From the IMG/VR virus record IMGVR_UViG_3300009078_000007, positions 1 through 30,606 of that record: a stretch of DNA of 30,606 nt; one strand, given 5' to 3'. The notes under the pieces were generated by a model. The model had not been told where the DNA came from. It searched no databases and was given only the letters and a program-made list of their open reading frames with translations. Positions 1 to 30,606 of this stretch are shown piece after piece. Both the position numbers and the translations under genes were made by a program. The stretch is from a virus. The number at the start of each line of letters is the position of its first letter. The stretch's first letter is position 1.

Positions 1-194
1 ATGTAGGTTTTTATATTGGCAGTAGTCGTATATTTGGTGTCATTGTCATCTGCGGAATCTTCAACAAGAAAAGAATCAAGAGCGACAAGAGTTGTTTTCT
101 GGTCTTTATCGTGCATCCTGAATGTTGCAGCATAAGCCATACTAAATATACCTATGAGACTTATTACCAATAATACCCACAATGACTTTTTCAT
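1..194 (-). CDS. Secreted fibre-like protein, N-terminal part (runs off left edge)
   Basis: Only the first 64 codons are present. They start at an ATG preceded by AAGGATATAACATT, a reasonable ribosome binding site. Residues 1-23 form a Sec signal peptide: KK, then a long hydrophobic stretch, then an AYA-A cleavage site. The mature start contains FLVEDSADDNDTKYTTTANI, which resembles the short 'D-x-FLVED...TKKITxANL' segments that recur in phage structural and fibre proteins. The gene lies directly after a hairpin/terminator-like structure with almost no room for its own promoter, so it is probably expressed by read-through from the operon. Reading frame and signal peptide are seen directly; a role as a surface or fibre-type protein is inference from a short motif. 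Confidence 0.7.
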   Translation of the reverse strand, partial: MKKSLWVLLVISLIGIFSMAYAATFRMHDKDQKTTLVALDSFLVEDSADDNDTKYTTTANIKTY

Positions 195-212
195 AATGTT
201 ATATCCTTATGC

Positions 213-257
213 TTTTAAAAACGTGGGAGCAGGTAGGAGGAGGGTTCCTGCCCCCAC
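213..257 (-). terminator. Terminator-like hairpin with short U-run
   Basis: On the minus strand an 11-bp stem (GTGGGGGCAGG pairing with CCTGCTCCCAC, one mismatch) encloses a 13-base loop and is followed by GTTTTTAAAA. This fits an intrinsic terminator, though the T-run is short and the stem is not perfect. It sits between two genes of the same orientation, only about 20 bases before the next start codon, so it may attenuate or set an mRNA end rather than stop transcription fully. Confidence 0.5.
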
Positions 258-264
258 TGTGGTC

Positions 265-291
265 CCTTAACCATCACCGGTCTGGTTAAGG
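265..291 (-). repeat. Perfect 9-bp inverted repeat after stop codon
   Basis: CCTTAACCA and TGGTTAAGG form a perfect 9-bp stem around a 9-base loop, six bases after the stop codon of the upstream small gene and just before the terminator-like hairpin. There is no U-run directly behind it, so alone it is not a classical terminator. It could stabilise the 3' end of the message or be a protein-binding site. Confidence 0.55.
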
Positions 292-297
292 CCGAAT

Positions 298-630
298 TTA
301 TTGCAACGGCACAGGTACATAACTATCTATCCATGCCTGATATGCCGCATTATAGTCGGCTTCCAACGTCTGCTTGGCAATTTCCACTTCATACTTGTTT
401 ATAAAGTCTGCAAGCTCATTCTTCATTTTGCGTATCAGACAGGCTTTGGGATCGAGCGTCTGTGTTACTACTCCATTCGCATCAACTACCGTGCAATTCA
501 GAGTACCAACTGCCGCCTGTAATCTTGCTACATAGGCATCTGGGACTGTTATGGAAAGAGTCACATCAGCCGCCCCTACCGGAACTGCCATTGCCAAAGC
601 CAATATCATTGCCAGAAATACTTTATTCAT
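298..630 (-). CDS. Small secreted protein of unknown function (110 aa)
   Basis: The ATG at 630 is chosen because AAGGAG lies 8 bases upstream; an upstream in-frame TTG lies before that site. Residues 1-21 are a Sec signal peptide ending in VGA-A. The mature part starts with a short beta-like segment (VTLSITVPDAYVARLQAAV), contains two cysteines, and ends in an amphipathic helical region (about residues 63-105) rich in K, E, A and Q. No family is recognised. It lies 11 bases after the preceding fibre-like gene and clearly belongs to the same transcript. A spanin or lysis role was considered, but there is no lipobox or second membrane segment. It may be a small partner of the secreted fibre-like proteins beside it, which is inference from position only. 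Confidence 0.75.
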   Translation of the reverse strand: MNKVFLAMILALAMAVPVGAADVTLSITVPDAYVARLQAAVGTLNCTVVDANGVVTQTLDPKACLIRKMKNELADFINKYEVEIAKQTLEADYNAAYQAWIDSYVPVPLQ

Positions 631-641
631 TTTTATTCTCC

Positions 642-2132
642 TTACCAATTCTGTTTCGCTCCAGGGTGGCGGTAAATGTCGAATTTAGAGCTTGTACCTT
701 TGTTATATACAAATCCAGAGTCTATCTGGAACCAACCTTGATTCACAAGGCCACGCTCCTTATAAATCTGGACGGCATTCAAGGGCGGGGCTGTTACTTC
801 GTAAAATTTGAGGTTATCCAGCCAGATTTCTTCGCCTATGGACATACCTATAAAATATATATATGCTGTCGTAGCAGAATTAACTACTGTATATAACTCA
901 AAGGGTATAAAATCTGTAGAAGTAACAGCTAAAGATGAAGCATCTCCAGCAACACTTGAATGTAACACTATAGTAACACTTCCAGCATTAACCTTGGCAA
1001 TTCCTGTCCATTTATATAACTTTTTTATAGTTAGATCAGATGAAAAATCTTTTGCTGAACTTATAAACTGTTTAGTTCCTGCTGAGTTACTCCCATAAGT
1101 AATATGCAAAGCCCCGCTGTCTATCTCAACCAAGTTAGTCCCAAGCTTAGTCCACGATATATCCACCGGATACACCTTGTCCCCAGCATCCAAGGTTACG
1201 CTCGTGCCCGAAGCAATAAACGTAGTCCCCACTACATTGTCAGGCGCACCATCATCGGTGAAGTTACCATCAGTCCTTGCTGAAATCTCATACATCGTAC
1301 CGACTGTCAACGTCCCGCTACTCAATTCAGCCAGCCTCAGATCAGTTAGGGTAAACGCACCCTTGTCCCCTGTACCACCTGAACCACCATTCTGATCGAA
1401 CAGGTTGGTTCCAACGTCTTCATCCCCACCATAAAGCGGAGAGACTAACTCGTTATACTCTCCTAACTTGACATAGCCATAGGCATATTTCCCTGCACTA
1501 TCGTCCAATACAATCAGGTCGCCATTGCTGACTACCCCGGGCTGAGTATTTGGGGAGGTTACTTGTTTTAGGGAACAAGAGGAATAGACGAGGTCGGTGG
1601 ACATAGAGGAGGCTTTGCTCATCTTAACATATATTGAAGTGCAACCAGTGGGAACTTGAAAATAAACATTATAAGTACCGTTGGTTGTCCAGCCTTGGTT
1701 AGCAGGACCTATAATACTTACAGAATGTATGTTATCAGTTATAGTAAGTCTGCAATCACCCTGAACATAATTAGAGATTGTTACTTGCAATCTAAAATAG
1801 CTTAAAGGAACAACTGTTTCATACTGGGTCATGCTGACATTTGCAGTACCATTACTTACCAGCCTCGCCCCATCAGCATGTTCAGTTACATAATTATTCG
1901 CATCTTCTTCGGTAACAGTCCAACTTGTAGGGTTATCCCCTACCCATGCTGAAAAATCGCTGTTACTTAAACCCTCAGCCCCAAGTATCTGCCCGCACCA
2001 CCATGACTGCCCGTCATAGAACGAGCCTCTCATATCCTCGTAGCTTGTCTCATCCTCATAGGATATGCCTATGGACAGGGCAATGGAGGGGATCAGCCAA
2101 AGGGATAGGAGTAAAAGAAATAACTTTTTCAT
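642..2132 (-). CDS. Secreted adhesin/fibre-like protein with two beta-sandwich modules (496 aa)
   Basis: GGGGAG overlaps the stop codon of the upstream gene and lies 7-10 bases before the ATG. Residues 1-20 form a signal peptide (KK, poly-Leu core, IALS). Two regions read like carbohydrate-binding-module or galactose-binding-like jelly rolls. The first (about 45-190) goes from SDFSAWVGDNPTSWTV to TDLVYSSCSLKQV. The second (about 325-450) ends in GEEIWLDNLKFYEV, the usual last strand of such modules ('wiDdv.lye'). Between them is a linker with GGSGGTGDKG. The C-terminus is rich in aromatic residues. The modules suggest binding of glycans or other surface polymers by a tail fibre or a secreted adhesin. 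The domain calls rest on pattern recognition; no catalytic motif is visible. It follows the fibre-repeat gene by two bases. Confidence 0.75.
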   Translation of the reverse strand: MKKLFLLLLSLWLIPSIALSIGISYEDETSYEDMRGSFYDGQSWWCGQILGAEGLSNSDFSAWVGDNPTSWTVTEEDANNYVTEHADGARLVSNGTANVSMTQYETVVPLSYFRLQVTISNYVQGDCRLTITDNIHSVSIIGPANQGWTTNGTYNVYFQVPTGCTSIYVKMSKASSMSTDLVYSSCSLKQVTSPNTQPGVVSNGDLIVLDDSAGKYAYGYVKLGEYNELVSPLYGGDEDVGTNLFDQNGGSGGTGDKGAFTLTDLRLAELSSGTLTVGTMYEISARTDGNFTDDGAPDNVVGTTFIASGTSVTLDAGDKVYPVDISWTKLGTNLVEIDSGALHITYGSNSAGTKQFISSAKDFSSDLTIKKLYKWTGIAKVNAGSVTIVLHSSVAGDASSLAVTSTDFIPFELYTVVNSATTAYIYFIGMSIGEEIWLDNLKFYEVTAPPLNAVQIYKERGLVNQGWFQIDSGFVYNKGTSSKFDIYRHPGAKQNW

Positions 2133-2134
2133 GG

Positions 2135-3226
2135 TTAGCTCCCCTTATTCTCCCATATACCATTGCAACTATCGCACGCCCAATCATAGGTTGTGCCGTC
2201 TATGGTAAAGGTATGGCAGGTAATGGACTCACCCACGGCAGGCTGTTGCGTCCATACTTGGTGGCCGTCAGTTAAAGCTGTCCCGTCCAAGTATATCTTA
2301 GTAGTCGAACCTTCAGGATCTAAGTAGCAGTCAGCAGTACCCCCTGAAGCATCGACAATAAGCAGTTTGAACTTGAGACCTTCGCCAACCGAAGTGTCTG
2401 CGTCAGGGAGAGTAAATATCTGGTCATTTGCTCCGCCCCAATCTTTATTAGTTATCAGGGTATCAGTACATTCAAGAGCGGTCAGAGTAACATTGTCAGC
2501 AGACTTTTCTACCGTATCAAAGCGGAATTGAGCTGTCCCATTGCTGTCTAAATTCCCATCCCCGTCAATAGACATAAATGAGCCAGTGCCTATCGAGTTG
2601 CCCTTGCCCATGTACCACAGGTCATCATCTACAGCATCATTGTCGCTGGTCTGACCCATCCAGAACCATGTATCACCTGTCTGACCATCCTCAAATACAT
2701 ACCCATCTACTGCATTAAAGTAGGTCGATGCTAATATTGGACCTGTTACGTTCATGCCAGCGAACATATCAACTGAGCCATCATCGTTTATGCGGAATCT
2801 CAGGTCCGTTGGAACAGTACCATTGCCATCTCCACCATAGATTTCAAATCTACTACCAGCCTTTAACAGCCAGTCATATTTACCGGCATACCGCCTTTCA
2901 AGAAAAAGACTTACATAGCCATCTGTGTCTCGACCTACGGTGAACAGGTCCGAAATCGATTCAAGATCAGTAAATGTGGCAGGAGCCGGAGTTGTCCCAC
3001 CAATCTCCCCCGGTGCAGCCATCTTTGCCGTGATATTGGCAGGAGTTGTCACCTTGTCTGTAGCTGTTCCAGTTACAGTTTCAGCATCAGTAGCAAGTTC
3101 TACCTCCCCGGCAACTGTCTCTGTGGCAGCTCTTGATGGATAAACCTCAGTCTCTACAGCAATAGCAGGCATCGCTATTAGCATGGAGAAGAATAAAACA
3201 TACGTTATTGATATAAATTTTTTCAT
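2135..3226 (-). CDS. Tail-fibre-repeat protein with N-terminal signal peptide (363 aa)
   Basis: AGGAG lies 7-8 bases before the ATG. Residues 1-23 are a clear Sec signal peptide ending in AIA. The next part, about 30-60, carries the classic phage tail-fibre repeat: AATETVAGEVELATDAETV followed by TDKVTTPANITAK (compare the usual 'ATETVaGiveLATaaE...avTPanl'). The rest is beta-rich with repeated FRI/FRF-DD-G and 'DGDGNLDSNGTAQFRF' motifs, as in fibre shafts, and a C-terminal region with four cysteines. A fibre role is well supported by the repeat. A signal peptide on such a protein is unusual, since phage fibres are normally assembled in the cytoplasm. The neighbours on either side are the giant virion protein and another secreted fibre-like protein. 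Confidence 0.8.
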   Translation of the reverse strand: MKKFISITYVLFFSMLIAMPAIAVETEVYPSRAATETVAGEVELATDAETVTGTATDKVTTPANITAKMAAPGEIGGTTPAPATFTDLESISDLFTVGRDTDGYVSLFLERRYAGKYDWLLKAGSRFEIYGGDGNGTVPTDLRFRINDDGSVDMFAGMNVTGPILASTYFNAVDGYVFEDGQTGDTWFWMGQTSDNDAVDDDLWYMGKGNSIGTGSFMSIDGDGNLDSNGTAQFRFDTVEKSADNVTLTALECTDTLITNKDWGGANDQIFTLPDADTSVGEGLKFKLLIVDASGGTADCYLDPEGSTTKIYLDGTALTDGHQVWTQQPAVGESITCHTFTIDGTTYDWACDSCNGIWENKGS

Positions 3227-3245
3227 TTGCGAACTCCTGTTTACC

Positions 3246-6200
3246 CTATTTCACTGAACCAGACGAAATTTTCCAAGGTGAATACCCTACCACTGAACTT
3301 TTCTTTTTCTTTGGTTTATCATGTTTAAATTGACTTATGGCTGCTGGCTCAAATTGTTTCTTTAATGCCGTGGCGCCCTTGAGTTCATCTCTGGTTTTGT
3401 ATTTTTCAAGAGTCATAAGTAGATAAAGGTTTTTAGATAATTTTTCCAAGAAAGCTATAGTAACGCCAAATGTCAGCAGAGTAAATGGAGTTAAGGCATT
3501 ATACAGAGTCCCCAACTCTCTTATTGCATAATATTTCAGCTTTCCGGCAAAACTGTCTTTATCGTAATCATCAGATGTCAAAGACAAAATAGCTGTTAGA
3601 ATTGCCCCCGTTTCTGCAAACCGGTAAAGTTCTTGAAATTGTTCTCGTGTAAGCCTTTTCTTCGGATTCCCAAGTCTTGTCAGTGTCCGTGCCAATGAAT
3701 TCACATCCTGTATGGTGGAACTGGCAATCGGTATAGCCCATCCTTTGAATTTTGTAATAGCTGCACCCGTTGACGTAGATCCCAAAATACTCTTAGAGCC
3801 TTCGATGTCAAGCCATCTGCCAGCTAATTTTGTAACTTCAGCCAACTTTTTGGGGTCAATTGTCTCTGCCTTAAATTCTTCCCTGGTCATGTTACCCAGG
3901 AGAATATCTTGTTTTGTAACTTTGCGACTCCACTTAAACAGCCCGTACAAAACCATGTTTATATTTTCGCCTATATTCCTCGCAGGCTGCATAACTTCTT
4001 CGAATACTCCTTCTCCAGTAAAAGCTTTGTATTTCTTTAGTATCCGTCTTCCTTTCGGAGTATGTCTTCTTATGTTCGCAAGTATAAGTTTTCTGTTTCC
4101 CAATGCAGGCAATTTTGCAGTTGTCTCACCAACAATAGCTGCCAACTCAAGGGGAATATTAAGAGCGATGTATCGGAGAGAAATCATCTGATTTACAAAC
4201 CTGATTACAGTATCTATTTTGCCACCTTGTTGTATGCCAATATTGAGAGTTCTTCCTTTTTTGTTATTCAGATATTCCTTAACAAATGTTATTAAGCTAT
4301 CATTTAAAAAAATTCCCGTTTTTGTTTTTTCCTTTGGTCTTAAAGCCAAAGCAAGAGTTTCTATTGCAGGAACAGATTCATCAAGTGCCATTTTTTTGAA
4401 AAATTGCTGCATATATATATCTGTGGCTTTGATAATATTTTTAGTAGGGGTTAGTTCTCCGGTTCTGTATAGTGTTTGCCGGAAAAACTTTTTCATCCTT
4501 AGTATCTTGCCTGTTTTGCTGTCAAGTATTTTGAATTGTGCTTCATCTAATTGCCACCTACGCAACAAATCTTTTGCAGCACTTTTAATCCCAGTATCTT
4601 TTAGATCAACCAACATTTCACTTATAGGTCGCTTAGAATGGAAAACATATTTACTGTCAGCAAAGCGAGAGTTTTTCAGTTCTTGATTTATAAGCAACCA
4701 ATTATAGGCTCTGCGGTAAAAATCCTCTATCCCGTCTGCAAGAGCTATTTCTTCTGTAGTTAGTTTTGTTGCGATTTCTATTTTGGCATCTTCTTCCGCT
4801 TCCAAATATTCCATCAATTCTTTTTGACGTGGAATCAATCTTCCAATTATTCCTCTTTTTTTTGATTTTAACGCTAATTTGGCAAGGCTATAGAGCTTTT
4901 CTCTTTCTTTAAAATATTTGAATTGATTTTTAATTTCTGCTGTTTTTATCGTATCAACCATGAAGTTATAGAAGGCATTTTGCTTGGCAAGGGAAGTATC
5001 GTATCTAAATCTGTCAATTTCATGTACCCGAATTTTTGCAAGTTCTGACATTGGAATATCAAATTCTTTTGAAGCTTTTTCTAATACTTCACGTATAGTT
5101 TTTGAACCTGCCCAAAGTGTTTTTTCTATTCCCTTTATCCTTTTTGGAGTTAAGAATTGATCCCCTTTTTCATATTTGCTTAAAATGCCCAAATATTCGG
5201 TTAACTGATTTTTGGTCATGTTTTTGATAGTCGGAAGTTTGTGGAATTTTCGGATATTGTCTTCAGCGATAAAAGCCTTTTCTTTCCTAAGCAATTCCAG
5301 TTCATTCATAGCTTGCTGTCTCTCGACAAATTTTTCAGCAATTGTTTGTTCTCTACCTTCAGGGGTTACAAATATGTTTCCAAGGTAGCGATCTTCTCCA
5401 AACTTCACTTTTATATAATCAATGAACTGTTCAAATTCATAGTTAGACATCAACCGAATATCTTTCCATGATATTTTCTTTAAATCATTATCCGACAAGT
5501 TAAAATAGTCTCTGATAGCTTTGATTTTTTCTCTACGTCTTTTAATAATATCCTTTTCTGCCCCAATTTCGATTGCCCCTCTTTCGCTTTTAAGCACCTT
5601 CTTGGCAGCATCATACGCCCTTAGCATTAAGGGTTTAACTCTGTTCCAAACATCTTTAAGTTCTGCCTTCATATAAGAAACAAAGTCTTTATAAGATTTG
5701 TGCCCTCTCTTGATAGCATCCGCCCCCAACTGAGACAGATCATTTATGAGATCGGACGAACCTTTCTCTGACTTGATATTTTCGAAAAGATTTGCCTTGG
5801 CATCGCCCAGCCTTATGGTGTCAAGCTTCTCACCATTACGCTCAAGAAGGGCCATGCGATCGAGAACAGTCTGATCCCAAATGACAAAATTTGAAGTTTG
5901 TTTTGGTGGGATTAATTCATATTCAGGGTTACGCTTAATAAAGGCTTCGGCTTCCCCTTTGGTATTAAAAACGTTCTCTCCGCCCTGTGGATGTTTTGCA
6001 ACCCACTCAGTTCTGTTACGGCTCCCTGCATCGAGATATTTGTTACCAGGAATACCTATAGAAGCAAGATATTCGGAGGCTTGTGATTGTCCTCCCATCT
6101 TTGCGGACAATTCGTAGTAAATGCGTTCTGGATTTAGGTCTTTTGGTCTCCATACTCCGAATCGGTCATGAAGTGACGCATTTTCTGGATCTTTACCGCT

Positions 6201-9200
6201 CAAGAATGGTGCGTACTCAGTCTTCGCAAGAACTTCCTTTACATACTCACTCTGTTCACTGAGCGGTTTATCCCAATCCAACAGTTTGGGAAGGACATCG
6301 TCAGGAAGTTCGAGGGTGTAGAGAGAACCTTCTTGTATCGGAACCTCTTTTATCTTAGAAAAAACATTGTGTAGCCTCTCCAGGCCACGATCAGCCGCCA
6401 TGTTTTTATTTTCTTTTAGCCCTTTATTCATCAACCAATCGGCAGCCGTCCATGCTAAGTCATGCTCGTACCCCATATCCTCAAGTGCCCAAGCGACATC
6501 GTTTCTTTCAAAGCGATCTATTTGCTTTCCGTCTATTACTATCTTATCAGCTATAGCTCGTTGCAAGGTTTCTTTATAGCTTCTCGCTACCTCTTCTGCC
6601 TCTGCAACATAAAACCCATGCCCATAAGCAGCAGCCCCTTCTCCGGTCCCGATTTTATCCAGTCTTGGCCTGCCATGAGGGTATCCCTTTTCTGGAGGCC
6701 ATACATGAGGCGTACCATGCTTGAGTGCCTGATATTGCTCAAGAGCTTTTACCCTTACTTTCCGTGAAGGCTTGCCCAAGTCACGATCAAAAACCTTACC
6801 GCTCTCAATATCCCTCATTACTCCCTTGGCGGTACGCTTAAACAGGTTTACAAAGGCATCAATCAAGTCTGAGATTTTCTGCAATATCCTGCCAAGAGGC
6901 CCCTTTATGGATCTGTCGCGCAGATTCTCGGTTATGAATACCGCTCTGTCTTCTTCTCCACCAACCTCTCTGTTCCCTGAATCCCACTTACCTTCTTTTT
7001 GCAGTCTCTTGATATGGTTGCTCATAATGGCTTTTTCAATAGAAGAGATATAGCCAAGGTCTTCAAAGAAATGGATTGATTCGTGAGTAGCTGTCCACGG
7101 TTCTTCTCCTGTACCACGGACAAGCTCTATTGAACTATCTTTATATTTTCCGGTAATAAACTCACCCTTTTCCAGCATCTTCCCATGACTGATTAATAAG
7201 TCTGCCTTATTAGGCTCGATCTGCTTTACGCTCCGAACAACAAAACCTTTTCCGTTCTTGTTGCGTACCCATACAGAACCATCGGGAGAAATCCCCATAG
7301 TGGTGTTCTTTAATGGCGGGGCCTTGCGGAGAATATCAAGAAGGGATTCGTCGCCCTTGACTGGTATTGACTTGCCGAATTCGTATTGCTCAGGTTTTAA
7401 TAAATTATCTTCTAATCTTTCGGTGTCTTTATAAGCCCCTGTCTTTGCATCTCCCCTACCGATCTTAATATCCGTTCCTTTGCCTCCCTTGATAAACTCA
7501 TTGATAGTTTCCCGAAGTCGCTCAAGAAAGTCTCTTTTGATTCTGTCTTTTTCTCCTTTGCTTCTGACATTTGACAATTCCTCCGCATATTTATTTAGTT
7601 CATTACTAATTTCACCCTTTGAACCTGCTAATTTTTCAAAAATATCTTTAATTAATGCAGCTTTTTCTGCCACAGTTTTGCTTTTGTTGACATCAATTAT
7701 GTTGCCACCAATAGTCAATTTCTTGGCAGCACCTTCTTGCCCTACAGTGCCGAAAAGTCTTTTTTCTTTTGCTAATTCATTAACAGCATAATCTCTGAGT
7801 TCAGCTCTCTCCATAAGAAGAGGACGCTCGAAAGATTCTGGACCAAATATAACACCGTCTTTAACCTCAACTGTTCCAACAACTTCTCCATTAATATCCT
7901 TAATTAATTGTTCAAGAACCCCTATATTAACCGTCTTTCCTGATCGTTTTACCTTGTCCAGATAACGGATTAAATCAATTTGCATATCCTGATTATCAAG
8001 ATTTTCTCCAATAGTAACTCCCCAATTTTGAGGAATCTCTCTCTTCTCTACTGAATTAAAAATAGTGGGATGCAACCTTGATAAAGCCAAACCCTTTCTG
8101 GCTATATCTCCTTTAAGAGAAATATGGTATTTCTTATTTACATCATCTGCCGTTAAACCATATTCCCTAAAAATAACTGCCGCATCTTCTGGGGAACCAT
8201 TATTCTCAGCTATATTGATTAAGGCTCCCTCATATTTAGCTTCTTCTGCTGTTTTTACTTTTGAAAAACGAACTGGTACTGTTTCTTTCCCCGTTCTTTG
8301 GGCTATATCGTATCTTTGGTGTCCATTTGAAACAAATACTTTACCAGTTTTTGGATCTCTCCATACAGTTAATACTCCGCCGAATTTCTCATCAAATTCT
8401 TCTGCGTCACTTAATTTCCCTGTTACTCCTTTTTCATCTGTAAATCGTTTATACTGCAATGTCTTGGCATCAATAAAAAGGTCTTTAACTGGAAATTTAG
8501 GATCTATGCTTCCCGGTTCCTGGGTAGCTGGCGGGGCAACTGGCTCAGTTTCTTTAGCCTCAGCAGGCATGAACTCTTCTAATGGCCCATAGTCTTTTTC
8601 GTGAAGTTCTGTATAGCGTTCAGGGGTAAGATTACCTTCAGAAAGAGCTTGCTTGATAATTCCTTTATGCCCCTTATTATCTAAAGTCCCAAGTGCAATT
8701 AGTTCTGCTCTTCGTTGTGCAAAACCTTCTAATTGCCCACGTTTTGTTTTGTCCAAACTACGGCTAAGAATAAGTTTATCTTGGCCTGTAATCCCTTTCT
8801 TTTTAAATGTTGCACCAATAATTCGTATTTCGTCATTAATTACTTCTTGTTTAGCATTTTTTAACCGTTCTTGGCCTTCTGGTGATGCAAGCCATTCATC
8901 TCCCCCCATCTCCCACGATTGTTTCTCAGCTTTAGCCTCAGCAGGCTTAACCTCTCCTTCAGCCTCTATGGTTTCAATTCCTTTTGGCCTTGTCCCCGGA
9001 ATTATCGGAGTCATCGGAGGCGGGCCTGTCAGTTTGCCCTCAGAGGCGTCTATGGCCTCCCTGTAAAGGTTTGCTTTTGAAGACGCAATTACCGCATCAT
9101 TAAGCTTGTTCTCCCCTGTAAGCCCGTCTCCCCCAGCATAAGCCTCTTTAGCTTCAGCTTGTAATCTGTCTGATTCAGCGTAAGCCTCGTCTCTCTTAAC

Positions 9201-11519
9201 CTTCAGTTGCTCTACCTGCTTAGGCGTTGCAGTCTTGCCAAACTCTACTGCCTCTGGAGAACCTTTGAGTTCTGGAATTTCGATAGCAGGAGCTTCAACC
9301 TTTGCTGTTATTTCCCCCTCACCCTTAATCCCTCTTAATGTCTCTTCTAAGTTCTTCCTGATACCAGCCCTTTGTTCTTTAGGAGCATCTGCGATAGCTT
9401 TCAGCCCCTTGTTACGCAACCCCTCTATGAGCTTGTCTTTAGATACAGTGGCTTCAGAAGCATGTTGTATAGCCTTAGCAGGGTCTTTAGAAGCATATTC
9501 CACCAAAGTACCAAGCTCTACATCATTAACCCTGTCAGACTCTTTAAGCATGGCAGGAGTTTGAGCCTTGATTTTTTCTGAGCTTGTTCTTAATTTGCTT
9601 TCTTTCGCAATTAATCCAGGAGGAACTTTAGAACCTAATTCTGGTCCGTATTTAGCGGTAAAAGCATCCGCCATAGTCTTGCCTACTACTTGTTCTGCGA
9701 CAAGCTCTTTTGGAGTTTCAGCAACAGGTTTCAGCAAAGAAGGTTTCTTTATCGCTTCTTCTATGTTAGGCGATATAACAGGTTCAGTTTTGGCACTTGG
9801 CCCAGCTTGAGGCGGTTGTTCGGGAGCCATTCTCTTTTTAATGGCTTCTTGGAAGAGCTTGTCTCGTTCCGCAGGATTATTGATTGTTCTTAATATGGTC
9901 CCTTCGCTATGGCCTGCTTGCCTTAAATCATCAATAGATTGGACTACAAGACCACGTTCTTTTACTTCTAAATTTCTGTACCAATTTGTAGAAAATATTT
10001 TCTTAAAGATTTGTCCAGTTGCCCCTAATGCTCCCTCTAATGTACCAAAGAAAGCGGCATCTTTAGCTACACCCTCTGGTGTCCCTTCTTCAAGCAATCC
10101 ATAAAGACCACCGGCAAGACCGCCTCTTACTATATGCCCTGCTATTTGGTCTATAACCGGTCCAGTTTTTAAAACTAAATCAATAGGAAGACCAAAGGCT
10201 TTCATCATTGCGTTAGCTACTTTAAATGACATACTGATAGGAGCTATCGCACCTGCCATTTGGGATGCACCACCAACTACTTTTTGTGTATCTTCAGGCA
10301 GGTATTCGCCAAACTTAGAAATTCCCTTATCTATATAAGAAGTATAATCTTTGCCGGTAACAGCTTTTGTAATAGGTTGTGCAATAGCTTTTTCTGCGGC
10401 TCTCGGGATCATACCACGGGCAAGAGAAACAGCCCCATAAGGAGCAAGAGCCATTGCAGCCTTACCACCCTTTGCTACTTCTTCAGGTGTGGGAATAGGC
10501 TTGCTGGTAATAGTTGAAACAGGATGAATCATTTTGATACCATATTCAGCTTGCTTCAAATCTTCTAATTCACCTATTAAGTTTTTGGCTTCTTCTATCC
10601 TAACATTATGAGCGTTTATCTCGACATTATAATCTTCGATAGCTTTTTCATATTGTGGACGAAGTTTAGTATATTGTTCATACAAATCAGGAGGCAAAGC
10701 ATTATCAACAGCCTTAGAAGTTATTTCTCCTATTTTTATTTCTAAGCTCTTAATATTACCTAATCTTTTTTCAATAGCTTTACGGTCATCTTGCTCATCT
10801 TTTTGCTTTGGTCTTGTAAGCTCACCAAGCCTTTTATTAATTTCCTCTTTGCGGGCAGAAATATCATTAGGAATACCAGCAGGAATAGTTGATTCAGGCA
10901 TTCCCTCCATACCTTTTGGGACATTCGATTCAGGCGCAAATTGAGTAGTAAAATCAGGAACCTTGCTAATAGTTTCTTTTACAAACTCTTTGCCACGTTC
11001 AAGCATAGAAGAAGATTTACCTTGATCTAAAGTTGCCGTGTCCCCAGATATACCCAAAAACTCATCCACTGACATTTTCTTAGCCGGTGATATTTGAGTA
11101 TCAGGCAAATCTTCTTTTTGAGCAAAAGGATTTTTACCTTCTGCAAGTCTCATCTTTGCATGGTCAACAGCTTTTCTAACTATTGTCTCAGTAGGCGACT
11201 TACCGCTAAGCAAATAGTTTCTTTCTTCTAAACTTAGAGTCGGAACTAAGCTTGGGATTTCCAAATCTTTACCATCTATATTAACCCCTATAGATAACTC
11301 AGTTGAAATATTGCCGTCTGGCCTTGATAATGGCCCAAAATATCCTTGTCCTTTCTGTGTATTATCTTCCCTTAAACCATAATTTTTAACAGATACTTTT
11401 TTGTCTGAAGGTTCTTTAGCTTTATCTGGTGCAGATATGCCCAAGAACTCATCCACTGACATCTTCTTGGGAGCTATCTGATTACCAGATGCGGAAGCTA
11501 AATATTCATCAACATTCAT
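3246..11519 (-). CDS. Giant polyvalent (injected) virion protein: ParB-like, zincin, ART-PolyVal and LPD38-like domains (2757 aa)
   Basis: The start ATG lies five bases after the upstream stop, with only a weak site (GAGTAAG). Visible order: (1) residues 1-160, three copies of an M-x-VDE-F/Y-L motif (1-7, 18-29, 147-158) around a conserved virion segment (YGLREDNTQKGQGYFGPL, RPDG, STELSIGVNIDGKDLEIPSL); (2) 350-520, Gly/Ala-rich hydrophobic segments; (3) about 1015-1140, a ParB/ddrB-type domain with NGHQRYDIAQRTG at 1065; (4) a zincin with HESIH at 1479-1483 and candidate third ligand E1522 or E1523; (5) about 1595-1895, an ADP-ribosyltransferase of the polyvalent class with HGTPH at 1601, GTGEGAAAYGHGFYVAE at 1624, LLDWDKPLSEQ ending at 1756 and GIPGNKYLDAGSRN at 1822; (6) about 2480-2660, an LPD38-like region and further hydrophobic segments. 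Polyvalent proteins are known to travel in virions and carry anti-host effectors. Domains are recognised by motif; injection and targets are inference. Confidence 0.85.
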   Translation of the reverse strand: MNVDEYLASASGNQIAPKKMSVDEFLGISAPDKAKEPSDKKVSVKNYGLREDNTQKGQGYFGPLSRPDGNISTELSIGVNIDGKDLEIPSLVPTLSLEERNYLLSGKSPTETIVRKAVDHAKMRLAEGKNPFAQKEDLPDTQISPAKKMSVDEFLGISGDTATLDQGKSSSMLERGKEFVKETISKVPDFTTQFAPESNVPKGMEGMPESTIPAGIPNDISARKEEINKRLGELTRPKQKDEQDDRKAIEKRLGNIKSLEIKIGEITSKAVDNALPPDLYEQYTKLRPQYEKAIEDYNVEINAHNVRIEEAKNLIGELEDLKQAEYGIKMIHPVSTITSKPIPTPEEVAKGGKAAMALAPYGAVSLARGMIPRAAEKAIAQPITKAVTGKDYTSYIDKGISKFGEYLPEDTQKVVGGASQMAGAIAPISMSFKVANAMMKAFGLPIDLVLKTGPVIDQIAGHIVRGGLAGGLYGLLEEGTPEGVAKDAAFFGTLEGALGATGQIFKKIFSTNWYRNLEVKERGLVVQSIDDLRQAGHSEGTILRTINNPAERDKLFQEAIKKRMAPEQPPQAGPSAKTEPVISPNIEEAIKKPSLLKPVAETPKELVAEQVVGKTMADAFTAKYGPELGSKVPPGLIAKESKLRTSSEKIKAQTPAMLKESDRVNDVELGTLVEYASKDPAKAIQHASEATVSKDKLIEGLRNKGLKAIADAPKEQRAGIRKNLEETLRGIKGEGEITAKVEAPAIEIPELKGSPEAVEFGKTATPKQVEQLKVKRDEAYAESDRLQAEAKEAYAGGDGLTGENKLNDAVIASSKANLYREAIDASEGKLTGPPPMTPIIPGTRPKGIETIEAEGEVKPAEAKAEKQSWEMGGDEWLASPEGQERLKNAKQEVINDEIRIIGATFKKKGITGQDKLILSRSLDKTKRGQLEGFAQRRAELIALGTLDNKGHKGIIKQALSEGNLTPERYTELHEKDYGPLEEFMPAEAKETEPVAPPATQEPGSIDPKFPVKDLFIDAKTLQYKRFTDEKGVTGKLSDAEEFDEKFGGVLTVWRDPKTGKVFVSNGHQRYDIAQRTGKETVPVRFSKVKTAEEAKYEGALINIAENNGSPEDAAVIFREYGLTADDVNKKYHISLKGDIARKGLALSRLHPTIFNSVEKREIPQNWGVTIGENLDNQDMQIDLIRYLDKVKRSGKTVNIGVLEQLIKDINGEVVGTVEVKDGVIFGPESFERPLLMERAELRDYAVNELAKEKRLFGTVGQEGAAKKLTIGGNIIDVNKSKTVAEKAALIKDIFEKLAGSKGEISNELNKYAEELSNVRSKGEKDRIKRDFLERLRETINEFIKGGKGTDIKIGRGDAKTGAYKDTERLEDNLLKPEQYEFGKSIPVKGDESLLDILRKAPPLKNTTMGISPDGSVWVRNKNGKGFVVRSVKQIEPNKADLLISHGKMLEKGEFITGKYKDSSIELVRGTGEEPWTATHESIHFFEDLGYISSIEKAIMSNHIKRLQKEGKWDSGNREVGGEEDRAVFITENLRDRSIKGPLGRILQKISDLIDAFVNLFKRTAKGVMRDIESGKVFDRDLGKPSRKVRVKALEQYQALKHGTPHVWPPEKGYPHGRPRLDKIGTGEGAAAYGHGFYVAEAEEVARSYKETLQRAIADKIVIDGKQIDRFERNDVAWALEDMGYEHDLAWTAADWLMNKGLKENKNMAADRGLERLHNVFSKIKEVPIQEGSLYTLELPDDVLPKLLDWDKPLSEQSEYVKEVLAKTEYAPFLSGKDPENASLHDRFGVWRPKDLNPERIYYELSAKMGGQSQASEYLASIGIPGNKYLDAGSRNRTEWVAKHPQGGENVFNTKGEAEAFIKRNPEYELIPPKQTSNFVIWDQTVLDRMALLERNGEKLDTIRLGDAKANLFENIKSEKGSSDLINDLSQLGADAIKRGHKSYKDFVSYMKAELKDVWNRVKPLMLRAYDAAKKVLKSERGAIEIGAEKDIIKRRREKIKAIRDYFNLSDNDLKKISWKDIRLMSNYEFEQFIDYIKVKFGEDRYLGNIFVTPEGREQTIAEKFVERQQAMNELELLRKEKAFIAEDNIRKFHKLPTIKNMTKNQLTEYLGILSKYEKGDQFLTPKRIKGIEKTLWAGSKTIREVLEKASKEFDIPMSELAKIRVHEIDRFRYDTSLAKQNAFYNFMVDTIKTAEIKNQFKYFKEREKLYSLAKLALKSKKRGIIGRLIPRQKELMEYLEAEEDAKIEIATKLTTEEIALADGIEDFYRRAYNWLLINQELKNSRFADSKYVFHSKRPISEMLVDLKDTGIKSAAKDLLRRWQLDEAQFKILDSKTGKILRMKKFFRQTLYRTGELTPTKNIIKATDIYMQQFFKKMALDESVPAIETLALALRPKEKTKTGIFLNDSLITFVKEYLNNKKGRTLNIGIQQGGKIDTVIRFVNQMISLRYIALNIPLELAAIVGETTAKLPALGNRKLILANIRRHTPKGRRILKKYKAFTGEGVFEEVMQPARNIGENINMVLYGLFKWSRKVTKQDILLGNMTREEFKAETIDPKKLAEVTKLAGRWLDIEGSKSILGSTSTGAAITKFKGWAIPIASSTIQDVNSLARTLTRLGNPKKRLTREQFQELYRFAETGAILTAILSLTSDDYDKDSFAGKLKYYAIRELGTLYNALTPFTLLTFGVTIAFLEKLSKNLYLLMTLEKYKTRDELKGATALKKQFEPAAISQFKHDKPKKKKSSVVGYSPWKISSGSVK

Positions 11520-11524
11520 AATAC

Positions 11525-12628
11525 TTACTCGTCAAAAAGCTCAGGGAATCTTTGTAACAATAATTTACGTTTTGTTTCAGCAGAAAGACCAGATGCTTTA
11601 ACTTTCTCCGGTGTAGAAACATCAACCTTTTTAATAGCTACAGAATCAGGCCAAAAAGGCTTTTTTTCTTCTCCTATTGCATAAATATAAGGTTTCCCTG
11701 AATTTTCATTGAAAAAGTCTATATCCACTTCAGCCGTTGCCATATCTTCACTTTCAAGTATTCTCCGCTCTGATTCTCTTATTTCCTTGGCTCTTTGCCT
11801 CTCTTCTGAAAAAGGCATCATTCGTTCTTTATCTTCTTTAGGAGGAGCCCTATGTCTTGCTTTTGCGCTTTCACTTGCTTCTGCTTCTCTTTCTTTCATT
11901 TTTATATATGCATCAGGATCAGTATAAGCAAATTCAGTAGCAGAAGAAGGGACTTTAGTCTTTGGAGCCGCAACAAAAGTTTGAGGTTTCTGATACCCTG
12001 TTAATGTACCCTCAGTAGTTCCCGCAGATTGATCTTCACTTACCTGCCCTGGTTCAGTATAAGGGTTAATACCAAAATTTTTAGCTTTTTCCACTCCCTT
12101 TTCATTTAAAGATACTCCCAATTCTCCTAATCCTTTTACTACATTAAATTCATGTTTTTCCCTTTCTATCTTTTGTTCAGAGGTAGGGAGGATGCCTGAC
12201 TCTTGCAGTAGTTTTAACGTCATAATCGTATCGCCAAAACCCAAGCCATACTGACTTGCAATGGAAAAAATTTCTCCTGTAGGGATTTCTTTCCCTTCAT
12301 TAAGATATGAAGAGATTGTATCAGCTATTATCGGTCCAACAGTTTGCAGTTGTTGTCTTTTCTGATTAGCCAATACAGGTTCTATGCTCTGCATTATAGC
12401 AACAGGGTCAATGTCAACATCAGCAAGTAACCTGTTTACTTCATCCCACGGAATATCTTTTTGCTGAACTAAGCCAAGTATAGCCTGATGCGTTCTTTCC
12501 TGACGTTTTTTCTGCATAGAATCAATCCATGTCTGCATCCCCTGATTAAGACTTTGGATGCCTCCAGCCAAATCGTTTGATCCCTGTGATTGATTCTCAT
12601 ATAATGAAGCTGCTAATGAACTTCTCAT
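11525..12628 (-). CDS. Probable internal virion / ejection protein (367 aa)
   Basis: The start lies after AAGAGGTAACAGGTT. No known domain is recognised. Residues 1-50 are polar and Gln-rich (SLNQGMQTWIDSMQKKRQERT); the middle (50-200) is predicted helical; about 255-300 is a highly charged segment (KERMMPFSEERQRAKEIRESERR) likely to form a long helix. The product has no signal peptide or membrane segment. It lies between a 765-aa Ala/Gly/Gln-rich protein and the giant polyvalent protein, in the position where podoviruses carry their internal core or ejection proteins. That position is the only ground for the role. Its stop is five bases before the start of the giant gene, suggesting coupled translation. 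Confidence 0.75.
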   Translation of the reverse strand: MRSSLAASLYENQSQGSNDLAGGIQSLNQGMQTWIDSMQKKRQERTHQAILGLVQQKDIPWDEVNRLLADVDIDPVAIMQSIEPVLANQKRQQLQTVGPIIADTISSYLNEGKEIPTGEIFSIASQYGLGFGDTIMTLKLLQESGILPTSEQKIEREKHEFNVVKGLGELGVSLNEKGVEKAKNFGINPYTEPGQVSEDQSAGTTEGTLTGYQKPQTFVAAPKTKVPSSATEFAYTDPDAYIKMKEREAEASESAKARHRAPPKEDKERMMPFSEERQRAKEIRESERRILESEDMATAEVDIDFFNENSGKPYIYAIGEEKKPFWPDSVAIKKVDVSTPEKVKASGLSAETKRKLLLQRFPELFDE

Positions 12629-12650
12629 AACCTGTTACCTCTTAATAATA

Positions 12651-14948
12651 TTAATACATCGGATCATAAAACCAACCACCATTATACATTGTAGCAGTAT
12701 CCGCTGATTTATTCCAAGAATCCCATAAATTACTGGCTGTTGTTGCAGCACCAAGTCCTGCCCCGGCTATATCCAGCCAACCTCCAACCTTAGACATTGT
12801 TGACTGTTCCGGCCCCTCATACGTCATATTAGTATCTTGTGACGGAATACCGTATGCTAATTGCTGTACTCCCATACCTGCTTTCGCAAGTATATCTGCA
12901 TATTGCATAAAGGCCGTATACGGGGTATTTTGCTGTGCATATTCCCACTGAGCCGCAGGAGCCAGCATATTTGTAGCCATACGCTGTTGTTCAGCCCCCA
13001 TACCACCTGTCATCATTACATTGCCAACGGGTTTACCGCCAAAAGAAATATTAATGGGATTAGCTTTTGCAGTATCAATGGCTTGATTGACTGGCTGTGC
13101 ATTCTGTTTGATAGCATCAACATATTGCTGATTCTGCTGATCGAGATATTGTTGCTGCCCACTCAAGGCTTGAGCTAAATAAGAAGGCTGCCCTTCCCCC
13201 GGAGAACCAAAAACATTATTCAGAAACATCTCCCAGATTGCTTCTCCGCCGGCAGGCAATGGCCCCGGAGTCTTTATTTGTTTTTCTTCCCCTGATACAT
13301 TATTGTCACTCATGTTATTACTCCCGGTTGATCCCGCCAATCCTAAAAAGCTACTCGAATAAGGAGTAGAACCTAAAAAAGATTGTGGCATCATATTTTG
13401 CAGAGGTTGTGATGTTGTACTTTGTTCTGGCAAAGTTGGCAAAGCCGATGAAGTTCCCAAAGAATTTGTTTGCGGTTGTACACCCTGTGATGGTATCAAA
13501 AAATTAGCATCAGAAGGAGGCATCCCTTGTGCAGAAAGTAAAAAATTAGCATCAGAAGAACCGGGGATACCACTCCCAGCCGTGGCAACAGGCTGTGTTG
13601 ACCCCCCAAGCAAAGCGTTGGCATCAGTGGGAGGTTGCCCAAATACACCACCTTTACTAACAGGTGACTGGGGAAGACTTTGTTTTACCTGATCCCAATT
13701 ATCTATATACCCTAAATATGTACGACCGCCCTGTTGTATTTCCGAATCTTTGGAAAACCCACTACTATCATCTTTGCGAATACGATCTTTACCTTTCGTA
13801 CCATAAAAATCTAATACCTGTCCATTTTCAGGATTAATAACACCAGATAAATATCCAGAACCAGCATCAGCTAAATAGCCGTCCTGATTCATTAAATATT
13901 CTTTTCCACCCACGGTTACAGGTTGCCATCCGCTTTCAACGCTTGGCTTCTCTACATAACCTTGGGGGATAAGTACCTTGTTATATATCTCAGATTGGAA
14001 CGCAGATGGATCAAACAAAACAGGATCAGTATTAGTTCTTTCATTCCAGTTCTCAGACAGATCAACAGTTTCCCATTCATCAGATGAAAAATATTTCTCA
14101 AAATCCTCTTTGCTATTTATTCTTCCTTCTATTCTTTGCAATTCATTGGTTGCAGGATTATATCTTAAAAGAAATCCCCTCTCTACATCAAATGCTTCAT
14201 CAAACTCTTCCCTTGGCATAAAGTTTTGGCGTCCCTGCATCGGGCCACCAGTAAATCCACGACCATACGATGTTTGGTAAGCTGCCAAACGTTTATCAGA
14301 ATCAATATCTTCTAACCTACTATAATCACTCTGTTGCCCTGATTTTAATGCGTTAATGTCTTCATCAGTCCCAAACTTATCCCCCTCATCGGTAAGGCTG
14401 GAATTTGTATCATAAAGGTATGTCCATCCATTATCGTCCTGACCAACTACATCTAAAACAGGTGTATGCCAGTAAATATAGTGTTTCTTGTGTTTATTTT
14501 TTTGAGAACTGTAATATTGGACACCAAGAGTTAAGGCTTCCAGTGCCGCATACATTGGGGCCGCAGGCCCGGCAAAAGCCATCCCGGCAAAGTTGGCAAT
14601 ATTCCAAGCCCCTTCATGAGAAGGATCTTTAAGAAAATCATAAGAGGATAAACCAAGACCTATATACGGCAACCAGTTACCTATTGATCCAGCTCCAGCC
14701 ATTTGAGCATTTTGAGCAGCCTGATTCGCATATTGAGTAGCGGCAGTACCGGTAAGTCCCATTTCTGTGGCAGCTTGCAAACCTTGTTGAAAAGCTTGCT
14801 CCGCAGCCATTGAACTATAAGCACTATACGCACCAAGCCCTTGGTATGCCCCCTGTGCCGTTTGTTCTATGTCACCTTCCCGAAGCCCCTGGTACAAACC
14901 AAGCGCCCCTTGTGCCCCGCCTAATCCTGGCCCTATCGTTGTTGCCAT
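12651..14948 (-). CDS. Probable internal virion / DNA-ejection protein, Ala/Gly/Gln-rich (765 aa)
   Basis: The ATG at 14948 is one base after the upstream stop; a longer frame from an upstream TTG would overlap that gene and is less likely. Residues 1-160 are rich in A, G and Q with helical hydrophobic stretches (IGNWLPYIGLGLSSYDFL; AGMAFAGPAAPMYAALEALT). Residues about 441-485 hold three copies of an S-DAN-x-LL motif (DANALL, SDANFLL, SDANFLI) in a P/G/S/Q-rich linker. The C-terminus carries another Gly/Ala hydrophobic helix (GGWLDIAGAGLGAATTASNL). This composition, low in charge with membrane-active-looking helices at both ends, is typical of proteins ejected from podovirus heads to form a channel through the envelope. 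No homologous family is recognised with certainty. Confidence 0.75.
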   Translation of the reverse strand: MATTIGPGLGGAQGALGLYQGLREGDIEQTAQGAYQGLGAYSAYSSMAAEQAFQQGLQAATEMGLTGTAATQYANQAAQNAQMAGAGSIGNWLPYIGLGLSSYDFLKDPSHEGAWNIANFAGMAFAGPAAPMYAALEALTLGVQYYSSQKNKHKKHYIYWHTPVLDVVGQDDNGWTYLYDTNSSLTDEGDKFGTDEDINALKSGQQSDYSRLEDIDSDKRLAAYQTSYGRGFTGGPMQGRQNFMPREEFDEAFDVERGFLLRYNPATNELQRIEGRINSKEDFEKYFSSDEWETVDLSENWNERTNTDPVLFDPSAFQSEIYNKVLIPQGYVEKPSVESGWQPVTVGGKEYLMNQDGYLADAGSGYLSGVINPENGQVLDFYGTKGKDRIRKDDSSGFSKDSEIQQGGRTYLGYIDNWDQVKQSLPQSPVSKGGVFGQPPTDANALLGGSTQPVATAGSGIPGSSDANFLLSAQGMPPSDANFLIPSQGVQPQTNSLGTSSALPTLPEQSTTSQPLQNMMPQSFLGSTPYSSSFLGLAGSTGSNNMSDNNVSGEEKQIKTPGPLPAGGEAIWEMFLNNVFGSPGEGQPSYLAQALSGQQQYLDQQNQQYVDAIKQNAQPVNQAIDTAKANPINISFGGKPVGNVMMTGGMGAEQQRMATNMLAPAAQWEYAQQNTPYTAFMQYADILAKAGMGVQQLAYGIPSQDTNMTYEGPEQSTMSKVGGWLDIAGAGLGAATTASNLWDSWNKSADTATMYNGGWFYDPMY

Positions 14949-14949
14949 T

Positions 14950-16194
14950 TTAATACCACATAATCCCAAATTGTTCAGGAGTTAAAGTAGCAGTTGTCGT
15001 GTTTAAAGGCTGTCCAGTATTAATATTAAATGTTTGTGGGTTAATGCCACTACTATTACTTGCCACCGGAGTTGTGGCAGATATTGTTGATGTGTCAGGA
15101 TTCCCATATTGAGCCATATAAGGCAATGCTCCATATAACAAACTATATGGAGCCAACGGGTTACGTGATTCAGACTGAGAACCACTTGTTTGTGTAGTAT
15201 ATTTTCCAAGATCACTGACTATCCCACCAAGAGTTACAGGATATGCTGTTTGGTACGCAGCTTCCTGCCCTGAAAGCTGGCCTAAAAGTTCAGCCTGTTG
15301 CCCAGCTAAAGCCGCCTGTTGCGGTAAAATACTTTGGTAAGCCATATTGGCCGCACCTGCCAAAGCTCCCGAACCAACTGTTGAATTAATCATATTTTTA
15401 GACGCAAGTTGGTTAATAGCACCTTGTAAGGCAGGCTGTATCTGTTGCTGATATACAGACGGCAAATAGTTTTGAGCATTTTCATAGCCTTGTGTCGTCT
15501 GGTTTCTTGCTGTATCATAAGCACCTGAAATTAATGCGCTGAACTCTTCAGGCGTCATGCTCTTCTGTAATTGCGCCATCCATGCAGCGATAGTAGGCGA
15601 ATACTGTTCACCTATTCCAGAATATGAAGCCCCTTGTGCCTGAGAAGTACTCCAAGGGCCTTCTACTCCTGAAACATCAGGCAAATTAAAAACAGATCCG
15701 GTTGATTGAGAACCGCTCGTACCTCCGCTACCACTATAAGTACCAGAGATTACATTGCCCTTTTCTGTAGTGTAAACAGCCTTACCACTGGCATCTGTGG
15801 TTATTTTCCCCATAGATTGACCAGAAGTACTTGTCAATTCACCTGTGTTAAAATCATATCGCCCAACTACCTGACCTGTATTCTGGTAAATAAAATTACC
15901 ACTGCTGTCCACATAATACCTATCATCCCATTGCCCTGTTGGATCTTGACTCGATCCCTGCGAACCAAAACTAAAAGATAATGCAGGTGTTGTATCTGGA
16001 TTTCGTACTCCACCACCAGCTATCATATCAAGATCTCTGACATCAGGATTTGTTGAAGATACCCCCTGAGCTAAATTGATACCAGTATTACTGACACCTG
16101 TCCCTGTATTTACATTGGTCTTGTCTGTAGCGTCAGAATTTTGACTAAGCTCAACTAACTTCTTTATAAAATCCGCAAGTGCTGATGTTGCCAT
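14950..16194 (-). CDS. Probable internal virion protein, Ser/Gly/Gln-rich (414 aa)
   Basis: AGGA lies about 12 bases before the ATG. The N-terminus has a short helix (ADFIKKLVELSQ) and is then low-complexity, rich in T, S, G and N. About residues 85-150 contain short beta-like turns of the type YYVDSSGNFIYQNTGQVVGRYD. Residues about 195-330 are helical and Gln/Ala-rich (YLPSVYQQQIQPALQGAINQ; LPQQAALAGQQAELLGQLSG). The gene sits in a chain with three other proteins of similar composition and ends one base before the next ATG. The helical Gln-rich part fits an internal core or ejection protein; this is inference from composition and gene order. No catalytic motif is seen. Confidence 0.75.
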   Translation of the reverse strand: MATSALADFIKKLVELSQNSDATDKTNVNTGTGVSNTGINLAQGVSSTNPDVRDLDMIAGGGVRNPDTTPALSFSFGSQGSSQDPTGQWDDRYYVDSSGNFIYQNTGQVVGRYDFNTGELTSTSGQSMGKITTDASGKAVYTTEKGNVISGTYSGSGGTSGSQSTGSVFNLPDVSGVEGPWSTSQAQGASYSGIGEQYSPTIAAWMAQLQKSMTPEEFSALISGAYDTARNQTTQGYENAQNYLPSVYQQQIQPALQGAINQLASKNMINSTVGSGALAGAANMAYQSILPQQAALAGQQAELLGQLSGQEAAYQTAYPVTLGGIVSDLGKYTTQTSGSQSESRNPLAPYSLLYGALPYMAQYGNPDTSTISATTPVASNSSGINPQTFNINTGQPLNTTTATLTPEQFGIMWY

Positions 16195-16212
16195 AATATC
16201 ACGTCCTATGTA

Positions 16213-16713
16213 CTAAAATTTTACACCATACATTGTATTGGCAAGAGTTCCCGGCATAGAGTTTATGCCATAAGCACCTAATGGTTGCTGAACTGGAGAC
16301 ATAGCATACGGTTGATTATAAGCCCCTGCATTTTGTCTATATGCACCTGCCGGTGCAGTATTTATCCCATATTGAGATGCAGTATGTACTCCATATTGAT
16401 TAGGGCGTCCTGCCATAGTAGTATTTACGCCATATTGCTGAGGAGTAGTATTTACGCCATACTGATTTTGAGTGTTTACCCCATAGGCATTGGCAGGAGA
16501 CCTTCTCAAAGCCATTAAAGCCGCAAGTGTATTAACGCCACCAGGCTGAGAAGAAGAAGGATTAATCTCACGGGCTACAGGTGTACCCCCAGGAGGCGAA
16601 ACTGTGTATATGCTACCCGTACCAGATGGAGCAACATTAGTTCCTGTTCTTGAGTTCGGTACTGAGTAAGTCTGTTGTGACGGGTTTCTCGTGTAATGGG
16701 GGAATATTGCCAT
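16213..16713 (-). CDS. Small virion-associated protein with YGVNT repeats (166 aa)
   Basis: A very good site, GGAGGT, stands 8 bases before the ATG, which fixes the start although the first 77 bases overlap the preceding gene in another frame. The protein is Pro/Ser/Asn/Gln-rich and looks disordered. From about residue 76 it carries spaced repeats: AYGVNTQN, QYGVNTTPQ, QYGVNTTMAG, QYGVHTAS, QYGINTAP, later AYGINS and a C-terminal MYGVKF. Repeats of this kind suggest a low-complexity linker or a peptide that binds the same partner several times. It lies immediately before the large ejection-type proteins. No known family is recognised. Confidence 0.75.
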   Translation of the reverse strand: MAIFPHYTRNPSQQTYSVPNSRTGTNVAPSGTGSIYTVSPPGGTPVAREINPSSSQPGGVNTLAALMALRRSPANAYGVNTQNQYGVNTTPQQYGVNTTMAGRPNQYGVHTASQYGINTAPAGAYRQNAGAYNQPYAMSPVQQPLGAYGINSMPGTLANTMYGVKF

Positions 16714-16894
16714 CGTCTTTTACCTCCGATGCTATTTCATAATATATTTTTACGATAAACTCTTCTAAAAAGCCAGCCAAGCCAGCTATCAATTCCTTGC
16801 TTAACCTATTGCCTCTATTAGAAATATCAAACTCCTGTATAAACTTTCTAAGTTTTTTCTGTACTACAGGTCTTAAATCTTTATCTTTAACCAT
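16637..16894 (-). CDS. Small helical protein of unknown function (85 aa)
   Basis: I place the start at the ATG at 16894 (ATGGTTAA, overlapping the upstream stop by eight bases), because GAGG lies about nine bases before it. In-frame ATGs slightly upstream are possible. The product is charged and helical (MVKDKDLRPVVQKKLRKFIQ; LIAGLAGFLEEFIVKIYYEI). The last 25 codons overlap the next gene in a different frame. Its position after a similar small helical protein suggests a tail or head completion partner, but nothing in the sequence defines the function. Confidence 0.65.
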   Translation of the reverse strand: MVKDKDLRPVVQKKLRKFIQEFDISNRGNRLSKELIAGLAGFLEEFIVKIYYEIASEVKDDGNIPPLHEKPVTTDLLSTELKNRN

Positions 16895-17231
16895 TACTAT
16901 CATCCTCATCAGGATATGGCGGCACACCTTCAGGCAATGGATCACACAAAGCCTCTTTTGGAAGTTTGCGGTCTATTTCCAGCTTTCTTAACAACATCTG
17001 GAGAACCTTGTCTGCCATGTTGGCATTAAGGCAAAAATCTATTGCCTTCTTGTATCTTTCATCCCTGAAAAGCAGTCTTATCGGTTCTTTGTTTATCAGT
17101 TCACCGGCAGCATTATATTTTTTGTTAACTGCTTCAACCTGCATTTTCTTTACTTCAGCGTCAAATGCAAAACGCAATATCTCTATTTTTTCACTTGCCA
17201 CTTGTATCGTTTGTTTAATCTCTGTTTTCAT
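16887..17231 (-). CDS. Small helical protein of unknown function (114 aa)
   Basis: CGAGGTATATA precedes the ATG. The protein is predicted mostly helical with an amphipathic N-terminal half (SEKIEILRFAFDAEVKKMQV) and a second helical block (RYKKAIDFCLNANMADKVLQ). It ends in an acidic, Pro-rich tail (PEGVPPYPDEDD). It starts 11 bases after the fibre-like gene and overlaps the following small gene by eight bases, so the two are probably translated together. No family is recognised. Confidence 0.7.
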   Translation of the reverse strand: MKTEIKQTIQVASEKIEILRFAFDAEVKKMQVEAVNKKYNAAGELINKEPIRLLFRDERYKKAIDFCLNANMADKVLQMLLRKLEIDRKLPKEALCDPLPEGVPPYPDEDDSNG

Positions 17232-17242
17232 TATATACCTCG

Positions 17243-18457
17243 TTAAGATGCTGCTGTAACTATACCCTTTTTTACTGTTAAATTAGTTATTGCCCCACTA
17301 AAATCACAACCAACTGTACCATCACTGTAAAAGGTTAATCCTCTTACATCACCAGACGAAGTAAAATAGGTGCAGTTGATGCCTTGTCCATAGAAATTAT
17401 TAAATCTATAACTTGTACTGCCAAGATCATACGACCCAGTTGTATAAGGATATATATGTTGTCTTGCAACTATTTTGTCAGTAGCATAAAGTTCAAGTAT
17501 ATCAGTTGAAGTTAATCTCATTATATATTGCGTAGACCCTAATACACTATATGAATCAGCATATAACCCGCCGGTAAGGGTACTGTCCCCGGAATAAAAA
17601 CTAATGTCACATCCAACAGCCATGTGCAAATCGCCCTTAACTGTAAATGTCTGCCCTGATTGCGTTTCGGAGCCATTCACATAAGTTGTATTATTTGCTG
17701 TGTGTGTGCTGGTCTGATCCGCATTGGCATCTGTACATTTGGCGTCTGTATTAGCTACCGGCAGAGAAGACCCCACCGCCTCGTTTAACCATGAAACCCC
17801 TTGGCTATGTGTACTTGTCTGGTCAGCATTGGCATCTGTACATTTTGCATCGGTGTTGGCAACAGGTAATGATGATCCTACTGCCTCATCCAGCCAGGCT
17901 ACACTCTGCCCATGTGCACTGGTTACATCAGCATCATTTTCCGGTTTATGGGTATCATCGTCTACAATCTGACTCCAGTTCGCAGTACTGGCTGCGGTTG
18001 CTATAGAACCATCTCTAACTGAAATCCAGTTATCCCCATCATATCTGTATGCCTCATTATCGTTATCTGTGTCAAACCAAAGGTCTGCTTCACGCATCCC
18101 AACTGTAGGTATGGCGGCTTGGGCAAATACATTCTTATAATTACGGTTGCCCTCGGTGTCCTGCAATATCTGTAAAGAAGGCAGTCTTACTTCATCCGTA
18201 GTATCACATCTTGCGCTTGGCTGACAAACTACATCGAAAAGCTGGCCCGTAGAATAGTCGTCCGGGTCAATGTAAAGATCCATAAATCCCGCACTGTCAG
18301 TATATAGCTGAGGAGCCGTATCATGCAGGTCATCATTTGCGTCAAACACTCGTGCCGAATAAGATGTCCCTGCAAGATAAATAGACACAGCGGCATTTTT
18401 AAGCAAAGAATTCGTTTCTTTACTTTTGAATGTCTGCCTCCAGTTTGTTTTAGCCAT
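17243..18457 (-). CDS. Fibre-like structural protein with 35-aa tandem repeat (404 aa)
   Basis: The start is one base after the upstream stop. The N-terminal part (about 1-115) looks like a compact beta-sandwich (VSIYLAGTSYSARVFDANDD ... YIDPDDYSTGQLFDVVCQ), followed by ADLWFDTDNDNEAYRYDGDN, a motif common in phage fibre and baseplate proteins just before repeat regions. About residues 177-246 contain two nearly identical 35-residue repeats (core WLxEAVGSSLPVANTDAKCT, DANADQTSTH). The C-terminal part, with GSYDLGSTSYRFNNFYGQ at about 338-355, resembles the 'DLGSxSxRWxNLY' segment found in many fibre shafts. The gene lies directly after the nozzle-like gene, which fits a fibre attached to the short tail. 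The host receptor cannot be judged from the sequence. Confidence 0.75.
   Translation of the reverse strand: MAKTNWRQTFKSKETNSLLKNAAVSIYLAGTSYSARVFDANDDLHDTAPQLYTDSAGFMDLYIDPDDYSTGQLFDVVCQPSARCDTTDEVRLPSLQILQDTEGNRNYKNVFAQAAIPTVGMREADLWFDTDNDNEAYRYDGDNWISVRDGSIATAASTANWSQIVDDDTHKPENDADVTSAHGQSVAWLDEAVGSSLPVANTDAKCTDANADQTSTHSQGVSWLNEAVGSSLPVANTDAKCTDANADQTSTHTANNTTYVNGSETQSGQTFTVKGDLHMAVGCDISFYSGDSTLTGGLYADSYSVLGSTQYIMRLTSTDILELYATDKIVARQHIYPYTTGSYDLGSTSYRFNNFYGQGINCTYFTSSGDVRGLTFYSDGTVGCDFSGAITNLTVKKGIVTAAS
17721..17930 (-). repeat. Two direct repeats of 105 bp inside fibre gene
   Basis: Two in-frame units with a period of exactly 105 bp both begin, on the plus strand, with GCATTGGCATCTGTACATTT (17721 and 17826). 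They encode two 35-residue repeats that differ at only a few residues, while many third codon positions differ. The duplication has therefore been held under protein-level selection rather than being a fresh copy. Confidence 0.85.
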
Positions 18458-18458
18458 T

Positions 18459-20507
18459 TCAGTAGCCCCGGCTCCGAATCGGCTGAATACTCAAAGTAAT
18501 GCCTTGAATGTTTACAGGATTGGAAAGAGACAAAGAATCAAGTTTTATCTGCAAAGAATCACAAGAAAAACAAGACCTGTACCGAATAGGTAAAAGAGAA
18601 ACAGAAAACTCATGCGTCAAAAAAGGAACGCTTGTATTCCCGTTTCTATAAAAACTTACTGTCCATGAAGCAGGTGTATCCCCATAATAATCATCATCTT
18701 CCCCATAATAATCGCCTTCCTCATCTGCGTAAGACCCAGCCCAAAGACTTGCTATTGCCAGAAACATATCTTTTACAATAATTGACGACCACGGAAACTC
18801 GATATACGCTGATTTCATCTCATAATCAGGCGTAGTACCATCATCTTGAACTATCGTATCATCCAGCCTGTATAAATAACCGTTTGAACACCCGACATAA
18901 AACTTGTTATTGAAAGACCTGAAAGCAGTAGCGGTAAGATCTTTAAATTTGTAAGTACTCCACGGATACCTTGTTGGCCCTTGATCCATCTGGACCGGAT
19001 AAGAAGTATGGCAAACAAGGATATTGTCATATCCGTTAAGCTGTAGTAAATACTGCCCGTCAACAGGATTATACTCGGCAAATGCGTCATCGTCGAAATA
19101 TGTAAATATTTCATTCTTGACAGGATCTCCAGGAGAATAAGTCCTCACATCTCCATATTCCTGGACACCTACCATATTGTGTACGCTTTCACCGCTCGCA
19201 AACCATACATCATTTCTGAGGCTTTTTATGGTCTTGTGATTAGTAAACATTTGCTGGGACAAAGAAGGCAAAGAATAATTATTCGGAGTCTGCCCTGTCA
19301 ATCTTGAAATAAACGGCTGTTGTTTTTTCCCGAAAACAAATACTTCTCCATAATGAACCACAATGCCACCTATGGGATATGAATTGGCATTATCATCTAT
19401 TGAAGAAACATACCCACCACCATCAGTGTCATATCCTGTATTAGTAGATAAAACAGAAGTAGCTGTTGACCAGTCAAAAACAGTGTTTACGTTCGAGTAC
19501 CATAGATAGCCAGGGTTATCAGGATCACCTGCAACAAAAAGCCTGTTATCCTTAACATCACCGAACGACGCCTTTGGGGGGAGGCCCGGCTTTACACCAA
19601 GATTGGTATTGGCAGTAGTTACTGCGTGCCATGAACCATCATAATAATATTGATCTCCACCGGAAGCCACCGTAGACCCGTGAACACTGACATAATTAGC
19701 TGCATCACCGCCTGAATATTCTACACAAACAATAAATGACGTAGCCGAAGCCATAGAATAACTGCCGTCAAAAACAAGCTGTTTCTGGGTGGCGCTCGTA
19801 GTAAGCGTTGTCGCACTGATAGCGGTAGAAGTAGCAACCAAAGAACTGCCGGCAGAATTATATAGCTTGGCAGTAACATCACCTGTAGGTGAACCCGTCT
19901 TGCTTAACCAGATGTCAAGAGCCGTAAGCGGTATAGTATATCCTGTAAAGGTATCTGTGGTAAATTTAGATCCGCAACGAGTTTTAGAGCCTGAATACAG
20001 AGTTTGAGAATTATCATCATCAGCACATAAATTGCTGTGCTGATATGCAGAAAGTCCGGCTCCGTCATCATAAGCAAGGCTTACCGTTGTTCCCTGAGTA
20101 ACCTTGATATAATCACCATCAAGTATTACACAATATCCATTAAACGGCACAAGAGTTGCTTCACCTTTTAATGTAGCAAGGGCGGCTCCTGGATTAATAG
20201 TTGCTTCTGCCCCTGTACATTTGTATATTTTGTAATCATCATCAACCAGAAAAATATAGGTATTAGCCCCTATCGGTATATAGGCAATATGCTTTATGCC
20301 CGCACCGGTAGCTACACTGCTTACCTTTTTAAGCCCATCTCTTGTTACCCATTTGCCGAAATCATTTAATTTAAAATTGAGCAACGCAGCATGTTCATCA
20401 GGTAAAAGCAATCTCTCGTTTTCAACCAGATTAAGGCCAAGAGGTTTTGACCAGAAAGATAATGGCTGAAGTTGCGCTGGCTGTCTGCTTGGAGTAGGCC
20501 ACTTCAT
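18459..20507 (-). CDS. Tail nozzle / stabilisation-like protein with inserted beta-sandwich (682 aa)
   Basis: The ATG at 20507 overlaps the upstream stop as TGATG, so translation is probably coupled. Residues 1-160 and 303-682 look like a blade-by-blade beta-propeller, with repeated motifs such as IAYIPIGANTYIFLVDDDYK, GDVKDNRLFVAGDPDNPGYL and NNKFYVGCSNGYLYRLDD. Such a layout is typical of the tail nozzle or stabilisation proteins of podoviruses. Residues about 161-302 form a separate unit (FTGYTIPLTALDIWLSKTGS, PTGDVTAKLYNSAGSSL, SATSFIVCVEYSG) that matches 'choice-of-anchor' type beta-sandwiches and seems to be inserted into the propeller. Near residue 610 is an acidic Tyr-rich patch (EEGDYYGEDDDYYGD). 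The gene follows the adaptor and precedes the fibre gene, in the expected order. Family assignment rests on layout and motif style. Confidence 0.7.
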   Translation of the reverse strand: MKWPTPSRQPAQLQPLSFWSKPLGLNLVENERLLLPDEHAALLNFKLNDFGKWVTRDGLKKVSSVATGAGIKHIAYIPIGANTYIFLVDDDYKIYKCTGAEATINPGAALATLKGEATLVPFNGYCVILDGDYIKVTQGTTVSLAYDDGAGLSAYQHSNLCADDDNSQTLYSGSKTRCGSKFTTDTFTGYTIPLTALDIWLSKTGSPTGDVTAKLYNSAGSSLVATSTAISATTLTTSATQKQLVFDGSYSMASATSFIVCVEYSGGDAANYVSVHGSTVASGGDQYYYDGSWHAVTTANTNLGVKPGLPPKASFGDVKDNRLFVAGDPDNPGYLWYSNVNTVFDWSTATSVLSTNTGYDTDGGGYVSSIDDNANSYPIGGIVVHYGEVFVFGKKQQPFISRLTGQTPNNYSLPSLSQQMFTNHKTIKSLRNDVWFASGESVHNMVGVQEYGDVRTYSPGDPVKNEIFTYFDDDAFAEYNPVDGQYLLQLNGYDNILVCHTSYPVQMDQGPTRYPWSTYKFKDLTATAFRSFNNKFYVGCSNGYLYRLDDTIVQDDGTTPDYEMKSAYIEFPWSSIIVKDMFLAIASLWAGSYADEEGDYYGEDDDYYGDTPASWTVSFYRNGNTSVPFLTHEFSVSLLPIRYRSCFSCDSLQIKLDSLSLSNPVNIQGITLSIQPIRSRGY

Positions 20508-21130
20508 CAAAAGTCCAGCTTTACCTTTGCAGGCATTGTAGGCATATATCTTCGCATAATGCTCTTTTCCATTACTTCCTGGCTGAAAAATTTCATTAAT
20601 GCACCGTCCATGTCCGAATCCTGCTCGTTACGATGTTTTGCCTGTATAATTATCGCCTGCCTTAAAGCATTATTAAACTGATCGGCATAAGGCAAAGTAC
20701 CGGCTAAAGCCAGATCACCGGTTGCCTTGTCATAATATATGGTCAGGTCATAATCATCATCTGCATCTCTCTCAAATTCTATATTGCTCCCTATCTGACA
20801 CCAGTATAGAGGCTGTCCCTCTGTAGAAAATTTCCTTTCATAATAAAGACTTGCAGGAGGGTTTAATACTGTAAGCTGATCTGTGTCAATCCATACATCG
20901 GTAATAATTATAGTATTGGCTGGGACAGCTACAGAATCATCATCTTCAGCAAGTGTAGTAGTTGTATCCTCAGCCATTACAAGATCACTGCCTAACCCTG
21001 ATAGAGCATAATCAAGCTGAAAGATAGCCCTGTTGAGATACTCTAAAAGCTCGGCATCACTATATTCAGATTCAGAGGTATCTCTTAAATCATATCTCGC
21101 AGATGTTATTAAAGTGCTTGGAGTCGTCAT
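20507..21130 (-). CDS. Head-to-tail adaptor / connector protein (207 aa)
   Basis: AAGG lies about ten bases before the ATG. The N-terminus TLITSARYDLRDTSESEYSD followed by AELLEYLNRAIFQLD is the hallmark of podovirus and siphovirus adaptor proteins that bind the portal (gp6/gp4/gp11-like). A beta-rich middle follows (about 55-125, VPANTIIITDVWIDTDQL) and a helical C-terminal part (LPYADQFNNALRQAIIIQAK) also typical of this group. Length is usual for the family. It lies between the capsid accessory genes and the nozzle, matching a role as the ring joining portal and tail. The exact subfamily is not certain. Confidence 0.75.
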   Translation of the reverse strand: MTTPSTLITSARYDLRDTSESEYSDAELLEYLNRAIFQLDYALSGLGSDLVMAEDTTTTLAEDDDSVAVPANTIIITDVWIDTDQLTVLNPPASLYYERKFSTEGQPLYWCQIGSNIEFERDADDDYDLTIYYDKATGDLALAGTLPYADQFNNALRQAIIIQAKHRNEQDSDMDGALMKFFSQEVMEKSIMRRYMPTMPAKVKLDF

Positions 21131-21160
21131 CTACAACTACCTTCACATGGATTAAAGAGG

Positions 21161-21180
21161 GACGTAGTTATTACTACATC
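21161..21180 (-). repeat. Short hairpin between accessory and adaptor genes
   Basis: GATGTAGT and ACTACGTC form an 8-bp stem (one G-U pair) around the loop AATA in the 59-base gap before the adaptor gene. No U-run follows, so it is not a convincing terminator. It might shape the mRNA leader of the adaptor gene. Confidence 0.4.
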
Positions 21181-21189
21181 CCATTATAT

Positions 21190-21912
21190 TTACGCTACTC
21201 TACAGCAAAGAGCATATACTTCCACTATCAGCCCATCGAAATCAACCGCACCAGCACACGAAAAATCAATGGTATCGGCAGAAGAAAAATACAAAGGAAC
21301 CTGTCTCAACGGAGCTTTATTCACCAATACCGACAATGTGGCCGATGCAAGATCAATGGCCCCGCCAGTATTATTAAGAAGTTGAGCAGTCACAGTGTCA
21401 GCGGCAGTAACAGCGGCAGTCAAGGCCAGATCAGCGACATCAATACTGTAATAAGCAGTGGCAATATCACCCAGCCTTGCACCATCAACCGTAACCTCTT
21501 TAGCCTCTTCATCGCCATCAGCGATAGACCCTGCGTCCCATGTGGAAGTTGCCGACAAAAGTGTGGCAATCAGCCCTGTAGCATCCATGGGAAGCTCATG
21601 CCCCCACCTGTCAACATCTGAACCATATCCCAAATTCAGGATCGCTCCTGAACCTTCAGCAGTTGTTACCCTGCACCAGCAATCAAGAACAGTAGTCCCT
21701 GCTGCGACAATCAATGCCTGAGCAACATCCACATCTGATGCATCAAGAGTTTGTTTGGTACAATCGACAACATTTCTAAGTAGAAAAATATGTTGGCCGA
21801 TAGATTCTATTCTCCGTATAGCAGTACGTTTTGTCTTGATCTTCGCATACTGATCTGGAATCATCTGCCCGGCTATAGAACCATCTGTAAAGTTAAAAGT
21901 TTCTGCACCCAT
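21190..21912 (-). CDS. Capsid accessory (decoration-like) protein, long paralogue with inserted domain (240 aa)
   Basis: GAGGTAATAAA precedes the ATG. Residues about 1-118 and 206-240 align with the 149-aa product encoded just upstream: FTDGSIAGQMIP versus FTNGSIGGAAIP, FLLRNVVD versus FFLRNIVD, and PLYFSSADTID versus PVYFSSADTID. Residues about 120-205 are extra and contain DGDEEAKEVTVDGARLGDIA and TVTAQLLNNTGGAIDLASAT. I recognise this as a beta-rich segment found in many small phage head proteins ('GaxLGDxvxaSxxvdl...TVtvrlxNxTgxxvDLas'). Both proteins follow the major capsid gene, so a decoration or head-fibre role is likely but is inference. The paralogy can be seen directly. Confidence 0.75.
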   Translation of the reverse strand: MGAETFNFTDGSIAGQMIPDQYAKIKTKRTAIRRIESIGQHIFLLRNVVDCTKQTLDASDVDVAQALIVAAGTTVLDCWCRVTTAEGSGAILNLGYGSDVDRWGHELPMDATGLIATLLSATSTWDAGSIADGDEEAKEVTVDGARLGDIATAYYSIDVADLALTAAVTAADTVTAQLLNNTGGAIDLASATLSVLVNKAPLRQVPLYFSSADTIDFSCAGAVDFDGLIVEVYALCCRVA

Positions 21913-21932
21913 TTTATTACCTCACATTATTC

Positions 21933-21998
21933 AAAAGGAAAGAGGCGAGGCAGCCATTCATCATGCCCCGCCCTGTATGATTACAATTCTTTCCTTTT
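21933..21998 (-). terminator. Long structured intergenic hairpin, terminator-like
   Basis: On the minus strand a GC-rich stem (GGCGGGGCA with TGCCTCGCC, one G-U pair, 11-base loop) is followed directly by TCTTTCCTTTT, a pyrimidine run suited to intrinsic termination. The same run is also the perfect 11-bp complement of AAAAGGAAAGA upstream, so the entire structure can fold as two stacked stems. This may give partial termination and lower expression of the downstream genes relative to the capsid block. Confidence 0.55.
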
Positions 21999-22004
21999 CA
22001 TTAT

Positions 22005-22021
22005 TTAGCGACCTGCGCTAA
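22005..22021 (-). repeat. 6-bp hairpin overlapping stop codon
   Basis: TTAGCG and CGCTAA form a perfect 6-bp stem with a five-base loop. The stem includes the TAG stop of the short accessory gene and stands directly before the larger terminator-like structure. It could protect the 3' end of the capsid messages. Confidence 0.4.
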
Positions 22022-22467
22022 AAAGAATCAACATTTTTGACGCACATTGCCACAACTTCTACTTTAAGGCCGTCAATATCAACGTCTGCTGTATCAGTGG
22101 TTGCCGTAATATCAATGGTATCAGCGGAAGAAAAATACACCGGAACCCAAAGATACCCGACAATACTTCCAGCTGTAGAATCACCAGTCAAAGCATCACC
22201 CCATACATCAGGGTTGCCGCCATAACCAAGATCAACCGTACCATTGGCTGTTTCAGCCGTCATTATTCTCAGCCATGCAGTAATAACAGTGGTCTTGGCA
22301 GGGATGTCGATAACCTGAGCAACGTCAGCTTCGCCAGCTTCCAAATCCTGCAAAGAAAAATCCACAATATTGCGGAGGAAAAATACTTCGTTTTCCTCGG
22401 CAGTCTTAACTCTGGGGATAGCTGCACCCCCTATAGAACCATTTGTAAAATCATAAGTAGTAGCCAT
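22018..22467 (-). CDS. Capsid accessory (decoration-like) protein, short paralogue (149 aa)
   Basis: AGAGGTAATGAATA precedes the ATG. The product is beta-rich, with TTVITAWLRIMTAETANGTV, DLGYGGNPDVWGDAL and a conserved end YFSSADTIDITATTDTADVD-IDGLKVEVVAMC. It is a clear paralogue of the 240-aa protein encoded downstream, lacking the latter's middle domain. It directly follows the major capsid gene (27-base gap), which suggests a head decoration or head-fibre protein. No enzymatic motif is present. Family name is not recognised with certainty. Confidence 0.75.
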   Translation of the reverse strand: MATTYDFTNGSIGGAAIPRVKTAEENEVFFLRNIVDFSLQDLEAGEADVAQVIDIPAKTTVITAWLRIMTAETANGTVDLGYGGNPDVWGDALTGDSTAGSIVGYLWVPVYFSSADTIDITATTDTADVDIDGLKVEVVAMCVKNVDSF

Positions 22468-22494
22468 TATTCATTACCTCTTTGTGTTATTATG

Positions 22495-23607
22495 TTAGTG
22501 AGCAGCGGCATAAGACGTGATTACCATTGTGGCAAAATCGATGGAATTAAAGATATTCTTTTTAATCCCACATACCATGCCACCGCAGATGCCCTTCTCA
22601 TTACCATAATCGTCTCTATCCTCGGCCCAACTCATATAGTTGTTAGGGCCATACTTCTTTTGATCCACCTTGTCGTAAGGATTGGCAAGAGCAAATGAAC
22701 CGGCTTGCGCTCCGAGCATCACTGCCCTGCGGACACTGGTGGTTGGTGAATATATATGATGGCTTTCAAAAATTATCATGCCATGATAAACACCAAGCGC
22801 ACCTGTGAAAACAGGGTTCTTCAGCCCACGCACATTCGCATATTGCTGAATTGTAGTCCAGTCAATATTAGTTCCTGCCCCAAGACCCAACCTTAAATCA
22901 GTGGCTTGATACGGATGGACAACCACGACAAAATATTCACCGCCTTCTATCCTTACCGGCCTCATGGGAGGCACACCGGCAACTGAAGGCACAGTTGCTT
23001 TTTCTTTTGCGTAGTCAAGTTCCTCAAGGCTGATCTGGTCATTACTGCCCAGACTTGCCTCATCGGTGGCGATAGTCCCTGTATGTGTCACATCACCACA
23101 TACATAATAATGATATGTTTCAGGAGCTACAACAACCTGACCAAAAGTCAATGTCGCATCCCCGCAAAAATTGCGGAACATATAACTCTCAAGAGTATCA
23201 GCACACTTGTCGCTGATATTTTCCTGAGCGTCTTTTCTCAAATCATGCAGGGTACGCTGTTGAGACATTCTTTTAAATTCATGGGGAAATCTCATCTGAT
23301 CTATTACCAGTGAATCCTGATAGTAAACCAGAGCTTCGCCCATCCCCTTGGCCCTGTTATCGCCAGTAATGGGGTCTTGGGTCATCTGCATCAACAGGTC
23401 ATATTTAACCGTGTCTCCGCTTCCTTTGTCCATCTCGTCAAAAAATTCTATAACGGCACGTTTGCCAGTAGGCATACCATTGACCTTCTTCCCGAAACCC
23501 ACAAGCTGCTTAAACAAATGCGTGCTTTTCAGAGCTTCCCTGAAGGTCTTGGTAGACCAATTAAGTACATTTTGTGATGACGCTGTTGCAAATTCAGTTG
23601 CAGCCAT
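22495..23607 (-). CDS. Major capsid protein, N4-gp56 family
   Basis: CGAGGTAAAGAATT precedes the ATG. The start FATASSQNVLNWSTKTFREA, the segment KRAVIEFFDEMDKGSGDTV, and TGDNRAKGMGEALVYYQDSL-VIDQMRFPHE are characteristic of the N4-gp56 / DUF4043 group of HK97-fold major capsid proteins (N-arm, E-loop region and spine helix). The 370-residue length fits the family. The gene follows a scaffold-like gene and precedes head accessory genes, the expected order. No protease gene is seen between portal and capsid, so maturation may proceed without a separate cleavage enzyme. Confidence in the capsid role is high; the subfamily call is from recognised motifs. Confidence 0.9.
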   Translation of the reverse strand: MAATEFATASSQNVLNWSTKTFREALKSTHLFKQLVGFGKKVNGMPTGKRAVIEFFDEMDKGSGDTVKYDLLMQMTQDPITGDNRAKGMGEALVYYQDSLVIDQMRFPHEFKRMSQQRTLHDLRKDAQENISDKCADTLESYMFRNFCGDATLTFGQVVVAPETYHYYVCGDVTHTGTIATDEASLGSNDQISLEELDYAKEKATVPSVAGVPPMRPVRIEGGEYFVVVVHPYQATDLRLGLGAGTNIDWTTIQQYANVRGLKNPVFTGALGVYHGMIIFESHHIYSPTTSVRRAVMLGAQAGSFALANPYDKVDQKKYGPNNYMSWAEDRDDYGNEKGICGGMVCGIKKNIFNSIDFATMVITSYAAAH

Positions 23608-23627
23608 AATTCTTTACCTCGTTAAAG

Positions 23628-24650
23628 TTATTCCTCCGCATCCATCAGGTCATATAGCTTTTCAGCCTGAGAATCACTTAGAGAAAGCAAATTCTCAAGC
23701 GGCAGGTCAGCAATACTTGTTAAATCCATCCCTGACTTCTTGCTGTTCGGGGCATTACTGAAATTAGACTTACGCCCCAAAGCTTTTGCCTGAGCCAAAG
23801 AGGATTCTTTTTTTTGCAAATTAACAGGCGGTTGTTTTTTTGAAGCCACCATTTTTAATGCCTTACGCAATTTATTAGGGATAATCGCAGGGATGTTAGT
23901 CATGAAAGCATCCACTACTACATCAAAATCAGAATCGGGGAATTGTTCCCCAAATGCTGAATTAATTCCCGAAGCATAAAGCATTTCCATTGCTTCTTTG
24001 TGGCTGTTGGGAGGTCTATTACCGTTTTTCACAAACTCATCAAAGTTGCGGCTTATCCACTCCCATTGCCCTGTTAATTCACCAATCCCGGTTTGAAAAG
24101 CAGGATCTTCCGATATTACGTTTTTAGCTAAAGACCCTATATTAGAAGCCTGAGACTGATACATCTGCTGTTGCCTGCTGCTCATTATTTCCATCTGGAG
24201 CGGGGCAAGTTCTTGTCTTATAATGTCCTTTATGCGGTCGGATTTAATTATAGGTTTTTCATCTTCATCAAATTCAACCGCTAAAATATCCTGGTTTTGT
24301 TGTAACTCTGCTTCCTGGCGTCCTGCCTGTTGAGCCTGTTCCTGTTTGCGCTGTTCTATTGTTGATAGAAATTCATTGATCTGGCTGAATCTTCCTTCAA
24401 GGTTTTGCCTCTTAGACCTTTCTTTAGTAAGTTCTGCGAGTAACCCCTTGTTAGCTTTTTCAAGTTCGTCAAACCTTCTATTTACCGGATCATCCGGTTT
24501 AGTCTGGCTTTCATCAACAACTTCACCTTCTTCGCCCGGTGGAGGCGCTTCTTCTTCACCTGAAGGTTCAGCTTCAGAAAGTTCAACTTCGGTTTCCTCA
24601 ACTTCGGCAGTTGTATCTTCTGTTGTCATAACATCTTCTATTGTCGCCAT
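23628..24650 (-). CDS. Scaffold-like capsid assembly protein (340 aa)
   Basis: AAAGGAAATAAAA precedes the ATG. Residues 1-55 are strongly acidic (EVEETEVELSEAEPSGEEEA, then PPPGEEGEVVDE). A coiled coil follows at about 58-125 (RRFDELEKANKGLLAELTKE; IEQRKQEQAQQAGRQEAELQ), then mixed helices, then a basic stretch at about 265-310 (NKLRKALKMVASKKQPP; GRKSNFSNAPNSKK), and an acidic end. Such acidic/coiled/basic layouts, with the gene directly before the major capsid gene, are the usual signature of scaffolding proteins that bind the capsid's inner face and leave after assembly. Homology itself is not recognised. A strong terminator stands about 90 bases upstream, so this gene may need its own start of transcription. 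Confidence 0.75.
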   Translation of the reverse strand: MATIEDVMTTEDTTAEVEETEVELSEAEPSGEEEAPPPGEEGEVVDESQTKPDDPVNRRFDELEKANKGLLAELTKERSKRQNLEGRFSQINEFLSTIEQRKQEQAQQAGRQEAELQQNQDILAVEFDEDEKPIIKSDRIKDIIRQELAPLQMEIMSSRQQQMYQSQASNIGSLAKNVISEDPAFQTGIGELTGQWEWISRNFDEFVKNGNRPPNSHKEAMEMLYASGINSAFGEQFPDSDFDVVVDAFMTNIPAIIPNKLRKALKMVASKKQPPVNLQKKESSLAQAKALGRKSNFSNAPNSKKSGMDLTSIADLPLENLLSLSDSQAEKLYDLMDAEE

Positions 24651-24663
24651 TTTTATTTCCTTT

Positions 24664-24679
24664 CACTCTTTCGGGAGTG
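24664..24679 (-). promoter_or_regulatory. Leader hairpin next to scaffold-gene ribosome binding site
   Basis: CACTC and GAGTG form a perfect 5-bp stem with a six-base loop (CCGAAA), ending directly before AAAGGA, the ribosome binding site of the scaffold-like gene. It lies in the 91-base stretch between the strong terminator and the start codon. No convincing -35/-10 pair was found in that stretch. The hairpin may affect translation or be a processed 5' end. Confidence 0.35.
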
Positions 24680-24740
24680 TACCGATGCACCTTTTACAGT
24701 GGTGAACTGAATACGTCCTTTAACAGAGACGACCCGGTTA

Positions 24741-24789
24741 ATAAAAAAGGCCCGGCAAACAATTCATTCAAGAACTGCCAACCGGGCCT
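24741..24789 (-). terminator. Strong intrinsic terminator
   Basis: AGGCCCGG and CCGGGCCT pair perfectly over 8 bp around a 26-base loop and are followed by TTTTTT(ATT) on the minus strand. This is the clearest Rho-independent terminator in the window. It closes the terminase-portal-mini-ORF unit and separates it from the scaffold-capsid genes. An inner GGCA/TGCC pairing offers an alternative fold. The span from 24651 to 24814 holds only this terminator and the leader hairpin. Confidence 0.85.
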
Positions 24790-24814
24790 ATATGATCCTC
24801 GTGTTAGTTATTAA

Positions 24815-24961
24815 CTATTTAATTTTAAAAGTTATTTTAAGTTCTGCGTTTTTAAGGCATGGCTTGTTCTCCTTTGTTATCGTAAACCATAATTGTTCAC
24901 GTTCGCAAATATCAATTATTTCTTTTAATATCTTTTCTGCTTCAACTATATCGTTAAACAT
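24815..24961 (-). CDS. Mini-protein of unknown function (48 aa)
   Basis: The ATG overlaps the stop of the preceding 39-aa ORF as TGATG and is preceded by GAAAGG, so it is probably translated by coupling. The product begins MFNDIVEAEKILKEIIDICE and ends in a basic beta-like tail (NAELKITFKIK). The first half is an amphipathic helix and there are two cysteines. No family is recognised. The tight overlap, readable start site and strong terminator right after it support it being a true gene. A role next to portal and scaffold (assembly factor or small regulator) would be a guess. Confidence 0.55.
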   Translation of the reverse strand: MFNDIVEAEKILKEIIDICEREQLWFTITKENKPCLKNAELKITFKIK

Positions 24962-25080
24962 CAACCTTTCAATACCCGTCTCATGGGATTGGTATATACT
25001 CTATCAGTTTCATTCTTATGCCAGACATGATAATACTTAGACCAGAACTTTGCAAGTGATAAACTCTTAGTGTTAATCAT
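24961..25080 (-). CDS. Mini-protein of unknown function (39 aa)
   Basis: The start overlaps the portal stop codon as ATGA, and its own stop overlaps the next ATG as TGATG. Such linked overlaps are strong signs of coupled translation. The product is basic and rich in aromatic residues (LSLAKFWSKYYHVWHKNETD; VYTNPMRRVLKG), with no membrane segment. No family is recognised. The two mini-ORFs could in principle be parts of one gene split by a frameshift, but each has a sound start context, so separate proteins are more likely. Confidence 0.5.
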   Translation of the reverse strand: MINTKSLSLAKFWSKYYHVWHKNETDRVYTNPMRRVLKG

Positions 25081-27161
25081 TGCACAATACCTTGACGCTG
25101 CTGTTGTGGCTGTGGCTGTTGTCCGCCCATAGGTAATTGCTGCTGCATGGCCTGACGTTCCGCATCCTGCTGGCGGGCCATTTCCTGCCCTCTCTGGTTA
25201 ATAAAGTCAGCTACTATCTGTTGAGCAGCCAACCGCTCTGTCTGACTAAGTTTAGCCATACCAACCGCATAATCCTGAGCATTCTCTTCCTGTTTTACTT
25301 CAAGTCTGGATTGCTCAATGACCGCCTTGGCTTGTTCTTTCATAATTTCAAGCTGGCTCTCCATCTCCTTCATCTTTTTGCCTTGTTCATTGGTCTGGTT
25401 TATAAATTCCATCCAATCCATTTTATCCCCGGCACTAAGATCAAGTTTCTCGATGAGAGTTTCAGGATTGACTGGGAACCCAAGCTTCAGCATTTCCATA
25501 AAAATGGCAAGCTCAGACATGGTTTTTGTAATATTGCCCGGAGAATCTTCAACCTTGATATTGTATTTAAGATCCTTGAAATTCCTTATATCAGTCTGCA
25601 AACCATGTTTATCATCAAACACCATGCCATTCTCAATTCTATACTTATCATTATTACCAATAATGCGGAGTAGTTGTTCTTCCGGCATATACTTCATTAT
25701 TGTAAGGAGTTTGCGCCTGTATATCTCAAACCTCATCTTCTTGAAATTATCGAAAGCCCTTGCCAGCATCACAAGACCCTGCTGAATCCTAAGCCGGATA
25801 ACAACTCCTGATTCCTGCTTATTCCCTATCTCCCCCATGAGATTGGGATTAAGACCGCTGATAGTCTTTATGGCATCCTGGGACAATGCTTCCATCTTCA
25901 TACAGGCATCAGGAAATATAAGAGCAGGTTTTTCCTGAACTTTGCCCTGAGACAGCGCACCTTCTTTCAGCCATGTAATCTGCGTCGGGTCTGACCAGCT
26001 TTCTTCGGCCTGCCTTGGATCAACAAACGCCCCTATCTCAGCCATTACCCCCTGCCCCTGGCTGACCAAGGAATTAAGAGCCTGACACCATCTTTTGTTG
26101 ACTTCTCTGTTGGGGTCTTTCAGCGGCCTTACTATCCCATAGTAATCAATGCTTTTGCCGCTTTTGTCTTTTGTCCAGAAAAACGGAACAAGGGAAAACC
26201 CATCAACAGGAATAGGGGAATCATTATCAAAAAGAATCCTGTCGCCCGTAAACTCAAGCCACTTAACCTTTTTATCCCATAAAGTAGTATAATCAAAATT
26301 AGGAATTTTCTCTTTTAACGCACTAAGCTTTTCTTCAGGAAATTCTTCAACCTGCCGGGTAACAGGGTTAAACCCATAATATCTCTTGTAATTATCCCAA
26401 TACTGCATACGGATTACCCTGATAAGCTGCTTGTCAAGATTATAAAAATCAGGGTCAACCTGACGCTCATAATCGCTATCTTCAGGATCATCAACCGCTA
26501 TCCCGTCAATATCATGGGTATCTACTTCATCAAGAAAAGGAAAGGCAATCTTCCCTGATTTCATTATGTCTTCAATATCCCCTGCATGTTCAGGATAATT
26601 TATTTTAAAGTCTTCAGTACTTAACCACTTTTCCCTGAATACCCACCTTGCATCCTTCCAATCATCACGCCTGCTTGACGGATCAATGGATACTTCATAG
26701 AATGGAACTTCAGTCTCGGACATAAGTATCTCAGTTGGTCTTTCAGGGTCGGCCATTACATCAACATCAATATAACCGGCCCCGCAGGTAGCACCATCGT
26801 CAAACGCTTCGATCTCTTCCTTTTCAGCACCGATTCTGTCATCGATAAACTCAATGGCTTCCTCCATTATGTCGCAAAGTAGCTGGTCTGAAGATTCCCT
26901 CGGTTCAGGTATAACCTTAAAGGGATTCTGGATTATAGTACCGACAGCCAGCTTTACACATGGCTCAATCATGTTCCACACATAAGCAGGCCGTGGAGGA
27001 TTCCCCTTTTCAAGAGCATTTCTCTCCTGGCTGGTCCACATATGCCCGGCCTTGAAAGCGAAGTCAGACCATTTGTCCCTGTTCGTCTTCTGTGATACAC
27101 TCACAGATTCACGAAACTTGTCGATAGCATCCCTTAGTTTTTCGGGTAGTAATTCAGACAT
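25077..27161 (-). CDS. Portal protein, P22-type
   Basis: The ATG lies after a weak AAGG site. The N-terminus (FRESVSVSQKTNRDKWSDFA, then NPPRPAYVWNMIEPCVKLAV and GTIIQNPFKVIPEP), the acidic wing segment (GATCGAGYIDVDVMADPERP) and YYGIVRPLKDPNREVNKRWC are typical of P22-like portals. The stem/crown part includes SGVVIRLRIQQGLVMLARAF. About residues 590-660 form a helix or coiled coil, and the last about 25 residues are very Gln-rich (QQLPMGGQQPQPQQQRQGIV), resembling a barrel/low-complexity end. At 694 residues it is close to P22 gp1 (about 725). It forms the twelve-fold ring at the packaging vertex and binds terminase. It overlaps the next mini-ORF by four bases. Confidence 0.88.
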   Translation of the reverse strand: MSELLPEKLRDAIDKFRESVSVSQKTNRDKWSDFAFKAGHMWTSQERNALEKGNPPRPAYVWNMIEPCVKLAVGTIIQNPFKVIPEPRESSDQLLCDIMEEAIEFIDDRIGAEKEEIEAFDDGATCGAGYIDVDVMADPERPTEILMSETEVPFYEVSIDPSSRRDDWKDARWVFREKWLSTEDFKINYPEHAGDIEDIMKSGKIAFPFLDEVDTHDIDGIAVDDPEDSDYERQVDPDFYNLDKQLIRVIRMQYWDNYKRYYGFNPVTRQVEEFPEEKLSALKEKIPNFDYTTLWDKKVKWLEFTGDRILFDNDSPIPVDGFSLVPFFWTKDKSGKSIDYYGIVRPLKDPNREVNKRWCQALNSLVSQGQGVMAEIGAFVDPRQAEESWSDPTQITWLKEGALSQGKVQEKPALIFPDACMKMEALSQDAIKTISGLNPNLMGEIGNKQESGVVIRLRIQQGLVMLARAFDNFKKMRFEIYRRKLLTIMKYMPEEQLLRIIGNNDKYRIENGMVFDDKHGLQTDIRNFKDLKYNIKVEDSPGNITKTMSELAIFMEMLKLGFPVNPETLIEKLDLSAGDKMDWMEFINQTNEQGKKMKEMESQLEIMKEQAKAVIEQSRLEVKQEENAQDYAVGMAKLSQTERLAAQQIVADFINQRGQEMARQQDAERQAMQQQLPMGGQQPQPQQQRQGIVQ

Positions 27162-27176
27162 TGGCTATATCGCCTT

Positions 27177-27512
27177 CTAATTGCGCTCCCAGAATATAAT
27201 CACTTCAACGTCTTCAGTACCGGCCTCACTCTTCTTAATCTTCAACAAGTCACCTCTTGCTACAGGCTTGGGAGGATCAAAAATCAGGTCATGTGTAGTG
27301 CTTTCAGCCTTAGTCCCCGAATTCCACCTTTCATCACCATCTGTAAGCTGAGCCTGGTCAAATAGCCCAAAGGTTACAGTAGATGTCCCGGTTAAAGACG
27401 GAACTTTGGCCCATATCTCACTTATTTTACCTCTAAATTCAAAAGTCTTGACTGTTACCCATGCCGTCCCTGCCAAAGTCGCAGTTACAACATTTCGCCT
27501 TTCTAAGCTCAT
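27177..27512 (-). CDS. Small beta-rich protein, probable structural (111 aa)
   Basis: AAAAAGGATAAATAAAC precedes the ATG, two bases after the upstream stop. The sequence alternates polar and hydrophobic residues as in a small beta-sandwich (TAWVTVKTFEFRGKISEIWA; STVTFGLFDQAQ; EDVEVIIFWERN at the end). No signal peptide, membrane helix or catalytic motif is present. It lies between terminase and portal, where small head or packaging-vertex proteins are frequent. Function is not recognised. Confidence 0.7.
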   Translation of the reverse strand: MSLERRNVVTATLAGTAWVTVKTFEFRGKISEIWAKVPSLTGTSTVTFGLFDQAQLTDGDERWNSGTKAESTTHDLIFDPPKPVARGDLLKIKKSEAGTEDVEVIIFWERN

Positions 27513-27514
27513 GT

Positions 27515-27832
27515 TTATTTATCCTTTTTAGGGCGTCCCGCAGGTCTGCCAACCTTGGCTTGATTGTCAACAGATTCAGTGGCAGGAGCGAAAGTTATGG
27601 GAGCAGTACCGACAGACTCCCCTATTGCAGGACCTTGAGGAATTTCGAAAGCAACCCGGGGTCTTGGATCATCCCTATAAAGAGCTACCACATAGTTGCC
27701 AACAAACCCTTCACCTGTCTCCGGGTCATAATGTACTATCACAGGGTTGATCCTGTTAGTCCTCATCAATCCCTTAAACTTAGGCTCTGTCACTTCCATA
27801 ATGTCACCAGTTACTAATTTTACGAATGGCAT
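27515..27832 (-). CDS. Small protein with C-terminal AT-hook-like tail (105 aa)
   Basis: AAGGAG lies 6 bases before the ATG. Residues 1-75 look like a compact beta fold (VKLVTGDIMEVTEPKFKGLM; NPVIVHYDPETGEGFVGNYV). A flexible Ala/Pro/Thr stretch follows, and the protein ends in KVGRPAGRPKKDK, an AT-hook-like sequence (GRP core flanked by basic residues) known to bind the minor groove of AT-rich DNA. Placed directly after large terminase, it might help hold or guide DNA at packaging. That role is inference. A conventional small-terminase HTH is not seen in it. Confidence 0.7.
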   Translation of the reverse strand: MPFVKLVTGDIMEVTEPKFKGLMRTNRINPVIVHYDPETGEGFVGNYVVALYRDDPRPRVAFEIPQGPAIGESVGTAPITFAPATESVDNQAKVGRPAGRPKKDK

Positions 27833-27842
27833 AAACTCTCCT

Positions 27843-29198
27843 TTATCTGCCCATGAATCCGGCGTTATAGTGTTTTATTGGTAAATCGAAAACCTCTTCC
27901 TGAACTTTATACCCTGCCGCAAAAGTTCTGAACGCATCAGCCGGGTTACTGGTCCAGTCATGCAACGGCCTGTCACCAAGCTTCTTTTTCTTCTCGTCAT
28001 ACTCGGCCCTGTAATTCTCCAGACCGGCAAGGCCCTTATAGCACTTCTGCTCATCAAACCAGCTTCGGGCAATGGCATTTCGACCGGCAGGAATATGCTC
28101 TTTGATAATTACGTCCATATTGCGTGCCCTGTCAACAATCATTACAGGCTTGATACCAAGATCCTCCGCTGTCTGTTTCACAGTCTTGGCAATTATCCCT
28201 GTACTTGATTCCCTGCGTTTAGCATCATGAGGCATCCAGTGATTGCCATAGACATAAGGTTTTTCTTTGAGGACATTGGCATAATGTTCCATACCAAAGC
28301 CCCTGCCCTCATAATAGTCAATCCAATGGTACGACTGACCTCTTGGCTGCATGAACCATATTGCCATCGCATCATTAAGGCCCAGATCCCAGAAGGTATC
28401 AACTTCAACTCCGGGGTCCCAAGGGACTGAAGTTACTCTACCCTCGGTCCTTGCAGTAACCAGAGCAGAAGCATAATACGCCCCCATCACCGCACCGGAA
28501 AAGTTACAGAGGTATTCCTGAGAATAGAGCGCACTGCCAAGAGCAGTGCCGAACATATTGATATTCTGCTGAAGGATCTCGTCTAACTGCTCTTTTGAGA
28601 ATACAGGAGTGTCAAGAGCGGTTAACCGTTCGGCAAACCATTTGGGAGATTTCAGGGCATTTTCGTAAGTCGTTTTACCATGGTTGTCGCCGCGACTGGT
28701 AAAAACGAACATTGCCCACCCACCATTTTCTTCAAGGATAGGCGACAGATAAGCCCATGCCATAGGGTCTGCCAAGGCCCACTCCGATAATACTAAGCCA
28801 ACAGGAGGGCTGCCAACGATAGCATTATAATTGTCTGAACCCACCAACTGCCAGGTTGAGCCGTTACGGAATTCTATAAACATCGAATCATTACGGGTTC
28901 TGGTTCTGAGTTCGGGAGGGAATGCCTCATCTATCCGGCGCATTGAAGTACGGGGATTGACCGCATCCCAGATTGATTTACGGGCCTGATCGTATTTGGG
29001 AAGTAAGTGCCAGTAGTTACCTATACGCTTAAAAGCGGAAACAGCGGTATAATGTAAAGCGCAATCATCCTTTCCCCAACGTCTATGCGCCACTTCAACA
29101 GCACGAGTACCACCGTTTTCCATGTAGTTCCACAGCTTCATCTGGTCCGGTCTCGGCCTCCAGTTGTTAGGGAGCGTTATTTCTACAGCTTTACCCAT
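27843..29198 (-). CDS. terL: Terminase large subunit (packaging ATPase and nuclease)
   Basis: The 451-residue product carries the ATPase motifs of large terminases: a Walker A variant HRRWGKDD (38-45), Walker B LVLSE (135-139) with the catalytic Glu, and the coupling motif FTSRG (166-170). The nuclease half begins with VDTFWDLGLNDAMAIWF (Asp267 and Asp271 are likely metal ligands) and ends with DWTSNPADAFR, the last conserved acidic motif. The protein cuts and pumps phage DNA through the portal. It is the first gene of the late block, right after a strong promoter. The ribosome binding site is weak, which may limit its level. An overlapping ATG a few bases upstream is out of frame. No separate small terminase gene was recognised. 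Confidence 0.93.
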   Translation of the reverse strand: MGKAVEITLPNNWRPRPDQMKLWNYMENGGTRAVEVAHRRWGKDDCALHYTAVSAFKRIGNYWHLLPKYDQARKSIWDAVNPRTSMRRIDEAFPPELRTRTRNDSMFIEFRNGSTWQLVGSDNYNAIVGSPPVGLVLSEWALADPMAWAYLSPILEENGGWAMFVFTSRGDNHGKTTYENALKSPKWFAERLTALDTPVFSKEQLDEILQQNINMFGTALGSALYSQEYLCNFSGAVMGAYYASALVTARTEGRVTSVPWDPGVEVDTFWDLGLNDAMAIWFMQPRGQSYHWIDYYEGRGFGMEHYANVLKEKPYVYGNHWMPHDAKRRESSTGIIAKTVKQTAEDLGIKPVMIVDRARNMDVIIKEHIPAGRNAIARSWFDEQKCYKGLAGLENYRAEYDEKKKKLGDRPLHDWTSNPADAFRTFAAGYKVQEEVFDLPIKHYNAGFMGR

Positions 29199-29219
29199 TC
29201 ATACCACTATATATTGTAC

Positions 29220-29233
29220 GTCAAAGTTTTGAC
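29220..29233 (-). promoter_or_regulatory. Palindrome at start of late transcript (operator-like)
   Basis: GTCAAA and TTTGAC form a perfect 6-bp inverted repeat with a two-base centre, at roughly +4 to +17 relative to the start expected from the promoter just upstream. Its location is right for a repressor or activator operator, or a small hairpin in the leader. Only the symmetry and position are seen. Confidence 0.45.
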
Positions 29234-29243
29234 ACCATACATC

Positions 29244-29272
29244 TATATAAACATGATTTTTATATCTGTCAA
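29244..29272 (-). promoter_or_regulatory. Sigma70-type promoter for the late (virion) operon
   Basis: TTGACA (perfect -35) is separated by 17 bases from TATATA (-10), in the 97-base AT-rich gap between the 65-aa ORF and terL. The expected start is about 29237, giving a leader of roughly 38 bases. It is the best promoter-like sequence in the window and stands exactly where the packaging-head-tail genes begin. Use by the host RNA polymerase is inferred. Confidence 0.75.
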
Positions 29273-29295
29273 GTAGTTTGTGAAAATATTTTTAT

Positions 29296-29493
29296 CTATA
29301 CCACCTCCGCCCTGAAGTGGCTGAACTTATTGCCCTCTTCAAAACACCATGCTATATCAACGATTTCCCATAGCTTGCCGTGCCTTGATAACTGGAGTTT
29401 ATCCCCTATTCTCGGCTCATAAGCAGTATTTACCTCCGGCGGGGTAATCCAACTGTTTGTAATAAAGAGATGTTTATAGAATTTAATCTTCAT
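29296..29493 (-). CDS. Small protein of unknown function (65 aa)
   Basis: TTGGAGGGTAACA gives a strong ribosome binding site before the ATG. The sequence is beta-rich (MKIKFYKHLFITNSWITPPE; GDKLQLSRHGKLWEIVDIAW), in a pattern resembling small SH3- or Tudor-like barrels, with a charged end (HFRAEVV). No family is recognised. It lies upstream of the late promoter, so it belongs to the preceding transcript with the DUF559 nuclease. Confidence 0.7.
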   Translation of the reverse strand: MKIKFYKHLFITNSWITPPEVNTAYEPRIGDKLQLSRHGKLWEIVDIAWCFEEGNKFSHFRAEVV

Positions 29494-29527
29494 TGTTACC
29501 CTCCAATATCATCAGTAAATTACTCAT
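29483..29527 (-). CDS. Possible 14-aa mini-ORF with strong ribosome binding site
   Basis: ATG (29527) follows GGGAGGGGTCTA, one of the best ribosome binding sites in the window, and encodes MSNLLMILEGNNED before a TAA. It overlaps the start of the 65-aa gene by 11 bases in another frame. It may be a coupling or leader ORF that brings ribosomes to the next start, or simply chance. Confidence 0.3.
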   Translation of the reverse strand: MSNLLMILEGNNED

Positions 29528-29542
29528 TAGACCCCTCCCATA

Positions 29543-29818
29543 TCAGACCAATCCCTCAGACACAAATAATGCAGGACTTATATCAGGCTTAACCATTAAT
29601 ACACCATTATCATCTAAATAATAGTCAGTGCAACAATTCCGGTAGAGTGCCAACTTAGCACGTCTATCAAGCGCAGATCCTTTTAAGACCTTGAGAGATT
29701 CCTTTACTTCATCATGTTCTTTGATCCCAGGGGAAAAAACAACCCCTATTCTCCCCCATTTTTCATAAAGTACACCATTACGGCTTATTGTTTGTAATGC
29801 TATTCTTTCTTTTTCCAT
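29543..29818 (-). CDS. Small protein of unknown function (91 aa)
   Basis: The ATG overlaps the upstream stop as TGATG, with GGGAGGG about six bases before it, which decides this start over a TTG one codon earlier. The product is mixed alpha/beta (ALQTISRNGVLYEKWGRIGV; KESLKVLKGSALDRRAKLAL), with two adjacent cysteines (RNCCTDYYLDDNG). No family is recognised. Coupling to the DUF559 endonuclease gene suggests the two are made together; whether they interact is unknown. Confidence 0.65.
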   Translation of the reverse strand: MEKERIALQTISRNGVLYEKWGRIGVVFSPGIKEHDEVKESLKVLKGSALDRRAKLALYRNCCTDYYLDDNGVLMVKPDISPALFVSEGLV

Positions 29819-30297
29819 CAAGATCCCTCCCGTCTTAACTCGTTAAAATATACCCTCGATTCAGGACATACCTTTAATATGATCTGTTCCAGTATAGCTA
29901 AAGGATCACCACTAAGCACCTCTTCATTAGAGAATCGTATGACATCCTTTCCCCTCTTCTCTATGGCTCTCGTACGTTTATCGTCATCAACTTCCCTGCC
30001 TTCATGGCAGCCACCATCTATTTCTATCACCAGTCTATACTTGATCAGGTAAAAATCAGCTATCTTATAACCATCATCAGTCTTGATAATCTTCTGGGCC
30101 TCATACTTAAAACCTAACACTTTTAACAGGGCGCCAAATTTCTTTTCAGCAGGTGTCGGATTAACTAAATGCTCAGACCTGAACTTATCGACTGCCTTAC
30201 AACCACAACCCTTTACAGCCTTTCGTTTCTTCCTTATCCTCTTCTTTTTAGAAGATTTCCCTGCACCATACAATTCTATTTTACATAAATAATTCAA
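29818..30297 (-). CDS. DUF559 / very-short-patch-repair-like endonuclease
   Basis: The N-terminus is basic (GKSSKKKRIRKKRKAVKGCG). From about residue 47 the sequence follows the DUF559 pattern of restriction-endonuclease-fold proteins: NPTPAEKKFGALLKVLGFKY, then YKIADFYLIKYRLVIEIDGG with the PD-(D/E)xK-type residues D (in ADF) and E-x-D (in VIEIDGG), then DDKRTRAIEKRGKDVIRFSN. Vsr and related nucleases share this core. It may nick or cut DNA, for example in packaging, recombination or homing; which is not shown. The start is uncertain: the first possible in-frame start is the TTG at 30297, while the ATG at 30286 is out of frame and stops at once. Confidence 0.75.
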   Translation of the reverse strand: MNYLCKIELYGAGKSSKKKRIRKKRKAVKGCGCKAVDKFRSEHLVNPTPAEKKFGALLKVLGFKYEAQKIIKTDDGYKIADFYLIKYRLVIEIDGGCHEGREVDDDKRTRAIEKRGKDVIRFSNEEVLSGDPLAILEQIILKVCPESRVYFNELRREGS

Positions 30298-30340
30298 AAT
30301 ATTTTCACTTTTCTCTTGACAGATTCAGATTTTCATGGTA

Positions 30341-30355
30341 CTTAACTCTGTTAAG
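30341..30355 (-). repeat. Inverted repeat in gap before DUF559 gene
   Basis: CTTAAC and GTTAAG form a perfect 6-bp stem with a three-base loop. It lies in the 142-base gap 30298-30439, which otherwise shows no good promoter or terminator. The arms resemble those of the repeat at 265-291 (CCTTAACCA/TGGTTAAGG). It may be an operator or chance. Confidence 0.4.
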
Positions 30356-30439
30356 GCGCCCGAAGCTATTTCGTTTATCCCCTTAAACTGCACAGAACCT
30401 TAAATTCAAAAGCGAAGCAGACTCTCAGCAAAAACTGAA

Positions 30440-30606
30440 TCATATCAAACATTTAGCTATCTTGACCTTACGTAAGTGCTTAGGATTACAACACAATTTA
30501 TTTCCACATGTCTCAACTACACGCTCATGACCATAGACCGGTTCAGGACCGAAGACTATCATAGCCGATTTCTGAGCTGGGAACTTCTGATGTCCCCCCG
30601 GATAGA
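30440..30606 (-). CDS. HNH-like protein, C-terminal part (runs off right edge)
   Basis: Only the last 54 residues are present. They contain AMIVFGPEPVYGHERVV followed by ETCGNKLCCNPKHLRKV, which matches the end of small phage HNH endonucleases (general pattern 'A...GpiP.g..V.H.CgNp.CcNPeHL'). The usual first His of the motif appears to be Glu here (VVET instead of VLHT), so catalysis may be altered or the alignment slightly shifted. HNH proteins are often found close to terminase genes, where some take part in DNA packaging. Since the N-terminus is missing, a homing endonuclease cannot be excluded. Confidence 0.6.
   Translation of the reverse strand, partial: YPGGHQKFPAQKSAMIVFGPEPVYGHERVVETCGNKLCCNPKHLRKVKIAKCLI

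Follow-up and report, generated by a model that had tools for sequence, protein, structure and literature searches.

Gene content of the window

The sequence analysed here (the window, 30,606 nucleotides or 30.6 kb in full) is a linear contig of viral origin, in which 29 open reading frames (ORFs) were called. The features on which the following sections draw are listed below, with g1 to g4 denoting the four genes of main concern, hereafter called the cassette together with their relatives.

25077-27161, minus strand: P22-type portal
22495-23607, minus strand: major capsid protein (Phage_capsid_3)
20507-21130, minus strand: SU10-type adaptor
17243-18457, minus strand: leaderless fibre-like protein of 404 aa, with relatives in contigs G002 and G005
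3246-16713, minus strand: internal-virion/ejection-type genes (2757, 367, about 766, 414, and 166 aa) without Cys, forming the upstream boundary of the exported cassette
2135-3226, minus strand: g1, 363 aa
3158-3226, minus strand: predicted g1 leader MKKFISITYVLFFSMLIAMPAIA, residues 1-23, with predicted cleavage between MKKFISITYVLFFSMLIAMPAIA and VETE
642-2132, minus strand: g2, 496 aa
298-630, minus strand: g3, 110 aa
217-262, minus strand: terminator-like hairpin GTGGGGGCAGG..CCTGCTCCCAC, then GTTTTT, behind g3 and kept in three phages
3-194, minus strand: g4, at least 64 aa, cut by the window edge

The 404-aa protein, whose best match is phrog_25191 (1.9e-5), itself a family of unknown function, was judged fibre-like from its repeats and its place in the genome and is taken here as a putative cytoplasmic virion fibre. 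The same virus is also represented by contig G001 (45.5 kb), which has >99.9% identity where compared and covers positions 2035-9226 and 12498-30606 of the window in the loci compared. Because G001 stops at 2035, most of g2, together with g3 and g4, is known for this virus from the window alone.

Leaders of g1 to g4

The ATG of each of the four genes is closely preceded by a Shine-Dalgarno-like sequence, and g2 starts 2 bases past the g1 stop; because of these ribosome-binding sites and this gene spacing, the starts are well constrained. In addition to the g1 leader given above, the predicted leaders are MKKLFLLLLSLWLIPSIALS for g2 (cleavage before IGIS), MNKVFLAMILALAMAVPVGA for g3 (before ADV), and MKKSLWVLLVISLIGIFSMAYA for g4 (before ATF). 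The g3 site is our own choice, as the scorer described below gave residue 15 for the window copy but residue 20 for a 94% identical one.

Leaders were scored with a home-made signal-peptide scorer that considers charge, the hydrophobic core, the -3/-1 rule, and the absence of a following membrane segment. Its absolute values are calibrated solely on 12 known E. coli signal peptides, which score 9.1-12.7; on this scale g1, g2, g3, and g4 score 11.5, 10.3, 10.8, and 13.0, respectively. The original prediction that four consecutive genes, starting at 3226, 2132, 630, and 194, encode Sec signal peptides is thereby borne out: the ORFs are as described, and their scores (10.3-13.0) fall within or above those of the E. 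coli controls. By the same scorer, all four leaders have the features that define a Sec/signal peptidase I (SPI) leader, i.e., a positive n-region, a hydrophobic core, small residues at -3 and -1, and no following membrane segment. No Cys, and hence no lipobox, occurs in any of the four window leaders.

Such scores are rare elsewhere. Among the other intact genes of the window (29 ORFs called), none scores above 6.2 with this home-made scorer, and none of the 167 Met positions in other window genes reaches 9. A score of at least 9 was found in 2 of 163 genes of three comparison phages, a base rate of about 1%, and shuffled versions of the g1, g2, g3, and g4 proteins attained it in 0/300, 0/300, 5/300, and 2/300 cases, respectively. 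We regard Sec export of the predicted g1 to g4 products as well supported by sequence.

Modules of the predicted products

The leader of g1 is directly followed by a tail-collar-fibre repeat (residues about 31-72) and then by a C-terminal part that its relatives also have and in which four Cys are invariant; the match to the tail collar fibre family phrog_910 (E 1.5e-5) spans residues 15-72. The relatives of g1 in contigs G002 and G003 align to the window protein over residues 88-363 only, with identity up to 87% and, in G003, an insertion within the shared part. The N-terminal part including the leader is replaced in both relatives, and the new leaders, MKRLTLFIIAFIILLYSQAFA and MKKLWLLIVMLLLPVFA, are unrelated yet signal-like. 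The G003 relative matches the tail fibre families phrog_2712 and phrog_1980. A weak Pfam match of g1 to VSP, under the cut-off, was discarded.

The g2 protein keeps its N-terminal 240 and C-terminal 40 residues and three invariant Cys, and its middle is exchanged among the phages. Its leader is almost unchanged between them, differing by 2-4 base changes that are synonymous and 0-1 of another kind. The g3 protein consists of a leader and a mature part of roughly 90 aa with two invariant Cys, and is 90-94% identical in two relatives, leader included. Searches of Pfam, PHROG, and NCBIfam gave no family match for g2 or g3, fibre families included, nor any superinfection-exclusion family for g3; its weak Pfam match to Tic110, under the cut-off, was discarded. 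AlphaFold2 predicted the structures of g3 and g2 with low confidence (mean pLDDT 55.5 and 43.5, respectively).

In g4, a Sec-type leader stands ahead of a fibre-type N-terminal module. The full-length relatives measure 563 and 746 aa, and the one in G003 has a repeat that also occurs in Escherichia and Acinetobacter phage tail fibres. Three named proteins with this repeat, of which two carry a tail or tail fibre annotation, have no signal-like leader. The g4 leader is of the SPI type in the window and G003, and of the lipobox type, MKNLLCLLAIGILFISC (LFISC), in G002. Profile comparison gave no support (probability 1.5%) to the idea that g1 and g4 share a C-terminal domain.

Putative fibre identity by homology is limited to g1 and, via its relatives, g4. 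Receptor-binding fibres are usually regarded as virion parts assembled in the cytoplasm. The view that export is unusual for fibre-like proteins, the 363-aa tail-fibre-repeat protein included, is supported. Among g1 to g4, no lysis-enzyme domain and no spanin family match was detected; g1, g2, and g3 have no sequence relatives in the PDB and no relative in named phages (tblastn). Cysteines were considered as an export marker, but leaderless window proteins also contain them; because of this, the invariant Cys of g1, g2, and g3 count only as compatible with oxidative folding.

Relatives and mobility of the cassette

Protein searches of 2.9 million viral contigs, made via short exact peptide patterns that distant relatives would escape, recovered two further contigs with the cassette, G002 (44.8 kb) and G003 (57 kb), and repeat viral scans returned the same contigs; the independent copies found are thus three only. 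In G002, four exported genes stand in a row (a 137-aa protein, g1, g2, and g3), followed by two leaderless genes and the lipobox g4. In G003, six exported genes stand in a row, namely g1, g2, g3, g4, a 247-aa protein, and, directly downstream and ending the run, a protein with a signal-like leader, a polysaccharide lyase domain (PF14099, 8.4e-19), and an F5/8C domain (1.5e-24), which is a carbohydrate-binding-type domain. G005, a relative of the window in its structural genes, encodes an exported PIG-L-type deacetylase (PF02585, 4.1e-8) a few genes past the fibre-like gene.

The heads of the three phages differ: a P22-type portal and Phage_capsid_3 in the window, an SU10-type portal in G002, and Phage_capsid_4 in G003. 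Tail-side genes are common to the window virus and G002 at 54-86% identity, and beyond the cassette the window virus and G003 have in common only small genes of the other genome half, many at 88-100%. From the different heads and this pattern of gene sharing, it follows that the cassette moves between phages, probably with common hosts. Leaderless fibre-like genes occur elsewhere in the window, G002, and G003, and because of them the cassette is probably not the sole source of virion fibres. In bacterial genomes, scans with g3 and g4 alignments (two short peptide patterns each, a weak negative) returned no cassette member, and limited searches of cellular genomes gave no cellular homologue of g1 to g3.

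Comparison with relatives had been proposed as a way to see whether the leaders are conserved, with their absence from relatives counting against the prediction. The outcome was the opposite: the export signals are kept, even where the leader sequence is exchanged, and this retention of leader type under a swapped leader sequence is the strongest sign of what would be selection for export itself.

Proposed function and alternative explanations

We see about an even chance that g1 to g4 belong to a mobile late-region cassette of Sec-exported, partly fibre-derived proteins acting on surface glycans or receptors of the infected cell or its matrix, by binding or by altering them. What can be read from the sequence itself is signal-like leaders on all members, kept or replaced in kind, fibre modules, mobility, and, in the relatives, apparently carbohydrate-active neighbours. 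In at least g1 and g4, a signal peptide would have been fused ahead of tail-fibre modules. The host Sec machinery would export the g1 to g4 products during infection, the leaders would be cleaved after export, and the mature proteins would fold in the periplasm, with the periplasm itself, the cell surface, or the surroundings as their site of action. Late in infection they would bind or alter surface glycans or receptors, the simplest purpose that fits. The likely benefit would be that progeny and rival phages are spared useless sticking to the infected cell, debris, and matrix. The exported lyase/F5/8C protein and PIG-L-type deacetylase of the relatives may contribute to the same effect by cleaving or modifying the glycan.

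The meanings first offered for the export signals, whose presence and unusual nature are upheld, differ in how well they fit. The best fit is with proteins displayed on, or secreted from, the infected cell. Host-gene-like cargo agrees with the extra enzymes of the relatives (polysaccharide lyase and deacetylase) but not with g1 to g3, for which the limited searches yielded no cellular counterpart. A virion that matures beyond the inner membrane is less likely because of the separate leaderless fibre-like proteins and the presence of the same cassette on different heads. The related explanation that the products are virion parts routed via the periplasm, exported and disulphide-folded there and joining the particle at or after lysis, is in our opinion unlikely, even though the genes end the structural series right behind the virion genes, the usual podovirus fibre place, and the fibre modules in g1 and g4, the invariant Cys, and the swapping of N-terminal modules on common C-terminal parts, as in ordinary fibre evolution, would all suit it. 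Virion assembly is cytoplasmic, the window, G002, and G003 have separate genes for fibre-like proteins without leaders, the cassette accompanies different head modules, one lipoprotein-type leader would tether its product to the membrane, and in G003 the exported lyase continues the same run.

Lasting display on the host surface for adhesion or matrix binding, in a long or chronic infection or in lysogeny, has a precedent in phage tail proteins that serve as adhesins, such as PblA/PblB of phage SM1, which are also found on the cell surface (PMC7600539), and the F5/8C and lyase domains encoded in the G003 cassette would agree with it. We consider it quite unlikely, as no obvious integrase turned up in the viewed portions of the contigs, which are possibly incomplete, and the bacterial genome scans, with their narrow queries, returned no cassette member. 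N-terminal export signals are also well known in phage lysis proteins (PMC6116005), and the leaders might then be uncleaved membrane anchors or belong to a lysis function (signal-anchor-release (SAR) endolysins, spanins, or exported endolysins). This is very unlikely for proteins without a lysis-enzyme domain in which every leader has cleavage-site-like residues; moreover, g1, g2, and g4 are large, g1 and g4 are fibre-like, and several members stand in a row. That the leaders are chance hydrophobic starts or result from wrong gene starts is scarcely credible given the starts fixed by ribosome-binding sites and gene spacing, the base rate of about 1%, and the replacement leaders of the relatives, which are again signal-like.

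Relation to known systems

Exported phage proteins as such are already known. The tail proteins PblA and PblB of Streptococcus phage SM1 also come to lie on the surface of the host cell, where they bind (PMC7600539); their release needs the phage holin and lysin, whereas each cassette gene has its own Sec-type leader. Llp of phage T5 is a small exported lipoprotein with a disulphide that blocks the receptor FhuA from the periplasm (PMC9586334), a purpose like the one proposed here reached by a different route. The g3 protein resembles Llp, and Cor-type proteins, in being small and in having a leader and two invariant Cys; it differs in its SPI-type rather than lipoprotein leader and its location in the late structural region. 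The g1, g2, and g4 proteins, large and partly fibre-like, are unlike Llp. WceF of Pantoea stewartii is a trimer resembling a tailspike that is synthesised with an export signal and acts on exopolysaccharide (PMC7949094), but it is a host gene product with a Tat signal and a beta-helix enzyme fold. Lys44 of phage fOg44 and the SAR endolysins are late phage proteins exported via host Sec (PMC6116005); unlike g1 to g4, they are lysis enzymes. The repeat region of g1 matches phrog_910, and the G003 relative of g4 shares its repeat with Escherichia and Acinetobacter tail fibres; the named fibre proteins checked start without a leader.

In the open-access literature, within its limited coverage, we found no report of Sec signal peptides on tail-fibre proteins of tailed phages. 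We tentatively propose, as a plausible though somewhat doubtful extension, that tail-fibre modules may occur as a Sec-exported set that is swapped whole between phages with different heads and that masks, removes, or binds receptors and matrix glycans before lysis. If true, receptor-binding modules would have a second use outside the virion, served by dedicated export signals, and part of what is annotated as fibres in viral metagenomes would be non-virion proteins. An infected cell whose phage exports fibre-derived proteins would have a secretome made by that phage. The cassette would also make it possible to test directly how lytic phages keep their progeny from being lost to receptors on infected cells, on debris, and in the matrix, and the combination of a signal peptide with a fibre module provides a simple sequence screen for more cases.

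Ejection-type genes with no cysteine in the parts counted

No cysteine was found in the more than 4,200 residues counted, covering parts of the five internal-virion or ejection-type genes of the window (3246-16713), nor in the ~2,900 residues counted from parts of the seven such genes of G002 (29125-38786), a relative with the same cassette of putatively exported genes. Cysteine is present in the genes flanking the block on either side, and its absence within the block may be a mark of proteins obliged to pass the periplasm unfolded.

Putatively exported genes

The putatively exported genes g3 and g4 are separated by the first element below, and in G002 also by the second, which is an insertion.

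217-262 (-): strong hairpin, then GTTTTT
G002 42011-42499 (locus L003 8302-8790): 162-aa leaderless protein with a sub-threshold Agglutinin_C match

The hairpin and its GTTTTT, which lie ~25 bases before the g4 start, are kept in three phages; the terminator scan did not pick up this hairpin because its loop is long. In G003, another relative carrying the cassette, several additional small genes lie near the contig's other end (50615-55750), their leaders being of Sec or lipoprotein type.

Other shared and inserted genes

G002, G003, and G001 (the second contig of the window's virus) represent three phages with different head modules; compared over the whole contigs, they have several early genes in common at 90-100% amino-acid identity, which suggests that they draw on one pool of hosts and exchange genes. 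The window terminase is without the ~320-aa in-frame insert seen in G005, a relative of the window's structural genes, and in the further contig G004.

G004 6194-8503; G005 (locus L026 6399-7421): terminase gene, insert with intein splicing and LAGLIDADG domains
G001 37409-38497 (locus L018): OrfB_IS605/TnpB-type gene, early region
29818-30297: DUF559 nuclease-like protein, close to the right end of the window

Follow-up and report, generated by a model that had tools for sequence, protein, structure and literature searches.

ORF B, a 48-codon reading frame between the portal gene and the putative scaffold gene of an uncultivated phage, is, as judged from comparison with related loci, a genuine small gene. 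By the same comparison its homologues form a new small-protein family that is absent from the libraries consulted. ORF B is followed by a conserved sequence box and a predicted intrinsic terminator, and we tentatively favor the reading that the site is a terminator-bounded accessory slot in which ORF B encodes a small accessory, possibly counter-defense, protein. The family was noticed only through attention to coupled mini-ORFs and is tied to a conserved terminator amid a phage head module. Other phages that infect sulfate-reducing bacteria carry members of it, as do two bacterial genomes.

The window, i.e., the whole stretch of DNA that was analyzed, is a virus record of 30.6 kb, 9,527 bases of which are identical to part of a 45-kb contig (L002). 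On the minus strand the gene order is terminase, two small genes, portal, ORF A, ORF B, terminator, putative scaffold, and coat, and the portal-to-scaffold interval (426 nt) is the longest gap among the 19 main genes listed. The features of this region are the following.

25077..27161, minus strand: portal protein gene, P22-like (Pfam PF16510, E 1.7e-85; phrog_156)
25077..25080, minus strand: ATGA overlap of the portal stop and the ORF A start (read from the sequence)
24961..25080, minus strand: ORF A, 39 aa, lineage-specific, possibly coding (open frame; no homologue; codon score at the 4th percentile among chunks of true genes)
24959..24963, minus strand: TGATG overlap of the ORF A stop and the ORF B start (read from the sequence; 1- or 4-nt overlaps in 15/15 intact phage loci tabulated)
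24815..24961, minus strand: ORF B, 48 aa, member of a new small-protein family (profile made without the window and L003, E 1.3e-9; alignment A6; dN/dS ~0.1 among relatives)
24793..24805, minus strand: conserved box AACACGAGGATCA, upstream of the hairpin (alignment A8)
24743..24789, minus strand: predicted intrinsic terminator, hairpin 24748-24789 plus T tract (folding, covariation, and RNA model R1 at 66.8 bits, with the window in training)
24697..24709, minus strand: scaffold-leader mini-hairpin 1 (CAGT/ACTG, then TAAAA), from the leader scan; a leader-specific element in relatives
24664..24679, minus strand: scaffold-leader mini-hairpin 2 (CACTC/GAGTG), just before the ribosome-binding site (leader scan)
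23628..24650, minus strand: putative scaffold gene, 340 aa, its name based on position alone (homologue in L003/L004)
22495..23607, minus strand: major capsid protein gene (Pfam PF13252, E 3.7e-39; phrog_334)

The two mini-ORFs of 39 and 48 codons had been described in an earlier note made from the sequence alone, and its description proved exact: ATGA spans the portal stop, and TGATG spans the ORF A stop. Both frames lie on the minus strand, a detail that the note leaves out. The putative scaffold gene had no Pfam or PHROG match. Elsewhere in the window, the late region contains one ORF of 2757 codons (3246-11519, minus strand), and two neighboring genes share a 43-nt direct repeat (21259-21301 and 22105-22147; 86% identical, 846 nt apart).

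ORF B and its family

Among the ORFs upstream of the coat gene in eight distant phages recovered by a coat scan, two look-alikes of ORF B were present (L017 and L019). Over 41 residues, the L017 protein and ORF B are 37% identical (pairwise E value, 1e-6); the protein of L019 gave no pairwise alignment with ORF B, yet it is 47% identical to that of L017 (E 3e-11). A four-seed profile matched 23 frames at an E value of ≤1e-3, the weakest of them at 3.7e-15 and the next frame at 0.4. With a profile built without the window and L003, ORF B was found among 600 window frames at an E value of 1.3e-9 (next frame, 0.17), and an earlier profile had no match at E ≤ 1 among reversed frames.

In 18 further phage-type contigs an ORF B homologue precedes the putative scaffold gene; this count leaves out duplicates and two bacterial copies and includes the genome contigs L115, L117, and L118. 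The portal gene was seen in 12 of these 18. Coat identity to the window was 28 to 30% in 16 of the 17 ORF B contigs compared, none being reported for L117. In distant loci "scaffold" denotes position, as the scaffold profile matched only the window, L003, and L004. Of the 64 loci in which portal and coat genes are both present, 12 carry ORF B (L003 and L004 counted); these loci come from a second coat scan, centered on the relatives of L017 and covering the best 80 of 166 loci, so that the ratio is no natural frequency.

Two columns of the family are invariant, namely, the P and the L of a KPxLK stretch, and both are present in the ORF B of the window, as is the C-terminal strand. dN/dS ratios were 0.09 to 0.12 in four ORF B pairs (three within one cluster, the fourth with a saturated dS) and 0.10 for the pair of bacterial copies (L126/L127). 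In addition, the start of ORF B overlaps the upstream stop by 1 or 4 nt in all 15 intact phage loci tabulated; for this table start codons were picked from candidates, L015, L054, L115, and L118/L128 (L118 is the same contig as L128) were left out, and four of the loci (L042, L043, L044, and L047) are closely similar. The uncoupled exceptions are L115 and L128, where ORF B starts ~80 nt after the upstream gene, and in L057 the family domain forms the C-terminal part of a 134-aa fusion. The bacterial copies either overlap an open frame by 1 nt (L126) or follow one after 5 nt (L127), the larger upstream genes ending 21 to 60 nt earlier. No other ORF separates ORF B from the terminator except in L019, where one of 92 codons intervenes.

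Neither ORF of the window matched a family in the libraries consulted. Pfam and PHROG gave no match at E ≤ 0.001 for the window ORFs and 15 members, and NCBIfam gave none at the same threshold for the two ORFs of the window. Likewise, tblastn of three members against 50,697 phage records recovered no family member, the three matches obtained (E 6 to 8) being at chance level. In the parts of the literature that were accessible, no account of the ORF A and ORF B genes or of the scaffold leader element was found.

The closest relatives, L003 and L004, differ from each other by 3 bases in 11,107 and are treated as one lineage. Their portal and coat proteins are 69% and 84% identical to those of the window, ORF A is absent, the ORF B homologue begins 10 nt after the portal gene and is frameshifted by a one-base length difference in both assemblies, and the 3' arm of the terminator is lost. 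Over the 31 C-terminal codons of ORF B, L003 and the window differ by 7 amino acid changes versus 12.6 at random (P 0.002, the lowest of six frames), while one antisense frame gave a P value of 0.03 in the same test. ORF B of this lineage therefore looks like a coding gene that has been broken. Disrupted frames beside conserved head genes had been put forward as the finding that would count against the two ORFs. That situation does exist in this one lineage; it does not refute ORF B, because other lineages keep it intact, and a coupled ORF can be real although the copy in its nearest relative is broken. A plus-strand antisense ORF at 24792-25040, which aligns by eye to one in L003, was set aside since its frame is less conserved than that of ORF B (P 0.03 versus 0.002). 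The portal gene of L003 also carries a long C-terminal glutamine run (L003:6013-6184), far longer than that of the window.

The expectation of conservation at the same site in related phages held for ORF B and failed for ORF A, which is missing from the nearest relative and had no homologue in profile and sequence searches of the frames of the window and its relatives. Its codon score is below that of 96% of true-gene chunks and is exceeded by 14.5% of spurious ORFs. Given the ATGA, an ORF of at least 39 codons arose in 5.2% of 20,000 shuffled spacers, and both coupled ORFs together arose in 0.02%. ORF A belongs neither to the ORF B family nor to the GRDF family, a conserved small gene found after the portal gene in 70 locus records (duplicates included); ORF A is unlike this gene, which had no match in the window or L003. 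A match to MBOAT_2 (E 0.005) was below the cutoff, and matches to Escherichia phage frames had E values of 2 and above; both were taken as chance. ORF A may serve this lineage as a bridge over which ribosomes reach ORF B, or its frame may be open by chance.

Conserved box and predicted terminator

The hairpin behind ORF B had been called the strongest terminator of the window, and it does rank first, if narrowly: a both-strand scan of the whole window placed it at −28.3 kcal/mol, ahead of a runner-up at 713-773 (minus strand; −28.0 kcal/mol) with a poor T tract. In context, the hairpin at 24748-24789 (minus strand) with its T tract folds at −28.8 kcal/mol (z −4.8), and 0 of 200 shuffles were as good. 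A simple scan of 22000-30606 did not list it. Like intrinsic (Rho-independent) terminators, the element is a stable GC-rich hairpin directly before a T tract; unlike them, it has a conserved upstream box and a conserved stem sequence. The box consensus before the scaffold gene is AACACGAGCACCA, and that of the hairpin is AGGSCCGG...CCGGSCCT followed by the T tract (alignment A8, built around terminators, with 18 rows including near-duplicates). Double changes occur in 8 of the 13 predicted pairs, and inner pairs are broken in 3 to 5 of the 18 rows.

A terminator precedes the scaffold gene in 13 of 14 nonredundant loci with ORF B versus 5 of 36 without it (p 3e-7) when either of two criteria (energy of ≤−20 or stem of ≥7) is accepted, a union formed after both had been seen; the stem criterion alone gave 10/14 versus 4/36 (p 7e-5). 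L003 is the sole ORF B locus of the 14 that lacks the terminator. The 50 rows compared are what remained of 84 after removal of 16 without a scaffold ORF, 3 set aside (L112, L022, and L031), 2 that were too short, and 13 that were redundant; L113 and other genome contigs are outside these rows. Covariance model R1 matched 10 of the 12 ORF B loci among 53 sources at E ≤ 2e-8, with 9 of the 10 in its training set, and L053, outside training, scored 50.9 bits. The other two loci reached E values of 0.021 (L046) and 0.031 (L003); among the 41 remaining sources the top value was 0.016. Rfam returned one subthreshold match for the window stretch, located inside the scaffold gene. An integron attC site was considered and rejected by eye.

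The element also occurs in bacterial genome contigs. Of 12 genome matches, 4 were strong, 2 were weak but had the box (G133 and G096), and 6 were weak with no box visible by eye. In L113, a 5.8-kb Desulfobacterales contig, the box and terminator score 69.2 bits. They are preceded by a gene that is truncated by the end of the contig (L113:1-310). This gene matches the solved "Acb2 homolog 43" (PDB; E 1.1e-4), and no frame of the other loci is related to it. Acb2 is an anti-CBASS protein. ORF B is not found in the 5.8 kb of this contig and could lie beyond the cut edge. In G133 and G096 (L133 and L138; position 1501 on), the box, a GC hairpin, and a T tract stand behind a phage integrase gene and score 36 and 32 bits, again without ORF B, and both elements are preceded by GATACATCAT.

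Related coat genes occur in six genome contigs, which bear the names Desulfospira joergensenii, Desulfobacteraceae, Syntrophobacterales, and Desulfobacterales, and five of the six carry ORF B. Among whole genomes, the ORF B profile matched 4/291 of that order and 2/395 of the phylum (overlapping samples). The unit is present in the genome of Desulfospira joergensenii DSM 10085 (L116). G285 and G095 (L126 and L127) have ORF B, box, and terminator, and the 9.0 and 9.5 kb that were read contain neither a portal nor a coat match. A portal scan of bacterial genomes found no relative. The neighbors are SIS, NTP-transferase, and DapB genes in one of these genomes and prephenate dehydratase, shikimate dehydrogenase, aldolase, and sigma factor genes in the other, and the gene preceding ORF B appears, by eye, to encode a secreted protein in both.

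Proposed accessory slot and alternative readings

The stretch from portal to terminator would, as we read it, be an accessory-gene slot that ends the terminase-portal transcript. Small genes in the slot would be translated by ribosomes leaving the preceding gene, the hairpin probably terminates transcription in the cell, and the terminator would insulate a scaffold-coat unit that begins behind its own structured leader. ORF B, with its predicted helix and beta-hairpin, may act on the host, possibly against a defense system as Acb2 does. AlphaFold, run on two sequences, predicted a helix (residues 2 to 21) and two strands (25 to 32 and 39 to 46), with a pLDDT of 78 for the best of five models (56 to 78) and a pTM of 0.53. 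The occurrence in L113 of the box-terminator behind an Acb2-like gene favors a slot whose terminator insulates the scaffold-coat unit. Other small genes in the portal-terminator interval vary among loci. Accessory (moron-like) and counter-defense slots of phages are similar in that patchy small genes occupy a fixed place closed by a terminator, as with the Acb2-like gene of L113. The site differs from them in that ORF B matches neither Acb2 nor another family (PDB searches with ORF B and with its family profile listed no Acb2 at E values up to 10), its start codon overlaps the stop of the preceding gene, and any promoter of its own is hypothetical.

Several observations speak against an accessory slot. 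The counter-defense argument is carried by the one edge-cut L113 contig, any promoter between terminator and scaffold is hypothetical, and starts are not fused to the upstream stop in L115 and L128 (~80 nt) or L003 (10 nt). In L019, the 92-codon ORF stands between ORF B and the terminator. Moreover, a mere slot does not explain why ORF B and the terminator are so strongly linked or why they were lost together in L003. These two observations keep alive an alternative in which ORF B acts as a regulator: it would bind the box or hairpin that ends its own transcript and so adjust the read-through that reaches the scaffold-coat unit. That reading, which was favored first and then lowered when the L113 box-terminator behind an Acb2-like gene moved the odds toward the accessory slot, we now consider unlikely. 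It draws on the 13/14 versus 5/36 association, on the shared loss in L003, on the presence of ORF B and terminator together in two bacterial genomes, and on the 50.9 bits of L053 outside training. It is weakened by the box-hairpins that occur without ORF B (L113 at 69.2 bits with the Acb2-like gene; G133 and G096 at 36 and 32 bits with the integrase gene) and by the fold searches, which gave no significant RNA-binding fold match and a best PDB match at E 1.1. No match to the ORF B model fell below E 0.3, and a chain with a double-stranded RNA-binding domain was listed at E 3.2 (TM 0.53 of the query, for this two-sequence model with a pLDDT of 78). Q-like late antiterminators (phrog_79) are comparable as small genes beside a terminator before structural genes, but the ORF B protein is a third of the length of that profile, and the match of phrog_79 to three closely similar members was weak and not significant (E 0.013 to 0.041, one helix only).

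That ORF B is a small factor in head assembly or a minor protein of the virion, with the terminator as ordinary operon punctuation, is slightly less probable still. In the phage loci ORF B does precede the putative scaffold gene, and it follows the portal gene in every locus where one was seen. However, ORF B is absent from 52 of 64 relatives with the same head genes, from five isolates by profile (L027, L028, and L030 to L032), and from Parlo by annotation, and in two bacterial genomes it occurs with no head gene close by. The suggestion of the earlier note that the ORFs encode small assembly or regulatory proteins was accordingly not substantiated: most relatives with the same head genes lack ORF B, which sits away from head genes in two bacterial genomes, and the same terminator follows an Acb2-like gene in L113. 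That the two ORFs are open merely by chance in an AT-rich spacer is very improbable; it would suit ORF A (5% given the ATGA, a low codon score, and no homologue) and is excluded for ORF B by its homologues, its coupling, and its synonymous bias. We give equally little credence to a two-codon minigene (strong ribosome site, then ATG CCT TAA), similar to the known two-codon bar minigenes of phage lambda, within a 33-nt stretch identical in L003. This stretch is the second-longest exact run between the window and L003, and the pattern, designed after it had been seen, is present once versus 0.02 times expected by chance. However, it encodes KPxLK, the most conserved residues of the family, in the ORF B frame, and its 25-mer occurs in three viral contigs only.

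A more far-reaching version of the accessory slot, which taken as a whole we regard as improbable, would be a counter-defense slot in phages of sulfate-reducing bacteria. ORF B would represent a new, very small counter-defense family docked by start-stop fusion, the box-terminator would be a portable docking end protecting the scaffold-coat operon, and bacteria would have taken up a version with ORF B. If the slot reading is true, the place before the terminator is where one could well search uncultivated phages for unknown small counter-defense genes. Should the regulator reading hold instead, the site is a compact switch between portal and coat expression.

Scaffold leaders and other genes of the head module

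A second conserved small gene after the portal (motif GRDFR...FPxAPG) was noted at L017:3120-3329, at L047:4282-4497, and in 68 further locus records (duplicates included), as well as at L117:4232-4447, and it overlaps the portal stop in several loci. Three copies had no significant Pfam or PHROG match, and the gene is absent from the window and L003. The head modules of BcepIL02, Parlo, and POI1126 resemble that of the window in having a P22-type portal, a hypothetical gene in the scaffold position, a coat gene, and a small regulator-like gene within the module. They differ in that a CsrA-like gene lies between the scaffold position and the coat and in that ORF B is missing (by profile in BcepIL02 and POI1126, by annotation in Parlo). 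The CsrA-like genes are at L030:8547-8741, L032:5920-6114, and L142:4390-4572; the Pfam CsrA match had an E value of 8.9e-8 in BcepIL02 and of 0.0047, below the cutoff, in POI1126, while that of Parlo is by annotation.

Mini-hairpins (such as CGTC/GACG, CGCC/GGCG, and CACC/GGTG), each followed by T(T)AAA, occur 76 times in 57 scaffold leaders versus 5.2 times in shuffled ones, with at least one in 42 of the 57 (some near-duplicates included). Within 53 nonredundant leaders, 53 of 66 anchored arms pair upstream versus 16.4 when permuted, and the rate is 80% versus 3% (25/800) elsewhere in the same loci. The sequence of the mini-hairpins changes while pairing is kept just before the scaffold ribosome site (L055, L061, L063, L068, L073, L076, L080, L085, L089, L097, L099, L103, and L105). 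Rfam had no match at the gathering score in the loci of seven relatives. The window has two mini-hairpins at 24664-24709 (minus strand), with similar spacing and other sequence. The P22 scaffolding protein controls its own synthesis, and for this reason the leader mini-hairpins are candidate targets of such control and a candidate control element of the scaffold gene.
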